A DNA stretch of 64,000 bases from Streptomyces sp. Edi2 (GTDB lineage Bacteria > Actinomycetota > Actinomycetes > Streptomycetales > Streptomycetaceae): the NCBI RefSeq assembly GCF_040253635.1, contig NZ_JBEJGX010000003.1:7527501-7591500 (forward strand), given 5' to 3'. This document shows positions 1 through 64,000 of this stretch, piece by piece; the stretch's first letter is position 1, and every line of letters starts with the position of its first letter. Under the pieces are notes generated by a model. The model was not told where the DNA came from, did no database searches, and worked only from the letters and a program-made list of their open reading frames with translations. The position numbers and the translations under genes are program-made.

Positions 1-780
1 TGGCTCGCCGGGGTCGGCCTCGACCCCGGCGCGCCGCAGCATGTCCGTGTAGTGGTCGGTGGACAGATGCGCGCCCACCGCCGTGTACGCCGCCTGAGCG
101 GGGTTGCGGCCGGGCCGGCTCACCGCCGCGTGCACGACAGTGGCCACCCTGGGAGCCTTCCGCCCGCGTTCGGCGGCGCCCGCCTCCATCGCGGGACGCA
201 GTTGCTCCGCGACGTAATGGGGTGGGGTGAGCCAGGTGATGGCGACGTCGGCGAAACGGCCTGCGGTCCTCGCCATGCCGGGGCGCAGCACGCCCAGCCC
301 GACCTCGGGGCGCGGGGCAGCGAGGCGCGGGAGGCGGGCCGTGAGCCGGTACTGCTCGCCCTCGTGCTCCACGGTCTCGCCGTCGAGGAGCCTGCGGACC
401 ACGGAGAGGTATTCGCCCATGGCCTTCAGCGGCCGGTCGAAGGCCTCACCGAGGAACGATTTCTGGAACTCCACCGACCCCGGCCCGTAGCCGGCGACGA
501 GGCCCGCCCCGGACAAGGCGCTCAGGGTCCTGGCCTCGACCGCAGCCTGGTAAGGGTGGCGCAGCGGTGCCAGCGCGATGCTCGTGCCCAGCGGCAGGCC
601 GGGGACATGGGCGGTGAGGGCTGCCATGGTCAGGTGGGAGTCCAGCCGCAGCGACTGGCCGAACCACAGCCGCGTGAAGCATGTCTCCCGGGCGAAACGC
701 GCGAATTCGACGGCCGGACCAATGGCGTCCGGCTGTGCGGGATACATGAGGGAGAGTTTTCCCGCGGCTCTCTCAACCAC
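1..780 (-). CDS. LLM-class flavin/F420-dependent oxidoreductase, LxmJ-like (3' end outside window)
   Basis: Reading the minus strand from GTG at 780 gives 260 open codons that run off the left edge. The start is chosen because GAAGAAGGTGG lies about 6 nt upstream; an internal ATG at 747 has no ribosome binding site. The N-terminus (GKLSLMYPAQPDAIGPAVEF), the LWFGQS segment and LGTSIALAPLRHPYQ are typical of the luciferase-like TIM-barrel family, which uses FMN or F420. In lexapeptide biosynthesis a reductase of this class (LxmJ) uses F420H2 to convert dehydroalanine to D-Ala. The gene follows the HopA1-like and HTH genes on the same strand, so the same role here is a reasonable inference. Cofactor and substrate cannot be read from sequence. 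Confidence 0.75.
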   Translation of the reverse strand, partial: MVERAAGKLSLMYPAQPDAIGPAVEFARFARETCFTRLWFGQSLRLDSHLTMAALTAHVPGLPLGTSIALAPLRHPYQAAVEARTLSALSGAGLVAGYGPGSVEFQKSFLGEAFDRPLKAMGEYLSVVRRLLDGETVEHEGEQYRLTARLPRLAAPRPEVGLGVLRPGMARTAGRFADVAITWLTPPHYVAEQLRPAMEAGAAERGRKAPRVATVVHAAVSRPGRNPAQAAYTAVGAHLSTDHYTDMLRRAGVEADPGEP

Positions 781-885
781 GATTTTCCACCTTCTTCAGT
801 CGCTGGAGGCGCCAGGTATATGTGCGACGCGGGATGTCGAGGACCAGACAGAACCTCGAGATGGGGATCCCCAGCTCTTGACGTA

Positions 886-1212
886 TCAACTCGAGGTCCG
901 GGAAGGGATTCCGCGATGACTCCCGACCCGTCGCCACGTCATCAGCTCGACGTATGCCTCACCGAGTGCGACCTTCAGATTCCGCACTTCATGGCGGAGT
1001 TTCTGCTCCTGCTGGGAGGGCGGCGCAGACGTCTTTTCGCTGCCCGCCAGCCCCTCCGTGCCGCTGTCGATGAACTGTCTTCGCCAATTGGCTATGGATT
1101 GTTCGGACACTTGGGAGAGCTGTGCCGCCTCTGCCGCCGTGCGTTCTTTCGACAGCACGGAGAGCACGATCTTTGCCTTCTCCTGCGGTGGCAGCACCGG
1201 GCGCCGTGCCAT
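886..1212 (-). CDS. Small HTH protein resembling IS3-type OrfA
   Basis: 108 aa. Residues about 8-50 form a transposase-type helix-turn-helix (EKAKIVLSVL, AAEAAQLSQVSEQSIANWRR), followed by a short helical segment with heptad-like spacing (EQKLRHEVRNLKVALGEAY). This resembles the OrfA half of IS3 elements, but no OrfB with a DDE domain follows, and no terminal repeats were seen. The ATG lies 3 nt after the TGA of the HopA1-like gene, so translation is probably coupled. It sits between two lanthipeptide maturation genes. It may be a domesticated DNA-binding protein of the cluster or a leftover insertion fragment. Confidence 0.6.
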   Translation of the reverse strand: MARRPVLPPQEKAKIVLSVLSKERTAAEAAQLSQVSEQSIANWRRQFIDSGTEGLAGSEKTSAPPSQQEQKLRHEVRNLKVALGEAYVELMTWRRVGSHRGIPSRTSS

Positions 1213-1215
1213 GAG

Positions 1216-2169
1216 TCACACCCCGCCTTTTCCGTATGAGAGTTCAGGTGAATCGATGTTCCGGGAGATTTCGAGTGGGTCTGTTCCGGCGGCCGTGAGT
1301 GCCTCGGCGACATACGCGTGGCGCCGTGCGCCCGCGGGCTCCCGCCGGGACGCCAGCAGGCCCTCCGCGAGGGCCAGCGCCCGATGCTGGCCGAAGCTCA
1401 GCCCGGCGTGCCCAGGCCTCCGGTCGTGCGGCTCCCAGCCGGCGGCGACCCCCGGAGCCAGCAGCTTCGCGAACGGCGAGACACCCGGCGCCAGTCCGGG
1501 TGCCCCTGACAGCTCCTCGACCAGCGCATCCAGTGCGGGCCAGGCATCGCTGCCCAGGTAGACGACGAGGGAGTCCCGGCGCGGCAGGAGCCGAGGGGAG
1601 GAGATGACCTTTGCCCGGTACGGGACGGCCGCCGCCTCCATCCGGGCCAGCACCGAGCGCCAGATCCCGGTGGCATACCGCGCCTCCGCGATATGGACGT
1701 AGACGCGGAGCAGCGGCCCCCTGGACGGCCGTCCCCGCGAGCCGTCGACCAGGAAGAAGCCGGGGGACAGGGCGGGACGGGCGGCGGGCAGCCGGAGCAC
1801 GTCCTCGGCCGGGTCCACGGCCGAGGACGGAACGGTCACCCGCACCCCGTCGATCTCCGCCACGAGGTGTCCGCCGGCCGCCCTCACCGCCGCGGCCGGG
1901 TAATGCGTCGTCCCGTGGGGGACCGCGGCCGCCAGGGCCGCCTCGGTGGCCGGGTCGCGCAGCCGCTTCGGGAGCGGGCCGTCCTCGGACGGCAGCCCGG
2001 CGTGGAGGTGTTCGTACAGCAGGTTCGCCAGTTCGCCCGTGCACTCCCGCAGCGATTCCCCCCGGACCGTCCGACCGCCGAACTCGACGGTCAGACCGTC
2101 CTCGGCGACGACGGCATCCCGCAGGACCGGATGCAACCGACGGCATATCCGCTCGGTCGTGGCTGTCAT
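1216..2169 (-). CDS. HopA1-family protein, class V lanthipeptide lyase component (LxmY-like)
   Basis: 317 aa from ATG at 2169, which overlaps the TGA of the upstream kinase gene in an ATGA arrangement. The C-terminal half carries the HopA1-like core (LLRVYVHIAEARYATGIWRS, then PYRAKVISSP and DSLVVYLGSDAW). This family is named after a Pseudomonas type III effector. In class V lanthipeptide clusters (lexapeptide, pristinin) a HopA1 homolog acts as the lyase that removes phosphate from phosphorylated Ser/Thr to give Dha/Dhb. The direct pairing with a phosphotransferase-fold kinase is the class V signature and makes the assignment firm. A longer open frame upstream in the same phase overlaps the kinase and is not used. 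Confidence 0.82.
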   Translation of the reverse strand: MTATTERICRRLHPVLRDAVVAEDGLTVEFGGRTVRGESLRECTGELANLLYEHLHAGLPSEDGPLPKRLRDPATEAALAAAVPHGTTHYPAAAVRAAGGHLVAEIDGVRVTVPSSAVDPAEDVLRLPAARPALSPGFFLVDGSRGRPSRGPLLRVYVHIAEARYATGIWRSVLARMEAAAVPYRAKVISSPRLLPRRDSLVVYLGSDAWPALDALVEELSGAPGLAPGVSPFAKLLAPGVAAGWEPHDRRPGHAGLSFGQHRALALAEGLLASRREPAGARRHAYVAEALTAAGTDPLEISRNIDSPELSYGKGGV

Positions 2170-3266
2170 GGACCGTCCCCCAGACCCAGCGTCCTGACGA
2201 ATTTCTCGGGGTGCACCAGCGCAGTCCGGCCGACTCCCATCGCCGCCCGGGTCGCCGCGGACAACCGGGAGCTCTGCTCCGCCGCGCCCAGTGCACGGTC
2301 GATGAGATGCCAACCGGCGAAGGCCGTGGCGCGGACCGCCAGCCCGCTGTCGACCGCTGCCCGCGCGCTGCGGTAGCCGGTCCAGAACTCCGCGATGCGG
2401 GGCTGCAAGCGGGCGAGTTCCCGCGTTCCCGTCGCCACCAGTTCCTCGTGTGACGGGCCGCGGTCGATCCGGCCGTGCTCCGTGCGCCCACCGGCGAGTC
2501 CGCCGAGCGCTCGGTGCAGCCACTCGCCGGCGAAACTCCCCACGTCACGCGCCGGGTCGGCCAGCCGGAACTCCTCACCGTCGATGAGGTGGAGCAGGCC
2601 GCCGGCCAGCAGGAACTGGTCCAGTCGCAGATCGCAGTGGACGGGGCGCCGCTCGGCGGCCGACTCCCACCGACGCAGCCTCGCGAGCGCCGCGCACAGT
2701 TCGCGGTCGGCGTGGACGATGTTCCACAGACTCACCTCGGCGAAGCTGAGGTTCAGGAACAGCGGCAGGGGCAGCGCGTCGCACCAGGCGACGTTGGGCA
2801 GCGCGGGGGCCGAGGTGTCGAGGGCGGGCGCCGCGCCTTCGGTGGGTGCACCGTGCAGCAGCCCGACGGCCCGCCCGGCGCGATGGGACAGGTCCTCCTC
2901 GAACGTGCCCCGCTCCGCCAGCTCCGTCCCGTTGACGGCGTCCGTCAGCAGCTCCGTCACGATGAGCGGGGCGGCTTCGCCGTGGCCGAGCACCGTGGGG
3001 GTCAGCAGTTCCTCCCGGCCCACCCGCCCGACCGTCGCCTCGAAGGCGAGGGAGCGCCTGATCTGGCGCTTCGCGGTTCCGGCGCCGCCCAGCACCCGCT
3101 TGACGAACACGGCGACGCCCCTGGACGTGACGCCCGCCCAGTTGTCGTTGCGCCCGATGAGGGAGGCCACATCCGGGTCGGCGAGTTCGCCCAGGCCGAT
3201 CCGGCCAAGGAACTCGTTCACTCCGGGGGCGTCCCGGAGCGCCACCGGGTCGAACGTGGTGCGCAC
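2166..3266 (-). CDS. Phosphotransferase-fold kinase, class V lanthipeptide synthetase component (LxmK-like)
   Basis: 366 aa from GTG at 3266, preceded by AAGGAG at 5 nt. The fold is that of aminoglycoside/homoserine kinases: a probable ATP-anchoring Lys at about 56 (AVFVKRVLG), the catalytic loop HCDLRLDQFL at 210-219 with Asp212, and a metal-binding segment LIDGEEF around 227-233. The usual Asn of HxDxxxxN is replaced by Gln, as is tolerated in divergent members. Family knowledge: LxmK phosphorylates Ser/Thr of the precursor before elimination by LxmY. The gene overlaps the HopA1-like gene by 4 nt. A much longer open frame reaching upstream to 5087 is antisense to the exporter genes and is rejected. 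Confidence 0.82.
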   Translation of the reverse strand: MRTTFDPVALRDAPGVNEFLGRIGLGELADPDVASLIGRNDNWAGVTSRGVAVFVKRVLGGAGTAKRQIRRSLAFEATVGRVGREELLTPTVLGHGEAAPLIVTELLTDAVNGTELAERGTFEEDLSHRAGRAVGLLHGAPTEGAAPALDTSAPALPNVAWCDALPLPLFLNLSFAEVSLWNIVHADRELCAALARLRRWESAAERRPVHCDLRLDQFLLAGGLLHLIDGEEFRLADPARDVGSFAGEWLHRALGGLAGGRTEHGRIDRGPSHEELVATGTRELARLQPRIAEFWTGYRSARAAVDSGLAVRATAFAGWHLIDRALGAAEQSSRLSAATRAAMGVGRTALVHPEKFVRTLGLGDGP

Positions 3267-3451
3267 GGGGACTCCTTGTCGGCTGGAAGCGTCTCGCACC
3301 CCAGAATGGCAAGACCTCGAAGGGCCTCGTCCCCGACTTTGGTCGTGGTCGGCCGGCGACGGGAGTAGGGGCCGCCGGCCGAACGGGCGGCGGCCAGAAT
3401 GGGGGCGGCAAGGACATCGATGCCGCGCTATCCGAAGGTGTGAAGCCGTTG
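3267..3451. other. Divergent promoter region between kinase and exporter genes
   Basis: This 185-bp spacer separates the minus-strand kinase operon from the plus-strand exporter operon. I looked for a short precursor peptide on both strands. On the minus strand the most promising frame starts after an in-frame TAG near 3430 and has no usable start; on the plus strand only an Arg-rich 20-codon frame exists. I therefore see regulatory DNA only. Confidence 0.5.
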
Positions 3452-4150
3452 ATGCACAAGACAGGCGCCGCTGCTCTGCTCCGTCTGGAGGACGTCGGCC
3501 ATCGCTACGGGGACCGGGAGGTGCTGCGCTCGGTCTCCCTGCACCTGGAACCCGGCGCATGTGTGGCGCTGGTGGGCCACAACGGATGCGGGAAATCGAC
3601 GCTGTTACGGCTGGCCGCCGGCCGGGAGACCGCCGTCGAGGGCGAGGTGCTCTTCGACGGCGCTCCCCTCCGTGAGGACGATCCGGCCACCCGCGCCCGG
3701 ATCTCCTCCGTACTCGACCCGGCCGCCTACTACCCCGACCTGACGGTGCGCGAGCACGTGGTCTTCGTCGCCCTGGCCCACGGTCTCGGCGCGGCCGCCG
3801 ACGACGCCGTGGACCAGGCCCTGGCGGACCACCATCTGACCGATCACGCGACGGCCCTGCCGGCCTCGCTCTCCTCGGGACAGAGCCAACTGCTGCTCCT
3901 CGCCTCGGCTTTCGTACGACCCCACGACCTCCTTCTCCTGGACGAGCCGGAGCAGCGGCTGGACTCACGCGCGCGGGCCGGGCTGGCGGACCGTCTGGTG
4001 TCGCACAAGGAACGGGGGACGGCCGTCCTGATGGCCACGCACAACGCGCAGCTCGCCGAGCAGGTCGCCGACCGCGTCCTCGTCCTCGAATCGGGAGTGC
4101 CCGTGGACGGCGGGGAGCACGACTGGGCGGAGGCCGGCCGTGCCCGGTGA
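3452..4150 (+). CDS. ABC transporter ATP-binding protein
   Basis: 232 aa from ATG 3452; an in-frame GTG at 3440 is unlikely because the only ribosome-binding-like stretch (GAAGGTG) abuts it. Walker A is VGHNGCGKST at 41-50, the signature is LSSGQSQ, Walker B is LLLLDEPE and the H-loop lies in MATHN. It overlaps the permease gene that follows by 11 nt. Together they would form an exporter, and the position beside lanthipeptide maturation genes suggests peptide export or self-protection. Confidence 0.88.
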   Translation: MHKTGAAALLRLEDVGHRYGDREVLRSVSLHLEPGACVALVGHNGCGKSTLLRLAAGRETAVEGEVLFDGAPLREDDPATRARISSVLDPAAYYPDLTVREHVVFVALAHGLGAAADDAVDQALADHHLTDHATALPASLSSGQSQLLLLASAFVRPHDLLLLDEPEQRLDSRARAGLADRLVSHKERGTAVLMATHNAQLAEQVADRVLVLESGVPVDGGEHDWAEAGRAR

Positions 4151-5783
4151 GGCGTCGGCTCCGGCCGCCTTCCGCGGATCCACCGCCGAGGCGCTGGGAT
4201 ATCTGCGCGGTGCCACACAGGCCCGGCAGCGGGCGCAGCGACGCGGCAACGCGGTGATGCTCTACGGGGTGCTGGTCGTCGCCGCCCTGCTGGGCACCCC
4301 GTACCTGCTGGCCGCCGCGAACGCGTCGCGGGCGAGCCGCGGTCACAGCGCCTTCGCGGAACCGCTGCTGACGGCGCTGCCGGTGACGCTGCCGAGCGTC
4401 CTTGCGATCGTCCTCTTCCTCACCCTGCGGGATGCCGCGTGGCGGGGGCCTGTCCTGGTCGACCTGCCGACGGCGTTCTGGGCCGTGCCGCAGCCGATCC
4501 TTCGGCGCTCCCTGCTCATGCCCCGCTTCGTGGCCTCCGTCGTCCTCGCCACGCTGGCGGGCGCCGTTGCCGGAGCCGTCGCGGGCTTCCTGCTGGCGAC
4601 CGGAACGGACGGCTCCTGGCCGGCCGCGACGGCCGCCGGCGCCTGGGCGGGCAGCGCGGCCGGGCTCGGCTCGGCGGCGGCCGGTGTCCTCGTCGAGCGG
4701 CACGACAGCGCCGTGGCCGGCATCGGCCGGCGTCTGTTCGCACTCGGCTGGACGGCATCGGCCGGTCTGCTCGGGCTGTCGGTGCTCTCCTTCTTCCAGG
4801 ACCTGCCGGCCTGGTTCGGCGCCGTCCTGGTCTGGTCCGGCCCGTGGGGCTGGGCCGGCCAGCCGCTGCTGGCGGCGGTGGGCGGGACGGCCCCTGGCTG
4901 GCCTGTCGCCTCCGCGCTGCTGGTGGCCGTGATCCTTTTGGGGGTACGGAAGGCCGGGCGTTCGGTGGCGCTGATCCCGGGGGAGTCGCTGCGCCGACGG
5001 GCTCTGGTCGTCTCCCAGGTGACGGCGTCGCTCTTCTCGCTGGAGCTGCGCCAGGCCAAGTTCTCCGTCCAGGGCACGCACCGCCACCGGTCCCGCCCCG
5101 TCCTGCGACTGCCCGCACCACGCGCCCGGTGGCTGGTGATTCCGTGGCGCGATGCGACGGGACTGCTGAGGGCACCGGGGCGGCCGGCGTGGGCCGCCGT
5201 GCTGCTGGCCGCCGCGGTCGTGCTCACCGCGACCATGGACGGGCCGTCGCTGCGCCTGCAGATCCTCAGCGCAACGGGCGCCCTCGGCGCGATGTATCTG
5301 GCCGCGGCCCAGCTGGCGGAGCCCGCCCGAGTGGACAGCGACGATCCCCGGAGGTCGGCCAACCTCCCCTGTTCCCCGGGCTCACTGGGGCTGTGGCACG
5401 CCGCCGTCCCGGCGGGCCTGCTGCTCACCGGGGCCATGGCGGGGCTCGCCGGCTGCGCGGCCGCCGGGCTGTGGCACCCCGGCCTGCCGGCGCTGCCGCT
5501 CTGTGTGCCGACGATGGTGGGGGCGGCCTTGGTGAGCGCCTACCGTGGGGCCATGCCGCCCCATGTGGCGATCGGTGTGGAAACCCCGTTCGGGAACACG
5601 GCGCCGCTCCAGATGGCGGCCTGGTATCTGCGCGGTCCCTTGGGGGCATTGCTGCTGACCGTCCCGGACCTCGTCCTGACCGCCGGCCGCGGGGCGCTGG
5701 GAGCCGGCGGAGTGCTCTGGCTGTCCGCCGTCGGCGCCGTGCAACTGCTGTGGGCGTGGCACGCCGCCAGGCGGCAGCGGTGA
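4140..5783 (+). CDS. ABC transporter permease, multi-spanning membrane protein
   Basis: 547 aa. The start overlaps the ATPase gene by 11 nt, so translation is probably coupled. Hydrophobic segments include AVMLYGVLVVAALLGTPYLL near 40-60, VLAIVLFLTL near 90, the Ala/Gly-rich VASVVLATLAGAVAGAVAGF near 125-145, ASALLVAVILLGV near 265, and several more to the C-terminus, about 12 in all. The sequence has no peptidase or substrate-binding domain. It is the likely membrane partner of the preceding ATPase and probably exports the lanthipeptide of this cluster. The family cannot be named more precisely by eye. Confidence 0.8.
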   Translation: MPGEASAPAAFRGSTAEALGYLRGATQARQRAQRRGNAVMLYGVLVVAALLGTPYLLAAANASRASRGHSAFAEPLLTALPVTLPSVLAIVLFLTLRDAAWRGPVLVDLPTAFWAVPQPILRRSLLMPRFVASVVLATLAGAVAGAVAGFLLATGTDGSWPAATAAGAWAGSAAGLGSAAAGVLVERHDSAVAGIGRRLFALGWTASAGLLGLSVLSFFQDLPAWFGAVLVWSGPWGWAGQPLLAAVGGTAPGWPVASALLVAVILLGVRKAGRSVALIPGESLRRRALVVSQVTASLFSLELRQAKFSVQGTHRHRSRPVLRLPAPRARWLVIPWRDATGLLRAPGRPAWAAVLLAAAVVLTATMDGPSLRLQILSATGALGAMYLAAAQLAEPARVDSDDPRRSANLPCSPGSLGLWHAAVPAGLLLTGAMAGLAGCAAAGLWHPGLPALPLCVPTMVGAALVSAYRGAMPPHVAIGVETPFGNTAPLQMAAWYLRGPLGALLLTVPDLVLTAGRGALGAGGVLWLSAVGAVQLLWAWHAARRQR

Positions 5784-5832
5784 TCCGGCGTCCCGCCGGC
5801 CCCGGACCGCCCGGAGGTGCGTTCACCAGGAC

Positions 5833-6483
5833 TCATTCGGCCAGTCCGGCGCGGTCCGCCAGCAGCGCCGCCTGTACGCGATTGGCCGCGCCGAGCTTGG
5901 CCAGGATGCGGGTGACATGTCCCTTGACGGTGGCCTCGGTCATGTCCAGCTGGGTTCCGATCCCCGTGTTGGGCAGCCCCGTCGCGAGGAGCACCAGCAC
6001 GGTCCGCTCCCGCGGGGTCAGCGACGCCAGCTGTTCCCGCAGCTCCGCCGTGACCGCCCCCGACCGCCGCCGGAGCGCGCTGAGCACCCGGCCGGTCACG
6101 GCGGGCGAGAGCATGCCGTGCCCCGACGCGACGGTGCGCACCGCCTCGATGAGCCCGCCCGGCGGGGTGTCCTTCGTCAGGAACCCGGCAGCCCCGGCCC
6201 GCACGGCCTCGGCGATGTATTCGTCCTCGCCGAAGCTGGTCAGGATGACGACGCGCGGCGGGCTGGGCAGCGTCCGCATCTCCCAGGCCGCTCGCAGGCC
6301 GTCGACGCGCGGCATCCGGACGTCGAGCAGCGCGACATCGGGCGCGAAGCGGCGGGCGGCCTCGACGGCCTCGCGCCCGTCCTCCGCCTGGGCCACGACG
6401 TGGACGTCCGTACCGGTCTCGAGAATGGTGGTCAGCCCCTGCCGGACGAACTGGTCGTCGTCCGCCACCAGAACCCTGATCAC
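5833..6483 (-). CDS. NarL/FixJ-family response regulator
   Basis: 216 aa from GTG at 6483 with GGAGGT upstream. Receiver domain: acidic pocket ADDD at 7-10, phospho-acceptor Asp54 in LLDVRMPR, Lys in LTKD near 105. The C-terminal LuxR-type HTH spans about 150-210 (LTPRERTVLVLLATG, then MTEATVKGHVTRILAKLG). Its GTG overlaps the TGA of the kinase gene upstream (GTGA), so the two are a translationally coupled pair. It converges on the exporter operon. A regulator role for the lanthipeptide cluster is inferred from position. Confidence 0.9.
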   Translation of the reverse strand: MIRVLVADDDQFVRQGLTTILETGTDVHVVAQAEDGREAVEAARRFAPDVALLDVRMPRVDGLRAAWEMRTLPSPPRVVILTSFGEDEYIAEAVRAGAAGFLTKDTPPGGLIEAVRTVASGHGMLSPAVTGRVLSALRRRSGAVTAELREQLASLTPRERTVLVLLATGLPNTGIGTQLDMTEATVKGHVTRILAKLGAANRVQAALLADRAGLAE

Positions 6484-7487
6484 GACAGGACCTCCAGCGG
6501 GCCCCGCGCCGGCTGCCGCACATCCGGCTCCGCGTGGCCCCGGACACCTCCCGCGGCCCCGCGACCCCACACACCGTCCCCGTCGACGGGTATCGACGCA
6601 GTGACCCGGAAGTCGCCGCCCGCCAGGCGTCCCGCCGTGAGGACGCCGCCTTCCTGACGAATCCTTTCCGCGAGCCCGACCAGCCCCCTTCCGCTGCCCG
6701 GCATTCCGGAACCCCGGCATCCGGCGGCCGTGTTGACGACCTCCACCACCACCCAGCCGTATCGGTGCGTCACACGGATCGCGATGTCCGCGCCGGGCGC
6801 GTGCTTGAACACATTGGTGAGCGACTCACGGATCAGCCGGTACAGGGAGTGCCGCACGCCTTCCGGCAGGGCGTCGACGTCGGCGGTCATGCGCACGGCG
6901 ACCCGGCGGCCCAGCGCCCGAGCGTGTTCCACCAGCTGCTCGATGCCGGCGGCGGCCGACGGCGGCGCCCAGGCGAGGCCGTCCTGGCCCGGCCTCGTCA
7001 CCAAGTGGTGCATCTCGTGGAGGGCCAGCCGGCCGGTGGCGCCGATCGTGCGGGCCTGGGCGCGGACCGTCTCCGCGCCCTGCTCGGCCGTCACCTCCAG
7101 CACTCCGGCGGCCAGCACCATGCGGCTCACCTGGTGGCCCACCGCATCGTGCAGTTCGCTGTGGAGCCGGGCCCGCTCCGCCACCCGGACGCGCTCGGCC
7201 AGCAAAGCGCGCTCCCGCCGGGACTGGCACGCCCGCTCGGCCGGCATGTCCCTGCGGGCCTTCCGGATCAGCGTGAGCAGGACCAGGAAAGCCAACCCCA
7301 ACAGGACCGGAGGGAAGAGGAGTTCCGGCGAGGGGCGGAGGACCGACCGCCAACCGTCCCGGACGAAGAGGGCCTGGACCACTTCAACTGCCGTGATGGC
7401 CCACGCTATTGCCAGGTCGGACCGGGAGACCGGGAGCAGACCGTGTAAGCGCGTCCGCCGTCGGCCCACCGCATCGGTGCTCTTCAT
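6480..7487 (-). CDS. Two-component sensor histidine kinase (HisKA_3/NarL type)
   Basis: 335 aa. Two membrane segments occupy about 25-42 and 58-76 with a very short extracellular loop, so a membrane-stress style of sensing is likely. The dimerisation/phospho-acceptor segment is SELHDAVGHQVS with His113. The ATPase domain follows with the N-box RLIRESLTNVFKHA near 240 and a G-box GRGLVGLAERI near 283. It is coupled to the response regulator by an overlapping stop/start. A perfect 16-bp palindrome lies about 70 bp upstream and may be the operator. Confidence 0.88.
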   Translation of the reverse strand: MKSTDAVGRRRTRLHGLLPVSRSDLAIAWAITAVEVVQALFVRDGWRSVLRPSPELLFPPVLLGLAFLVLLTLIRKARRDMPAERACQSRRERALLAERVRVAERARLHSELHDAVGHQVSRMVLAAGVLEVTAEQGAETVRAQARTIGATGRLALHEMHHLVTRPGQDGLAWAPPSAAAGIEQLVEHARALGRRVAVRMTADVDALPEGVRHSLYRLIRESLTNVFKHAPGADIAIRVTHRYGWVVVEVVNTAAGCRGSGMPGSGRGLVGLAERIRQEGGVLTAGRLAGGDFRVTASIPVDGDGVWGRGAAGGVRGHAEPDVRQPARGPLEVLS

Positions 7488-7713
7488 ATCGACCCGGAAA
7501 TGCCGCCCAATGCGTGCTTCGACTGCGGCGGCGCTCCTGGGGGCCGTAAGGGCGTGCAGATACGTCTGCAGAGCACATGTAATCTCGCCATGTGTGACTT
7601 CTCCCCGTTAATGAGCGTGAGCCCGTGTGAGCACCATGGTGCCTCAGCTCTCCGCCGACCGGGTTACTCAGGTCGGGAATCGGCCGAGCCGGCGCGGACC
7701 GCTGTCCGGCACC
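7488..7713. other. Intergenic region upstream of the sensor kinase
   Basis: The stretch holds the probable promoter of the sensor kinase operon. A plus-strand open frame from 7500 contains several Cys residues but has no ribosome binding site and runs on as Arg-rich shadow sequence through the terminator hairpin, so I do not call a gene. Nothing else was recognised. Confidence 0.4.
7555..7570. promoter_or_regulatory. 16-bp perfect palindrome upstream of the sensor kinase operon
   Basis: TGCAGA-TACG-TCTGCA is an exact inverted repeat about 68 bp upstream of the kinase start codon. Position and symmetry suit a dimeric regulator such as the adjacent NarL-type protein. Binding is inferred only. 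Confidence 0.4.
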
Positions 7714-7744
7714 CGCCCCTCCCCGGCACTGCCGGGGAGGGGCG
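7714..7744. terminator. Strong GC hairpin, probable bidirectional terminator
   Basis: CGCCCCTCCCCGGC and its exact complement are separated by three bases. It separates the lanthipeptide region from the amine-oxidase remnant that ends at 7789 on the minus strand. Confidence 0.65.
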
Positions 7745-7788
7745 GCGTGGTGGGGCGGGTCGCCACGGTCGATGCCGTGTCCCGCTTG

Positions 7789-8012
7789 TCAGAACAGGCC
7801 CTGGGTCAGTGCCACCGAGTCCGGTACGGCGACCTCTTCGGGTGCGCTGAGCGGCTGGATGCCCAGCATCTGCTGGGTGACGTAGTGGGCGGACATCATG
7901 ACGCCCTCCTGCCGGCCGGGGTGGCGAGATCTGGTCGCCCGTGAGGTAGAAGATGTCCTTCCCCTCGGGCTGGAGCAGCTGCCGGTAGGCCTCCAGCGGT
8001 GCCGGGACAGTT
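7789..8012 (-). pseudogene. C-terminal remnant of a flavin monoamine/amino-acid oxidase
   Basis: Two minus-strand frames together give the usual C-terminus of this family. One frame, near 8012-7930, reads AYRQLLQPEGKDIFYLTGDQ; the other, after a frameshift, reads HPGRQEGVMMSAHYVTQQ and continues to a stop at 7789. In intact enzymes the FAD-contacting motif GD(Q/H)xS..PGWQEGA..SA is continuous. Upstream of 8012 the match stops. The last frame begins with two ATGs preceded by GGAGGG, so it could be mistaken for a short peptide gene. Confidence 0.6.
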
Positions 8013-8112
8013 CAACCGGCACGATTGGGCATGTCCCGGGTGCGCATGCGGGAGCAGGCGCACACTGGTTCCTCCCGGGGGTCACCAAGTCGTCCTGGTG
8101 ATGTCGTGGTGC

Positions 8113-8310
8113 TCACGGTGTCGCAGCCACTCGCAGCCGGCCGAGCCGGAGGAGGCGAGATCGGGCGAGGGCAAAGCCCGCGTCGGCGGACAGCGGCGGG
8201 CGGGCCGCCACCTCCTGGAGGCTCTCCCCGTCCGGAAGGTTGATGGCAGTCAGGAACTCACCATCGTGCGGGTGGCTGTTCGGTGTGCAAGCGGCGATCA
8301 GCTCGGACAT
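8113..8310 (-). CDS. Small hypothetical protein downstream of the methionine aminopeptidase
   Basis: 65 aa from ATG 8310 with a good ribosome binding site (GGGAGGT, 4 nt spacer). The sequence begins MSELIAACTPNSHPHDGEF and ends Arg/Leu-rich. I recognise no family. It lies 92 bp downstream of the aminopeptidase gene on the same strand, so cotranscription is possible. It may be the N-terminal stub of a larger lost gene, since pseudogene sequence follows directly. Confidence 0.45.
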   Translation of the reverse strand: MSELIAACTPNSHPHDGEFLTAINLPDGESLQEVAARPPLSADAGFALARSRLLRLGRLRVAATP

Positions 8311-8402
8311 GGTGACCTCCCGGTTCGAGGCGGCCGGGGACAGTTGAGACCCGGCCGCGCCTGGCAGCCGGGTCTGCTGACGCGGCAGCGGTGTGGGCTC
8401 CC

Positions 8403-9185
8403 TTACGGTCGTGCCTGCGGGGGCAGGGTGAGAATTTCGGCTCCGTTGTCGGTGATGGCGATGGTGTGCTCGCTGTGCGCGGTCCGGCAGCCCGTCGCGC
8501 TGCGCAGCGTCCAACCGTCGGCGTCGGTGACGAGTGTGGCGGTGTCGGCCATGACCCAGGGCTCCAGGGCGAGCAGCAGTCCGGGGCGCAGCTTGTATCC
8601 GCGGCCGGGCCGTCCGGTGTTCGCGATGTGTGGGTCCTGGTGCATGGTCGAGCCGATGCCGTGGCCTCCGAACTCGGTGTTGATCGGGTAGCCCGCCTCG
8701 CTGAGGACCGTGCCGATGGCGTGGGAGAGGTCGCCGATGCGCGCCCCGGGCTTGGCGGCGGCGATGCCGGCGGCGAGTGCACGTTCGGTCGTATCGATCA
8801 TCGCGACGCTCTTCGCCGGCCTGGCCTTGCCTACCAGAAAGCTGATCGCGGCGTCCGCGGCCACCCCGCCCCTGGATACGGCGAGGTCGAGAGTCAGCAG
8901 ATCCCCGTCCGCCAGCGTGTAGTTGTGAGGCCGCCCATGGAGCACTCCGTCGTTGACGGCCGTGCAGATGTAGTGCCCGAACGGGCCGCGCCCGAAGGAA
9001 GGCGCGTAGTCGACGTAGCAGGACTGTGCTCCCGCCTCGGTGATCATTTCCTTGGCCCACTGGTCGATGTCCAGCAGATTCGTCCCGATCGTGCTGCGCT
9101 GCTTCAGCGTGTGCAGGATGTCTCCGACCAGGGCGCCGGTGCCCCTCGCCTGCTCAAGCCGCGCGGAGTTCAGGATCTCAATCAT
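8403..9185 (-). CDS. map: Type I methionine aminopeptidase (accessory copy)
   Basis: 260 aa from ATG 9185, chosen over an upstream in-frame start because GAGAGG lies 6 nt before it. The enzyme removes N-terminal Met from nascent proteins. All five metal ligands are present: Asp in LLTLDLAV, Asp in GVAADAAISF, His in GHGIGSTMHQ, Glu in LALEPWVM and Glu in AHSEHTIAI; the substrate-contacting His is in GHYICTAVNDGV. There is no N-terminal zinc-finger extension. Housekeeping map usually sits near ribosomal protein genes; here it is divergent from a small XRE regulator in an accessory region, so it is probably an extra, separately regulated copy. Confidence 0.9.
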   Translation of the reverse strand: MIEILNSARLEQARGTGALVGDILHTLKQRSTIGTNLLDIDQWAKEMITEAGAQSCYVDYAPSFGRGPFGHYICTAVNDGVLHGRPHNYTLADGDLLTLDLAVSRGGVAADAAISFLVGKARPAKSVAMIDTTERALAAGIAAAKPGARIGDLSHAIGTVLSEAGYPINTEFGGHGIGSTMHQDPHIANTGRPGRGYKLRPGLLLALEPWVMADTATLVTDADGWTLRSATGCRTAHSEHTIAITDNGAEILTLPPQARP

Positions 9186-9238
9186 GGGGGGCCTCTCGTG
9201 TACGTCCAATAACTATCCCGGTCTAACTGTACCGGTAT

Positions 9239-9244
9239 TAGAAT
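9239..9244 (+). promoter_or_regulatory. -10 element for a leaderless XRE regulator transcript
   Basis: TAGAAT ends 6 nt before the ATG at 9251, which would place transcription initiation at or next to the start codon. No ribosome binding site exists. This is the usual arrangement for leaderless Streptomyces regulators. Confidence 0.55.
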
Positions 9245-9250
9245 GGGGTC

Positions 9251-9556
9251 ATGGTCAGGTTGCCGCTCACCCCCGCCGAGGTAGAACGCGGACAGCGCCT
9301 TGGCGCCCTGCTCCGCCGAGCCCGGGGCTGCCGCTCGATGCTGGACGTGGCGCTCGCTTCGCACATCTCGCCGGAAACTCTGCGGAAGATCGAATCCGGC
9401 CGTGTGGCTACTCCCGCCTTCCCGACCATCGCAGCGATCGCCGACACCCTCGGCCTGTCTCTCGACGCCGTCTGGGCCGAGATCAGCCAGGCGGAGCGAA
9501 CCGTCGAGGATCAGTCGGTCTTGCCTGTCACACGGCACCCATCGCTGGTTTCGTAA
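9251..9556 (+). CDS. XRE-family helix-turn-helix regulator
   Basis: 101 aa. The HTH fills about residues 15-70 (GALLRRARGCRSMLDVALAS, ISPETLRKIESGR, TIAAIADTLGLSLDAVW). There is no sensor or effector domain. It starts 65 bp from the divergent aminopeptidase gene, so the spacer is short enough for one protein to control both directions. Inference: it represses the aminopeptidase and itself. Confidence 0.8.
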   Translation: MVRLPLTPAEVERGQRLGALLRRARGCRSMLDVALASHISPETLRKIESGRVATPAFPTIAAIADTLGLSLDAVWAEISQAERTVEDQSVLPVTRHPSLVS

Positions 9557-9629
9557 CGCCGCACTCCAAGACTCAGCGGTTCACTGACCGCGCTGTGCCG
9601 GTACTCCTGCGCGCACGCTGTTCACCTCT

Positions 9630-9913
9630 TCGACCAGCCTGAGCACCGCCTCGCGGACCTCGGCGGCTACACCGCCCCGGCCGCCTGCCGGCTCCGTCGC
9701 TTCCTGCCCGAAGGCCGACCAGATGCTGGACGGGTTGGTGCTTTCAGCACCCGCTACATGGACGCCGCCGTCAACTGGCTGTGCACGGACGGTTTCGACC
9801 TCCGCGACCAGGACCTCGTCTGCTTCTCCCTGTTCGCTGGACACCGCGTCAAATGCCCGGTCGCTGCCCGTTCCGGCTTCCCGGCCTGCCCGACAGGCTG
9901 CACCTTCGGGTGA
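9630..9913 (+). pseudogene. Probable Tn3-family transposase C-terminal remnant
   Basis: The plus frame ending at TGA 9911-9913 reads STRYMDAAVNWLCTDGFDLR followed by DQDLVCFSLFAGHRVK. This resembles the end of Tn3-like transposases, where a conserved block with LSP..HIN..GRYSF closes the protein. Key residues of that block are altered here and there is no start, so it is a decayed fragment. The match is by memory of the family and is not certain. Confidence 0.4.
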
Positions 9914-10123
9914 TACGGAGGCCGCAGATGAGGCGTAAAACCTAAATGTCACTCAAATGGGTTATCAGTGCGCATTGAGCTGCGGCGATGCGCGGGGATT
10001 CGTCAAGGTTGATGGCAACCTGGCACCAGCCGGGCCCCGCCTCCGGCGCTTGGCCGCTTGCGGCAGGCCAGAGCTCAGCACTCTCCGACGTATTACGGAC
10101 GGAGCCAGAGCCGGATCGCACAC

Positions 10124-10232
10124 ATGGCCGCAAGGCCGCAGCCAACCGCCAGGCGCATCGGGCTGGGACACGAACTGCGCCAGCTCCGCAAGGCGGCCGG
10201 TCTGACGACCGCTGAGGCAGAAGTAGTGGGCC
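10124..10232 (+). pseudogene. N-terminal stub of an XRE/DUF5753-type regulator
   Basis: From ATG 10124 the frame reads MAARPQPTARRIGLGHELRQ and then LRKAAGLTTAEAE, the standard opening of the large Streptomyces XRE family that carries a DUF5753 effector domain. After about 35 codons the similarity stops, just before the 3' end of the convergent hydrolase gene. Confidence 0.5.
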
Positions 10233-10286
10233 TGCACTTCGGCGAGAGCCGCGTTGGACGCCATCGCGAACCCCGGCCCGCTGAGC

Positions 10287-11513
10287 TCAGGCGTTTTCGG
10301 CCATGACGTCGTCCAGCCAGTCGTAGATACGGGCGAAGGCCAGGCGCTGGGCGCCGGCCTGGCAGTGCGCGTCCGCGCCCTGTCCGGCGGTGAATTCCAG
10401 CAGCGTCTTCGGGCAGGTCAGATGCTCGTGGAGCAGTTCGGGCTGGCCCTTGAAGAACACGTCGTCGGCGGCCGAGCAGACCAGGGTGGGGCAAGTGATC
10501 TTCTCGGCGATGCCGTCGCGCAGGTGATAGCCCAGCAAGGTGGCGAGGAGCTCGCGCGAGGTGTCGCCGCCCATGACGTACCTGCCCTGGTCGGCGACCC
10601 AGCGAGTCATGGGGCTGGCGGCCATGGCCGCCTCCACGGCGGCCTCGAATTCGGGGCTGTGGTCGGCGCGCAGCCGCTGTTCGGCCTCGGCGCGGTCGAG
10701 GGACAGGAAACGGGCGGCCAGGTCGCCCAGGTCGTAGACGCCGTCGAGGGCGATGACGGCGGCGAGACGGTGATCGAAGGCCGCGGCGCGCGGCGCGAGC
10801 AGGCCGCCCATGCTGTTGCCCAGCAGGGCGATCCGGCCGGGATCGGTTTCGGGGCGGGCCAGGACGTAGTCGAGGACCGGGCCGACCACGTTCTCCCAGT
10901 CGTGACGGAACAATAGGCCCTGGTGGTGGCGGGTGCCCGGCTGTCCGGGGCCGTCGAAGGACAGCACGTGGTAGCCGCGCTCGGCTGCCGCGGCGGCGGC
11001 GCCGAAGTGCATTTCCTCGGCCGTGCCGTCGAACCCGTTGAACATGACCACGGTCGGCCGGGCGGCGCCCGAGTCGTCGGCCCGGTACAGGTACCCCGGC
11101 AGCACGGTGTCCTCATAGGGGATCTCCACCGGCTCGATGACGGGAGTGAACAGCGCGGCGGCCTGGCGAAAGCACCTCACCGACGCGTCGTATGCGTGCC
11201 GGATACGCGGGTCTGCGGCGTCGCCGTGCAGGAAGAACTCGGCGTTTCGGTAGTAGTTCGACGCCCGCAGGAAGGCGTCCCGGGCGCTGACGCGGTGCCC
11301 GCCGGCCAGGGCCGTACGTCCCTCGTCGGCCACCCGGTCGGCGGTGGCGAGCCACTCGTCGTGCCAGCTGTCGTGGTCGCCGGCGGTGATCCGCTCCGTG
11401 GTCACCACGACCTCACCGAAGTCGGCGCCGCCGTAGGCGATGTGACCGAAGGACCGCAGCGTCTCGAACCAGAAATGTGAGTTGTGCGGGAAGAACAGGG
11501 GCTCCATCGACAC
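10287..11513 (-). CDS. Alpha/beta hydrolase, FrsA/2,6-dihydroxypseudooxynicotine-hydrolase-like
   Basis: 408 aa with a helical N-terminal cap region (about 1-130) and an alpha/beta hydrolase domain. The nucleophile elbow is LLGNSMGG with Ser234; the acid is in CSAADDVFF and the His in GADAHCQAG near 387. The N-terminal extension of about 130 residues and the strand VIEPVEIPYEDTVLPGYLY fit the acyl-hydrolase family that includes FrsA and 2,6-dihydropseudooxynicotine hydrolase. The substrate is unknown. It is divergent from a TetR gene across two palindromes, so repression by that protein is likely. No signal peptide. Confidence 0.82.
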   Translation of the reverse strand: MSMEPLFFPHNSHFWFETLRSFGHIAYGGADFGEVVVTTERITAGDHDSWHDEWLATADRVADEGRTALAGGHRVSARDAFLRASNYYRNAEFFLHGDAADPRIRHAYDASVRCFRQAAALFTPVIEPVEIPYEDTVLPGYLYRADDSGAARPTVVMFNGFDGTAEEMHFGAAAAAAERGYHVLSFDGPGQPGTRHHQGLLFRHDWENVVGPVLDYVLARPETDPGRIALLGNSMGGLLAPRAAAFDHRLAAVIALDGVYDLGDLAARFLSLDRAEAEQRLRADHSPEFEAAVEAAMAASPMTRWVADQGRYVMGGDTSRELLATLLGYHLRDGIAEKITCPTLVCSAADDVFFKGQPELLHEHLTCPKTLLEFTAGQGADAHCQAGAQRLAFARIYDWLDDVMAENA

Positions 11514-11517
11514 TCCT

Positions 11518-11539
11518 AAAGCAGTTGTCGGCTGCGTTT
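11518..11539. promoter_or_regulatory. Operator-like inverted repeat 1 (TetR site)
   Basis: AAAGCAG and CTGCGTTT face each other across a 7-bp centre, immediately upstream of the hydrolase start at 11513. It resembles the second, more perfect site at 11569-11589. Confidence 0.5.
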
Positions 11540-11568
11540 AGTGGGACTGTAGGGCCGTGGAAACGGCA

Positions 11569-11589
11569 AACGCAAGTCTCGACTGCGTT
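11569..11589. promoter_or_regulatory. Operator-like inverted repeat 2 (TetR site)
   Basis: AACGCA and TGCGTT form an exact 6-bp inverted repeat with a 9-bp centre, just upstream of the TetR start at 11602. Both sites share the CTGCGTT half, so one dimeric regulator probably controls both divergent genes. Confidence 0.55.
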
Positions 11590-11601
11590 AAGGTGAGGGG
11601 T

Positions 11602-12195
11602 ATGGAGAAGGAACGACAGCCGGCCCGCCGGCCCGGTGGCCGTGCTGCCCGCGTCCGCGCGGCAGTGCATCAGGCGGTCACCGACCTGGTCGGCGACCGC
11701 GGATACGGGAACTTCACCGTCGGCGATGTCGCCGCCCGCGCGTCCGTGGCCGATACGAGCATCTACCGCCGCTGGGGAACCCTGGAAGCCCTCCTCTCGG
11801 ACGTGGCCCTCACCCGGCTCGCCGCCACCCTCCCCGCCGCCGACACCGGCAGCCTGGAAGGCGATCTGCGCAGCTACGCGGCCACCGCCGCCCACCACAT
11901 CGCCGGGCCGGACGGGATGGCGGTACTGCGCCTGGCCATCTCCCTGTCCCACGCCGGGCAGCCGGGCCTGCAGGCACGCGACGCGTTCCTCGCCGAGCGC
12001 ACCCGCCAGCTACAGGTCATGCTCGACCGGGCCCGCGACCGAGGCGAAAACCCGCCGGACGCCCTGGAGGTACTCGATCTCATCCTGTCCCCGATGTACC
12101 TGCGCGTCCTGCTCGGAGCGGGCCCGCTCACCCCCGCCTACCTCGACGAACTGGTCGACCGCCTGCTACGCCTGAGCGCCGTCACCGAAGGGTGA
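11602..12195 (+). CDS. TetR/AcrR-family repressor
   Basis: 197 aa from ATG 11602 (AGGTGAGGGG just upstream). HTH about residues 30-62: NFTVGDVAARASVADTSIYR then RWGTLEALL. The C-terminal two thirds is all-helical and matches the TetR_C-type ligand/dimer domain (LRLAISLSHAGQPGLQ, LDRARDRGENPP). Divergent from the alpha/beta hydrolase, so a hydrolase substrate or product may be the inducer. Confidence 0.88.
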   Translation: MEKERQPARRPGGRAARVRAAVHQAVTDLVGDRGYGNFTVGDVAARASVADTSIYRRWGTLEALLSDVALTRLAATLPAADTGSLEGDLRSYAATAAHHIAGPDGMAVLRLAISLSHAGQPGLQARDAFLAERTRQLQVMLDRARDRGENPPDALEVLDLILSPMYLRVLLGAGPLTPAYLDELVDRLLRLSAVTEG

Positions 12196-12236
12196 AACAG
12201 CGACGAAAAGCCACACAGTCCGTGAGACGCGTGAGG

Positions 12237-12270
12237 AACCCCCGTCGGCTGAAGTGGCTCCGGCGGGGTT
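12237..12270. terminator. Bidirectional terminator hairpin
   Basis: AACCCC pairs with GGGGTT across a loop that contains a further short GCC/GGC stem. It lies between the convergent TetR gene and the 3' end of the giant-protein operon. A closely similar hairpin sits at 39868-39897. Confidence 0.6.
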
Positions 12271-12463
12271 CGTTGTGCGAGGGGCTTGGGCTCTGCCCCT
12301 TCCTGCACGACCTGACCGGAACCGTCGGACACGCACAGCAGATCCTCACCGTCCGCCCCCTGCAAGCCGTTGGTAGGCCGTTCAGTCACCTGACGGCGGG
12401 AACCCGCCCGGCACAGTGGCTCGTACCGGGCGGGCGGGAGGCGGCGCGCACCGCGGGGGCGTG

Positions 12464-15400
12464 TCAGGTGAGCTGTGCGGCCGTCGTCGTGGCACAGTCC
12501 TTGAGCGCGTCCCAGATGCCCTCGCCCAGAGACTTGAAGAGCTCCTCCGGGTGGTTCTGGAGCCAGGAGACGATGTCGTCCCACTTGCCGATCGTGAACT
12601 GCTCGTCGAAGTGGAACTGGACCAGGTGCACGTCGAGCAGGTAGGCGTCGCAACTCGCCGTCAGGTGCAGCTTGACCCCGTTACCGTCGATGGTGAGGTC
12701 GAAGCCTCCCCCGGCATGGATGCCGACCAGCTTTCCGGCCGGAATCGGGATGCCACCGAGTACCACGCCTCGCGGAATGTCGACGTCGAAGTCCAGCTTG
12801 ACGTGGGCCGATGCCCGCAGTCCGGTGCTGTTGAGCGTGCAGCTCAGGTCGCTGTGGAGGATGTCCAGCAGATCCGCGGCCACGGTGAAGGCGAAGCCCT
12901 CGGTGCCGAGCTCGGCCTCGACCGCGACCCGCGAGAGCCCGAGGAGGTCGAGCCGGCCGGAGAGGTAGAAGATCTTCGCCGGGAGCCGCCCGTTCCGGAT
13001 GCCCCGGGTGTCGAGGAGGTACTGGGGACCCTTGGTTCCGCTCGCGTCAGAGAGGGTGAAGACGTCGGCCAGCTTCAGCGGTTGGGCGATGTTGCTGTAC
13101 GCGTAGAGGCCGTCGTCGCTGACGTTGACCTCGAAGCGCCAGTTGTTGCCGAAGAAGTCGATGTCGCCCTTGGCGTAGAAGCCCTGCTTCCATTCCTCGT
13201 GGGTCACCGGGTTGGTCCAGGCGCCGGTCGCGGTGACCACGCAGATCGCCAGCTTGTGGAGCACGATCTGCTTCAGGAAGGCGAGCCAGTCCGGCGGGTT
13301 GGCAAGGACGGTGAGCATGTCCCAGATCGAGATGCCCTTGTCCTTGTGGACGGTCCCCAGGTCGAAGCGGAAGACGGTGACGAAGGGCTCCGGGTTGAAC
13401 CCGCCCTCGATGTCGAGGTCCAGGGTGGCCTCGCCGATGACCACCGAACCGCCCGCGCCCAGGGTGAGGCCGGTTTCCGGCCCGTAACCGATCTGCAGGT
13501 AGAAGTAGTGGACGTCGAAGCCCTCGACGCCGAAGGCGTTCCTCCACGTGGGGCGGTCGTCGGACGGGGGCGGGCCGGAGAGCCCGGCGAGGCGGCTCGC
13601 GGTGTCGCGCACCAGGTTGTCGGTGGTCTCGCTCGCCTGGTGGGGCGTGGCGTCGTGGAGGAGGTGGCCGTCGGCGCCGGGTACCGGGTCGGCGGTGAGC
13701 AGGGTGTGTCCGGGGGCCCGGAGGGCGTAGGCCAGCTGGTGCGGCGCGGGCCGTCCGGCGGTCTCTTCCGCCTCGGCGCCGGCGGCGGGCTTGAGCACCA
13801 GGAAGAGGTGGAACTCGGTGCCCTTGAGAGCGCCTCCCGCGACGAACTGGAGCTTGGTCGCGGGGGCGGACCCGACGGCCGGGACGGTGAAGATCCAGGA
13901 GGTCTGGAGGGACACTTCCCGCTTCGCCGGGCGGAACGCGAGGGTGAGGCCGCCGAAGCCTTCCTTGGTCTTCTGCTCGGCGATGGACGCGGTGAACTCG
14001 GAATCCTGGACCGGGGTGGTGAGACGGGCCGTCAGATGGATGCCGCCGGCGTCCTTGAACAGCTCGTTCAAGGGCGCCAGCGGGCCGGTCAGCCCCAGTT
14101 CGGTGAAGAACGTGAGGCCCTTGTCCAGCGTGGCGGGGAGGGTGTCCGGCGGGTTGGCCCCGGCATCGACGGTGACCCCGTCGGCCGAGCTGACGGCAAG
14201 CCCGGACTTGGCGAAGGTGATGCCGTCGAGGAAGCCGAGCGCCGGTGCCCAGTCCGAGACCTTGCCCGGCGACCACACCCAGTCCTGCTGCCATAACGCG
14301 GCGGCGAAGAGGGTGCCTCCCTCCGCCTTCTTGGCGGCCTTGCCGAAGAACGTCAGCTGCGCCCCGTCGAACGTCGCCGTGGTGCTGACCGCCAGTTCGT
14401 AGCTCTTCCCCGCGGCCGGCTGCCCCGACAGCGCGCTCCCCAGGCGTACGGTCACGGCCGGGTGGAGGAGGCGGACCTGCGGCAGGCCGTCGGGCAGGGG
14501 CACATCGGCCTGACAGGCGAGGGACTTCAGGAGTGCGGTCAGGTCGACGTCGGGGAAGGCCCCATCGAGCTCGAAGGCACCGGGGAGCGTCCATTCGGCG
14601 GCGAACTTCATGACGGAGCCGTTGCCGCCGCCCTCGGCGGGGCCGAGCTCGGCCTTGGCCGACAGCGTGCCGGTGGTCCGCGAGCCGCCGTTCCCGGCAC
14701 CGGCTGCGCCGTCCGGCTGCTGCACGACGTCACCGCCGGTGCCCTCGTTGCCGGTGCGTGCCAGCTTCAGGCCGGCTTCGGTGAGGCCGATACGGGCGGC
14801 GCCGACATCGATGTGCCACTCGGAGGTGACGGACGCGTCGACCTCGTACGCGCCCTTCTTGGGCGTAGCGGTGCCGGAGAACTTCTTCAGCTTCAGCTCG
14901 GGGGCGCCGGTGAGGTCGGCGTGCGGCAGGAAGTGGCGGAGTACGTCGCGCAGTTCGGCGGGAGTGCTCTCGTCGAGGCTGAGGCGGAACGTGCCGGGCG
15001 GTACCTCCGCCGTTGCGTGGAGACTGACGTCGCCGGCGACGGTGAAGTCGCCGTGGCCGGTGACCTTCGCCGCGCGGGACTTCTGGAGCGGTTTCGTCAC
15101 GGTCAGGGTGGCGCCGACGCCGGTCAGGGCGAGGTCGTCGCCCACGATCGGCCAGGTGGTGCCGGGCATGGTCTCGACGGTCGCGGTGACCTGGGTCAGC
15201 GCTGCCGGCAGCCCGCCCTTGCCGAACGCTGCGGGGTCGATGGTGGCGGTGATCCCGGTGAGGCGGACCGAGTCGCCGAGCGCGAAGCCCTCCTGGTCGA
15301 CGAGCTGGTGGACCGCGGGGCCGGTGCCCTTCCACGCGGCGAGGTCGCCCGGGGCGAGCTGCCCGGGTAGCCGGTCGGCGCTGAGGATGAGCGCACCGCC

Positions 15401-16162
15401 GCCGGAGGGCAGCGGGGTGCTGATCGTCGTCCCGGCCGCCTGCCCCAGAACCAGGTCCGCGGCCAGCCGCAGACCGTAGGTGACCGGGGAGCCGTTCGCC
15501 CCCTCTCCGCGCGATCCGGCCCACAGGGAGAAGGAGGCGGAGAACTCCCCGTTCGGCTGGGGCGTCGAGCGCAGGGCGATGTCGGTGCGGACCTCGCTGT
15601 CCGGGCCCTTGACGGGACGCCGTACAACCGGTCCGGTCAGCGACAGGGTTCCGGGCCGGGGCCGGAGCAGCGCGGCGAGGGCGCCGAGTTGCCCGGGGTC
15701 GGTGACTTCCGGGGCGTGGAAGGTGAGGCCGGGGTCCAGTGCCGGGTACCCGTCGCGGGCGGGCCGGGCCACCGAGGTCAGCAGCAGCGCGGGTGGTGTG
15801 GGGTAGGCGAGGGTGGCCAGGTCGGTGCCGTCGGTGGCGGGGAAGGAGGTGGCGAAGGTCCAGCCCGTGGGCAGGACGAGCGGGACGTAGAGGGTGGGTT
15901 CGTGGTCGACGGGGTCGAGGCCGAATGCGATCCCGTGGACCGGCTGGTCGGTGAGGCCGAGGCCGGTGACGGTGAGCGTGCCGTGCACGATCACGCTGTC
16001 CTCGCGGTCCTCGCGCTGCAGGTCGGTGACGGTGAGCGTGCCGTCGAGCCAGGTGCCGATGAGTGCGACGGCGGGCCCGGTTCCGAGGTCGGCGGCGGGG
16101 AGCGTGAGGGTGCTGTCCTGAGTGTGCCGGGTGATCAGGGCCCGGAGTTCTTCGAGCGTCAT
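12464..16162 (-). CDS. Giant beta-rich protein, DUF6603-like (1232 aa)
   Basis: No signal peptide, no membrane segment and no catalytic motif visible. The sequence is a long run of alternating polar/hydrophobic beta strands with many LTVTG, LTGITATID, LTLTGVGATLTVTK-like units. These suggest repeated beta sandwiches or a repeating groove. A C-terminal part (about 880-1200) is less repetitive and contains YFYLQIGYGPETGLTLGAGG, FRFDLGTVHKDKGISIWDML, and a C-terminal helical tail. I associate this type with the very large DUF6603 proteins but could not verify this. The ATG is 8 nt after the stop of the 582-aa gene, with no Shine-Dalgarno sequence, so it probably depends on coupling. Last gene of the array. 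Confidence 0.6.
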   Translation of the reverse strand: MTLEELRALITRHTQDSTLTLPAADLGTGPAVALIGTWLDGTLTVTDLQREDREDSVIVHGTLTVTGLGLTDQPVHGIAFGLDPVDHEPTLYVPLVLPTGWTFATSFPATDGTDLATLAYPTPPALLLTSVARPARDGYPALDPGLTFHAPEVTDPGQLGALAALLRPRPGTLSLTGPVVRRPVKGPDSEVRTDIALRSTPQPNGEFSASFSLWAGSRGEGANGSPVTYGLRLAADLVLGQAAGTTISTPLPSGGGALILSADRLPGQLAPGDLAAWKGTGPAVHQLVDQEGFALGDSVRLTGITATIDPAAFGKGGLPAALTQVTATVETMPGTTWPIVGDDLALTGVGATLTVTKPLQKSRAAKVTGHGDFTVAGDVSLHATAEVPPGTFRLSLDESTPAELRDVLRHFLPHADLTGAPELKLKKFSGTATPKKGAYEVDASVTSEWHIDVGAARIGLTEAGLKLARTGNEGTGGDVVQQPDGAAGAGNGGSRTTGTLSAKAELGPAEGGGNGSVMKFAAEWTLPGAFELDGAFPDVDLTALLKSLACQADVPLPDGLPQVRLLHPAVTVRLGSALSGQPAAGKSYELAVSTTATFDGAQLTFFGKAAKKAEGGTLFAAALWQQDWVWSPGKVSDWAPALGFLDGITFAKSGLAVSSADGVTVDAGANPPDTLPATLDKGLTFFTELGLTGPLAPLNELFKDAGGIHLTARLTTPVQDSEFTASIAEQKTKEGFGGLTLAFRPAKREVSLQTSWIFTVPAVGSAPATKLQFVAGGALKGTEFHLFLVLKPAAGAEAEETAGRPAPHQLAYALRAPGHTLLTADPVPGADGHLLHDATPHQASETTDNLVRDTASRLAGLSGPPPSDDRPTWRNAFGVEGFDVHYFYLQIGYGPETGLTLGAGGSVVIGEATLDLDIEGGFNPEPFVTVFRFDLGTVHKDKGISIWDMLTVLANPPDWLAFLKQIVLHKLAICVVTATGAWTNPVTHEEWKQGFYAKGDIDFFGNNWRFEVNVSDDGLYAYSNIAQPLKLADVFTLSDASGTKGPQYLLDTRGIRNGRLPAKIFYLSGRLDLLGLSRVAVEAELGTEGFAFTVAADLLDILHSDLSCTLNSTGLRASAHVKLDFDVDIPRGVVLGGIPIPAGKLVGIHAGGGFDLTIDGNGVKLHLTASCDAYLLDVHLVQFHFDEQFTIGKWDDIVSWLQNHPEELFKSLGEGIWDALKDCATTTAAQLT

Positions 16163-16170
16163 GGATGAGT

Positions 16171-17919
16171 TCAGCCCTCGAGCTTGGTGTGGATGACCGC
16201 GCGGGCGTTGTCGGTCAGTTCCTTGGCGAGGTCGGCACGGTGCGCATCCGCCGCTTCCTGCACACCGTTGATGATCTTCTGCTTGATCTCGTCCTTGTTC
16301 AGCACCTGCTGGATGACCTTCTCCAAGGGGCTGGGCTCCTTGAGGCGGATCGTGACCTGCAGGTCCTTCGTGGCGAGGGCGAGGGTGAGCGAGTCCAGGC
16401 CGATGGTGAGCTCGTCGGCGTCGCGGCCGGTGACGGACAGGCCGGCGCTCGCCGAGGGCTGGTCGATGGTGACGGTGAGGTCACCCTGGATCGTGTCGTC
16501 GTCGCCCGCGGCGCTGCCGCGGGTGTCGGGGAAGGAGACGACGACCGTGCCGGTGAGGGTGAGCGGGGGCGCGGGAACCTTCGCGTCGCCGGGGAGCCGG
16601 CCGAACCTCAGGGTCGCCCCGATGCCCCCCTCGGTGAGGGCGGCGTCCTTGACGGGGATCAGGACGTTGGAAATCCCCTTGATCGTGCCGCTCTTGAAGC
16701 TGAGGTCGGCTGTCGCGACGCCGATCTTGTACGAGCCGAGCTCGATGTCCCCGACGCCGTACGGTTCGAGCACCGGGCCGGTCGCCCCGAGGACGACGGA
16801 CGGGGGGTAGAAGCCGGAACCGGTGTCGTTCACGGAGGCCCGCAGCCGGTCGAAGAGGTAGATCTCCAGCGGTCCGTACTTCCTCGGGAAGCCGCAGTCG
16901 TCCGACGGGAGGGTGCCTGCCGGCACCGCCCCGAGCACCCCGTCGAGCGCCTTGGCCAGCTGGGCGGTGACCGTGGTGGAGAACTCGTCGTGGAAGGAGG
17001 GCTGGGCCAGGGTGTCGACAAGCTTCGCGGTGAGGGCCTGGCCGGCGTCGGGGCTGTTGAAGGCGTCGGCCGCGGCCTGTTTCCAGGTTCCGAGGGTGTT
17101 CTCGTCGATCGTGCTGCCCTCGATGGTCAGGGACTTCTCGTCGAGGTGGAACGTCGGCTGCGACGCGACGGTGATCGACTCGACGGTCAGCTGCGGGGTG
17201 CGGTCCGCGCCGGTGCCGGTGGTCTCGGCACCGAGGACGACGTCGAAGGCGAGGTTCTCGGCCGTCACGGTGAACTGGCCGTGGCCCTCGATCTCCTGGC
17301 GCGGCCACTCCACCCCCTCCAGGCCCTTGACCACGACCTTCGTGGGCGGCTTCAGGTCTCCCCCGTCCCCGTCCCCGTCCCCGTCCCCGTCCCCGGGGTC
17401 GTCGACCACCACGACGTGCTGCACCAGGCTGTACGTGCCCTGGATGGCGATCTGCTTCTTCCACCCGTGTGTGCCGTACGCCGCGGTGGTGACCCGGACC
17501 GTGCCCCGGTAGCCGCTGTCGACGGGGGTGAGGTGCTGCAGCTCCCCGACCGAGGCGTTCGGCAGCCCGTCCACGGTGAGGGTGGTCAGCGACAGCGAGG
17601 GGTAGGGGCGGTCGGCGTCGCGCTGGCTGGTGAAGGCGTCGAGGCTGTCCGGGAGATCGGGCACGCCGCGGTCCTTCGCGTCGTCGAAGGCGGCGCCCAC
17701 GAAGATCCACCACGCGGAACCGATGGTGTCGCCGATCGTCTTCCCCTCGGTGCCGTCGAGCTGCCCGATGTCCCATCGGTCGACGGCCAGGGGATTCAGC
17801 GTGTGGCCGTCGGCCGTGCGGACGTCCTTGAGGACGGTGGGCAACCAGTAAGGGCTGTCCGGGTTGTTGATGCGCTTGTACATGGTGGCGTAGATGAAGT
17901 CGACCAGCTCGGTGGCCAC
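16171..17919 (-). CDS. TULIP-like beta/alpha protein of the giant-protein array (582 aa)
   Basis: Starts at GTG 17919 with AAGGAGAGG upstream. An N-terminal domain of about 185 residues ends in a linker of Asp-Gly repeats (about 170-190). Then comes a long beta-rich region with amphipathic helices (ENTLGTWKQAAADAFNSPDA, AKALDGVLGAVPAG) and a C-terminal helical stretch (KVIQQVLNKDEIKQKIINGV). The pattern of long twisted sheet plus helices recalls lipid-binding TULIP proteins such as those in the same operon. That link is structural inference only. No signal peptide. Confidence 0.5.
   Translation of the reverse strand: MATELVDFIYATMYKRINNPDSPYWLPTVLKDVRTADGHTLNPLAVDRWDIGQLDGTEGKTIGDTIGSAWWIFVGAAFDDAKDRGVPDLPDSLDAFTSQRDADRPYPSLSLTTLTVDGLPNASVGELQHLTPVDSGYRGTVRVTTAAYGTHGWKKQIAIQGTYSLVQHVVVVDDPGDGDGDGDGDGGDLKPPTKVVVKGLEGVEWPRQEIEGHGQFTVTAENLAFDVVLGAETTGTGADRTPQLTVESITVASQPTFHLDEKSLTIEGSTIDENTLGTWKQAAADAFNSPDAGQALTAKLVDTLAQPSFHDEFSTTVTAQLAKALDGVLGAVPAGTLPSDDCGFPRKYGPLEIYLFDRLRASVNDTGSGFYPPSVVLGATGPVLEPYGVGDIELGSYKIGVATADLSFKSGTIKGISNVLIPVKDAALTEGGIGATLRFGRLPGDAKVPAPPLTLTGTVVVSFPDTRGSAAGDDDTIQGDLTVTIDQPSASAGLSVTGRDADELTIGLDSLTLALATKDLQVTIRLKEPSPLEKVIQQVLNKDEIKQKIINGVQEAADAHRADLAKELTDNARAVIHTKLEG
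17361..17398. repeat. Hexanucleotide microsatellite (CCCCGT) in coding DNA
   Basis: At least five exact tandem copies of CCCCGT occur inside the 582-aa gene and encode the Asp-Gly linker between its domains. Copy changes would keep the frame and only lengthen or shorten the linker. Confidence 0.85.
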
Positions 17920-17973
17920 GGACCTCTCCTTCGGGGGCTCGGTGTACTGGACCGGGACGGGCCGCCGTGCTGC

Positions 17974-19002
17974 TCAGACCCCGCGGTCCACGACGTGCAG
18001 GGCCAGGTCTTCGAGGGCGTAGCGGTACCGTCCGGCCGGGAACGGGCGCAGCAGCTCGACGGCCTCCAGCGCCTGGCCGCGGGCATCGGTGTACGCGCGC
18101 GAGAAGCCGGCGCCGCCGCGGACCTCGGCGAGCGTGCGCTCCAGGGCGGCGGGATCGGTGGCCTCGCCGCGCATGATGCGGCTGACCGTGTGGTCCGGAC
18201 CCCACTCCTGCATGGCGTAGATCAGGGGCAGGGAGGCGCGGCGGCGCAGCAGGTCCATGCCGCGTGGCTTGCCGGAGCCGGACTCGTCCTGGGCGAGGTC
18301 GAACAGGTCGTCCATGACCTGCAGGGCGCGCCCGAGCCGGCGGCCGTAGAACCCGGCCCGGCGGGCGTCGCCGCTGCGCCCGTCGGCCAGCGTCACCCCG
18401 GCCTCGGCCGCGAGCCCGAACAGGGCGGCGGTCTTGCGGTCGGTGGTGCGCCAGTAGGTCCTGGCCAGCAGCTCCGGGTCCTGCGAGAGGTCCGTACGCA
18501 GCTCGTCGAGCTCCCCGCAGCCGATCTGGAACGCGGTGTCGAGGACGAGCTCGACCAGGCCCATGTCGCTGTCCCGGTCGATCGTCCCCACGAAGCCGCG
18601 GATGGCCTGGACGAACTGCAGGTCGCCGACGAGCACCGCGGCCTCGGTGCCCCGCGCGGCGTTGACCGAGGGCAGACCGCGGCGCAGGGCGGCGCCGTCC
18701 ACGATGTCGTCGTGGATCAGCGTCGCCACGTGCAGCATCTCCAGAGAGACGGCGCCCTGGAGCACCTTGTCGGGAAGCGGCGCGGGGCCGTGCACCATGC
18801 GGGCAGCCAGCAGCAGGACGGCCGGGCGCAGCCGCTTGCCGTGCCGGTACAGGGCCCGCTCGCCGTCGGTGAGGTACTCCTGCTGCGGGGCCAGCGCCTG
18901 CTCCAGGAACGCCTCGAAGCGCGGCTCGTCGTCGGCGAGAAGGTTCGTCCACACCCCGCCGAGGACGTTCTCGGCGGGGGCGGTGGTGTCGAGGATGAGC
19001 AC
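17974..19002 (-). CDS. Polyprenyl diphosphate synthase
   Basis: 342 aa from GTG 19002, only 3 nt after the upstream stop. First Asp-rich motif DDIVD at 98-102 (in MLHVATLIHDDIVD), second DDLFD at 231-235, plus GKRLRPAVLLLA at 55-66 for pyrophosphate binding. These make it a trans-prenyltransferase that condenses IPP with allylic diphosphates to give C20 or longer chains. Small side chains just before the first motif would permit a longer product, but length cannot be fixed by eye. Its place among lipid-binding-like proteins suggests that an isoprenoid is the cargo or anchor of the system. Confidence 0.9.
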   Translation of the reverse strand: MLILDTTAPAENVLGGVWTNLLADDEPRFEAFLEQALAPQQEYLTDGERALYRHGKRLRPAVLLLAARMVHGPAPLPDKVLQGAVSLEMLHVATLIHDDIVDGAALRRGLPSVNAARGTEAAVLVGDLQFVQAIRGFVGTIDRDSDMGLVELVLDTAFQIGCGELDELRTDLSQDPELLARTYWRTTDRKTAALFGLAAEAGVTLADGRSGDARRAGFYGRRLGRALQVMDDLFDLAQDESGSGKPRGMDLLRRRASLPLIYAMQEWGPDHTVSRIMRGEATDPAALERTLAEVRGGAGFSRAYTDARGQALEAVELLRPFPAGRYRYALEDLALHVVDRGV

Positions 19003-19005
19003 GGG

Positions 19006-20436
19006 TCAGGACCGCCCGTCCTGCGGGAGGGCGTAGCCGGCGATGCCGGTGAGGGCGGCGTGGCGGACGTTCTCGGCGATGGCGTCCTGCAGCAGCGTGT
19101 GCACGAACCGCATGGCGGCGAGGCGTTCGCGGGCCACGTCGGCGGCGCTGCCCTGCCACTGCTCGTCGTCGATGCTCAGAGCGAGGCCCGGCAGCTCGAC
19201 CGTGACGTCCGCCGGTGCGCCGTCCGGCGCGAGGCGGGTGGTGATGCGGACGTCCTCCAGACGCGCCGCGCAGTCGCCGGTGTGCAGGGTGTCGGTGGCC
19301 CGCGGCCCTTGCTGCGCCTCCTCGTGGTAGGCGGCGGCGCCGATCTCGTGGACGATGGCGCGGTCCTCGACGGACAGCGCGATCCAGTCCTCCTGCTCCT
19401 GCGGCTGGTCCTGCTGTTCCGCCCCGGGTGCCTGGACCTCCCCGTCGGTGAACATGGCGAGTCCGTTGTAGCGGGCCATTTCCCCGTGGGAGACCGCCGG
19501 TGGTTCCCCGGAGTGCTGGTCGATGGTCGTGTAGACGTTGTCCTGGGTCATCGGGGTGGTCTGCGAGCCGTCGTTGCCGGTCTGCTGGACGGACTTGGAG
19601 AAGCTCTCGGCGGCCGTGGCCGCAGCCGCCAGACGCTCGGCCTTCGCGGGATCCTTCCGCTTGATCCGGGCGGCTTCGGTGGTGAGCGCGGTTTGCACCG
19701 TGGTCCGCTGCTGCCAGGCGTGCCCGTTGTACGTGACGCCCTCGTGCGGGTCCTGCCAGTTGTTGACCTGCTGCGGGTCGTCGGTGGACGGGCGGGCGCC
19801 ATCGGCCGTTTCCGGATCCGTTGCGTCGTAGGTGTGCTGCGACATGCGCTGGGTGACGCCCTTCTCGGCCCACTTCTTGCGGAGGGCGGAGGACACCGAG
19901 GAGCTGCCGTTGAAGATGTCGTAGTAGCTCTCGTTGTGGGTGCCGTACTGGATGAGGACCTTGCGGCCGTTCTCGGTCTTCATCAGCTTGGTGCGGTGGG
20001 CGTCGGCGCGGCCGGTCCACCTGCGGATGGTCTCGTCGTCCGGGTGGCCGGGGGTCGCGGCGCGGGCTCCGGCGGGGAGCGTGGGCTGACGTGCTTCCTC
20101 CGAGAGCGGGCGGAGGTTCCCTGCGGTGTCGATCTCCCGGATCTCGTCGGGCCGGGTGTCGAGGGCGTAGCGGCCGGTGAGGATGAGTGCCGGGATGCGG
20201 TGGGTGATACGGCGGGTGTCGCCGCGGGTCTCCTCGGAGAGGGCCTCCGGCTGCCCCTCGGCGCGTAACCGGAGCGCGCCGAGGCGGAAGCTCAGCGATC
20301 CGGTGGGGTAGTTGAGGGTGTCGGGCATCTCCACGCTGCGGGCGAGGGGGTAGCCGGGTGTGTCGGCGAGGTGGAGCGTCTCGGCCTCGCGGCCGGGCCG
20401 GGCGTCGCCGGACTGCGGGGGCTGTGGCGTGCTCAA
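19006..20436 (-). CDS. Hypothetical protein of the TULIP array (476 aa)
   Basis: TTG start at 20436 with AGGAGA at 5 nt. I do not recognise the family. The N-terminal 110 residues are beta-rich. The middle (about 130-330) is polar and Gln/Ala-rich with YNGHAWQQRTTVQTALTTEA and AERLAAAATAAESFSKSVQQ, possibly a coiled helical region. The C-terminus ends with a compact alpha/beta segment (VELPGLALSIDDEQWQGSAA). There is no signal peptide or known catalytic motif. The tight spacing (3 nt) to the prenyl synthase implies a shared function. Confidence 0.6.
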   Translation of the reverse strand: MSTPQPPQSGDARPGREAETLHLADTPGYPLARSVEMPDTLNYPTGSLSFRLGALRLRAEGQPEALSEETRGDTRRITHRIPALILTGRYALDTRPDEIREIDTAGNLRPLSEEARQPTLPAGARAATPGHPDDETIRRWTGRADAHRTKLMKTENGRKVLIQYGTHNESYYDIFNGSSSVSSALRKKWAEKGVTQRMSQHTYDATDPETADGARPSTDDPQQVNNWQDPHEGVTYNGHAWQQRTTVQTALTTEAARIKRKDPAKAERLAAAATAAESFSKSVQQTGNDGSQTTPMTQDNVYTTIDQHSGEPPAVSHGEMARYNGLAMFTDGEVQAPGAEQQDQPQEQEDWIALSVEDRAIVHEIGAAAYHEEAQQGPRATDTLHTGDCAARLEDVRITTRLAPDGAPADVTVELPGLALSIDDEQWQGSAADVARERLAAMRFVHTLLQDAIAENVRHAALTGIAGYALPQDGRS

Positions 20437-20515
20437 CGGGTCTCCTGCGGTGGTCGATCGGACATGAGAGGGCGGTGCGGCCGGGGCTGGCCCCGCCGGG
20501 CGGTGCGGAGACCGT

Positions 20516-20887
20516 TCAGGAGACGACGAACATGCCGCTGACCATGAGCATCCCGTCGTGGGAGCCCAGTTCCGGCGACGTCAGCTTCACGGACACGGTC
20601 TGGCCCTGGACGGTGACGTCGGTGCCCAGCGGCTTGTCGAGGGGGATGTCGACGCTCTTCTTGCCCTCCAGCGCGTCCTTCAGGACGGCCGGGGCCGCGG
20701 CGGCCAGCAGATTGGCGGGCGCGGCGGCCAGCTTGGCGGCATCGGACTTGGGGTACAGCCAGAGCGAGTTGAGGACGATCTTCTCCAGGGTCGCGGAGAG
20801 GGCCGTGTCCGTCAGGCCGGTGGCCTTCAGGGTGACGTTGGGTTCGGTCGGGTCGAGGACGACCTCGAAGTCGAGCAGCGGATCCAC
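20516..20887 (-). CDS. Small beta-rich protein of the TULIP array (123 aa)
   Basis: GTG start at 20887 with AGGAGGT 8 nt upstream. The sequence has a beta strand opening (DFEVVLDPTEPNVTLKATGL), one amphipathic helix (SATLEKIVLNSLWL), an Ala/Leu-rich helix (AAPANLLAAAAPAVLKDALE) and a closing pair of strands. It looks like half of a lipid-binding TULIP unit and resembles the C-terminal parts of its larger neighbours. Function unknown. Confidence 0.6.
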   Translation of the reverse strand: MDPLLDFEVVLDPTEPNVTLKATGLTDTALSATLEKIVLNSLWLYPKSDAAKLAAAPANLLAAAAPAVLKDALEGKKSVDIPLDKPLGTDVTVQGQTVSVKLTSPELGSHDGMLMVSGMFVVS

Positions 20888-20939
20888 AGGGCGGACCTCC
20901 TGGGTCGCAGGGGACGGGTGCGGGACGACGGTGCGGGAC

Positions 20940-21878
20940 CTACGACTCCTGGGACGCCTTGAACAGTGCGCAGCCCTTGCCTGGGGCGATGGGGAACAGG
21001 TCCAGCCCCACGGACCAGGGGATGTCGAAGTCGGCCGAGACCGTGGTCGGGTCGCTCTCGTCGACCTTCACGTTGTCGGCCTTGCGGAACGTGGCTTTCC
21101 ACCAGACCGAGGCGACGCCGGTCAGGGTCCTGTCGTCGTCGGCCAGCTTCGTGTCCCGCCACTGGTCGAGGGCGCCCTGCAGCAGCCGGGCCAGGAGGTC
21201 CCGGCCGACGAGGAGGAAGACCTGCTTGTCCGACGGCCAGTCCGCGGCCGTACCGGCGGTGGGGGTGAAGGCCGTGGACCGGCTCGGGCTCGCGGTCGCC
21301 GTGAGGACCAGGTGGGTCCCGGTGACGTCCAGGAGGACGGGGGTGAGGGCGACCTGCTGGCCGAAGAGGTCCTGGGCGGGCAACTTCACCCCGTTCACCA
21401 GGTGTTTCGCCTGGTCTAGGACGTTCGGCACGATCACCTTCTCGACCATGATCCTCGTGTACGCGTCCGGGATCTCGGACAGCCACACGCCGAGCGGGAC
21501 GACGCTGATGCCGCCGCCGTCGACCTTGGCCTGGACCGCGACTTTGACCTCGCTGACGCCCTGGGGCAGGGCGTCGCCGGCGATGGTGCCGTTCACCTGT
21601 AGCTGCGGGACGTGGACCTGCAGGACTCCCGAGTCGGGCAGGTCCGTGACGCCCTGCGCCTTGATCATCTTGTTCCAGAGATCGGCGTCCGGCTTCCGCA
21701 GGGTGAGCCCGGGCGGCTCGAGGAAGTCCCAGGCGAAGGTGTACTCGACGCCTCCGATGGTCTCGGGGCCGTAACTGCCCTGGAACACCGCACGGTGCTG
21801 GCTGTGCAGGTTTGTGATACCCGAGTTGAGAGCGTCGGCGTGGATTCCGAGTGCGAGATCATATGGCGTTTCGGTCAC
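20940..21878 (-). CDS. P47/OrfX-like TULIP-family protein (312 aa)
   Basis: Start at GTG 21878, supported by a promoter whose -10 ends 8 nt upstream, suggesting a leaderless message. The opening DLALGIHADALNSGITNLHS and the later VEKVIVPNVLDQAKHLVNGV mirror the 430-aa neighbour, which has DKVVLPNVLDQSRKVLSGI. Thus the two are paralogs. Both show the long strand-helix pattern of tubular lipid-binding proteins, including clostridial P47. In clostridia such genes accompany neurotoxin or insecticidal toxin genes. No toxin is seen here. No signal peptide. Confidence 0.55.
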   Translation of the reverse strand: MTETPYDLALGIHADALNSGITNLHSQHRAVFQGSYGPETIGGVEYTFAWDFLEPPGLTLRKPDADLWNKMIKAQGVTDLPDSGVLQVHVPQLQVNGTIAGDALPQGVSEVKVAVQAKVDGGGISVVPLGVWLSEIPDAYTRIMVEKVIVPNVLDQAKHLVNGVKLPAQDLFGQQVALTPVLLDVTGTHLVLTATASPSRSTAFTPTAGTAADWPSDKQVFLLVGRDLLARLLQGALDQWRDTKLADDDRTLTGVASVWWKATFRKADNVKVDESDPTTVSADFDIPWSVGLDLFPIAPGKGCALFKASQES

Positions 21879-21886
21879 GGTACTTG

Positions 21887-21915
21887 ATCTAAAGGCTGTG
21901 CGGAGCGAGAGACAA
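21887..21915 (-). promoter_or_regulatory. Sigma-70-type promoter for the 312-aa TULIP gene
   Basis: On the minus strand TTGTCT (-35) and TTAGAT (-10) are 17 bp apart. The -10 ends 8 nt before GTG 21878. No ribosome binding site is visible before that GTG, so transcription probably starts at the codon. Confidence 0.5.
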
Positions 21916-22194
21916 TCGGTTCCCGGCCATTGTCCGGGAACGGTCACCAGAGCGAATAAAAAGAGCCGTGCCGGTATTGCCATTTGCGTCGAATTCGATG
22001 CCGTACATGCGCAGCGCAAAGCCGATCAGGTGGCGCTGCGGCGGAAAACTGCCGAAATGCAGCCGGTGCCGGAGGGGCGGCCGGACGGAAACACGACCCC
22101 GGCCGGAACGCGTCCGGTCTCCGCGTACGGACATGCGTTCCGGTGCCGGGCGCGAGGCGGGAAGTCCTGGGCCCGGCACCGGCTCCGTGGTCTC

Positions 22195-23487
22195 CTACCG
22201 CTTGGTGACGGTCACCGTGCCCTGGAGCGCGAGTGCGTCACCGAAGCGCGCGAGGGTCAGGTCCGTCGGCGTCACGTCGAGGTGGACGGGCTCGACATCG
22301 ACGGGGATGGCCGGGAAGTTGCCCACCGGGAACTCGACGCCGCGCAGCGCACTCCCGACGATGCCGCCGAACGTCGACGACAGGGCGTCGACGACCCACG
22401 AGACGATCACGCTGACGATGTCGCCGCGCGTGGGCACGAGCTTCAGATCGAAGGAACTCACCTCCACGGCAGTGGCCTTGAGCGTCGTCCCCGACATCGC
22501 CAGCGTCAGCGTGACGGTGGGGTCGGGCTCCAGGTGGAGGTCGAAGAACGCGTCGGTCGACCCGCCCCAGAGCCAGTTGATGCCGGCGCTGCCGCTGCCG
22601 GAGACGGAGGTGCGGACGCGTACGGTCGGCACGTCGTCCCACACCACCTCGCACCGGACGTGGTGAATGGTGATGTCTGCCTTGTAGTACCCGCTGCTGC
22701 CCAGAAAGTCCTTGTGATCACCGGCATGGAAGGTCTTCCCCTCCAGGTACGCGGTCGCCATCCGCGCGATCTGCTCGACCGCGTCCCGCCCGAGCACGGC
22801 GAAGAAGGGGCTCTCGGGCCAGCTGTCGGGGAAGGGGGGCTTGGGGATGCCGTGCTCGGCCAGGTTCAGGGCGGCCACGGCCCGCTGCGGCTGGATGACG
22901 GGGACGGGCGTCGACAGGGACAGGCCCGGCATCTGCGGGGCGGGCAGGGTGATGCCCGACAGCACTTTCCGGGACTGGTCCAGGACGTTGGGCAGCACCA
23001 CCTTGTCCAGGAAGATCTTGTCGACCCTGCTCGGGGCATCGGCGGTGGCGCCGAGGGGATTGAGGCTGAACAGACCCGTTTGCGAGGTTACGGCCTGGAC
23101 CTGGACGGTCACCGCGATGTCTTCCTCCGCCGGGTTCCCGTCCCCGGAGTCGACCTTCACGTGAACCAGGTTCAGCCGCACCTGGAAGGTGCTCCCGTCC
23201 AGCGAGTCGCGCAGGGCGGCGACGTGCTCGGCCAGCTCACCCTCGGCCATCCCGCCCGCGGCCGGCCCCTCGGTGAGGCGGGACCGTAAGGCGGCCTCGG
23301 ACTGCGCCGGCGGGGTCAGGTCGAAGACCGGGGCCTTCTTGACGTCCCAGGAGACCGTGAAGGTGACCTGCTCCACGTCGAAGGGCTGGGAGCCGGTGAA
23401 GTACTGCGGATAGAGCTGTCCGTAGACCTCCTTGGATGTCGCGTTCACGACGTCGACATTGGCTCCCACCATGAGGTCGCAATTCAT
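22195..23487 (-). CDS. P47/OrfX-like TULIP-family protein (430 aa)
   Basis: ATG 23487 with AAGGAG 7 nt upstream. The N-terminus LMVGANVDVVNATSKEVYGQ followed by VEQVTFTVSWDVKKAP matches the opening logic of P47 proteins, which start with a short strand, a helix and long beta strands. The shared block DKVVLPNVLDQSRKVLSGI recurs in the next gene. Further C-terminal strands and the helix IVSWVVDALSSTFGG complete a probable second lobe. First gene of the array. Lipid or hydrophobic ligand binding is inferred from the fold family, not from catalytic residues. Confidence 0.55.
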   Translation of the reverse strand: MNCDLMVGANVDVVNATSKEVYGQLYPQYFTGSQPFDVEQVTFTVSWDVKKAPVFDLTPPAQSEAALRSRLTEGPAAGGMAEGELAEHVAALRDSLDGSTFQVRLNLVHVKVDSGDGNPAEEDIAVTVQVQAVTSQTGLFSLNPLGATADAPSRVDKIFLDKVVLPNVLDQSRKVLSGITLPAPQMPGLSLSTPVPVIQPQRAVAALNLAEHGIPKPPFPDSWPESPFFAVLGRDAVEQIARMATAYLEGKTFHAGDHKDFLGSSGYYKADITIHHVRCEVVWDDVPTVRVRTSVSGSGSAGINWLWGGSTDAFFDLHLEPDPTVTLTLAMSGTTLKATAVEVSSFDLKLVPTRGDIVSVIVSWVVDALSSTFGGIVGSALRGVEFPVGNFPAIPVDVEPVHLDVTPTDLTLARFGDALALQGTVTVTKR

Positions 23488-23774
23488 ACGCGCTCCTTTT
23501 TCCATTCTGTACCACTGATTCGCAGTCGCCCCATGGAAAACAGCCCGGACAGCGGCCTCGACACGGCGACTCCGGGCATGACAACGTGACCGACCTGGGC
23601 GACGGGTCAGATAATGAAGCTACGGCCGCGGCCCGTTCAAGACCGCAGGAGAAATCCCGACACATCTCCGACGCCCGGACACCTCCGAAACCGGCCCGTC
23701 GACGCCCGCCGGCTTCCCGCTTTCGGCACTGTGCGATGTCCTCGCCAAGTGACGGTGTTTGGCGCGATCCGGCG
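23488..23774. other. Upstream region of the TULIP array
   Basis: About 290 bp without a gene that I can support. It should hold the promoter of the 430-aa gene on the minus strand; no clear -35/-10 pair was found. The part near 23775 grades into the IS110 remnant. Confidence 0.3.
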
Positions 23775-24224
23775 CCGACACCAAATCGGAACCGCTCTAT
23801 GCCTAGAACACAGCCCGGGCGGTGCTGAGCGGGCGGGCACGCGCGTGCTTGCGGAACGCCACGCCCCGCAGCTGCTCACTGTGGTGGGCATCGGCCCGGA
23901 TACGGCCGTCACTTTGCTGATCACGATGGGGGACAACCCGGAACGTTTGCACAGTGAGGCATCCTTCGCCGCGCTGTGCGGGGTCAGCCCCGTAGAACGC
24001 TCCTCGGGCAGTCGGCAGTACCGTCACCTCAACCGCGGAGGCGACCGGCAGGCCAACGCCGCCCTCCACCGGATCGTGCAGACCCGCCTACGCTGCGACC
24101 CACGCACCCAGGACTGCTACGAACGCCGCACCAAGGAGGGCAAAACCCGACGCGAAATCGTCCGATGCCTCAAACGCTACGCCGCCCGCGAGGTGTTCCA
24201 CCTGGTCAGGCCCACACAGTCATG
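23775..24224 (+). pseudogene. IS110-family transposase remnant with internal deletion
   Basis: From about 23800 the DNA matches the intact IS110 copy at 58.6-59.7 kb. It runs from the CTCDATGCC-like segment through GCACGCGC, then jumps directly to the segment encoding LAERHAPQLLTVVGIGPDTA. About 330 bp present in the intact copy are missing between. The C-terminal domain is intact and in frame (RSSGSRQYRHLNRGG, IVQTRLRCDPRTQ) to TGA at 24224. It keeps the three-A version of a tract that has four A in the intact copy. No 5' part or left end is recognisable. Confidence 0.85.
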
Positions 24225-24299
24225 ACCCCCGTTGTAGGGGCAGTTGTGGCCGGGGATGGTGCGTTGCTGGTACCCGCAGAACTCCCCGTGTTCAGGAGC

Positions 24300-26264
24300 T
24301 CAGTTGCCTCGGGCGCAGTCGTAGAGGGTGAAGCTTCCGTCCGAGTTCCGGCCGTAGGCGCTTGGGGGGACGGGGGTGCAGGTTTTCTTCACCCAGGCCG
24401 ATGCCGGTGTGGACGGGCGGCGCGTGGTGAGCAGGGCGTAGCGCAGTTGGTGGGTGGAGACCAGGTCGCTGAGCTGTGGTGCGGTCGGGTAGGGGGTCAG
24501 GCCGGTGAAGCCGCCCATGACGAGCATGGGTTGGGGGGTGGCGCGCAGCAGGGGCGCGGCGCCGTAGGCGGCTTGGGTGGCGAGCAGGTACTTCTCTCCG
24601 GAGCGGTGTGCGAAGAGGTAGTTCAGGAGCGCGGTGTCCCGTGGGGATGGTTCGTTCAAAGGGTTTCGTCGGATCTTGGCCCGGTGGCCTTGCACATCCT
24701 GGTAGCCGGGGCCGACCGGTCCGGCCAGTGGTTCTATCGGTGAGCCGGGGTAGTGCGGATTCAGGCAGGATGCGGCCCAGACGGCCGGGGCGAGCAGTAC
24801 GGCCGTCAGGGACGCTGCCAGGGCACCGTGCACCGCCCTTCGTGGGGTGCGTGGCCCGCTGGTCCACAGACCGACGGACCCGCACATGCCGAGCATCAGC
24901 ACCATCGGCAGCAGCCAGGGCGCGAATTCGCTGTGCGGGCCTTCAATTGCCGTGGTCCAGAGGGCTGTTATCCCGACTGCGATGGGCAGTGCCGCCCGGC
25001 GTCGGCCACCGGCGCGGTACTCGGCCCAGAAGAGGGCGACTCCGCTGCCGGTGAGCGCGGCCAGGGCCGGGGCCAGTACGGTCGTGTAGTAGCCGTGGTT
25101 GCCGTTGGAGTTGCTGAACACCAGGATGTGCATCCCCAGCCAGCCGCCCCAGAGCAGGAACCCTGTCCGTGGCCCGTCGGTGCGCGGTTGTCCGGTGCGC
25201 CACCACACGCCCAGTGCCAAGGCCAGTACGGCGAGCGGCAGGAGCCAGGCGATCTGCGGGCCCACGGTCTGGTTGACCACCATGGTCCAGCCCGTGTTCC
25301 CGGTGGTGCGGCTGGCGGCGGTGCCGGCGACGGCGCCCAGCGCGTGCGGGTCGTCGCCGAAGCGGCTCAGCCCGTTGTAGCCGAAGACCAGAGTGAAGGG
25401 GTTGTTGTTGGCGGTCCCGTCGACGTAGGGACGGTTCGTGGCGGGGGAAGCCCATACCAGCAGAAGCCAGGAGCAGGAGACGACGAGTGCGGCCGTCCCG
25501 GCGAGCAGCAATCGTCGGGCCCGGTCCCACCGGGAGCCGGGCGCTGCCAGTTGGTACACCGCGGCGAAGACCGGCAGGACGAGCCACGCCTGGAGCATCT
25601 TTGCCTGGAAGGCCAGTCCGACCCATGTCCCGCAGACGAGCAGCGGAAGCAGTCTCCGGGTGCGGACGGCCTTCTGTAGCGACCCTGCCGCGAGGACCAG
25701 CAGCAGGACGAGCAGGGTGTCGGGGATGTTGTGCCGGTTGAGTGCGACTGTGGCCGGGGTGAGGGTGAGTGCCAGCGCGGCGAGCAGCCCTGCGAGGGGG
25801 CCGGCCCAGGCACGGACGATCCGGTGCAGCGCCCAGACGGCGAGTACGCCCTCCAGCACCTGCGGCAGTACCGCCGCCCAGTTGTACGGTCCGAGGAGCC
25901 TGACGGAGAGGGCCTGCGGCCACAGCGCACCGGGGATCTTGTCCAGGGTGATCGAGCCGCTCGGGTCGAGCCCGCCGAAGAAGAAGGCGTGCCAGTCCGC
26001 TGCCATCGACCGCACAGCCGAGGTGTAGTACGGGTGCACCGCGGCACGGTCGATGGCCCAGGTGTAGAGCACCGCGGCAAGTACCAGGATCAGCAGCAGG
26101 GCGTATGACTCCCGGCCGATGCGGATCCGTTGACGGCGCTTGGCGTGGACGGCGCCTCTGATCGAGCGCGAGCGGTGGCGGCGGTCGGTGGCGTCCTGGG
26201 TGACGGGGGCGGTGGCCATGGCGGGGTCTCTCCTGGGGCGGCGGGCTGGGGGCGTCGGCTTCAC
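24300..26264 (-). CDS. GT39/ArnT-like membrane glycosyltransferase
   Basis: 654 aa. About ten to twelve membrane segments, first at 55-72 (SYALLLILVLAAVLYTWAI). The large extracytoplasmic loop after it contains HAFFFGGLDPSGSITLDKIP, which matches the loop of polyprenyl-phosphate-sugar-dependent mannosyl/arabinosyl transferases. The C-terminal 150 residues form a soluble outer domain (LLNYLFAHRSGEKYLLATQA, VMGGFTGLTPYPT). It transfers a sugar from a lipid carrier outside the membrane; acceptor unknown. It is 3-4 nt from the NlpC/P60 gene (overlapping ends), in one minus-strand operon with capB/capC. Confidence 0.85.
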   Translation of the reverse strand: MKPTPPARRPRRDPAMATAPVTQDATDRRHRSRSIRGAVHAKRRQRIRIGRESYALLLILVLAAVLYTWAIDRAAVHPYYTSAVRSMAADWHAFFFGGLDPSGSITLDKIPGALWPQALSVRLLGPYNWAAVLPQVLEGVLAVWALHRIVRAWAGPLAGLLAALALTLTPATVALNRHNIPDTLLVLLLVLAAGSLQKAVRTRRLLPLLVCGTWVGLAFQAKMLQAWLVLPVFAAVYQLAAPGSRWDRARRLLLAGTAALVVSCSWLLLVWASPATNRPYVDGTANNNPFTLVFGYNGLSRFGDDPHALGAVAGTAASRTTGNTGWTMVVNQTVGPQIAWLLPLAVLALALGVWWRTGQPRTDGPRTGFLLWGGWLGMHILVFSNSNGNHGYYTTVLAPALAALTGSGVALFWAEYRAGGRRRAALPIAVGITALWTTAIEGPHSEFAPWLLPMVLMLGMCGSVGLWTSGPRTPRRAVHGALAASLTAVLLAPAVWAASCLNPHYPGSPIEPLAGPVGPGYQDVQGHRAKIRRNPLNEPSPRDTALLNYLFAHRSGEKYLLATQAAYGAAPLLRATPQPMLVMGGFTGLTPYPTAPQLSDLVSTHQLRYALLTTRRPSTPASAWVKKTCTPVPPSAYGRNSDGSFTLYDCARGN

Positions 26265-27301
26265 AGGCGGCGGGCCATGCGGAACCCTTGGGCGTAGAAG
26301 CCATGGCCGTCGAGCGTCGCGCGGCCGGCCAGGTCGCCCATGGTGGGCCCGTTGGCCCGCGAGCGGCTGGAGTAGAAGCGCGGGCGCCCGTCAGTGTCCG
26401 GCCCCAGATATATGCCGCAGTGGTCGATGCCGTGCGGTCTGCCGATGTCGATGGCGAAGAAGACAAGGTCGCCGGGGAGCAGCAGGCTGAAGTCGGCAGG
26501 TGGCCGGCCGGTGTTCGGTATCAGCAGCACGCCCGGGGCCCGAGAGGCGATCGCGTAGGCCCGGCGGGGCAGGCCGATCCCCGGGCTGTTGGTGGCGTGC
26601 ATGGGGTAGCCCATCCGGTAGCCCCAGACCAGGCGCATAAAGCCGGAGCAGTCCACGTCCCCGTAGCGCTCCTTCTCCGGGTACTTGCGCATGCCGTCCG
26701 GAAAGGTCCAGGGAGTGCCGAGGTAGTCGTAGAAGTCGGACTTCTCATCGCGGTAGTGGAACGACGTCGGTGACTGCCCGGGAACGAGCGGCCCGAAGTG
26801 GGCCTTGCCGGCGTAGCGCACACCCGATGCCGTGTGCAGATCGTGTGCCCCGTCGCCGTACTGGAAGGCCACGGCGATGGCGTCCGGACTGCGGTCGGCA
26901 AGGGCCTTGGGGAACCACTCCCGGAACCAGCGGGTTCGCTCCTTGCCCTGACTCCATGCGCTGCCCATCAGCCGCACCCAGGCGTCGCTGTGCACCACCG
27001 CGCCGGTGGTGCGCGGCTCGCTCCAGGTACGGGTCGGGCCGGTCAGCAGTGCGGTGCGGGCGCCGTCGGTGAAGGTGGCCAGCTCGCGGTCGTCGGCGGC
27101 GCGAACCACCGTACGGGCGGGCGCGGCGCGGCGCTCGAAGCGGTAGCTGCCGGCCGGTACGGCGAAGTCACCGCCCGGTACGCCGCTTCCCAAGTGGTGC
27201 CATGCGTATCCGGTAACCGCTCCGGCAGCGGCCAGGCCGGCGGCGCATGTCAGGATCTGACGGCGACTGGGCCTGCCGGGCGGGGTGGGGCCGGTCCCCA
27301 T
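26261..27301 (-). CDS. Tat-exported NlpC/P60 peptidase
   Basis: 346 aa, ATG 27301 with AGAGGAGGT upstream. The N-terminus carries a Tat-like signal (PSRRQILTCAAGLAAAGAV, residues 11-29). The NlpC/P60 core has catalytic Cys218 in DVDCSGFMRLVWG and His294 in IDHCGIYLG. Such enzymes cut gamma-D-glutamyl bonds in peptidoglycan. In a CapB/CapC locus the natural inference is trimming or release of gamma-linked polyglutamate, in place of the usual CapD/PgsE function. The residues between 60 and 190 form an unassigned N-terminal domain. Confidence 0.82.
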   Translation of the reverse strand: MGTGPTPPGRPSRRQILTCAAGLAAAGAVTGYAWHHLGSGVPGGDFAVPAGSYRFERRAAPARTVVRAADDRELATFTDGARTALLTGPTRTWSEPRTTGAVVHSDAWVRLMGSAWSQGKERTRWFREWFPKALADRSPDAIAVAFQYGDGAHDLHTASGVRYAGKAHFGPLVPGQSPTSFHYRDEKSDFYDYLGTPWTFPDGMRKYPEKERYGDVDCSGFMRLVWGYRMGYPMHATNSPGIGLPRRAYAIASRAPGVLLIPNTGRPPADFSLLLPGDLVFFAIDIGRPHGIDHCGIYLGPDTDGRPRFYSSRSRANGPTMGDLAGRATLDGHGFYAQGFRMARRL

Positions 27302-27357
27302 GGTGCACCTCCTCTACGTATGCGTACGGACGGGTGTGGCGGACGTGTGCGGCTCGT

Positions 27358-27840
27358 TCAGCCGACGGGCAGTGCACCCAGCAGCAGCCCGGCAACCAGC
27401 ACCACATACGTGCCGAGGGTCACCGCGGTGGTGGAGATCACGGTGGCCGCCAATGGCTGGCGGACCAGCTGATAGGCGATCAGGCCGGGCACGATGAAGC
27501 CCAGGGTCTGGGCGGTATACAGGAGCGGGAACTCGTGCTGGAGGCCGAGCATCACCGTGGTCTGGAGCAGTACTGCGGACAGCACCACGGCGGCGAACAG
27601 CCGCTTCCCGTAAAGGATCACATGACGCTGGAGGACCTTGGTCGCGACGAGGGTGAGGGCCGTGATGCCGATCATCATCGCGGCCCGGACCACATCCGTG
27701 ACCAGGGTCAGCGCCAACCAGCCGGGGGTGATCATGCCGCCGGGAGAGAGGTTGGTGGTCAGATAGCAGATCAGCGAGAAGAGCAGTCCGAGGGCGATCC
27801 CCAGTGCGGCGGTCTGCGGAGTGACGATGACGGGGATCAC
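27358..27840 (-). CDS. capC: Poly-gamma-glutamate synthesis protein CapC/PgsC
   Basis: 160 aa with four or five membrane segments. GTG start at 27840 overlaps the capB stop (GTGA). The opening PQTAALGIALGLLFSLICYL followed by NLSPGGMITPGWLAL is the CapC hallmark: a conserved NLSPGG(M/L)I(T)PG block after the first helix. CapC forms the membrane part of the polyglutamate synthase with CapB. Confidence 0.88.
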   Translation of the reverse strand: MIPVIVTPQTAALGIALGLLFSLICYLTTNLSPGGMITPGWLALTLVTDVVRAAMMIGITALTLVATKVLQRHVILYGKRLFAAVVLSAVLLQTTVMLGLQHEFPLLYTAQTLGFIVPGLIAYQLVRQPLAATVISTTAVTLGTYVVLVAGLLLGALPVG

Positions 27841-29171
27841 AGCGGCTTCCTTGCGGTCTCGTACCGGGCGTCGGCACGGGTGGGGGAGGGGCTTGGGATA
27901 TGTGCGCCGGATGTCGGGCCGTTCAGCGGCGCCACCCAGGTGTACGGCACCGGCTCGGGCGGGTGCGCGACCGGAAGCGGCTCGTCGGTGTGGTCCGAGG
28001 GCAGCTTGTCGAGGTGCTCCAGAAGCAGTTCGCCCTGGCCGTGGATATTGCCGATGGCCACCAGCGAGGAATCCGGGGCCAGTTCGGCGAGGATGGCATG
28101 GGTCAGCTCCTGCGCGTCGCGCCGGTCACCGCCCAGGTCCACCACCCGGCCCGACGAGCCCGGAGGGATGCCGTCGCGGGCGCTCTTGGTGGGATGCCCG
28201 ATGAGGAAGACCGTCTCCGGGGCCAGATCGGGGACGATCGCTCCCATCTGCCCATTGCGTTCCACCCGGTCGGGGCGACAGTTGATGACCAGGTTCAGCG
28301 GGCGGCGGATCGCACCGAGCTCCTCCAGCTGACGGACGTTCATCAATGTCGACTCGGGGTCGTTGGCGGCGAAGACATTGGCGAAGCGCAGCCGCTTGCC
28401 GTCCGGTGTGCGGTAGCGCTCGACGGAGAGCACGCCGGGGTCCGGCGGCGCGTCCCACATACCGCGCAGTGCGGTGGCCCGGTCCACGCCGAGCAGTCCG
28501 GCCACCGCCAGCGCGATGGCGACGTTCTCCTTGAAGGTGAACCAACTGAACTCGCGCAGCTCCTCGTCGGTGACCGACTCCGGATCGACCGAGATCAGGC
28601 GGCACCTCCGTTTGTCCGCCTCCTCCTTGAGGAGGTGCAGCCGCTCCTGCTCGGCGGTGACACAGACCCCGCCGACCGGCATCGACCGGGACAGCGAGCG
28701 GGCCACATCGTCCAGCGTCGGGCCCATTTCGGCGAGGTGGTCCTCGCGGACGTTGCACAGCACGCCGATGGTGGAGCGGATCAGCTTCTCCTGGTTGACC
28801 TCCTGAAGTGCGGGCATCACCGCCATGCACTCGATCACCAGAGCCTCCGGCCGGTACGCCGCCGCGCGCCGGACGATGCCGATCTGCTCAACGACATTCG
28901 CGATGCCGAACTTCCGGTACACCGGTTCCTCGGTGGCATCCGGGTGGATGAACCGGGCAGCGGTGCCGGTGGTCTTGGCCACGGTGACCAGCCCACCCCC
29001 GCGCAGTGCCCCCGCGCACAGCCGCGTGATCGAGCTCTTGCCGCGAATGCCGTTGACCAGCACCCGAGTGGGGACCTGCGCCAGCGCGGCGTAATGGCGC
29101 CGTTGCTCCAGCACGCCGGCGACCAGCAGCACAGCACAGCTCAACAGCAGCACAACATAGAGAAAAAGCAC
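27837..29171 (-). CDS. capB: Poly-gamma-glutamate ligase CapB/PgsB
   Basis: 444 aa from GTG 29171 with GAAGGA upstream. An N-terminal membrane helix (1-20) precedes the Mur-ligase-like ATPase: P-loop GIRGKSS at 41-47, then ECMAVMPALQ and CNVREDHLAEMGPT, both typical of CapB. ATP is used to activate glutamate for gamma-linked polymerisation. The last about 60 residues are Pro-rich and not conserved. Operon order capB-capC-NlpC/P60-GT39; no capA homolog is visible in the window. Confidence 0.9.
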   Translation of the reverse strand: MLFLYVVLLLSCAVLLVAGVLEQRRHYAALAQVPTRVLVNGIRGKSSITRLCAGALRGGGLVTVAKTTGTAARFIHPDATEEPVYRKFGIANVVEQIGIVRRAAAYRPEALVIECMAVMPALQEVNQEKLIRSTIGVLCNVREDHLAEMGPTLDDVARSLSRSMPVGGVCVTAEQERLHLLKEEADKRRCRLISVDPESVTDEELREFSWFTFKENVAIALAVAGLLGVDRATALRGMWDAPPDPGVLSVERYRTPDGKRLRFANVFAANDPESTLMNVRQLEELGAIRRPLNLVINCRPDRVERNGQMGAIVPDLAPETVFLIGHPTKSARDGIPPGSSGRVVDLGGDRRDAQELTHAILAELAPDSSLVAIGNIHGQGELLLEHLDKLPSDHTDEPLPVAHPPEPVPYTWVAPLNGPTSGAHIPSPSPTRADARYETARKPL

Positions 29172-29184
29172 GTCAGTTGGTCCT

Positions 29185-31512
29185 TCACTGCTGCGGCGGG
29201 CCGCCGGTTCGGAACGATGGGGCAGGGACAGAGGCCACGTAAGCTCGCCCGCCGCCGCGGTCCCGCTCCACCAGCGCCTGCCGGAGCAGTTCCAGACTGC
29301 GGGTGACCGAGCCGCACTCGTCGTGGTGGACCGGGTACAGGACGGTGCGGCGGTCACCGCCGGCCAGCCGCTCCGCGCATCCGGTGACGGCGCGCAGCGG
29401 CCTGACCACCACGATGTGCAGCCAGCCGAGGCAGGCGCCCCCCACGGACAGGGCGAGCAGCCCGGCCAGCATGGTGCGTGCCTGGACCTGGAATGCCGCC
29501 AGTTTGAGGGCTTCGGCGGGCTCGGCGGAGACCACCCGCCAGCCGAGTCCAGCGGCAGGCCCCGTCTGTGCCAGTGGCGCGGCGGCCACGACCGACAGGC
29601 CCTCGCCCGGCGCGGTCCCCGCGTGGAGTACGGCCGATGCCGGGTGACCCGCGCCGCCGGGTGCCGCGTCGGTCTTGGTCACCAGACGGGTGAGGTGCCG
29701 GCTGGGAAGGGACTGGAAGGCTTGAAAGCCGACGCTCGCCGCGAGCACTCTGTGGTGCTCGTCGGTCAGCCACACTCTGCCGAGCCCCGGTCGGGCAACC
29801 AGGTCATTCAGCGCGTCAACGCCGATCTCTGCGACGACTACAGCCGGGGTGCCTTCGGCGTTCTTGACGTCTTTGGCGTTCCTGGCCGGCGGGATCTGGG
29901 CGTAGGCGGCGATCGCGGGGATCTTGCCCGACGTCGTGACCTGGGTGACTCCGTCGCCGGTCGGACGGACGAGGGTGTGCAGCGGGTGCTCGCCCGCCCG
30001 CAGCATGACGGCACCGGTGCGGTCCAGCACATACAGGGATCGGTACATGGGATGGCCGGCGTGTTCACGTCGCAGAACCTTCGCCGCCCGCTCCCGTGGC
30101 GCACTGGTGATGGCTGATGCCATCGCCGCGAGGTCGGCGTGGCTCTGGTCGAGTGACTGCTGCACCCGGTCGGCGGTGGCTTCGGTGCGTGCCTGCTGGT
30201 CGGCGACGGCGGCTGCCGGTACGGCCTTGGCTGCCGGTACACGGTTGAGCAGGAACAGCAGCGGTACCCCCCACGCGGCGATCACCAGTGCGCACACGAG
30301 CACCAGAGCGCGGGCACCGGGGCGGCGCCGCACTGGCCGCACAGGCTCCGGTCCGGTCTCGCCGAGCAGCTGGCGGCGAATCGCCTCCAGCGCCCGGCCG
30401 AGCCTGCCGGGCTCGTCGAACGCGAAGACCGGCACCGACCGCGCCAACTCCTCGCGTTCCCCGGGTCTTTCGCAAACCTTGGCCAGCCGGGCGGCGGACA
30501 GGTGCAGCCGCAGCAACGGCCGCTGCATCGTGCCCCACAGCACCAGGGTGACCAGCACGGCGATTACCACCAGCGCACCCGCGGCGGCGAGGGCAAACCA
30601 CGTATGGTCGACTTTCTCCCTCGCCGGAGCCACATCCCGGAACGTCAGGACGGTCAGCCCCAGGCCGGAGGTGTCGTCCTTGCCGTCCGTCGCGGCGACC
30701 GACGCCCACCCCGTGACCCTGCGCAGCCCGTTGTGACCGTCACCGAGCACGCTGCCCGCGACATCGCCGGTGTGAAGGTCAGCGTTCGCGGCGTTCGCCG
30801 CAGCGGCGGGCAGCGCGCGGTGGTCGGTAGGGGGCACCAGGGTCGTGCCGGTGGTGGCGGCGGTGGCAACCACCTTTCCGTTCCGGTCCACCAGTTGACC
30901 GGTGCGCCCGGCTCCGTACACCGCTGGAGCAGAGATCTTTTCCGAGGCGACAAGTAGCAGTTCGCGTTCCTCAGGGCCCTGGTCCCCTACCAGGTCACCT
31001 GCCTGATCGTGGTACTCGTCCTGCTTGCGACCCGGAGCGGGGACGGCCACCCGGGCAAAGAGCAGCAGCCGTGGTGCGGCACTGCCCGAAACGACCAGTC
31101 GGGGCGCGATGTTCGCGGTATCGGGCCGCACCAGAGCCGCCGCATCCACCCCGGTCAGCGGCACCGTTTCACCACTGGCCGCCAGCGGTCTGCCGGTGCG
31201 CGGGTCGAGCAGCACACCGCCCTCCGCAGGGTGCCCGGTCGGGAGAAGGGACCGCAGTAGTGCCGCCGGATTGCTGCTGCCGGCGGGCGTGTCCGACGCC
31301 GCAGAGCGGCGCACTGCCCTGGCTCTTGCGTTGATGGAGCTCCCGACCGAGTCGGCGGCATCCTGGGCGATCTGGCGTTCGGCGTCGCGTAAAGCCTGGG
31401 GGACATCCTGTTCGTGAACGGTACTGAGGCCGAGGGCGGTGAACGCGGCAACTGCCAGCAAGGCGCAGAGCAATGCGGCGATCGGTGGGCGGATGCCTCC
31501 GAGCAAAGGCAT
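29185..31512 (-). CDS. Tandem Cache-HAMP membrane protein of the polyglutamate locus
   Basis: 775 aa. Layout: TM1 at about 8-28; Cache-like outer domain; TM2 near 325-350 (WFALAAAGALVVIAVLVTLV) with a HAMP-like stretch (LHLSAARLAKVCERP); TM3 (ALVLVCALVIAAWGVPLLFL); second Cache-like domain; TM4 (TMLAGLLALSVGGACLGWL) and a HAMP domain (RPLRAVTGCAERLAGGDRR). No kinase, cyclase or methyl-acceptor output follows. So it is a sensor-like duplication without output domain, just upstream of capB (13 nt). ATG 31512 has no ribosome binding site; a slightly longer start is possible. It may control or scaffold the CapBC synthase. Confidence 0.7.
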   Translation of the reverse strand: MPLLGGIRPPIAALLCALLAVAAFTALGLSTVHEQDVPQALRDAERQIAQDAADSVGSSINARARAVRRSAASDTPAGSSNPAALLRSLLPTGHPAEGGVLLDPRTGRPLAASGETVPLTGVDAAALVRPDTANIAPRLVVSGSAAPRLLLFARVAVPAPGRKQDEYHDQAGDLVGDQGPEERELLLVASEKISAPAVYGAGRTGQLVDRNGKVVATAATTGTTLVPPTDHRALPAAAANAANADLHTGDVAGSVLGDGHNGLRRVTGWASVAATDGKDDTSGLGLTVLTFRDVAPAREKVDHTWFALAAAGALVVIAVLVTLVLWGTMQRPLLRLHLSAARLAKVCERPGEREELARSVPVFAFDEPGRLGRALEAIRRQLLGETGPEPVRPVRRRPGARALVLVCALVIAAWGVPLLFLLNRVPAAKAVPAAAVADQQARTEATADRVQQSLDQSHADLAAMASAITSAPRERAAKVLRREHAGHPMYRSLYVLDRTGAVMLRAGEHPLHTLVRPTGDGVTQVTTSGKIPAIAAYAQIPPARNAKDVKNAEGTPAVVVAEIGVDALNDLVARPGLGRVWLTDEHHRVLAASVGFQAFQSLPSRHLTRLVTKTDAAPGGAGHPASAVLHAGTAPGEGLSVVAAAPLAQTGPAAGLGWRVVSAEPAEALKLAAFQVQARTMLAGLLALSVGGACLGWLHIVVVRPLRAVTGCAERLAGGDRRTVLYPVHHDECGSVTRSLELLRQALVERDRGGGRAYVASVPAPSFRTGGPPQQ

Positions 31513-32497
31513 GTCGGCGCGGCGTCGGGTGCGGTGCGGACGGGGCGCGCGGGCAACAGCGTGCAGGGCAGCGTCCTCTCGGCATGCGGGGGGCGGTAGT
31601 GCGGCAACTCGATGAGTATGAATACCGGGATCACAGGATAATCACAAGGTGGTTCGTGCTGTGCTCTCCATGTCGGCCCACACGGAACCGGGCTCAACTC
31701 ACCTTTGGGATAGGTTACTTATGCGTCATCGATCTCATCCCGGCGTGCGGGAAGTCCCAACCTGCCTCCTGGCAGCTCAGATTGACTGCTCGTTACCGGT
31801 CTGCATTCGACGCCTCACGCACAGTTGCGGTTGCGCCGAATGCTGCCTCCAAAACGGCCCTTCCGAGGGAATCTACAAACCCACAGGGGCGGTTGGCGAG
31901 GCTCTTCAGTTACGAACTGGAGCGTAATAAAAGCGCTCAGTGAAAACGGTGAGCAAATCTTCTGGAGTCTGGATCCGATGGCCACCATCCGACGATGGCG
32001 TTAATCAGCCATCTCCCGCAGAGGTGTTCTGACCGGCGTGAGTGTTCCGGAAGCCATCGCGCTGAGGCGATGGAACGGTCGCTCAGGTCGGCCCTCTGCC
32101 GGCTCGGTCCTTGCTGCTGCAACTGGTTGCCTGAGGATGTCGAGTGGCCGATCGCCGGCAACTACCACACGTCGTGCCAGGAGTTTTCTCCCGCGCGCAT
32201 CCGTATGGGCACTCGTCGTTGCTCAACTCGGTAACGTGCTCCACGAGCGCCTACAGATCGTTCCCAGCCATATAAGTCCAGCGAAAAAGACCGGTCGCAG
32301 GGACCGGCGGCGGACGGGGCACGAAGTAGACACCGTGCATTTCTGGACGCGTCATCAGTGCTCGCCTCACCAGTCACCGTAGGCATAACTCGCCGCACAA
32401 TCAGGTGGGTTGGTACGGCCATGGCAAAACTGCCTATACGATGACCGCCAGCCGATCGTTGATCACGTGCCAATTACCACCATGGAGGGGGCTGCCC
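31513..32497. other. About 1-kb intergenic region with lower GC
   Basis: Noticeably AT-richer than its surroundings and without a supported gene. Small hairpins occur at about 32055-32075 (CCATCGC/GCGATGG) and near 32290-32310. It must contain promoters for both divergent flanking genes (the Cache-HAMP protein and the secreted esterase). Several short frames lack ribosome binding sites and codon bias. Confidence 0.4.
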
Positions 32498-33856
32498 ATG
32501 AAGCATGCACGCAGGCGCCACAGCCGGTTGCGCACCCGGGTCGCCGGCACCACAGGACTACTGGCCCTCGCCCTGGGCGCCGGAGTCGCGCCGGCTGTCG
32601 CCGCCGGGAAGAGCAATGTTGTGCCCGTGACCGCGGCGGATCCCGGCACGGACGAAGCCCCGGACCAGGCGGCGGCCTTGGACGCGGCGCAAGCTGCGGG
32701 CCTGGTGCCGTCCTTGGACGACGCAGCGGAAACCCCGCGCCTTGCGGCGCAACCCCAGCGCCATGCGGCGCCCGTGGCCCCTGCCCCGGCACCGGCCCCG
32801 GGCCAGCTGACTCTCCCCGCCCCGACCGGGCGGCATGGCGTCGGTACGGTCGACCTCCACCTGCGCGACTCAAAACGCACGGATCCGTGGGTGCCCGGAC
32901 AGCAGCGCGAGCTGATGGTCTCGCTGTGGTATCCGGCCACGGACACGTCCCGCTATCCCGCCGCCCCCCTCCCCAACAGCCCTCAGGTGCTGCCGGGCGG
33001 GGTGACCATGCCCACCACTGCCGGTCATACCGGCGCCCCGGTTGACCGCAAGGCTGGCAAGCTGCCGGTGCTGCTGTACTCGCCCGGCGGGCGCGGGAAC
33101 CGGGGGACGGGGACCGCACTGGTTCAGGACCTGGCCAGCCGCGGCTACTTGGTCGTCACCATCGACCACACCCACGACACCGGCGACGTGGTGTTCCCTG
33201 GCGGGCGGCATGAGGGGAGCATGCTGCCGCCAGGCACCAAATCGCGCGACTTGATCGACGTCCGGGCGGCGGACTCCCGCTTCGTCCTCGACCAGCTGGC
33301 CGAGATCGCCCGCGGCCACAACCCGGATGCGGAACAGAAGCCCCTCCCCACCGGGCTGACGCGGGCCGCGAGCACAAAACATGTCGGGATGTTCGGCGCT
33401 TCCCTCGGCGGAGGATCGGTGGCCGCTGCCATGCAAGGGGACTCCAGGATCGACGCCGGCGTGAATCTGGACGGCCAGCTCTTCGGCTCGTCGGAACACC
33501 AGCGCCTCGACCGCCCCTACATGCTGTTCAGTTCCGAGCACCACAACCGCGACACCGACGGGAGCTGGGAGCGGCTCTGGGACAACCTGCACGGAGAGCG
33601 GCTCGACTTGAAGCTGCGCAACTCCGGACACAACTCCTTCGTCGACAACCAGGTCCTGTTCCCTCAGGCGCCGGGCGCATTCGGGATAACCCCGGAACTG
33701 ATGCAGCAGGCACTCGGCACGATCGACCCCAACCGCTCCATCGAGGTCCAGCGCACCTACGTCGCCGCCTTCTTCGACAAGCATCTGCGCCATCGGCACA
33801 GCCACCTGCTCGACGGCCCCTCGCACCATTACCCGGAGGTCGACTTCGTCCGCTGA
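32498..33856 (+). CDS. Secreted PAF-acetylhydrolase-like esterase
   Basis: 452 aa from ATG 32498 with GGAGGGGG upstream. Signal peptide 1-36 (RTRVAGTTGLLALALGAGVA then APAVAAG). An Ala/Pro-rich linker (60-115) precedes the hydrolase. The strand LMVSLWYPATDTSRYPAAPL is typical of the PAF-AH II family. Nucleophile Ser in MFGASLGGGS near 295; acid probably in VNLDGQLFG; His in LRNSGHNSF near 370. It would cleave short acyl esters or similar substrates outside the cell. No obvious operon partner. Confidence 0.82.
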   Translation: MKHARRRHSRLRTRVAGTTGLLALALGAGVAPAVAAGKSNVVPVTAADPGTDEAPDQAAALDAAQAAGLVPSLDDAAETPRLAAQPQRHAAPVAPAPAPAPGQLTLPAPTGRHGVGTVDLHLRDSKRTDPWVPGQQRELMVSLWYPATDTSRYPAAPLPNSPQVLPGGVTMPTTAGHTGAPVDRKAGKLPVLLYSPGGRGNRGTGTALVQDLASRGYLVVTIDHTHDTGDVVFPGGRHEGSMLPPGTKSRDLIDVRAADSRFVLDQLAEIARGHNPDAEQKPLPTGLTRAASTKHVGMFGASLGGGSVAAAMQGDSRIDAGVNLDGQLFGSSEHQRLDRPYMLFSSEHHNRDTDGSWERLWDNLHGERLDLKLRNSGHNSFVDNQVLFPQAPGAFGITPELMQQALGTIDPNRSIEVQRTYVAAFFDKHLRHRHSHLLDGPSHHYPEVDFVR

Positions 33857-33946
33857 ACCGACCGGCGGTCACCGCCGGCGACTCCACCCGTCGGCCACTG
33901 AACAGGTCGACGGTATGTCGCCGCGGCCACGCGTATGAGGAGAGTC

Positions 33947-34262
33947 ATGGCCAACTCGGCATCTCGCAGCCCTCGTACTGCCTATATTCGCCCTCGTCCT
34001 CCCTGAGGCCCTCCAGCCCACTGCCGGTGCCGAAACGGCTCCGCTGCCGTACCCGACGCGGTCCGACTACCGCATCAAGGGCATCCAGCCGGACTTCTGG
34101 TCCACCAAGGACGAGATCGCCGGCAACAACGCCGGCGGTGTGTCCATGAACCTCGTCTGGGCGGACTGGGAGCAGAGCGCCAAGGCGGCCCCGTGCGCCG
34201 CCGGTGAGCAGGAGTGCGACGGTCGCTGCTTCACCATCCGCCCCGAGGCGGACTCGGCCATC
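33947..34262 (+). pseudogene. Remnant of a secreted protein (5' part only)
   Basis: ATG 33947 has a good GAGGAGAG site, but the signal-peptide-like sequence (VLPIFALVLPEALQPTAGAE) is in another frame, so an early frameshift exists. The continuation SDYRIKGIQPDFWSTKDEIA then NAGGVSMNLVWADWE resembles the N-terminus of a secreted glycoside-hydrolase-like protein; I think of DUF5722 but am not sure. At about 34262 it joins unrelated DNA. Confidence 0.5.
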
Positions 34263-34329
34263 AGCGAGGGCTGTCCGGAGGCGAGTCTGGCCGTGGGCGA
34301 AACGGTCCGGCGTGCTCCCTCGTCGCCCG

Positions 34330-34900
34330 TGACCCGCTGCCTGCTGAAAAGCAGGACTCTCGTGGAACGGACCCTGGACCCCTCCACCAGCGTCTGGCTG
34401 ACGACGACGTACGTCTCGCCGAGGAACTCGTCTCCCGCGCGGCGGTCTGAGTCGACAACGCGCGCCGCTTCACCCGCGAGCGCACCGCGGGCCCGCTCCA
34501 TGCAGCGTTACCTGCTGCCGCAGGAGCTCACGGGAGGGCCCGCTTTGGAGGTGGCGTCGTGGCATCTGCCAGCGGATGCCCCCGGCGGTGCGGGCGGCGA
34601 CTGGTTCGACGTGATTCCGCTCTCCGGAGACCGGGTCGCACTGGTCGTCGGGGACGTCGTCGGACACGGCATGAACGCGGCGGCGACCATGGGGCGTCTG
34701 CGCACCGCGGTCCGCACGCTCGCCAATTTGGACCTCCCCCGGACGAACTGCTGGCTCATCTGGACGACCTGGTCATCGGCCTCATGGGAGCGCACGGCAG
34801 CAAGGAGCCGGCGGCGACCGCGGACGATACCGCGGGGACTGCGTTCATGGGGGCCACCTGGGCTCGGTGGGCTCAGTCGGTGCCTGCCCGGCGCCCGACG
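34330..34900 (+). pseudogene. SpoIIE-family PP2C phosphatase remnant, frameshifted
   Basis: Three frames together give a GAF-SpoIIE fragment. RLAEELVSRAAV and VDNARRFTRERTA come first. Then YLLPQELTGGPALEVASWHL with GGDWFDVIPLSGDRVALVVG and DVVGHGMNAAATMGRLRTAV follow. Finally PPPDELLAHLDDLVIGLMGA sits in the next frame. The metal-binding GGDWFD and DVVGHG motifs are intact, but at least two frameshifts and the missing ends make it non-functional. Confidence 0.75.
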
Positions 34901-35068
34901 AACCCCTCGTCGATCATTGCCTCCCTCGCAGGCTCCAGTCGGAAGCCGTAAGGCCGCGAGGTGAACGTTCGCACCGCGCTGACGGGGACAACCCCGCTCC
35001 CGGGCAGGGGCGGCGCACGCCCGGACCTGGGCGGGGGCGAAGCGGGCGCGACTCCCTGAAATCCGGCG

Positions 35069-35101
35069 GGCGCCCTCCGAGTACGGTCCTCGGAGGGCGC
35101 C
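35069..35101. terminator. Strong hairpin terminator between remnant and GH20 gene
   Basis: GGCGCCCTCCGAG and its exact inverse complement flank a 7-nt loop. It closes the minus-strand hexosaminidase gene, whose stop lies within a few bases. Confidence 0.8.
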
Positions 35102-35114
35102 TGTCATGTCGCCC

Positions 35115-36735
35115 TCAGCTGCCGGCGGGCCAAGGCACCTGCGGCGAGCGGTAGTAGTGGATGCCGAGCGCCGACATCCGCGGCCCCTGTGCCGCCAGCC
35201 GCACCTTGTACGCGTCCCAGTCGTGCGTGGACGCCGGGGACCAGCCGAGTTCCGCGACCCCGGGCAGCCTCGGAAATGCCATGAACTCGATTTGGTCGCT
35301 GTTCGTCACGGTCTCCGTCCACAGCGGTGCCTCGACCCCGGCGATCGCCGACTCGGGTGCCCCGGGCAGATACGTGCCCGGGTTCCAGTCGTAGGAGCGC
35401 TTCACCTCGACATAGCCGGCCCAATTCAGGCCCAGCGGGGTGTCCTTGGTGTACTTCATGTCGAGGTAGAGCCGGTCGGCGGGCGACAGGATCAGCTTGG
35501 TGCCGTTCTGCGCGGCCTGTGCCACCTGCGCCTTCTCGGCGGCGCTGGTGTCGTCCAGCCCCCAGTACTGGGCGATGGCGCCCTTGGCGGGCGGCGCGCC
35601 GACCAGCTGGTGCCAGCCGATCACCGTCTTGCCGTACTTGGCGACAGCGGCCTGCGCCTTGGCCATGAACGCCACATAGTCCTCGTGGCTGGTGGAGTGG
35701 GCCTCGTCGCCGCCGATGTGGAGGTACCTGCCGGGAGTGAGGGCCGCCAGTTCGCGTACGACGTCGTCGATGAAGTCGTACGTCTTGGCCTTCGGCACAC
35801 ACAGCGAGCTGAAGCCGACGTTCGTGCCGGTGTAGAGCGGCGGGGCGACGCCGTCGCAGGTCAGTTCGGCGTAGGAGGCCAGGGCGGCGTTGGTGTGGCC
35901 CGGCATGTCGATCTCCGGGATCACCTCCAGGTAGCGGGAGGGCGGCGTAGGCGACGATCTCCTTGTACTGGGCCTTGGTGTAGTAGCCGCCGGGGCCGCC
36001 GCCGACCTGGGTGGAGCCGCCGTAGGCCGCCAGCCGCGGCCGGCTCTTGATGGCGATCCGCCAGCCCTGGTCGTCGGAGAGGTGCAGATGCAGCTTGTTG
36101 ATCTTGTAGAGGGCGAGCTGGTCGATGTAGCGCTTGACCTGGTCGACGGTGAAGAAGTGCCGGGAGACGTCGAGCATCGCGCCCCGGTGGCCGAAGCGGG
36201 GGGAATCGGTGATGGTGCCGCCGGGGACCAGCCAGGGGCCGGTCTGGCGGGTGTCTTTCTCGACGGCGGCGGGCAGTAGTTGACGGAGCGTCTGGACGCC
36301 GTGGAAGAGCCCGGCGGGCTTGCGGGCCGTGATGGTCACCCCGCCGCGGCCGGACACCAGCCGGTAACCCTCCTCGCCGAGGCTCTTGTCGCGCGAGCCG
36401 AGCGCGAGCCGGATGCCGCCGCGGCCGTCGTGGTCGGCGACGGGCAGCCGTTAGCCGGTGGAGGGACGCAGCACGCCGGCGAGATAGGCCCCGATGCGCC
36501 GGTCCTCGCGCGAGTCGTCGTCGACCCGGATCCGGGTCGCGGGGGTGATGGCGTACGACCCGCCGGCCGGCCGAACGGACGCGGGCGCTGGGACGACCTG
36601 GCCGAGCGGTCTGGCGGCCGCTTCGGAGGCGGGCGGGGAGGCGAGGGCGGGCGCGGCCCCGACACCGGAAATGCCGGCTGCCACAACGAGCAACAATGAG
36701 CCGAAGAGACGGGGGAACGTTCTTTGCTGTCTCAC
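35115..36735 (-). pseudogene. GH20 beta-N-acetylhexosaminidase, broken by a stop and a frameshift
   Basis: GTG 36735 with GGAAGGGA upstream begins a signal peptide (RLFGSLLLVVAAGISGVGAA). The N-terminal domain is followed after residue about 95 by an in-frame TAA (36451-36453), where homologs have Tyr (STG-Y-RLPV). A second lesion, one extra C near 35937, shifts the frame in IVAYAA-SRYLEVIPEIDMPG. Otherwise the protein is complete: HLHLSDDQGWR, EIDMPGHTNAAL, catalytic pair in YLHIGGDEAHS, substrate loop in LDDTSAAEKAQ, C-terminus GIHYYRSPQVPW. The intact enzyme would release GlcNAc from chitin oligomers. Both changes could be recent mutations or sequencing errors. Confidence 0.85.
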
Positions 36736-36843
36736 AGCCGGGTCCCTTCCGAGGGCTTCACGGTTCCGGCGCTGAGCACCACGACTCCGGTGCTGGGCGA
36801 CCGAGGAGCACCATGGGTATCCCGCGGCGTCAGAGAGCGTCAA

Positions 36844-36857
36844 GGGTCTAGACCACT
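36844..36857. promoter_or_regulatory. DasR box (dre) 1
   Basis: GGGTCTAGACCACT matches the dre consensus (A/C)(C/G)TGGTCTAGACCA with one mismatch. It lies about 110 bp upstream of the GH20 start. DasR is the GntR-family repressor of chitin and GlcNAc metabolism. Confidence 0.8.
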
Positions 36858-36867
36858 CTTTGCAAAT

Positions 36868-36881
36868 AGGTCTAGACCACA
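36868..36881. promoter_or_regulatory. DasR box (dre) 2
   Basis: AGGTCTAGACCACA is a second copy, 24 bp from the first (about two helical turns plus). Two boxes in tandem imply tight DasR control of the hexosaminidase promoter. Confidence 0.8.
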
Positions 36882-37093
36882 TTGCCGAACATGCCCCTGT
36901 ATCGCCCCCGGGGGACCCTCAAAAATCAAGGACGCATTGTGATCACCGTCACCGAGAATTACCGGCCGGTATTCAGTGCCAAATCGGGCGCTATGCCGGC
37001 GCGTTGATTACCTGGCGTGGGCGATCAAGCACGGCCGCGTGACCTCCGTCGGGTGCTACTTATTGGTAACACGAGGCTGCTGACGGAAAGTTA

Positions 37094-37123
37094 TTGCCAT
37101 GGGGGTTACAAGTGCTGTAGGAA
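37094..37123 (+). promoter_or_regulatory. Possible promoter of the secreted cysteine protease
   Basis: TTGCCA and TAGGAA are separated by 18 bp, about 107 nt upstream of ATG 37231. Match to the vegetative Streptomyces consensus is fair. Confidence 0.35.
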
Positions 37124-37230
37124 TTCCCTAGCTCAGGGCAGACAAGTGTGCGCCCCCACTCTGCGTCGCATCCACCTGCGAAAGGCGCCCGTGGCATGCC
37201 CTGTGAATCCCCACGCGAAAGAGACGAGTT

Positions 37231-38070
37231 ATGCACTTACGCCGACTCTTCACGGGGCGGAGAGCCTTAGTGGCAGCCGCGGCAGGCGCGGTCGCCGCCG
37301 GACTCCTCCTCAATGTCGGAAGCCTCGCCCAAGCGGGCTCCGTCACCGGAACTGTCACCGGTGGCCAGGGCAAGTACGAAGCCATCAACAAACGCAAGGC
37401 ACCTAGCCTTTCCGCCAAAACCGTGGGCAAGGCCGGCATCGGCAGCACGGTGTCCATGAACTGCCAGGTGCAGGGCGACACCGTCGAGAACGACTCCCGC
37501 TGGATACGGTCGGGATCCTTCTACATAGCCCACGCGTTCATCAAGGAAAACACCGACGCCCTACCCGACTGCTCCTCGTCCACCAAAGGACGGGTCACCC
37601 TCAAAATCTCCATGCAGAAGCAGGTCCAGGACCAATGGTGCTGGGACGCCTCCGGCCTGACCATCGCCAAATACTGGGGCTTCAACCAGTACAGCCAGAA
37701 CGACTTCTGCCGACTCGCCGCCCAGAACAGCAATCTCAGCTGCGAAAACCAGCCCGCCACGCTCGACGACATGGCCAACGCCTGGTCCGGCATGGGCCTG
37801 TCCAACACCGGAAACGACCTGGACCGCAACGCGTCCCTCTCGGAAACGGCCAACGAGATCAGCGGTCGCCGACCGTTCGCGGTACGCATCGGATGGACTT
37901 CCGGCGGCGGCCATATGAACGTTATCTACGGGTACGACCCTTCGTCACGCACCATCGCAGTTGCCGATCCCTGGCCATCCACCAAGACCTACAAATGGTG
38001 GAACTACGACGACTACGTCAACAACTCGTCGTTCCAGTGGACCCATTCCCGTATCGGCATTCACAAATAG
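37231..38070 (+). CDS. Secreted papain-like cysteine protease, AvrRpt2/C39-like
   Basis: 279 aa. Signal peptide about 1-36 (ALVAAAAGAVAAGLLLNVG). Residues 45-108 look like an SH3-type domain (RKAPSLSAKTVGKAGIGSTV, WIRSGSFYIAHAFI). The protease domain starts near 122: catalytic Cys137 in VQDQWCWDASG, His228 in GGGHMNVIYGY, Asp246 in VADPW. This is the pattern of the bacterial papain-like family that includes AvrRpt2. The gene lies 11 nt before a gene for an anchored partner, and both would act outside the cell. The target is unknown; the SH3 domain suggests binding to the wall. Confidence 0.85.
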   Translation: MHLRRLFTGRRALVAAAAGAVAAGLLLNVGSLAQAGSVTGTVTGGQGKYEAINKRKAPSLSAKTVGKAGIGSTVSMNCQVQGDTVENDSRWIRSGSFYIAHAFIKENTDALPDCSSSTKGRVTLKISMQKQVQDQWCWDASGLTIAKYWGFNQYSQNDFCRLAAQNSNLSCENQPATLDDMANAWSGMGLSNTGNDLDRNASLSETANEISGRRPFAVRIGWTSGGGHMNVIYGYDPSSRTIAVADPWPSTKTYKWWNYDDYVNNSSFQWTHSRIGIHK

Positions 38071-38081
38071 GACGGGCAGCA

Positions 38082-38987
38082 ATGCGCAGCAAGAAGCATT
38101 CCGCAAGACAGGGCGCCGCCCGTTTGGCAGGCTTAACCCTCGGTACGACGCTCTGCGCGTCAGCGTTCATTTGCCCCCAGGCGCAGGCCGCCGACGGCCC
38201 GGCGGGCGTACCCGACTACCAAGGCGCACGCCAGGTGATGCGGTCAGCGCAAGTCCACGACACCATCAACCGCTTCCTCACCACCACAAATTCCGCGGGG
38301 AATTCAGGGGCCGACGGCAGTCAGGAGGGGGAGCCCCTGACCGCGGGACAACGCGAGGCCCCGCAGGAATTCAGCCTGAATGACCCGGTCGCGATGTACG
38401 AGATCTCCCCCGAATTCGTCGCCGGAAAGGCGAAGCCCGCCCCGGCCGGCGCGGTACGGCTGTCATACATGGCCTCCGAGGTGAACGGCGCGAACGGCCA
38501 CCGCGCCACCGTTCTGCTGACCGACCGAATGCCTCCCTCCGCAGGGTCCCGAACGTCCTCCTCCGCAGGGAAGAAGTGGCACCTGGCCGGAATCCAGGAC
38601 GGCAACGCCGACATCGGCCACGCCAAACAGGCCACATCGGGCTCGACGGTGTTCAGCGAGCCTCAGATCCACGCCTGGTACCGGCTCACGAACGGCACGG
38701 TCAAACCTCTCAACCAGGAAGCTGTCTCCAGCTTCGGCGGTCAGCGGACGATGTCGCTCACCGCGTACCAGAAGCTGGTGCACCGCCGGTACGCCGACAA
38801 GCTGCCGGGGTCTGCCTACGACCGCAAGGGCTTGGCCGGCGGGTACAAACTCGCCGCCCCGACGCACAACGCCCCGTCCTCGTCACCGATCCTGATCGGC
38901 GGCTCGGGAGCACTCGCGGTCGCCCTGGCGGGCGTTGCGATCGGGTTCCGCGTCCGCCGCAAGCGGACACTTACACAGGCGAGTTGA
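38082..38987 (+). CDS. Secreted, C-terminally membrane-anchored partner of the protease
   Basis: 301 aa. A signal peptide covers about 1-37 (RLAGLTLGTTLCASAFICPQ ends the hydrophobic part). The middle is polar with a beta-like domain (GAVRLSYMASEVNGANGHRA, GKKWHLAGIQDGNADIGH). A C-terminal helix (about 268-290, ILIGGSGALAVALAGVAIGF) is followed by RVRRKR, so the protein should stay in the membrane with its bulk outside. No LPXTG motif. No known domain recognised. Cotranscription with the protease (11 nt gap) suggests a substrate, inhibitor or receptor role. Confidence 0.75.
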   Translation: MRSKKHSARQGAARLAGLTLGTTLCASAFICPQAQAADGPAGVPDYQGARQVMRSAQVHDTINRFLTTTNSAGNSGADGSQEGEPLTAGQREAPQEFSLNDPVAMYEISPEFVAGKAKPAPAGAVRLSYMASEVNGANGHRATVLLTDRMPPSAGSRTSSSAGKKWHLAGIQDGNADIGHAKQATSGSTVFSEPQIHAWYRLTNGTVKPLNQEAVSSFGGQRTMSLTAYQKLVHRRYADKLPGSAYDRKGLAGGYKLAAPTHNAPSSSPILIGGSGALAVALAGVAIGFRVRRKRTLTQAS

Positions 38988-39012
38988 GGCGAAACCAGGC
39001 GAGTTGAGGGTT

Positions 39013-39048
39013 CGCCATGCCCCGCCACCCCTGTGGCGGGGCATGGCG
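39013..39048. terminator. Strong hairpin terminator after the protease operon
   Basis: CGCCATGCCCCGCC is followed by an 8-nt loop and its exact complement. It lies 25 bp after the stop of the anchored partner. Confidence 0.8.
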
Positions 39049-39177
39049 GACCCGGTCCCTGCTGGCCTCGCCCCAGGGATGTCCTTCTCGCGGCGGGGCC
39101 GGCAGCTCCGCCGACGCGCCTACCGACTCATGGACCTCCTTGGTCTCCGTCGCGTTCGGGTATAGGACGCTCGTGCG

Positions 39178-39350
39178 TCGTGCTTCACGGTCCTGGCGAA
39201 CAAGGGCGTGCCGGACCACATCCTTGCGCGGTGGGCCGGACACACGAACGTGAAGACCACCAAGCGGTGGTACGTCAAGCCAGAGTGGAAGATCTTCGCG
39301 AAGCCGCCACAGCATGGGATGGCTTGCACGGGGTTCCGACCCCAGCAGGT
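39178..39350 (+). pseudogene. Tyrosine recombinase (integrase) C-terminal remnant
   Basis: In one frame: TVLANKGVPDHILARWAGHT then NVKTTKRWYVKP. After a frameshift the next frame gives VEDLREAATAWDGLHG and a stop near 39360. This is the C-terminal catalytic block of actinobacterial phage-type integrases, with the final His/Arg region and the nucleophile Tyr in KRWYVKP. The rest of the gene is missing. It directly abuts the left copy of the 382-bp repeat. Confidence 0.7.
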
Positions 39351-39357
39351 GAGAAAT

Positions 39358-39739
39358 TGTGAGATCTGAGAGCGTGAAGGGGGTGAGTGAGATATCGACA
39401 CACCCTGCAAGGCCGCTTTGATGGGCCGGTAGATGCCCCGGTCCTGATCATGAGCAAGGCACCCGCGTCCGTACCGGCGGATCATGGTGAGCTACGACGA
39501 GCTGGGGTCATCCGGTTGTCTACGTCGTCTAGGCGGTGAGGCTCTGACCTGCGCAAACTCCGCTTCGGGCGTGGCCGGTGGGCGCACTCCGACGGCTCTT
39601 CCTGACCCGGGCGTCAGGACCGCCTCAGAGAGCCGGTAGCGTGGCCGGGTGAGTGAGAAGACCCTGCAGCACCGGATCGACGGCCCCGACGACGCCCCCG
39701 TACTCGTCCTGGGCGCCGCTCTGGGTACCACATGGCACA
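39358..39739 (+). repeat. Left copy of a 382-bp imperfect direct repeat (pcaL 5' region)
   Basis: Aligns without gaps to 59725-60106, about nine positions in ten identical by eye. It contains the upstream region and the first 30 codons of pcaL. Both copies start at TGTGAGATCTGAGAG and end at TGGCACA. Between them lies the island with the giant-protein operon. Confidence 0.9.
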
Positions 39740-39746
39740 GGTTGTA
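39649..39746 (+). pseudogene. Truncated duplicate of the pcaL 5' end
   Basis: GTG 39649 begins the same reading frame as intact pcaL at 60016 (SEKTLQHRIDGPDDAPVLVL) but after TTWH the island DNA gives two codons and a TAG. Only about 32 codons remain, so no product is expected. Confidence 0.85.
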
Positions 39747-39867
39747 GATCGCGTCTCGTGCGGTCCAGGTGGTCCAGGTCAGGAGCGTAGGCGCAGGTCA
39801 GGCCCTTGTGGTCCAGGAGCGTCGATGCTGTTGGTGAGACGCGTGTGATAGCAGGTGAGAGGTGGGG

Positions 39868-39897
39868 AACCCCCGTCGGCTGGCTCCGGCGGGGGTT
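39868..39897 (+). terminator. Hairpin terminator inside the left end of the island
   Basis: AACCCCC pairs with GGGGGTT and is followed by TTTCT. Preceding and loop sequences (GAGACGCGTG, CCCCGTCGGCTG) are shared with the terminator at 12237-12270. Confidence 0.6.
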
Positions 39898-40185
39898 TCT
39901 GCGTCCGGGGATGGGCCTGGTGCGTGGTGTTCGACGCGGTCTTGCTTTGCCGGCTCGCCGTTCTCGACGGCGTAGGGAGGGCAGCGGTGACGTTGCGGGC
40001 GCGGTGGCCGAAGTGCAGCAGAGGGCGAGGGCGTTAGGCGGCAGATGAGGGCCGTGCGGGCCGGCCTCGCTTCACACGATCGAGGACCTGCTCTCCGGCG
40101 TAAGCGTGCTGCGCTGAGAGCAGCTATACGTCGGACGGCGGCGCGACGCTGAACGGCCGTCCGCGACAGGTGGGAGGAGCCTGAA

Positions 40186-40584
40186 ATGCCGAACAACATC
40201 ACGGTGGATGTAGCACCGCAGCCGGATCCCAAGCTCACGCCGGCCAGCAGCAAGCAGCGAAAGCAATTGGACGAGCTCTGCGACAAGCTGACGGGTAAGT
40301 ACGCTCAGCTGTGGGGCCGAGGAACGATCGTGTCGGACAGCAACAAGCCGGCTATGCGTATCGACAACCAGGGTGTTCTGACCACACCGTTCGCCGGTCA
40401 GAACATCCAGGCCCAGACCGGCACCGTCTCCATCGCCGCGGTCGGCCTGGCAAACACTCTGAGCGACCAGAAGATGTCTCCCACGTGTCAAAAGGCTGTG
40501 GAGGACACGCTCAAGCAGGCGCTCAAGGACAGTGCACTGGACCAGAAGTGGCGGTACATCAGCGGCACCTGCACCACCCCCTGA
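40186..40584 (+). CDS. Hypothetical protein (132 aa)
   Basis: ATG 40186 with GGGAGGAG 6 nt upstream and good codon bias. The protein is soluble, with no signal peptide. It begins MPNNITVDVAPQPDPKLTPA, then a helix (SSKQRKQLDELCDKLTGKY), then beta strands, and ends in ALDQKWRYISGTCTTP. Three Cys are present but no known motif. No family recognised. Its only neighbours are integrase remnants and the nicotinamidase pseudogene. Confidence 0.6.
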   Translation: MPNNITVDVAPQPDPKLTPASSKQRKQLDELCDKLTGKYAQLWGRGTIVSDSNKPAMRIDNQGVLTTPFAGQNIQAQTGTVSIAAVGLANTLSDQKMSPTCQKAVEDTLKQALKDSALDQKWRYISGTCTTP

Positions 40585-40689
40585 CCCACGCCCAGCACGG
40601 CCCCTGCCAGGGGCGTGCAGGGCGTGGGCGTTGGCAGCGGCGGAGCCCGTGTTGGGTCGTCAGCTTCGCCCGCTCCCGGCCCGAACCGC

Positions 40690-40925
40690 AGGTTCCGGAG
40701 CCAGTGATCGGCAAGGGGGACGACCTCCAGGCCGTCATCAAGGACCAGTACCTCCGCCCGGACGGCAGAGGCGGGCCCGGCCGGTCTCCGGGCACACGTC
40801 GAGCGTCGCCCTCCCGGCCGGGGCCTCCCGGCCGGGGCCTGGCGGCCGGTGATGAACAGCGGGCCATGGGTACGGCGGGCAATGAGGCGGGGCAGCAACT
40901 GGCGGTGCCTGACTGACAGTGAATC
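40690..40925 (-). pseudogene. Second tyrosine recombinase remnant, with a 14-bp duplication
   Basis: On the minus strand HRQLLPRLIARRTHGPLFIT, then GRQAPAGR, then in another frame ATLDVCPETGRARL. These match the mid-part of Streptomyces integrases (RR..GPLFLT.R.AP...LD.CP.TGRARLSYRRAE). The frame change is explained exactly by a 14-bp tandem duplication at 40811-40838. The end near 40700 is degraded. Confidence 0.65.
40811..40838. repeat. 14-bp tandem duplication
   Basis: CTCCCGGCCGGGGC occurs twice in direct succession. Removing one copy restores one open integrase frame across GRQAPAGRATLDVCPETG. Confidence 0.85.
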
Positions 40926-41030
40926 CACTCAATCGCCCCGGGCGTAGGGCAGGCGGTGCCCGCACCTCGGGCCGGTTCAGGTTTCCGCCGTGGTCCTTTC
41001 TGTGTTCCACAGTTCTGAAAGGTGTTCGTG

Positions 41031-41624
41031 ATGAGCCGAGGCTTGATCGTCGTGGATGTGCAGAACGACTTCTGCGAAGGAGGCAGCGTTCCCGTCGCGG
41101 GAGGCGCGCGGATCGCCTCGGCGACCGCGTAACTGGTTGAGCAGAGTGCGGGACGTGACTACCAGTACGTGGTGGCCACCCGGGATCATCACGTCGATCC
41201 GGGCAGCCATTTCTCCGAGACTCCGGACTTCCAGGACAGCTTCCCCGTCCACTGCGTGGCAGGGAACGGAGGTGCTGAATTCCATCCCCATTTCGCGCCT
41301 GTCGTCACGGACGGCAAGGTGCACGCCGTTTCCTTCAAGGGGGCTCACAGTGCCTCCAAGAGCGGCTTCGAAGGCGCGGACGCGGAGGGAACCTCCCTGG
41401 CGGACTGGCTGCGCATCCGTGGGGTCGAGGACGTCGATGTGGTGGGCATCGCGACGGACCACTGTGTGCGTGCGACCGCCCTGGATGCCGTCGCGGCAGG
41501 GTTTCGTGCACGCGTACGCCTCGACTACTCGGTCGGGGTTGCCCCGCACACAACCGTGGCCGCCCTGGACGACTTCCGCCGGGCAGGTGTCGCGGTATCC
41601 GGCGAGGCACCGGGCCCGGAATAG
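41031..41624 (+). pseudogene. pncA: Nicotinamidase (PncA-like) interrupted by a stop codon
   Basis: ATG 41031 (AAAGG upstream) opens an isochorismatase-fold protein: catalytic Asp in LIVVDVQNDFCEGGS, metal-binding DHHVDPGSHF, catalytic Lys in VHAVSFKGAH, and nucleophile Cys in GIATDHCVRATALDA near 140. Codon 34 is TAA (41130-41132), so only 33 residues would be made from the start. The rest (VVATRDH onward) is in the same frame and fully conserved to TAG 41624. The enzyme would convert nicotinamide to nicotinate for NAD salvage. No other disruption, so the mutation looks recent, or may be an error. Confidence 0.85.
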
Positions 41625-41963
41625 TTCTGGCACCGGTAGCCTCCTTCCGACCTGCGGACGCCGGCGCCTCGCCCCGGTCCGTTCCGCCTCGTGTGCAGGA
41701 TTCGAAGTTGCCACCGGTCAGGGGTGCGCCGGGCCTGGTCGGTGCTGCGATCCGTACCCGGGAGTTCGGGTGGGGTTCAGTGCGCGAGGCCGGTCAGGTC
41801 AAAGTTGAGCTGGGCGAAGATTCCTTCGTCGCGCCAGGCGGAGTGCTCGGCAGAGACGGTGCCGTGGGTCGGGAAGTTGTGCGGCCCCGGGCGGCGCGGG
41901 CGGGTTCAGGCTTCTCCCGTGCTGACCGCGCCGCGCCCGGCCGGGCCGCGCATGGCGCCATGG
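41625..41963. other. Spacer between the nicotinamidase pseudogene and the fibre-like gene
   Basis: About 340 bp with no supported gene. On the minus strand a tail reading NFPTHGTVSAEHSAWRDEGI, then FAQLNFDLTGLAH, ends at a TGA near 41787. It looks like the C-terminus of a lost protein, family not recognised. This region also receives the end of the giant-protein operon. Confidence 0.35.
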
Positions 41964-43631
41964 TCACGCACCGAGCGGGTACCAGCAGATGCGCAGTACC
42001 ACGTTGCCGTCCGCACTGGCCACATCGTCGATGTCCAGGACCCACAAGGACACTTCGGTGTCTTTGGCGACGGGAATCGACATGTGGTCGTAAACCCCCT
42101 GGGTGCTCTGTTGCGTCTTCTTCCCGTGGGCCACGAGGTCAAGGTAGTAGGTCTTTCCCGGCACGGCGACCTGTACCCGGTGCTTACGCCCGTGCTTCTC
42201 GTCGTCACTGAACCACTCGAAACTCGCCGCCTCAATGGCGAGCACGCCGTTCTTGGGTGCCGTCATTCTCCATCTGCTGTTCTCCCGCGGCTTCCTTTGC
42301 GTCACCCCGTATTCCGTCACCGTGGGGGTGGCGAACAAAGGCTTCGCGAAAGAGATGTCTCCATTGGCCGTGATGCGTCCGCCGGCCGTGATGGCACCCG
42401 CGGTCAGAGTCTTGTCGGCCTTCACCGTGAGACCGTTATTGGCGGAGATGAGTCCACTGGCCGTGATGGCGGCTGCGGTCAGAGTCTGGCCGGTGGGGAC
42501 AGTGATGCCCTTGTTTCCGGTGACGGTTCCGTCGGCGGTTAGTGCGCCTTTGATCGTGACGCCCTTCTCGTCCTTATCGATGGTCAGCGCTTCGTTGACA
42601 AGACCACGGATGTCCCTGACGCGGAGAACCTTGCCGCCGGTCACCGTGGCGTGCGCATTGATCCGGACATCAGCGTTGAGGTCTGTTTCGCCGTTGACGG
42701 CGAGTTTGCCTCCGACGGTGAGTTTGTTGGTGCCGGTGATGGTGACGTCTCCCTCGAACGTGGTGGCGCGGGCCCAGGTCTTCTTGCCGTCCTTGTTGTC
42801 GGCGGTGAAGGTGTCGGTGACACTGATCTTGTCGGTGGCAGTGAGGGTTTTGGCGGCGATGTCGGGGTTCTTCACCGTGACGGTGGTGGATAGATAAAGG
42901 CTCACCGGCCGGTTGTTCGCGTCCTTTCCGCGGGCCTCAAGGACGAAGGTCGTCGTGTCGGTCAGGGCATGGGTCTCGCGGCTTCGGCCGGTGACCTTGG
43001 TCGGGGTTTCCGAGCGGCCGTCCCACAGGTAGTACTCGGTACCCGCCTCGCTCCCCTCCCAACGCAGTACCGTCTTGAGGCCGTTGGCCACCTGCGGCTT
43101 CTCGCAGGAGAAGCTACGGAGGAAGAAGGAGCCGGGAATTTCCATCACTTTCTCCACGGGGTCGACGGAGAGGGGGCGGTCGTCCCAGTCACCGTCACCG
43201 GTGAAAGCCGTGTACGCCGAGACAGTGATCTGGGCATGGCCGGGAGCGCGGGTGACGGGAATGGAGGAGAGGATGAGTGTGAATCGCTGCCCGGCGCCGA
43301 AGGTGATCTGACCGCCGGGGCCTTCGGGTGTGCAGACGAAGGTGGCAGCACCCGCAGTGAGTTGGGGGACGATCCGCCAGGCCTGGCCCGGGCGGCTGTA
43401 GTTGTAGTGGATGGCGTCGCCCCTGCTGGCGAGGTCGGTGGCGGCGGAGCCTACGGGCAGGGTGACCGTGATCCGTCGGCACCTGACGGGGGCGCTGCCC
43501 TCGGGTTTGGAGAAGGTGAGCTTGAGGACTCCGTTCTTGGTCTTGCTGGCGGTGGAGACGGGAAACCGCTGGGATGCGGGGTCCGGTTCGACATGGAGTA
43601 ACGGTGTGGAAGTGCTGGCGGTCGGCTCCAT
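41964..43631 (-). CDS. Tail-fibre-like protein with base domain, shaft and head (555 aa)
   Basis: ATG 43631 with AGAGG upstream. Four parts: a base domain (about 15-180: RCRRITVTLPVGSAATDL, FVCTPEGPGG, FGAGQRFTLILSSIPV) shared with the next two genes; a neck (180-290: YYLWDGRSETPTKVTG, SLYLSTTVTVKNPDI); a shaft (290-450) of short beta repeats such as GLTVKADKTLTAGAITAG and GRITANGDISF, as in trimeric phage fibres; and a head (about 455-555: RWRMTAPKNGVLAIEAASFE, YDHMSIPVAKDTEVSLWVLD) resembling a C1q-like knob. No signal peptide. It looks like a receptor-binding fibre. Last gene of the operon, 35 nt after its neighbour. Confidence 0.6.
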   Translation of the reverse strand: MEPTASTSTPLLHVEPDPASQRFPVSTASKTKNGVLKLTFSKPEGSAPVRCRRITVTLPVGSAATDLASRGDAIHYNYSRPGQAWRIVPQLTAGAATFVCTPEGPGGQITFGAGQRFTLILSSIPVTRAPGHAQITVSAYTAFTGDGDWDDRPLSVDPVEKVMEIPGSFFLRSFSCEKPQVANGLKTVLRWEGSEAGTEYYLWDGRSETPTKVTGRSRETHALTDTTTFVLEARGKDANNRPVSLYLSTTVTVKNPDIAAKTLTATDKISVTDTFTADNKDGKKTWARATTFEGDVTITGTNKLTVGGKLAVNGETDLNADVRINAHATVTGGKVLRVRDIRGLVNEALTIDKDEKGVTIKGALTADGTVTGNKGITVPTGQTLTAAAITASGLISANNGLTVKADKTLTAGAITAGGRITANGDISFAKPLFATPTVTEYGVTQRKPRENSRWRMTAPKNGVLAIEAASFEWFSDDEKHGRKHRVQVAVPGKTYYLDLVAHGKKTQQSTQGVYDHMSIPVAKDTEVSLWVLDIDDVASADGNVVLRICWYPLGA

Positions 43632-43666
43632 CAATACCTCTGTATTGGGGAATTCACGGGCTTGCG

Positions 43667-45007
43667 CTAGTTGAGGGTGACGCTGCCGTCGAATGTGGTC
43701 GTGTTCGCCGTTGTCTTCCTCGTCCTGCCGTTGGCGGCGAAGGTCGCGTCCACCTCCAGCTTGTCGGTCACGTCCAGCGTCTTCGCCGTGATGTCGGGGC
43801 CGTTCACGGTGACGGTCGTGGACAGGTAGTGATGGACCGTCTCATTGGCCGCGTTCCTGGTCTGGGCATTGAGTACGAAGGTGGTGGTGCGGGTGAGTTC
43901 GTGGGTGGGTTCGGTGTGCAGGCCCGACACCTGGGGTGGGTTGAGTTTCTTGGGCGCGTGGTCGTCCCAGGAGAGGTAGTACTCGGTGTTGCGGGGCGTG
44001 CCCTCCCACTGAAGAACCGTGGCCGTGCCGTGCGCGACCCTTGGCCTCTGGCACGAGAAGCGGTGGAAGTAGAACTCGTTGCCGGCCTTTTCGACGGGGG
44101 GCAGGGCAATGGGCCGGTCCGCCCAGGTCGCGGTTGTACTGACGGAGAAGTGGCGCATGCCGAAGAAGCCGGTGGGTGTGGTGCTGAGCCGCACCCGCAG
44201 GTACCGGGCCTCCACGGGTGTGGTGAGGGTGTGGTTGTTGACCGATTGCGAGGAGTTGAAGGTCCGTCGTTGCCAGCTGTTGGTGGCGCCGGTGGTGGAC
44301 GATTCCAGGACGGGTGTCCCGGATCGGTTGCCGCCGCCGGCAGTGCCGGTGAGCAGGTAGTAGCCGGTGACCGGCTGGACGGACCCGAGATCGAGGGTGA
44401 GGGTGCTGTTGATCGCCGGGGTGCCCTGGGTGCGGAATTCCGATGACCCGTCTCCCGCCAGGTTGCTCAAGGGGTAGGAGGGGTTGGCGGTCATGGTCGT
44501 GCTGAAGGTGCGCGCCGGGACCTCGCCGGTGCCGGTCGCCGTGGTCTCGGTCAGGGTGAGGCGCGCCGGGCCCTCGGCGCGGTTGATGGGGATGCTGGAG
44601 AGGATGAGGGTGAACTCGCGGCCGGCGCCGAAGGTGGTGTCGGCCGACGGCGTATCCGGTGTGCAGGTGAAGGTGAGGGCGGTGACCTCGGAAGGGGAGG
44701 TCGGCTCGGGTGGGGTCGTCTTCCGCTCGATGGTCCACTCGACGCCCGCGCTGTCGCGCGGGTAGTCATCGATGTCGTCGGCGTTGGCCGCATCGGTAGC
44801 GGCCACCAAATCGGTCCTGTTCGGGCCGACGGGAAGGGTGATGGTGAGCGCCCGGCACCGCACATCGGGACCGGAGCCGGGTTTGCGGAAGGTGAGGAAG
44901 AGGGTGCCCTTCTTGGTCTCCGTGGCCGTGGAGATGGAGAACTGGACGGGAACGGATTCGCCGACGGCCTGGAGCAGGGAGCCGGCCTGGGTGGCGGTCA
45001 GGTACAC
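43667..45007 (-). CDS. Shorter paralog: base domain, discoidin-like insert and neck (446 aa)
   Basis: GTG 45007 with GGAGG at 6 nt. The base domain (RCRALTITLPVGPNRTDL, FTCTPDTPSADTTFGAGREF, LILSSIPINRAEGPARLTL) aligns with the fibre gene. Next a coagulation-factor-5/8-like domain is inserted (about 180-290: LTLDLGSVQPVTGYYLLTGT, VEARYLRVRLSTTPTGFFGM). The neck follows (EYYLSWDDHAPKKLNPP, HYLSTTVTVNGPDITAKTLD). It stops at TTFDGSVTLN, precisely where the longer protein continues into its shaft. Thus it may be a shaftless version of the fibre protein. Confidence 0.6.
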   Translation of the reverse strand: MYLTATQAGSLLQAVGESVPVQFSISTATETKKGTLFLTFRKPGSGPDVRCRALTITLPVGPNRTDLVAATDAANADDIDDYPRDSAGVEWTIERKTTPPEPTSPSEVTALTFTCTPDTPSADTTFGAGREFTLILSSIPINRAEGPARLTLTETTATGTGEVPARTFSTTMTANPSYPLSNLAGDGSSEFRTQGTPAINSTLTLDLGSVQPVTGYYLLTGTAGGGNRSGTPVLESSTTGATNSWQRRTFNSSQSVNNHTLTTPVEARYLRVRLSTTPTGFFGMRHFSVSTTATWADRPIALPPVEKAGNEFYFHRFSCQRPRVAHGTATVLQWEGTPRNTEYYLSWDDHAPKKLNPPQVSGLHTEPTHELTRTTTFVLNAQTRNAANETVHHYLSTTVTVNGPDITAKTLDVTDKLEVDATFAANGRTRKTTANTTTFDGSVTLN

Positions 45008-45108
45008 GGAGGGCCTCCGTCGGCGCGGTGACAACGACCGCTCCGGGATGGTGGGTTCGCGGGTGAGGCGGCGGAAAGCGACTGGACGGCGGAGAGCGGC
45101 TGGGCGTC

Positions 45109-45612
45109 TCAGGCGACGTCATCCATGGCAATGACGGTGACCCGGAGTTCCGCCGAGTGGCGGGCCCGGGCGGCGGACTCGGTGGCGGTGTCATCGGTGA
45201 CGCGGATGGTGGTGGTGCCGTCCTGGGCGTCCAGGGGGATGTTGTCCAGGATGAGTGTGAAGGCCCAGGTGGCGTTGAAGACGGCTTCGTGCCGTGGGTT
45301 TTCGGGGGTGCAGGTGAAGACGGTGCGGTCGGGACGGGTCAACATCTTCCTGATGAGCCAGGTACGGGAGCCCGGCGCGCGGTAGGCGGTGTTGATGCGT
45401 TCGGGCCGGGTGGTGAGGGCCCTGGGGTGGGTGCCGGTGGGCACCTCGACGGTGATGCCACGGCAGGTGGCGGGTGCCTGGGCGGCGCCGGTGCGGGTGA
45501 CGGTGATGTCCAGGCGGCCCTGGCGGGGGTGGTGGGTGGTGGCGCGGGTCAGCGCGGTCGGGGTGGTGGCCAGGGCGTAGCTGAGGTGCGCGGTGGTGAC
45601 GGGTTCGGTCAA
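45109..45612 (-). CDS. Minimal paralog: base domain only (167 aa)
   Basis: TTG start at 45612, preceded by GGAAGGAAAG. The whole protein is one base domain (CRGITVEVPTGTHPRALTTR, TVFTCTPENPRHEAVF, WAFTLILDNIPLDAQDG), followed by a short tail ending VTVIAMDDVA. The conserved FTCTPE and FTLIL(S/D)(S/N)IP blocks link it to the 446- and 555-aa proteins. It sits 26 nt after the 1484-aa gene. Confidence 0.6.
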   Translation of the reverse strand: MTEPVTTAHLSYALATTPTALTRATTHHPRQGRLDITVTRTGAAQAPATCRGITVEVPTGTHPRALTTRPERINTAYRAPGSRTWLIRKMLTRPDRTVFTCTPENPRHEAVFNATWAFTLILDNIPLDAQDGTTTIRVTDDTATESAARARHSAELRVTVIAMDDVA

Positions 45613-45638
45613 GGGGCTTTCCTTCCGGCGGGCGCGGG

Positions 45639-48600
45639 TCAGGGCTGCGGGGTCGGCTCGGGGGCGGAGCCCGGGGTGGCCGGGTGGAGTTGGAGGTATC
45701 CCGCGCGCGCGGTGGGGTTCGGGTCGTCGGGGTGGGTGAGGTGATCGGCGGGCATCAGCGCGCGTTCGTCCCAGCCGGCGGCGTCGCCCTCGGTGGCATC
45801 GGGCTGGGCCCAGGACCAGGTGCCGTAGCGGACCGAGAGCGGGGGGATGACCAGTGCGTCGACGTCGGGGGTGACCTGAAGGCCGCGGATGACCACCGTG
45901 CTCTGGGAGGCTTCCGGTTCCATTCGTACGAAGCGCGCGGTCAGGGGCGGCACAACGGTGCCGTCCGCGGGCCAGTGCGGCTCTGCCGGGTTGGCGGTAT
46001 CGGCGGCGAGATCGGTCCACTCCTCACCGTCGGCCGATGCCTTCAGCCTCCGGACGGAGGGGATGCGCGCTCCGTCGGGCTCGCCGAGGAGGACCTGGAC
46101 GCCGGTGACCGGCTGGACGGTGCCCAGGTCGACGGTGACGGTGTCTCCGTTCCGGGGGGCCGAGCCGCTCTCGTACCAGGTGTCCGGCCTGCCGTCCAGG
46201 ATGAGGCCGACGGGCCCGGCTTCCGGTGTGCTGCTGCCGTGGCCGCCCGGAATAGTGGTGGCGGCCGTGCGCATGCTGCGGGTGGTGGCCAGCAGGGGGT
46301 TGAGCCGGAAGGATGCGCGGACGGCGGCGAGGGCCTGGTGGACCTGGTCGGCGTCGAGCCTGAGGCTGTGGACGGGGAGGATGTCCGTGGTGGCGTGGAC
46401 GGGCAGGTGGGGGTGGGCGAGGAGCGTCACATGACGGGTGACGCGGCCAAAGGCGCGGGCGGGCAGGGCAAGGTCTTCCCCGCTGACGGTCCCGATGTAG
46501 CCCGCACTGTTCCCGGCCGGCTGATGGGCGTGCAACAGGTCGTAGTCGACGGCCCGGTTGGGCTCGGCGCTGTAGTAGCCGATGAGTCCGTCGGCCAGCT
46601 TGTACGGGTCGCCCAGCCGGATCGCCCAGGTGTCCTGGGGGTAGTCCGCCGCGGGAGGGTCGAGGACGGTTGCCCATGAGGGGTCGGTGAGCGGGGGGCC
46701 GTCGAGCTCGAAGTCGAGATCGGCGCGGATCAGGGCGACCGGCCGGCCGATGAGGCGGAGGGGGAGGTGGTCGTCTTCCGGAGCCGGGTCGACGGTGGTC
46801 CTGAGGCTGGTGTCGATGGTGGTGAGCAGGGCCTTGAACGCGTCCGCGGAGCTCTCGCGGCCGGTCAACGCCGCCAAGAATCCGTGCAGTTGTGGGTGGT
46901 CGTCCTCGAACCGCTGATCGTCGAGCCGGAGATAGGGGGAGTGGGGGAGTAGGTTGTAGTCGGCGGCCTTGGTCCCGTCGACGGTGGTGAGGACGCGCAC
47001 TTCGCCCAGGGCCTGCCCGGTGGGCCCATAGACGCCGAGGGTCTGGTCGAGGTAGTTGGCCAGAAGCCAGCCCGCGACCGGTGAGCCCTGGCCCACCGCG
47101 GCCGGGGCGGCGGGGACGGGACTGAACGTGAGGCGGGTGTCCTGGAGGATCCGGGGCGGAAGCTGGAAGAAGCGTTGAGGATTGATCAACTCGGGTTCGG
47201 TGTACAGCTCCTTGCTGGGGGTCACCGTGGGGCTGGGCACCGGGTACTGGTCGTACCAGTTGCCGTCCTCGTCGCCGGAGGTGACCAGGTCCAGGGTGCG
47301 TCCGAAGCGGTCCATTACGCGCAGGCCGGTGAAGAAGAACTGTCCGGCCCTAATGGGCTGGAAGCGCCGCTGTCCGGGGCCCGCCCCGTCGGGTACATGA
47401 TTCTGGTCCCCGGTCAGCCGGGCCGCCTCCCCTTCGGTCGGTACCTGTGCCCCGCCGTCGAGCTGCAACAGCCAGTCGTTGAAGCCGTCGAGGGTCTGGG
47501 AGAGGATGTCGAGCTTCTCCAGCTCCTCGCGCAGCGCGGCGAGCGAGCGCGTGTCGGCATCGGGATAGGTGGTCATGTACCGGGCCAGTTGGGCGCGGGC
47601 GACATAGACCGTGGTGGGGGCGAGGTAGGAGCGGCCGCGGAACTGCCTGTGCAGTACGTTGCCTTCGCTCTCGGAGTCTGCCGGGAGGGTGCCGGTGCCG
47701 TTCCAGCGGTAGCCGTAGGAGTTCAGGCCGGTGTCTTTTTCCGGAGCCTGGAAGGTCCAGTGGCAGTCCTCGCCGGTGCGGTAGGGAGTGGGGAAGAAGT
47801 TGAGCTCCCACATCAGGAACATCGGCAGCCAGGGCTGGCGCCACGGTGCCGTGAACTCGGCCGGCGCTCCCTGTGCGTTGGCTTGGGGGTTTTCGAGGAG
47901 GTCGTGCAGGGCCGTGCTGCCCGGCGCGCCGGTGCGAGCGGCCCGTTCCAGGAGCGCGAACTCCTTGAGAAGGGCGGCGGCGGAGGCCGGCAGCGCGGGA
48001 ATGCCCGGGTTGTCCGGGTTCTCGGGTACGGGCGTCATGACGCCCTCCAGCTTGACGGCCTTGAGCAGGGTGGCGGGCAGCCGGCAGGGCAGCGGGTTGT
48101 CACTGTCGCGGGTCAGCGGCACGGTGCCGCCGCCGGTGCCCTCGATGAGCAGGACCGGATCGGCCGGCTTGTGGAAGCCGGCCTTGGGCAGGCGCTTGAG
48201 CCGAAGGTGCTCGGACAGTCCCTTGCCGGTGGCCCAGGCGTCGATGGCGTCCTGGTCGTCGCCCGGGGGCGGAAGCTCGCTGCGGAGGGCGTCGAGCTCG
48301 GCGAGCTGAGTCTGGACCGCCTTGGCGGCACCGTCGTTGGCGGGGTTGAGCTGCCAGGCGCAGGCGGCCTCGAAGTCGGCGGGCGCGTCGTCCGGACGCA
48401 GATGGGCGGGCACGTTCCGCAGCACCTCGCTCAGCCAGTACAGGGACCACACCCGCCACTGGCTCGCGGTCAGCTGGCGCAGGGCGGCGTCGTAACGGCT
48501 CTGGTCGGAGTTGAGCCTTGCCAGCCATGCGGGGCTGAGGTCCACGCCGCGACGCGTCGGCTGGGCATCGGGGTCCTCTACGGGGCGCGGAGCGATCTGC

Positions 48601-50093
48601 CAGCTGAAGCCGCCGTCCCGGCCGGAGAACCAGCTGCTGTGGGTGATCTCTTCCAGGTCGAGGTCCCCGTCGGCGCCGTCGAAGGTGTCCAGGGTGCCGT
48701 GGTAGAGGGCACTGAACAGCTCGGCGGTGCGCGGGGAGCGGGTCTGTCGGTTGACCAGTGCCGCGGCGGCCTCGCCGGTGCTGTGTCCCAGGGCGATCTT
48801 GAGTTGTGCACCGTTGACGGGGCGGTCGGGGTCCTCGGGTGCCTGACCGCGCTGCCATTCCAGGCCCAGCGCGGTGCCGCTGTATACGGTGCGGAGCTCG
48901 CCCTCGGGTGCCGCGGTGATCTCGACCTCGCGTACGGCGACCGGTTCGTCGCCGGCTTCCAGGAGGCACAGCTGAACGTAGCGGGCCGCGAAGGGGCCGG
49001 CGGGAACGTACTCGATGACGGGGCTTGCGGCCGCGAAGTCCTGGTGGTGGGCTTCGGGCCAGTCGGCGTTGTCCAGGGATGCCCGCAGGCGCACGGCGGG
49101 CAGCAGGTGTCCGCCGTCGAGATCGCCCGCGTGCACCCGGATGGCGCTGATCTGCTGCTCGCTGCCCAGGTCGATGGTGATCCAGCTGGAGTCGGCAGGG
49201 GGTTGGGCGCTGAGGTAGTAGGTGTCCGGGCGGCGGTCGAGTACGTGGTCGAGCGCGTGGGGTTCGGTGGTGCCCAGGGTGGTGGTGGCGCTGCGGCCGG
49301 CCATCGTCCAGCCCAGGGCCTGCATTACCTCGGCACGCGTTCCCTCGCTGTCCGGGGGCAGCAGGCCCGGGATGCGGGCAGCCTGTTCGAGGATGTCCTG
49401 GGTGGTGTCGCTGTACCAGCCGACGACCAGATAGCTCAGGGTGGCGTCGGGCGGATAACTGTCGCCCTCACTGCGGTCTTTGAGGTCTTCGAGATCGTCG
49501 TGCATCGAGAAGACGTTCTCGTGGTACGCCTGGTAGGCGGCGAAGGACGGCAGGCCCGCGCCGACCGCGGTCAGGAACAGCTCACGTCCTTCGGGCTCCC
49601 GCCAGGGGCCGTCGGCGAGTGAGTGGATATTGCCGAGCCAGTCGACCTCCGGCGTCTCCGCGCGCGGATTGAGGAAGCTGTTGATCGCTGTACGGCCGTC
49701 CCAGCCGTCGGGGTCGTCGCTGTAGAGGTAGTCGCTGTGCACGACCCAGCCCCTGGCCGGCTTGGCCGCGCCGCGCACCTGGGCGTAGCGGACGACCAGC
49801 CAGCGATTGGGCACCAGCGGGTAGGCGGTCTGCCCGGTGGCCTCGTCCACGACGCCTTCGGTCAGTGCCTCGGGAAGCTGCCACTGGATATGGACCCCTT
49901 CGTCCATCTGGACGTTCCCGCCGCTGAACGGCTCGGGTTCGGCGGCGCCCCGGCCGGTCCCCTCGATGGTGCCCAGCATGCCGTCGAAGCTGGGCTTGTA
50001 GCGATGGACGGGCTGGCTGCGCACCTTGTCGTTGACCAGGAGGGCGTGGACTTCGACCGGCACGATCAGGTCGGTGGTGTCGGTGGCGTTCAT
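45639..50093 (-). CDS. Giant protein with two discoidin-like domains (1484 aa)
   Basis: ATG 50093 overlaps the stop of the 904-aa gene (TGATG). No signal peptide. Two coagulation-factor-5/8-like beta sandwiches are seen: about 275-400 (HVLDRRPDTYYLSAQPPADS, WITIDLGSEQQISAIRVHAG) and about 1260-1385 (LILDGRPDTWYESGSAPRNG, VTVDLGTVQPVTGVQVLLG). The second closely resembles the insert in the 446-aa protein. The opening LIVPVEVHALLVNDKVRSQP and middle are unlike any family I know (for example YGYRWNGTGTLPADSESEG). Discoidin domains usually bind sugars or lipids, so surface binding is likely. I infer a structural rather than enzymatic role. Confidence 0.6.
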   Translation of the reverse strand: MNATDTTDLIVPVEVHALLVNDKVRSQPVHRYKPSFDGMLGTIEGTGRGAAEPEPFSGGNVQMDEGVHIQWQLPEALTEGVVDEATGQTAYPLVPNRWLVVRYAQVRGAAKPARGWVVHSDYLYSDDPDGWDGRTAINSFLNPRAETPEVDWLGNIHSLADGPWREPEGRELFLTAVGAGLPSFAAYQAYHENVFSMHDDLEDLKDRSEGDSYPPDATLSYLVVGWYSDTTQDILEQAARIPGLLPPDSEGTRAEVMQALGWTMAGRSATTTLGTTEPHALDHVLDRRPDTYYLSAQPPADSSWITIDLGSEQQISAIRVHAGDLDGGHLLPAVRLRASLDNADWPEAHHQDFAAASPVIEYVPAGPFAARYVQLCLLEAGDEPVAVREVEITAAPEGELRTVYSGTALGLEWQRGQAPEDPDRPVNGAQLKIALGHSTGEAAAALVNRQTRSPRTAELFSALYHGTLDTFDGADGDLDLEEITHSSWFSGRDGGFSWQIAPRPVEDPDAQPTRRGVDLSPAWLARLNSDQSRYDAALRQLTASQWRVWSLYWLSEVLRNVPAHLRPDDAPADFEAACAWQLNPANDGAAKAVQTQLAELDALRSELPPPGDDQDAIDAWATGKGLSEHLRLKRLPKAGFHKPADPVLLIEGTGGGTVPLTRDSDNPLPCRLPATLLKAVKLEGVMTPVPENPDNPGIPALPASAAALLKEFALLERAARTGAPGSTALHDLLENPQANAQGAPAEFTAPWRQPWLPMFLMWELNFFPTPYRTGEDCHWTFQAPEKDTGLNSYGYRWNGTGTLPADSESEGNVLHRQFRGRSYLAPTTVYVARAQLARYMTTYPDADTRSLAALREELEKLDILSQTLDGFNDWLLQLDGGAQVPTEGEAARLTGDQNHVPDGAGPGQRRFQPIRAGQFFFTGLRVMDRFGRTLDLVTSGDEDGNWYDQYPVPSPTVTPSKELYTEPELINPQRFFQLPPRILQDTRLTFSPVPAAPAAVGQGSPVAGWLLANYLDQTLGVYGPTGQALGEVRVLTTVDGTKAADYNLLPHSPYLRLDDQRFEDDHPQLHGFLAALTGRESSADAFKALLTTIDTSLRTTVDPAPEDDHLPLRLIGRPVALIRADLDFELDGPPLTDPSWATVLDPPAADYPQDTWAIRLGDPYKLADGLIGYYSAEPNRAVDYDLLHAHQPAGNSAGYIGTVSGEDLALPARAFGRVTRHVTLLAHPHLPVHATTDILPVHSLRLDADQVHQALAAVRASFRLNPLLATTRSMRTAATTIPGGHGSSTPEAGPVGLILDGRPDTWYESGSAPRNGDTVTVDLGTVQPVTGVQVLLGEPDGARIPSVRRLKASADGEEWTDLAADTANPAEPHWPADGTVVPPLTARFVRMEPEASQSTVVIRGLQVTPDVDALVIPPLSVRYGTWSWAQPDATEGDAAGWDERALMPADHLTHPDDPNPTARAGYLQLHPATPGSAPEPTPQP

Positions 50094-52807
50094 CAGCGCG
50101 CTTCCCCCGAGGTCGGTGTCGACTGCTTGATGGTGACGGCGAGGTGGGGGCGGAGCCTGGTATCGGCGGCTTCCCTGGACGTGATGTGGGCCGCCTCGAT
50201 GGGTGACTCGTCCTTGGTGAGTGCCACGGACACCTGGCGGCCAGCCTGGCGACGGACGTACTCGGTGATGTCGAATTCGAGCCACGTCCATGCGTCGGCC
50301 GGTCCAAGGCGTGCCGTGGCGAGGGGACTCTCGGAGAGGTCCGGTTTGTCGGCCCAGTCGAGGCCGGCCTCTTCCCAGTCGTTGTCCGTGCCGTGCGCCT
50401 TCAGGTCGAAGTCGCCGGTGTCCATGGCCGAGGCATGGACGCGTAGCACGGCCCGGTCGACGCGGTCGGCGGGAGGGAGCCGGGAGGTGTCGAAGCGCAG
50501 ATAGGTGATGCGGGTGACGTTGCTGGTGGGGCCATTGTTCTTGACGAGCAGTGGGTCGGTGGAGCCGAAGTCCGGCCCGGAGTCGTACTTGACGAAGGTG
50601 TCCGCGACGCACTTGCACCGGAGCATCCCGGGCAACAGAACTTGCTCGACAGGCGCATTGACGAGTTCCAGGGCGAACTGCCCCGGCTCCAGACGGTCGG
50701 TGCCCGTGAGACCGCAGGCCGTGGACAGGGCGGAGACCAGGCCGTCATCGCCACGCAGGTGCAGCACATCCCGTCCGCCGTCGGCACGGCCGAGGCGCAG
50801 ATAGTCGAAGACCGTCTTCTGGGTGTCGGCTGTCGGGAATTCCTCCCCGGTGGGGTATCCGAGCCGGCCCTCCGTCAGATGCCGCAGGCTGATGCGCTCG
50901 GCGTCGTTGATGCCGAAATGGATGCCCTGCCCGGGCTCACGGATGACGACGAGATCCGGGACGGCGTCCCACAGCAGCAACAGGACGTCGGGGGCGAGGT
51001 GGTCGCGGCGGAGCTCTTCGACCGGGTCGCCTTCGACCGTCGCCAGGATGTCGAACTCCGGCCAGGCACGCACGAGTTCGGAATGGATCAGCAGGCCGGC
51101 GGCTGGTTCCCCGGTGCCGCGGTCGCGGAGCAGGCGTTGACGCAGCAGCGGCTCCAGGTCGCGGTCGACGGAGGTGTGGGCGCCCACATCGGTCGCGCCG
51201 GCCACCAGGGCCTGGATCCAGCCGGGGTCGATCCGGAAGGCTCGCAGGCTTTCCGGCGGCAGCATCCGCGGGTCGGGGACCAGGTGGTTGAAGGGCACTC
51301 CGCGCAGCAGGCCCAGGCGTTCGAGCCAGGGCGACGTGGTGGGGGTGCGCGCGTCCGCGGCGGCCGTGAGTGACTGGCGCGCCCGTGCGTCGGCGAGCAG
51401 GGCGCGCGTGCCGATCCGGGCGGTGCGGGCGGCGCGCCGCGGGCTGGGCTCGCGGACGAGGGGGGCTTGCAGGGCCCGGACCAGCCCGGTGCCGAAGTCC
51501 GCGGTGCTCAGCTCGCGAAGGGCGGCGGTGCCGGGCGGGGCATCGGGGTCATGGCGGGCACGCTCGGGATCGGCGCTCAGGGCGCTCAAGGTGGCGTCGC
51601 GGTTGGCCATTTCCCGGCGTGCCGCGGTGACTTCGGCGCTGTAGTCGGGGTCGGCGAGGGCGATGGTGCGGCCCAGTGTCCAGGCGGCGGCGTAGCTGAC
51701 GTCGAACAGGCCGTGCTGCCGGTCGTAGATCAGGGCGTGGTCGGCCGTGGTGTAGGGCCCGTCGGTCTCGTTCAGGGGCAGTTGCGGGGCGGTCAGCGGG
51801 GTGCAGGGGCCGCGGTACCAGGCGTAGGTGTGCTCCCCGGACGGGGTGCGGTAGGCCACGGCGGTGTAGCCGTGGCGTAACCGCTGGAGGGCGTGCTCCG
51901 CTTCCGCGGAGGACGCCGTGGCACCGGACGGCACCAGGCGCAGGGCCAGGTTCTCGCGGTCGCCCTCGCCGGGGGCCACCAGGTTGCGCAGCAGTTTGCC
52001 CGGGTTGAGACTGCCGTCGGGGTCGTTCGTGAAGGACCAGGACCACAGGCTGCACAGCCGTACGCGTTCGGTGCCGCCGGGCAGGGAGCCCTCGGCCAGG
52101 CGGCCGGTCCAGCCCTCCAGGGAGACCAGGTGCACCGCGTAGCTGCCCGGGGCGCGGGGGAAACGGTTGGCGGCGACGACCGCGTACTGACCTTCGGCCA
52201 TGACCTCGCCGTCATCGCGGCGTTGCGGGGCGGTGGCCACGTCGCGCATATGGGTCAGGAAACGCAGTTCGTCCTCGCGCGGCACGTTTGCGGTGAACAC
52301 GCGCGCCGGAACGTCGATGGTGCGGCACTCAAGGTCCTGGTCGACCCGGTCGTTGAGGGCCGGGCCGAGCGTGCCCGCTCCGGGGTTACGCAATTCCCGC
52401 ACGGTGCGCTGGGTGAAGACCCCCTCCGCCTCGGGGTCGTCGTCGACCTCGCCTTCGGCGAAGACGAGCAGCGCCAGCCACGGCTCCCGCTCCTCGGAAC
52501 GGCTGATGAGCTCCCGTTCCCAGGGCAGCAGCGCCCGGTTCAAGGTGATGTGCGGCAGCACATGCGTGTAGAGGCCCGACGCACCGGCGGCCGGATAAGT
52601 GGCGTGGACGGTGGTGGGGTCCAGGAAGAACTGGGCCGCGCGGATCTCGTACCGGTCCGCGACCTCGGGCAGGGGGTCGTCCTGCGGATCGATCCGGACC
52701 CCGTCGCGGACCAGGTGCTGCTCCACGGTGACGGTGTAGACGCCGGCGGTGGCCGCGGGTTGCAGAGAGTTGTAGAAGGTGACGTTCAGGTCGGGGCTGT
52801 CGGTCAT
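50093..52807 (-). CDS. Large protein with C-terminal DNRLRE-like domain (904 aa)
   Basis: ATG 52807, 4 nt after the stop of the 1578-aa gene. The N-terminal about 300 residues are beta-rich (DLNVTFYNSLQPAATAGVYT, LYTHVLPHITLNRALLPWER); the middle is more helical. The last about 170 residues fit the DNRLRE/CBM96 fold: CVADTFVKYDSGPDFGSTDP, ITYLRFDTSRLPPADRVDRA, WLEFDITEYVRRQAGRQVSV. DNRLRE domains occur in surface and carbohydrate-binding proteins. No export signal. Part of a six-gene operon with tiny gaps, so probably a structural subunit of one assembly. Confidence 0.6.
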   Translation of the reverse strand: MTDSPDLNVTFYNSLQPAATAGVYTVTVEQHLVRDGVRIDPQDDPLPEVADRYEIRAAQFFLDPTTVHATYPAAGASGLYTHVLPHITLNRALLPWERELISRSEEREPWLALLVFAEGEVDDDPEAEGVFTQRTVRELRNPGAGTLGPALNDRVDQDLECRTIDVPARVFTANVPREDELRFLTHMRDVATAPQRRDDGEVMAEGQYAVVAANRFPRAPGSYAVHLVSLEGWTGRLAEGSLPGGTERVRLCSLWSWSFTNDPDGSLNPGKLLRNLVAPGEGDRENLALRLVPSGATASSAEAEHALQRLRHGYTAVAYRTPSGEHTYAWYRGPCTPLTAPQLPLNETDGPYTTADHALIYDRQHGLFDVSYAAAWTLGRTIALADPDYSAEVTAARREMANRDATLSALSADPERARHDPDAPPGTAALRELSTADFGTGLVRALQAPLVREPSPRRAARTARIGTRALLADARARQSLTAAADARTPTTSPWLERLGLLRGVPFNHLVPDPRMLPPESLRAFRIDPGWIQALVAGATDVGAHTSVDRDLEPLLRQRLLRDRGTGEPAAGLLIHSELVRAWPEFDILATVEGDPVEELRRDHLAPDVLLLLWDAVPDLVVIREPGQGIHFGINDAERISLRHLTEGRLGYPTGEEFPTADTQKTVFDYLRLGRADGGRDVLHLRGDDGLVSALSTACGLTGTDRLEPGQFALELVNAPVEQVLLPGMLRCKCVADTFVKYDSGPDFGSTDPLLVKNNGPTSNVTRITYLRFDTSRLPPADRVDRAVLRVHASAMDTGDFDLKAHGTDNDWEEAGLDWADKPDLSESPLATARLGPADAWTWLEFDITEYVRRQAGRQVSVALTKDESPIEAAHITSREAADTRLRPHLAVTIKQSTPTSGEAR

Positions 52808-52811
52808 GCGG

Positions 52812-55800
52812 TCACCTCGTGCCGGTGGCGGTGAGCATCGGGAAGTCGGTCAGGGAATTGCCGGCGAGGCCGGCGTAGCGGGTCAGCGGACCGTCGCTGT
52901 CCGGCGCCACACCGAACGCGGCCAGGGCCCGGTGCACCTCGGTGCGGGTGGCCGCGGTCGGCACGAGGGTGTCGGCGATCACCCCGACGCTGTTGTCGTC
53001 CTCACCGGGCTCGGGAGGCGGGCCGGCGACCGCCGTGTCGTGCAGGGGCATGTTCCCGGGCGGCAGGCCGTCCACGTCCAGGGCCTCGGTGGGTACGGGA
53101 CCGACGCACGGGCCCAGGGTCGGCGACGGCACCTTGACGGTCAGGCCGGTCAGGCGGCCCGGGACCAGTCCCTGCTGCTTCAGGGCCTCGTGGGGGTTGG
53201 CGAGCGGTTTGCCCCACAGGGCCTGGGGCACGCCCTCGGCGGTGGGGATCACCTGCCACTTCGCCTTCTTCCAGTCGTAGGGCTGCCCGCTTCCGTCCAG
53301 GATGCCGACGGCCTGCTCGCTGACCACGCCGCTCAGCCGCATCGGCCGGATGTCGACGCGGGCCGCGTCACTGCCCGCGACGGTCGTGCCGTTCACGGTG
53401 ATCTTCGAGGCCGGTACCGCGGACTCGACGGCGACGGTGAAGCCGTCGATGCGCACCAGGAGCGGGGCACCGGCAGCGGCCCGCGCTTCGGACTCGCCCG
53501 TTGTCACATCCGGCAGTTCGCAGCCCCTCTTCGGCGCGGTGCGCAGGGGTGCGGGCAGCTGGATCCGGAAGTCCTCCCACGGGACGGGGGGTGCTCCCAC
53601 CCGGTCGGCGCCGAAGCCGAGGCTGAAGGAGATGAACCACACCTTGACCTTGGCCCGGCCGCCGACCGGCGGCAGCCACAGTTGCAGGCTCACCCCGATC
53701 TCCAGGGAGACGCGGATCCGCACGAAGAGCACCTTGACGGTGGCCGCGACCCCGATGCTCACCCCCAGCGCGATGTCGGCGTAGAAGGGCTTCCACTGGA
53801 CGAGCGCGTCGAGGTGGGCGGTGAACCACGCCTGGACGTGGATGCCGTGGTGCCCGTCGTAGATGGCGGCGAACGCTCCGCCGACCATGAAGGCCCCATC
53901 GGTGAGCGCCGCGTACGCCTGGGCCTTGAGGGTCACCGGGCCCCGGGCCCAGATCATGCCCACCCGGGGCGGCGTGGGGTAGTGGGCGGGGCGCGGGAAC
54001 TGGGGGTGGTAGCCGCCCGCCGAGAGCACAAAGCCCTTGGTGATGCCGCGCCCGGGGATGTCCTTGCCCCACACATACAGGGAGATGCCGCCGGTCAGCT
54101 CGGCGGCCGGGTCGATGAGGTACGAGCCCCTGGCGATCACCGAGTCCATGGAGAAGCGGCTCAGCGCGGAGTCGTAGACGAACACGAAGTCGACGACCAC
54201 TTTGCCCAGGGCGGGGCTGATCTTCAGTCGCTGGGGCGAGGAGTGCCGCGCGTCGCTCTCGTTGGGCACGGTGGGCGGCAGGGACAGGGTGGTGCTGCCC
54301 GCGAGCATGGCCTTCCAGCCCGCCTGGCCCCACTCCACCAGGGCCAGGACGCGGGCGTTGATGAACTTGTAGACGGTGAACTCGACTCCGCCGGCGATCC
54401 AGTACTGGCCCTGTGCAGGCGTGATCCAGCCGGGCGGCGCCGCCAGTTCGTTCAGCGCCTGGCCGGGGGTGCGCGGCTCCACCTCGCCCCCCGGCGTCGC
54501 CGGTGCCGCGCCCAGCCGTTTGACCAGGGGGAACCTGCTGATCTCCGCGGTGGTGGGGACTCGTACGGTGCTGTTGATGCCGAAACCGAGCGCGATTCCG
54601 GTCACCGTGACCGGGCCGATGGTGAAGAGCCCGTTGGTCCGGGTCTTGCCCGCCACGAGTTCGGCGTAGGCGAACAGCGAGGTCCAGCCGTCCGTCTTGT
54701 TGCGGGCCCAGCTCCCGAAGACCTGGAGGGCGAACAGGTCCTGGATGTCCAGGCGTCCCGCACCGGCCAGCGCCAGGTCGAAGTCCGGGTCGAGGTCCAG
54801 GTTCACCAGCGCGCCGGAGATCTCGACCTTGGGCGGGCCCGAGTACTCCATCGCCACGGCCGCGCCCTGCAGCACGGGACGGGCGTCGAAGTCCTTGTCG
54901 AGCCCGACCCCGAGGCCGATCAGCTCCACGACCAGCGGGCCGACGGTCATCGAGGCGTCGAAGGCCAGATACAGCAGCCCGTAGCCGAAGCCGAGCCGGG
55001 CATTGCTGAACCGCACCGCGCCGATGACATGGCCCAGCAGGTCGTGGGAGGAACCGGCCGGGCGCTCCCGCGGCACGATGTCCCGTCCGGTGATCGGCAC
55101 CGCCCGCTCCGGATACGCCAGCGTCGCCTGAGTGTTTCCGCAACGGAGCACCGCCCACAGCTGGGGGCCCTTCTCCAGGTCTCCTGGCAGGAACTCGGGC
55201 AGCGGGCACGGCGCGGAGACGCTGAGCTCGGCCAGCAACCGGTTGAGCGTGTCGATCTCGGTCCTGTTCCACGGATGCTCGGCGAAGGCGAGGTGGATCT
55301 CGCCCAGGATGATGTCCGTCTCCTCCGTCGTCTCGACGACGACCGGCAGATCGGAGGCCCTGACCTGGGCGGAAGCGCGCAGCGCGATGAGGTTGCGGCG
55401 CTGGCGTGTGTTGGCCGGCGTGGTCGCGACCGCCCACCCGTACTTCTCGGTGGTGGCGGTGACCACCAGGAGGTGGGTCCCGAAGTTATAGGAGAAGCCG
55501 GCGGAGGTCAGCCGGGGGTTCAGCGACTCGGGGATGGCTTCGGACACGTCCACGCCCAGGAACCGGGCGATATCCGTTGCCCGCACTCCCCGATCATCGC
55601 GCCAGCGGCCGGTGACGCGCTCCGGCCACGGGAAGTTCTCGGTGGGCACGGCGAAGTCCATGGTGAAGCCGCCGGGCAGGAGGAGGGAGATGCCAGGGAA
55701 CCTTGGATGCACCCCGAAGTTCTTCAGGTCGAGGTCGAAGCCCAGCCCGGGCAGGCCCAGCGAGAAGCCACCGCCGAGGTCGAACGTGGCGTCGAACACC

Positions 55801-57548
55801 AGGCGCAGCACCCAGTCCGCGCTGACCGTCCAGTCGAGGTCGTCCGGGTCCGGCCAGGACAGCCCGATCCGGGACAGGTGCAACGGCCCCAGCGCCAGGT
55901 CCGGGATGTCCGGCAGCCAGGAGAGGTCCGGGGGGCCCTGCGGCGGCCAGGGAATGCCCCAACGCACTGATGAGGTGCCAGGGATCCGCCAGTCCAGATC
56001 CAAAGAGAGCCCCGGCTGCCAGCTGCCGCCGCCGGATACCGGGGTCAGACCGGGCCACCATGAGCCGGACCCCAGGGAACCGATCCAGAGGTTCAGCCGG
56101 TCGGCCTGCGGCAGGCTCAGCCCGGTGCCGATCGCCGCGAGGCTGATCCCGTTGAGGAGGAAGTCCTGGATCCCTTCCAGCAGTTTGCCGATGAACGGGA
56201 GGTCGGGCAGCAGGGCGTCGAGCCCGTTGACGCCGAGCAGTGCGACCTTGCCCCATGGGGTGCCCCACTCTGGCCGGACGGGCAGTGCGCCGAAAACAAC
56301 CCGTAGCCACGGGGACTCGCCGATGAGCGCGAAGTCTCCCAGTTTGAGGTCCAACCGGAAGCCCAGCGCGGGAAGTTGCGGGGTGAATCGGTCCGGCAGC
56401 GGTGGCATGTCGATGCCGAAGAGGCTGAGCAGGTCCGGTACCGGGATGTTCGCCTGGGGGGACCAGCCGGTCAGCAGCCCGGCCCCGGGCAGGCCCGGGA
56501 AGCCGGGCAGGTCACCGATGTCGAAGTGCACCGTGCCGCCCGGCCGGCCCAGCGACAGCTTGGGGAGGCGGCCCGCCACCTCCACGTCCCCCACCTCGGG
56601 AAAGCCGAACTCAAAGCCCAGGCCCGGCAGTTCCAGGTTGAGCCAACCGAGGTCGAAGCCCGCCTCGAAGACGACGTGCAGCCCGGTGGCCGAGAACGAC
56701 AGACCGAACCCCGTCAGTCGCAGCCGCAGCGGGCCGAACGGGAAGGTGACCGGGCCGAAATCCGGCATCCAGGACAGCGGCGCCTCCAGGCGTACCACCC
56801 ATAACCGGGGCTCTTCGCCGGGCAGCAGGCAGGTGGCACCCGCCCACAGTCCTGCCTCCAGGTCGCGGTCCGGCAGGGTGGGCCACCACTGGCCGGGGTC
56901 CGCCACCGCGGCGGCCACGGCGGCATTGACCCGGACGCCATATCCCGCGCTCATCCCTCCGGGTGCCACCGCGATCAGCTCCAGGCCACGCACGCCCAGC
57001 CGGGCATCCTCCGGGAACTCCTCGCCGAGGTGGGGAAGGTCAGCCGATGAGGCCTGCACGTCCTTCAGCCCGATCAGCGCCACCAGCGCCTCTCCCGCGC
57101 TGGGCGCGGCGAAGACCAGACGGAGGTGCTCGGTCTCCACGGCGGCGACCACCGAGCCCGTGTCGAAGTCATGGACAAACGACAGCTCTTGAACGCCGGC
57201 CAGGAACACCTGTGGCGCATCCGCCAGTTCCACACCCCACAGCTCGGCCAGCGCGGCGACCGTGGTGTCCATCACCACCCGCACCGACAGCCCGGTCACC
57301 CACCCGTGTGCCTGATCACGGGCGAACTTCAGCTGTACGGGCACCGATTCCCCGGCCACCCGCACCGTACCGGCGAATGACAGGGCCTCGTCGTTCACCT
57401 CCCGAGCCTGCTCGACCACCAGCCGGGTACCGGCCTTCAGCAACGCCAGCAGCTCCGAGAGCTTCCATTCCCACGGCTCGGGGTCCAGGGCGAAGGAGCC
57501 GCCCTCGGCCGGGAAGTGTTCCAGGAGATCGTCGACGGAAACGGGCAT
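52812..57548 (-). CDS. Giant DUF6603-like beta protein (1578 aa)
   Basis: ATG 57548 with GAGAGGG upstream; first gene of the operon. Residues 1-240 form an N-terminal domain starting MPVSVDDLLEHFPAEGGSFA. A Pro/Gly/Leu/Phe-rich beta region (about 300-720) has many short units such as LNLELPGLGFEFGFPEVGDV and LSLGLPGLGFDLDLKNFGVH. A following part (about 850-1400) has VTVTGIALGFGINSTVRVPT, YWIAGGVEFTVYKFINARV and VLFVRIRVSLEIGVSLQLWL, which I associate with DUF6603. The tail is Pro-rich and ends ALAAFGVAPDSDGPLTRY. Strands alternate apolar and polar residues, as in hydrophobic-groove lipid-transfer proteins. No signal peptide or enzyme motif. Confidence 0.6.
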   Translation of the reverse strand: MPVSVDDLLEHFPAEGGSFALDPEPWEWKLSELLALLKAGTRLVVEQAREVNDEALSFAGTVRVAGESVPVQLKFARDQAHGWVTGLSVRVVMDTTVAALAELWGVELADAPQVFLAGVQELSFVHDFDTGSVVAAVETEHLRLVFAAPSAGEALVALIGLKDVQASSADLPHLGEEFPEDARLGVRGLELIAVAPGGMSAGYGVRVNAAVAAAVADPGQWWPTLPDRDLEAGLWAGATCLLPGEEPRLWVVRLEAPLSWMPDFGPVTFPFGPLRLRLTGFGLSFSATGLHVVFEAGFDLGWLNLELPGLGFEFGFPEVGDVEVAGRLPKLSLGRPGGTVHFDIGDLPGFPGLPGAGLLTGWSPQANIPVPDLLSLFGIDMPPLPDRFTPQLPALGFRLDLKLGDFALIGESPWLRVVFGALPVRPEWGTPWGKVALLGVNGLDALLPDLPFIGKLLEGIQDFLLNGISLAAIGTGLSLPQADRLNLWIGSLGSGSWWPGLTPVSGGGSWQPGLSLDLDWRIPGTSSVRWGIPWPPQGPPDLSWLPDIPDLALGPLHLSRIGLSWPDPDDLDWTVSADWVLRLVFDATFDLGGGFSLGLPGLGFDLDLKNFGVHPRFPGISLLLPGGFTMDFAVPTENFPWPERVTGRWRDDRGVRATDIARFLGVDVSEAIPESLNPRLTSAGFSYNFGTHLLVVTATTEKYGWAVATTPANTRQRRNLIALRASAQVRASDLPVVVETTEETDIILGEIHLAFAEHPWNRTEIDTLNRLLAELSVSAPCPLPEFLPGDLEKGPQLWAVLRCGNTQATLAYPERAVPITGRDIVPRERPAGSSHDLLGHVIGAVRFSNARLGFGYGLLYLAFDASMTVGPLVVELIGLGVGLDKDFDARPVLQGAAVAMEYSGPPKVEISGALVNLDLDPDFDLALAGAGRLDIQDLFALQVFGSWARNKTDGWTSLFAYAELVAGKTRTNGLFTIGPVTVTGIALGFGINSTVRVPTTAEISRFPLVKRLGAAPATPGGEVEPRTPGQALNELAAPPGWITPAQGQYWIAGGVEFTVYKFINARVLALVEWGQAGWKAMLAGSTTLSLPPTVPNESDARHSSPQRLKISPALGKVVVDFVFVYDSALSRFSMDSVIARGSYLIDPAAELTGGISLYVWGKDIPGRGITKGFVLSAGGYHPQFPRPAHYPTPPRVGMIWARGPVTLKAQAYAALTDGAFMVGGAFAAIYDGHHGIHVQAWFTAHLDALVQWKPFYADIALGVSIGVAATVKVLFVRIRVSLEIGVSLQLWLPPVGGRAKVKVWFISFSLGFGADRVGAPPVPWEDFRIQLPAPLRTAPKRGCELPDVTTGESEARAAAGAPLLVRIDGFTVAVESAVPASKITVNGTTVAGSDAARVDIRPMRLSGVVSEQAVGILDGSGQPYDWKKAKWQVIPTAEGVPQALWGKPLANPHEALKQQGLVPGRLTGLTVKVPSPTLGPCVGPVPTEALDVDGLPPGNMPLHDTAVAGPPPEPGEDDNSVGVIADTLVPTAATRTEVHRALAAFGVAPDSDGPLTRYAGLAGNSLTDFPMLTATGTR

Positions 57549-57904
57549 GGAGGACGCCCTCTCATAGGCGACGGCAGGAGATATGCAGGAACTCCGTGCC
57601 GACGCAACGAGGGCCGCACACCGCCCGATGCCCGAGGCACGGCGAGATAGGACCACGGCCTCATGCCGCGTGGCAATGTCACGTTCAAGGGAGCGAACAG
57701 ATACCGCCAATCGCCCCAAAGCCCACCATGGCGGTTGCGCCGTGCTATGGGTGCTCACTCACCGTCATCGTTGCGCCCCTTGTCGGCTACCGCCGCCTCA
57801 GACGCCCTGAGTCGGGAGAGCACACCTGTTACCCCTGATCGTCGAAAGGCTCTGCCCGGGCACGTGGGATGCGGCGGCGCGTCCGGCTGACCGAACGGTG
57901 CGGA
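57549..57904. other. Upstream region of the giant-protein operon
   Basis: No gene supported in this 356-bp stretch. It should contain the promoter of the six-gene operon. A -35-like TTGAAC on the minus strand near 57690 lacks a convincing -10. Confidence 0.3.
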
Positions 57905-58117
57905 ATGTCAACGCTCCTTCGACATGGCGCTGGCACCGGACGGATCGCCTGCCTATGTCGCCGTGCTCGCCCCGAGCCAGGTGTCTGTGATCGACCCCCA
58001 CGGCCACCGCCGCCGTGGTTCCTTCGGGGTACCGACCCATTCAACGCGACCGCCACCTCCGGCGCGGTCTACGCCACTGACCCGGGGGCGGGCGCCCTGA
58101 CGGTCATCAACCCCTAG
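57905..58117 (+). pseudogene. Beta-propeller (YVTN/NHL-type) protein remnant
   Basis: Two frames give consecutive propeller blades: MALAPDGSPAYVAVLAPSQV with SVIDPHGH, then after a frameshift DPFNATATSGAVYATDPGAG with ALTVINP and a TAG. The spacing of the VIDP and VINP turns is that of YVTN repeats. Both ends are missing. Probably all that is left of a secreted repeat protein. Confidence 0.55.
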
Positions 58118-58616
58118 ACCCTCAGGCCGTCATGCCGACGGCGAGCAGGCGCCGTTGGATGACGTTGGACTTCTGGGCAGTGCTGTACCTGCGTCTCCGG
58201 GGGCCCTGATGTCCGCGCCGGAGCCCGAAGGCTTCGTCGTTGCTGATCGCAGGCGGCTGCGCACGTCGTCGCTGGGGCGATGAGACCGAGCGCGGGTGTC
58301 CCGACCTGCACACAAAGATAGCTTCAGCGCTGCGAGTTCCCTGTTCGCTTCCGTGCGCCCCCGCGCTGCGGCTGCTGAGCTGGGAGCATGGGTGGGTGCT
58401 GTCCCGGGCCGGGGTCTGACTCATGAGAACTCTGACCGCGGTGTCTTACTCACGCTGTGTCGACCGCTGACCGGGATGGTGCGTTGCCGGCACCGGGCCG
58501 GCCGGGTGTGTCCCGATAGGGGCCTGCCGACCAATCAGGCTTATTCACAGTTCTGACCGCCCGCGCGGTCCGGTGCCGGCCACGCGATGCGCCATCGGGT
58601 CGGGAGGTAAACGAAC
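58118..58616. ncRNA. Non-coding upstream part of IS110, possible bridge RNA region
   Basis: About 500 bp without a supported gene, directly upstream of the IS110 transposase. IS110-group elements encode a bridge RNA in the non-coding segment next to the left end. Short GC stems occur near 58555-58575. I could not define the left end of the element, so boundaries are only indicative. Confidence 0.25.
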
Positions 58617-59729
58617 ATGACCGATACGTCCTTAACCCCGCGTACTCGCCGACGCCGGCCCACGGGGGAGGTGGTCCTCGGAGTGGACACGCACCGGGAC
58701 GCCCATGTGGCTGCCGTGCTCTCCCTGGTGGGGGCGGTGATCGGTACCGAAGAGTTCCCGGCCACCGCGGCCGGATACCGCGAACTGCTTCAGTGGACCA
58801 GCGGCTTGGGCACGGTACGGCGGGCCGGGGTGGAGGGCACCGGCTCCTTCGGAGCAGCCCTCTCCCGCTACCTGCTGACCCAGGGCGTCGAAGTGCTCGA
58901 CGTAAACCGGCCCGACCGGACCGACCGCCGTCAGCGCGGCAAAACGGACCCGCTCGATGCCCAGAACGCAGCCCGGGCGGTGCTGAGCGGGCGGGCACGC
59001 GCCCGGGCCAAGTCAGGCGACGGGCCGGTGCAGATCGCCCGGATGTACAAACTCGCAAAGGCCTCAGCGGTCAAGGCCCGCACCCAGGCGATCAACCAGC
59101 TCAAGGCCGTCCTCGTCACCGCCGCCCCGAACCTGCGGGAAGAACTGGCCCGGCTGAACAATTCGGAACTCTTCCGTACCTGCGCACGGTTCGCCGACGA
59201 CTGCAAGAACGACGAGGGCGGTGAAGAGGCGGTGCTGAAGGCCACCCGTATGACCCTGTGCCTGCTGGCTCACCGAATCGAGCAGCTCACCGAACAGATC
59301 CAGGACCTGGAACGCCGCCTGGCCCTGCTCGCGGAACGCCACGCCCCGCAGCTGCTCACTGTGGTGGGCATCGGTCCGGACACGGCCGTGACTCTGCTGA
59401 TCACGATGGGGGACAACCCGGAACGTCTGCACAGTGAGGCGTCCTTTGCCGCGCTGTGCGGGGTCAGCCCTGTCGAGCGTTCCTCGGGCACTCGGCAGTA
59501 CCGTCGCCTCAACCGCGGCGGCGACCGGCAGGCCAACGCCGCCCTCCACCGGATCGTGCAGACCCGCCTGCGCTTCGAGCCACGCACCCAGGACTACTAC
59601 GAACGCCGCACCAAGGAGGGCAAAACCCGACGCGAAAATCGTCCGATGCCTCAAACGCTACGCCGCCCGCGAGGTGTTCCACCTGGTCAGGCCCACACAG
59701 TCATGCCCCCCGTCATAGGGGCAGTGTGA
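58617..59729 (+). mobile_element. IS110-family transposase, nearly full length, C-terminus frameshifted
   Basis: 370 aa from ATG 58617 with GGGAGGT 7 nt upstream. DEDD-type RuvC-like domain: Asp in LGVDTHRDAHVAAV, Glu in GVEGTGSFG, and Asp pair in KTDPLDAQNAAR. A coiled linker (LAHRIEQLTEQIQDLERRLA) leads to the C-terminal Tnp domain with the Ser motif CGVSPVERSSGTRQYRRLN. At 59635-59638 the copy has AAAA where the 24-kb remnant has AAA. This replaces the normal ending (IVRCLKRYAAREVFHLVRPT) by NRPMPQTLRR and so on. Whether it is still active is unclear. The right end of the element seems to lie at about 59724, flush with the repeat. Confidence 0.85.
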
Positions 59730-60106
59730 GATCTGAGAGCGCGTAGGGGGTAAGTGAGACATCTGCACACCCTGCAAGGCTGCCTTGATGGGACAGAAGA
59801 CGCCCCGGTCCTGATCACGAGCAAGGCACCGGCGTCCGGCCCGGCGGATCATGGTGAGCTACGACGAGCCGAGTCATCCGATTGTCCACGTCGTCTAGGC
59901 GGTAGAGGCCCTGACCTGCGCAAACTCCGCTTCGGTCGTGGCCGGCGGGCACACTCCGACGGCTCTTCCTGACCCGGGCGTCAGGACCGCGTCAAAGAGC
60001 CGGTAGCGTGGCCGGGTGAGTGAGAAGACCCTGCAACACCGGATCGACGGCCCCGACGACGCCCCCGTACTCGTCCTCGGTGCCGCTCTGGGTACCACCT
60101 GGCACA
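59725..60106 (+). repeat. Right copy of the 382-bp imperfect direct repeat (promoter and 5' end of pcaL)
   Basis: Same length as 39358-39739 and alignable without gaps. Here the repeat continues into the intact pcaL gene, so this copy is the native one or a replaced hybrid. It starts at the IS110 right end. Confidence 0.9.
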
Positions 60107-61299
60107 TGTGGGACCGGCAGATCCCCGAGCTGACCCGTCACTGGCGGGTCATCCGTTTCGACCTGCCCGGACACGGCGGCTCGCCCGCCCACGCGGCGGC
60201 CTCCATCGCCGAGTTGGCCGACCGGCTGGTCGCCACCCTGGATGCCCTGGGCGTGGACCGCTTCGGCTATGCCGGCTGCAACATCGGCGGAGCCGTCGGC
60301 ATCCAGCTGGCGCTCACCCGCCCGCATCAGGTCACCTCGCTCGCCCTGGTGTCCACGTCGCCGCGGTACGGCACGGCCGACGCCTGGCGCCAGCGCGGCG
60401 TGGTCATCCGCACGAACGGGCTGGAGCCGATCGCCCGTACCGCGCCCGAGCACTGGTTCACCCAGGGTTTCGCCGGTGCCCAGCCCGCGATCGTCGAATG
60501 GGCCGTCCAGATGGTGCGGACCACCGACCCCGGCTGCTACATCGCCGCCTGCGAGGCGCTGGCGTCCTTCGACGTACGGTCCTCCCTCGGCCGGATCGGC
60601 GTCCCCACGCTCGCCGTCGTCGGCTCCGAGGACCAGGTCACCCCGACCACCGACGCCCGCACCCTCGTCGCCGGAATACCCGACGCGAGCCTGGCGCTGG
60701 TGCCCGGCACCTCCCACCTTGCGCCCGTCGAGCAGCCCTCGGCCGTCACCGAACTCCTCATCCGGCACTTCTCCACGGCCTGGCACGACAAGCCCGGGCC
60801 CGGCGGTCAGACCGCCATCGGCGCCGCGGCCCCCAAGCCGCAGATCGCGCCCCCGCCGCCCCCGATGGCGCCGCCCGCCGCCATAGAGTCCGGCCACGCC
60901 CAGCCGGAACAGGCCCGCGGCGCCACCTACGAGGCGGGCATCAAGGTCCGCCGTGAGGTCCTGGGCGACGCCCATGTCGACCGGGTCGAGGCCGCCGCCG
61001 ACGACTTCACCGGCGACTTCCACGACTTCATCACCCGCTACGCCTGGGGCGAGACCTGGACCAGACCCGGTCTGGACCGCCGTACCCGCAGCGTCATCAC
61101 CCTCACCGCACTGGTCGCCCGCGGCCACCACGACGAGCTGGCGCTGCACACCCGCGCGGCCCTGCGCAACGGCCTCACCCCCACGGAGATCAAGGAAGTC
61201 CTGTTGCACACCGCCGTCTACTGCGGTGTCCCGGCAGCGAACTCCGCCTTCGCCGTCGCCCAGCGGGTGATACGGGAAGAGACGACGCCGGAGGGCTGA
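60016..61299 (+). CDS. pcaL: PcaL: 3-oxoadipate enol-lactonase / 4-carboxymuconolactone decarboxylase fusion
   Basis: 427 aa from GTG 60016; TAGCGT ends 6-7 nt upstream, suggesting a leaderless message. N-terminal alpha/beta hydrolase (about 1-260, PcaD) with RFDLPGHGGSP, acid Asp206 (GSEDQVTP) and His234 (GTSHLAP). A Pro-rich linker (280-300) leads to the decarboxylase domain (about 305-420: YAWGETWTRPGLDRRTRSVI, LLHTAVYCGVPAANSAF). The pair converts carboxymuconolactone to 3-oxoadipate in protocatechuate breakdown. Oddity: the nucleophile elbow reads GYAGCNIGG; position 89 is Asn (AAC) where PcaD enzymes have Ser. The lactonase half may thus be inactive. No other pca genes are next to it. 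Confidence 0.88.
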   Translation: MSEKTLQHRIDGPDDAPVLVLGAALGTTWHMWDRQIPELTRHWRVIRFDLPGHGGSPAHAAASIAELADRLVATLDALGVDRFGYAGCNIGGAVGIQLALTRPHQVTSLALVSTSPRYGTADAWRQRGVVIRTNGLEPIARTAPEHWFTQGFAGAQPAIVEWAVQMVRTTDPGCYIAACEALASFDVRSSLGRIGVPTLAVVGSEDQVTPTTDARTLVAGIPDASLALVPGTSHLAPVEQPSAVTELLIRHFSTAWHDKPGPGGQTAIGAAAPKPQIAPPPPPMAPPAAIESGHAQPEQARGATYEAGIKVRREVLGDAHVDRVEAAADDFTGDFHDFITRYAWGETWTRPGLDRRTRSVITLTALVARGHHDELALHTRAALRNGLTPTEIKEVLLHTAVYCGVPAANSAFAVAQRVIREETTPEG

Positions 61300-61419
61300 C
61301 GAGCCCCCCACGGGACGGCGCGCGGACGACGTGCCACGGCGAGGCGCGGGGCGTTGCCAGGGGCGCGCCCGCCGCGGCCCGCACCGGCCCGCACCGGCCC
61401 GCCACGGCAAAATGGGCCC

Positions 61420-62064
61420 ATGGAACTCACCAAGAAGACCCATGCCTGTGTCCGGCTGGAGAAGGACGGGCGGACGCTCGTCATCGACCCCGGTCTCTTC
61501 ACCGAGGAGGACGCGGCCGTCGGCGCGGACGCGATCCTGGTCACCCATGAGCACATGGACCACTTCAACGAGGACCGGCTGCGGGTGGGCATGGAGGCCA
61601 ACCCGGCGGCCGAGATCTGGACGCTGGCCAGCGTCGCCGACCAGCTCGCCGGAGTGTTCCCCGGCCGGGTGCACACAGTCGGCGACGGCGACACCTTCAG
61701 CGCCGCCGGCTTCGAGGTGGAGGTGCACGGCCAGCTGCACGCCGTCATCCACCCCGACATCCCGCGCATCACCAACGTCGGCTACCTCATCGACGGCGGC
61801 ACGGTCTTCCACCCGGGCGACGCCCTCACCGTCCCGGAGGGCCGCACGGTCGAGACCTTGCTGCTGCCCGTCCACGCCCCCTGGAACAAGATCGCCGAGA
61901 TCATCGACTATGTGCGCGAGGTCGCGCCGCGACGGGCCATCGACATCCACGACAGCCTGCTCCAGGACCACGCCCGCCCGATCTACGACTCCATGATCGA
62001 CAAGCTGGGCGGCGGGGCCGACCACGGCCGTCTCACCCCGGGAGACCGGACCGCCCTTGGCTGA
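61420..62064 (+). CDS. MBL-fold metal-dependent hydrolase
   Basis: 214 aa from ATG 61420. No ribosome binding site, but CAAAAT 6 nt upstream could be a -10 for a leaderless message. Metallo-beta-lactamase motifs: HEHMDHFNEDR (HxHxDH variant THEHMDHF) near 45-52, and a later Asp in VFHPGDAL. The last His lies in PVHAPW or IDIHDS. The small, early-ending fold is like UlaG-type and related hydrolases. The substrate is unknown. It lies 38 nt before the exonuclease gene on the same strand. Confidence 0.85.
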   Translation: MELTKKTHACVRLEKDGRTLVIDPGLFTEEDAAVGADAILVTHEHMDHFNEDRLRVGMEANPAAEIWTLASVADQLAGVFPGRVHTVGDGDTFSAAGFEVEVHGQLHAVIHPDIPRITNVGYLIDGGTVFHPGDALTVPEGRTVETLLLPVHAPWNKIAEIIDYVREVAPRRAIDIHDSLLQDHARPIYDSMIDKLGGGADHGRLTPGDRTALG

Positions 62065-62088
62065 GGGCTGACTGTCAGTGCCGCGCGG

Positions 62089-62094
62089 TAGGTT
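62089..62094 (+). promoter_or_regulatory. -10 element for leaderless exonuclease III gene
   Basis: TAGGTT ends 7 nt before ATG 62102, with no ribosome binding site between. This favours ATG 62102 over an earlier in-frame ATG at 62078. Confidence 0.5.
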
Positions 62095-62101
62095 TACCGG
62101 C

Positions 62102-62881
62102 ATGCGCATCGCGACCTGGAACGTCAATTCGATCACCGCCCGCCTTCCGAGGCTGCTGGCCTGGCTGGAGCGCACCGGCACGGACGTGCTGTGCCTCCAG
62201 GAGACCAAGTGCACCGCCGAGCAGTTCCCGTACGACGAGTTGCGCGCGCTCGGCTATGAAGCCGCGGTCAACGCCGACGGCAGGTGGAACGGCGTGGCCC
62301 TGCTGTCCAAGGTGGGGCTCGAGGACGTGGTCAAGGGCCTGCCCGGCGGCCCGGAGTACGACGGGGTGCAGGAGCCGCGGGCCGTCTCGGCGACCTGCGG
62401 CCCGGCCCGGGTGTGGTCCGTGTACGTCCCCAACGGCCGCGAGGTCGGTCATGCGCACTACACCTACAAGCTCGGCTGGTTCGAGGCACTGAAGACGGCG
62501 GTCGCCGAGGACACGGCGGGCTCCCGCCCGTTCGCGGTCCTCGGCGACTACAACGTCGCACCGACCGATGAGGACGTCTGGGACCCGGCCGTCTTCGAGG
62601 GCGCCACCCATGTCACGCCCGCCGAGCGCGCCGCCCTGGCCGCCCTGCGCGAGGCGGGCCTGTCGGACGTCGTGCCGCGCCCCCTCAAGTACGACCATCC
62701 CTACACCTACTGGGACTACCGCCAGCTCGCCTTCCCCAAGAACCGCGGTATGCGCATCGATCTCGTCTACGGCAACGGGCCGTTCGCCAAGGCCGTGTCG
62801 GACGCGTATGTGGACCGCGAGGAGCGCAAGGGCAAGGGCGCCTCGGACCACGCCCCGGTCGTGGTGGACCTCGAGGTCTAG
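62102..62881 (+). CDS. xthA: Exodeoxyribonuclease III / AP endonuclease
   Basis: 259 aa. Endonuclease/exonuclease/phosphatase fold with all key residues: Asn7 in TWNVNSI, Glu34 in CLQETKC, Tyr-Pro-Asn in YVPNG, the GDYNVAP motif near 149-155, Asp in GMRIDLVYGN and the final SDHAPVVVDL. It repairs abasic sites and removes 3' blocking groups. The start at ATG 62102 matches the usual MRIATWNVNSI N-terminus. An unremarkable core gene. Confidence 0.95.
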   Translation: MRIATWNVNSITARLPRLLAWLERTGTDVLCLQETKCTAEQFPYDELRALGYEAAVNADGRWNGVALLSKVGLEDVVKGLPGGPEYDGVQEPRAVSATCGPARVWSVYVPNGREVGHAHYTYKLGWFEALKTAVAEDTAGSRPFAVLGDYNVAPTDEDVWDPAVFEGATHVTPAERAALAALREAGLSDVVPRPLKYDHPYTYWDYRQLAFPKNRGMRIDLVYGNGPFAKAVSDAYVDREERKGKGASDHAPVVVDLEV

Positions 62882-63006
62882 GGGGAGACACCCCTAAGAG
62901 CGGTGTGACGGCCCCGGCGGGGAGCCGGCCCGCAGCCCCCGGCCGAGGGCCACGGGCCGGCGGGCGGCAGGCACCGGGGCGGCGTCGGTTCCGTCCCGGG
63001 AGAGCG

Positions 63007-64000
63007 TCAGCCCCGCCCCGGTACCAGCGCCCGCAGGTCCACCGCGTTGCCGAGCGCCGCAAGTCCCGCGTCGCCGGGGTGGAGGTGGTCGCCGCTGTCG
63101 TAGGCGGGCAGCAGCCGTGCGGGCCGCTGCGGATCGCGGAGTACGGCGTCGAAATCGAGCGTCGCCTCGAAGACGGTGCCGGCATGGCCGCGTACGAAGG
63201 CGTTGACGGCCTGGCGGCGGGCTTCCACTTCCGGGGTGCAGTCGGGGTAGCCCTCACAGGGTGCGATGGTCGCCACCACCACCCGCAGCCCCCGCTCGTG
63301 CGCCCGCCCCGCGAGGGCACGCAGCCCGGCGATGACCTCATCGGCCGAGGTCCCCCAGCGCACATCGTTGATGCCCTCGAACACCACCACCGTCCGCGCC
63401 GAGGGCTGTGCCAGCACATCGCGCTCCAGCCGATGCTGGGCGCTCACCCCGCCGGTGTCCGTGCTGACCCCGTCGCCCGGATAGCGGTCGGTGACGATCC
63501 GGTTCGCCGAGATGCCCTGGCCCAGCACGCCGTAGCGGGGCAGCGCGTGCTGCGCCTGGAAGCGGCGGGCCAGCACGTCGGGCCAGCGCCGGTTGGTGCC
63601 GCTCGTCGACTTCACCCCGTCGGTGATCGAGTCGCCCAGGGCCACGACCGAGCCGGGCCCGCCCGCGACGTCGACGCCGGTCAGGAACGGCCAGAAGGTC
63701 ATCGTTGCGGGGTAGGCAGCGCCCCCGGTGTCCGCGGTGCGGTCCCCGCTGCCCGCGGCGCTCAGGTACGACTGCTGGGCCGCCTCCTGGTGCACGGGCG
63801 CCGCCGTCACCGTTCCCGGCAGATGGAGGCTCACCAGCAGATCGGTGCCGGTCGGAACGGTGAAGTCGACGGGATCGCTGAACGCCTCGGCCCCGGCCGG
63901 TATGCGGACCCGGGTGTGCCCCCTGCCGAAGGTCAGCGGCACCGGTGTGCGCTTGGCCGCCGCCCCCGTGCCCCGCACCGCGATGCTGGCCGCCCCGATG
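63007..64000 (-). CDS. SGNH/GDSL-family hydrolase (5' end outside window)
   Basis: At least 331 codons, open through the right edge. An N-terminal beta domain (LTFGRGHTRVRIPAGAEAFS, DFTVPTGTDLLVSLHLPGTV) precedes the SGNH core: block I VVALGDSITDG, block II Gly in VLGQGISANR, block III VFEGINDVRW, block V DHLHPGDAGLAALG. Such enzymes are secreted esterases or lipases. The signal peptide would lie outside the window. Convergent with xthA, 125 bp apart. Confidence 0.88.
   Translation of the reverse strand, partial: IGAASIAVRGTGAAAKRTPVPLTFGRGHTRVRIPAGAEAFSDPVDFTVPTGTDLLVSLHLPGTVTAAPVHQEAAQQSYLSAAGSGDRTADTGGAAYPATMTFWPFLTGVDVAGGPGSVVALGDSITDGVKSTSGTNRRWPDVLARRFQAQHALPRYGVLGQGISANRIVTDRYPGDGVSTDTGGVSAQHRLERDVLAQPSARTVVVFEGINDVRWGTSADEVIAGLRALAGRAHERGLRVVVATIAPCEGYPDCTPEVEARRQAVNAFVRGHAGTVFEATLDFDAVLRDPQRPARLLPAYDSGDHLHPGDAGLAALGNAVDLRALVPGRG

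Follow-up and report, generated by a model that had tools for sequence, protein, structure and literature searches.

Six tightly packed genes, all on the minus strand, occupy positions 41964-57548 of the window (the whole 64,000-nucleotide stretch of DNA from Streptomyces sp. Edi2 that was analysed), an observation of an earlier sequence-only reading that ORF translation confirms. The genes (g1 to g6) and their features are as follows:

52812-57548, minus strand: g1, DUF6603 protein, 1578 aa from the ATG at 57548; first core gene
About 53514-55025, minus strand: best DUF6603 stretch of g1 (Pfam)
50093-52807, minus strand: g2, 904 aa, with the conserved core family g2A spanning residues 1-730
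50132-50611, minus strand: CBM96/DNRLRE C-terminal extension of g2 (Pfam, NCBIfam); carried by the window copy only among 13 aligned
45639-50093, minus strand: g3, 1484 aa; core family g3A
48969-49229, minus strand: first F5/8 type C (discoidin-like) insert of g3 (Pfam)
45903-46235, minus strand: second F5/8 type C insert of g3 (Pfam)
45109-45612, minus strand: g4, 167 aa; fourth-slot paralog cut down to the N-terminal domain
43667-45034, minus strand: g5, 455 aa, TTG start assumed; fourth-slot paralog with an N-domain, an F5/8 type C insert (about 44165-44482) and a second conserved domain, without a head
41964-43634, minus strand: g6, 556 aa from a TTG whose next codon is ATG; full fourth-slot protein with an N-domain, a second domain, a repeat stalk and a C-terminal head with a final WYPLGA
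41964-42863, minus strand: C-terminal part of g6, residue 258 to the end; region variable between close relatives

The reading frame of g1 stays open up to 57758, beyond the ATG at 57548. With the starts as used, the gaps g1-g2, g2-g3, g3-g4, g4-g5 and g5-g6 are 4, -1, 26, 74 and 32 nt, the ATG of g3 and the stop of g2 overlapping by 1 nt. Third-position G+C is consistent with coding for g1, g2, g3, g5 and g6; at g4 the script called a plus-strand ORF instead. The last three genes are paralogous, as had been read from the sequence (g5-g6, E 2e-39; g4-g6, E 3e-16; single-pair E-values). The repeat stalk of g6 is beta-solenoid-like by eye, and Pfam matches on it lie below the cut-off.

Library searches agree with the domains that had been named for the three large proteins. 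The 1578-aa g1 is a member of DUF6603 (PF20248; 369 bits against a curated Pfam cut-off of 27), the 904-aa g2 ends in a domain scoring 88 bits for CBM96 (Pfam, over the curated cut-off) and 66 bits for DNRLRE (NCBIfam), and the 1484-aa g3 contains two discoidin-like F5/8 type C domains (81 bits; Pfam, over the curated cut-off). One further F5/8 type C domain, absent from the earlier reading, lies in g5 (31 bits against a Pfam cut-off of 28.2). No Pfam or NCBIfam match over cut-off was obtained for g4, g6, or g2 and g3 outside their inserts, and Pfam found no NTPase, nuclease or TIR in the window core. PADLOC matched 0 families for 6/6 window proteins. In PHROG the matches of g2 and g3 are confined to the inserts, the best match for g6 has E 0.024, and nothing convincing lies outside the inserts; g6 likewise has no match among 50,697 phage records. 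Profiles of g1, g3 and g4-g6 find no solved relative at E<=10, the g2 profile finds asparaginases only (E 0.13-0.14) and the g6 head finds nothing below 0.06 among solved structures. Apart from DUF6603, the window core thus belongs to no characterised family within the libraries searched, in line with the earlier view that the genes are not drawn from well-characterised unrelated families. The DUF6603 family (Pfam PF20248) is itself a name without a function: a literature search, covering few subscription journals and no bioRxiv preprints, gave no mention of DUF6603, PF20248 or IPR046538. Among titles and abstract starts in the literature search, with preprints and most subscription journals outside its scope, no description of the cassette was found, and an earlier description elsewhere is possible.

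Upstream of the cassette and on the opposite strand, 58617-59729 (+) encodes an IS110-family-like transposase (PDB matches: ISCro4, E 5.5e-7; IS621, E 2.2e-6). IS110-like elements may help to move the cassette. At 60016-61299 (+) a 3-oxoadipate enol-lactonase-like part is fused to a 4-carboxymuconolactone decarboxylase-like part; this gene is catabolic and apparently unconnected with the cassette.

Conservation, lineages and upstream neighbours of the cassette

The cassette is a conserved unit in which a constant trio keeps its order (DUF6603, g2 and g3, followed by a fourth protein). It measures roughly 10-16 kb and has both chromosomal and plasmid-borne copies, in several bacterial phyla and in haloarchaea. 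Forty loci (the window, L014, L016-L023 and L055-L084) were chosen by DUF6603 alone and extracted with their flanks. A g2 family gene lies directly after DUF6603 in 40/40 of these loci, and 37 of the 38 loci with enough contig continue with a g3 family gene on that strand; the contigs of L017 and L071 end in g2 and are hence outside the g3 count. In L084 (8266-17292), which is of type B (see below), g3 and the fourth gene lie on the strand opposite to that of DUF6603 and g2, which looks like an inversion of the two genes together. Twenty-five of the 40 loci are outside the g2 alignments, one of them (L066) being the same contig as the aligned L012, and every locus with a g2 not used in the profiles matches (24/24; weakest E 5e-31). 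The sequence-only reading had treated the genes as one unit and had named a lack of co-occurrence in other genomes as evidence against this; the genes do co-occur. Its description of the unit as lacking any known system around it holds in that nothing known surrounds the genes, but the cassette is itself a recurrent system.

The reverse comparison, picking by g2, gives a similar picture. With g2B, DUF6603 lies upstream in 12/12 fetched plasmid loci (L096 and L097 by annotation only); 13 records had matched, and H20, from the same species as H21, was left out. With g2A, DUF6603 lies upstream in 7/8 fetched loci (L011-L013, L050, L052-L054), while Paenibacillus sonchi (L051) has g2A without DUF6603; two repeated S. 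clavuligerus records, one partial Embleya match and three matches to the DNRLRE part only were left out of this pick, and L012 and L053 appear a second time, as L066 and L075, in the set picked by DUF6603. Solitary g2 genes without DUF6603 are possible. DUF6603 itself occurs in 9/296 genomes of the phylum and 25/199 of the genus, the own genome being counted in both.

Plasmid-borne copies are found in Paenibacillus, Embleya, Nocardia, Rhizobium, Paraburkholderia, Gemmatirosa and four haloarchaea. On a linear plasmid of Streptomyces europaeiscabiei a type B cassette lies between tyrosine recombinase genes (L096, 1753-26721). In Paenibacillus polymyxa (L050, 1-4083), a baseplate-V-like gene and then nuclease-like and ankyrin genes lie ~7-11 kb upstream of the cassette. 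The own genome, of 9.8 Mb, contains a second, undecorated cassette (L014, 8506-19891) about 230 kb from the window. The g1-g3 proteins of this second cassette share 83-90% identity with their counterparts in S. celluloflavus and S. monomycini but only 37-51% with the window copy; the closer relationship to other species suggests that the two cassettes represent two separate acquisitions.

Two lineages can be distinguished, with DUF6603 common to both. Type A combines g2A and g3A and is found in Streptomyces (including the window), Embleya, Paenibacillus and two further Actinomycetota (L016, L018). Of the type A loci picked by DUF6603 with enough contig, 18/20 have a g6-type fourth gene downstream; it is missing in L016 and L060, and was also not found in Paenibacillus L050. 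Type B combines g2B and g3B and is found in Actinomycetota including Nocardia, and on plasmids of Rhizobium, Paraburkholderia, Gemmatirosa and the haloarchaea Salinigranum, Halobellus, Halalkalicoccus and Natrinema. Its fourth family, of ~560 aa and distinct from that of type A, is linked by BLAST in 18/25 loci with downstream ORFs compared. The g2A and g2B families can be aligned over 199 columns (E 4.8e-9). No similarity was detected between g3A and g3B, none between the two fourth families (the type B alignment including one unlinked row, L083:17140-18924), and ten g3B proteins gave no PHROG match. Since the slots are shared and neither g3 nor the fourth protein is recognisably similar, two of the four slots may have been replaced or have diverged beyond recognition.

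A same-strand gene that is enzyme-like or WD40 stands directly before DUF6603 in 20/57 DUF6603 loci. The kinds of upstream gene are:

PhoD-like phosphoesterase: L077 and L085 over cut-off, L020 just below, L072 and L089 by relatedness
M64 peptidase: L019, L069
S8 peptidase: L060, L070
Trypsin-like: L068 below the Pfam cut-off; relatives L067 and L095
MBL-like: L016, L054 and L059 below the Pfam cut-off; relatives L056 and L062 by BLAST
WD40: L021, L081, L083

The upstream genes of L017, L022, L052 and L088 have no Pfam match, and L078 has a radical SAM gene 269 nt before DUF6603. The window copy has no enzyme in this slot, its upstream neighbour being the transposase on the other strand, and 11/17 type A loci from the 199-genome genus sample have no same-strand ORF of at least 250 aa there. 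The upstream slot is a tendency, strongest in type B, and not a rule. The slot S8 peptidase of L060 (15762-17018, minus strand) has a leader-like N terminus by eye, unlike the S8 peptidase of L070 and the M64 peptidase of L069.

Adhesive inserts, the fourth protein and location signals

The discoidin and CBM96 domains are, to judge from alignments, inserts or decorations of the window copy and not part of the cassette core. The CBM96 region of g2 is occupied in 0/12 aligned relatives. The first discoidin domain of g3 is absent from 11/11 aligned relatives and the second from 10/11, the exception being Embleya (L052), and 14/14 other aligned family members lack the g5 discoidin domain at the same place. 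A Pfam scan of 37 other g2, g3 and fourth proteins found F5/8 type C in 2, FG-GAP in 1, bactofilin in 1 and MFS in 1, the MFS match being perhaps due to a misplaced gene boundary. The characterisation of these genes as encoding giant adhesive proteins therefore fits the decorations of this copy only.

In the type A fourth protein the N-terminal part is conserved, whereas the C-terminal part is modular and changes fast. In seven close type A pairs, residues 1-257 are 75-96% identical and the remainder 16-68%, with the split at residue 257 set after seeing where BLAST alignments ended and identities taken over aligned columns only. N-terminal and C-terminal identities are:

L011/L014: 83 and 47%
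L011/L013: 75 and 27%
L014/L013: 77 and 16%
L065/L063: 96 and 53%
L065/L064: 95 and 68%
L073/L074: 79 and 25%
L073/L053: 75 and 28%

In 5 of the seven pairs, g2 and g3 are conserved over their last 130 residues to about the same degree as elsewhere (84-98%), so the C-terminal divergence of the fourth protein is no general property of protein ends. The tandem fourth-gene copies of L053 behave in the same way (80 and 34%); those of L054 do the opposite (46 and 90%), which is what an exchange of C-terminal parts would give. There is no such contrast between L011 and window g6 (33 and 34%), between window g5 and g6 (48 and 53%) or between the copies of L055 (37 and 35%). Several heads terminate in a W-F/Y-P-L/F-G-like motif, which may reflect a common fold beneath variable surfaces. 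Pfam found no toxin domain in 37 relatives, among which the heads are divergent. NG86 dN/dS values for L011 against L014 and L013 are 0.28-0.46 for g1-g3, placing the body under purifying selection in those two pairs, and 0.50-0.53 for the fourth gene, a value that blends conserved and changed parts.

Leader and membrane calls were made with a hydropathy heuristic rather than a trained predictor. By this measure a leader-like N terminus was not found in 32 g2A, 26 g2B (one of them a wrong row, L017:3970-6996, a gene upstream of DUF6603) or 32 g6 regions, nor in g1 or 12 DUF6603 starts, which agrees with the earlier remark that signal peptides are lacking, for g1 and for the g2 and g4-g6 families. 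In g3A, 10/29 regions exceed the leader threshold, and in g3B 2/18; six of the g3A passes were inspected and reflect a short strand (LIVPV or like) following or near an acidic residue. In nine plasmid records, with 26 annotated starts of g2, g3 and fourth genes, a single start exceeds the threshold, through the same g3A strand. A 19-mer over the membrane-like hydropathy threshold occurs in 22/59 DUF6603 matches; elsewhere such 19-mers occur in 0/41 g2A, 3/43 g2B (one a wrong row), 2/31 g3A, 1/31 g3B and 0/34 g6 sequences. The hydrophobic 19-mers of DUF6603 could be buried strands or membrane contacts. Four stretches of DUF6603 compared with shuffles have a beta-periodic hydrophobic moment of z = 5.0, 4.8, 5.0 and 2.8 and a helical z of -2.8 to 0.9; the beta z is 3.4 for g6, 2.4 for g3 and 0.0 for g2.

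Candidate functions and comparison with known systems

The cassette fits no named kind of system, as far as the tests go. A contractile injection system was considered and is unlikely: the PF04984 sheath has 0 matches in the own genome (a search of PF04984 only, whose control gives matches in 3/14), and with no convincing PHROG match outside the inserts this upholds the earlier exclusion of such a system. A phage origin was also rejected, as pattern scans of viral contigs gave 19 stretches for g2 and 22 for g3, none of which encodes a relative. The only match to g2B in a phage collection is MT835531.1 (L092), an unverified scaffold from human faeces labelled Bacteriophage sp.; besides the g2, g3 and fourth genes of type B it encodes a BTAD-nSTAND1-WD40 protein, and it is probably a mislabelled bacterial contig.

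The reading preferred here, held tentatively and with something short of even confidence, is that the cassette would encode a mobile multi-protein complex with a constant body, an exchangeable binding head and an optional enzyme. DUF6603 (amphipathic and, by periodicity, beta-rich), g2 and g3 would build the constant body. The fourth protein would dock onto it via its N-terminal ~257 residues and display the stalk and a head that chooses the target. In the window copy the lectin-like modules (CBM96, F5/8 type C) and the paralogs g4 and g5 would broaden or tune binding, and in some relatives the upstream enzyme would supply an activity that the complex brings to the target. Since the core proteins have no recognisable leaders, assembly would most likely take place in the cytoplasm, followed by release through lysis or export by some other route; the complex would then act between cells, which is the weakest step of the proposal. 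It is conceivable, but doubtful, that the cassette encodes an undescribed, phage-unrelated binding or delivery particle of Bacteria and Archaea, carried on plasmids and chromosomes, with a DUF6603-g2-g3 body and exchangeable head and enzyme, and with a role like that of tailocins or extracellular injection systems without their parts.

Several known systems resemble parts of this proposed complex. Extracellular contractile injection systems and tailocins similarly combine a constant body with a variable binding end, are apparently leaderless and occur in soil bacteria and archaea, a likeness in how they work only; the genome with the cassette lacks PF04984, however, and the window core has no PHROG match outside the inserts. 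Phage tail fibres and spikes share with the type A fourth protein a retained N-terminal part, stalk-like repeats and a changing C-terminal head, but g6 has no counterpart in the phage records or, beyond the weak hit noted above, in PHROG; the tail-fibre-like contrast, seen in 7 close pairs with g2/g3 controls in 5 and negative in 3 wider or tandem comparisons, is a likeness and not membership. Tc toxin complexes are also giant leaderless multi-protein sets, but the six window proteins match no Tc or Rhs family in Pfam at E<=1. Polymorphic toxin and contact-dependent inhibition systems likewise exchange terminal modules and have extra partial copies beside a full gene, whereas no toxin domain was found in the cassette by Pfam. 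Effector-slot conflict systems of multicellular prokaryotes likewise have a conserved core next to a slot filled by unrelated enzymes, but in the window core Pfam found no NTPase, and PADLOC gave no match. As for the DUF6603 family, g1 is a member, and its conserved partners have no Pfam match over cut-off outside the inserts in the window and nearly none in the relatives scanned.

The main rival to the exchangeable-head complex is an intracellular conflict or immune complex made of the same parts, in which an invader or a damaged-self signal would be sensed by the variable end of the fourth protein and relayed by DUF6603-g2-g3, with the protease, phosphoesterase or MBL protein of the upstream slot as effector. 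This is rather unlikely. In its favour are a patchy distribution (25/199 genus genomes), N termini without a leader-like stretch in g1, g2 and the fourth family, CATRA/CHAT genes near one copy and an nSTAND1-WD40 gene near another. The enzyme types of the upstream slot are used as effectors in conflict systems. However, PADLOC is blank for all six window proteins, the window core lacks an NTPase, nuclease or TIR by Pfam, the window copy has no effector, and the surface-type modules F5/8 type C, CBM96 and FG-GAP, together with BGTF and lamin-tail domains (by annotation, in haloarchaea), would be odd inside a cell. Another alternative, close to that of the sequence-only reading, is a cell-envelope adhesin or lipid-handling assembly: a hydrophobic rod or groove at the membrane would be made by the beta-rich DUF6603, and a surface-binding layer by its partners. 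Here CBM96 and F5/8 type C over the Pfam cut-off, a BGTF surface domain annotated in two haloarchaeal g3 records, the beta-periodic moment of DUF6603 (z 2.8 to 5.0) and its membrane-like 19-mers (22/59 matches) have to be set against the few such 19-mers in g2A, g2B, g3A, g3B and g6, haloarchaeal g3 starts that are not leader-like, adhesion domains that are mostly copy-specific inserts and a DUF6603 profile that matches no solved protein. Lipid handling, and with it a candidate likeness to TamB/VPS13-like lipid-transfer proteins with their repeating beta-groove fold, would be based solely on the amphipathic-beta periodicity of DUF6603, and the envelope reading as a whole is improbable.

Streptomyces and Paenibacillus both sporulate, and germination genes lie near the Paenibacillus polymyxa copy, which would suit a structure of sporulation or aerial hyphae with the proteins as spore coat. 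Such a role is very improbable given type B cassettes in haloarchaea, Rhizobium, Paraburkholderia and Gemmatirosa and DUF6603 in only 25/199 genus genomes. To our knowledge, haloarchaea and these other hosts form no such spores. That unrelated large adhesins lie side by side by chance might be thought from the different or repeated common domains of three window proteins, but the same order recurs across the DUF6603-picked loci, across phyla and in archaea, so that chance adjacency has a negligible probability and is refuted as far as tested.

With its order kept from Streptomyces to haloarchaea, the cassette could represent either an inter-microbial machine or a conflict system of a new kind. 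The variable head points to the part expected to meet the target, and heads can be compared between closely related natural copies. The cassette would also give DUF6603 its first functional setting.
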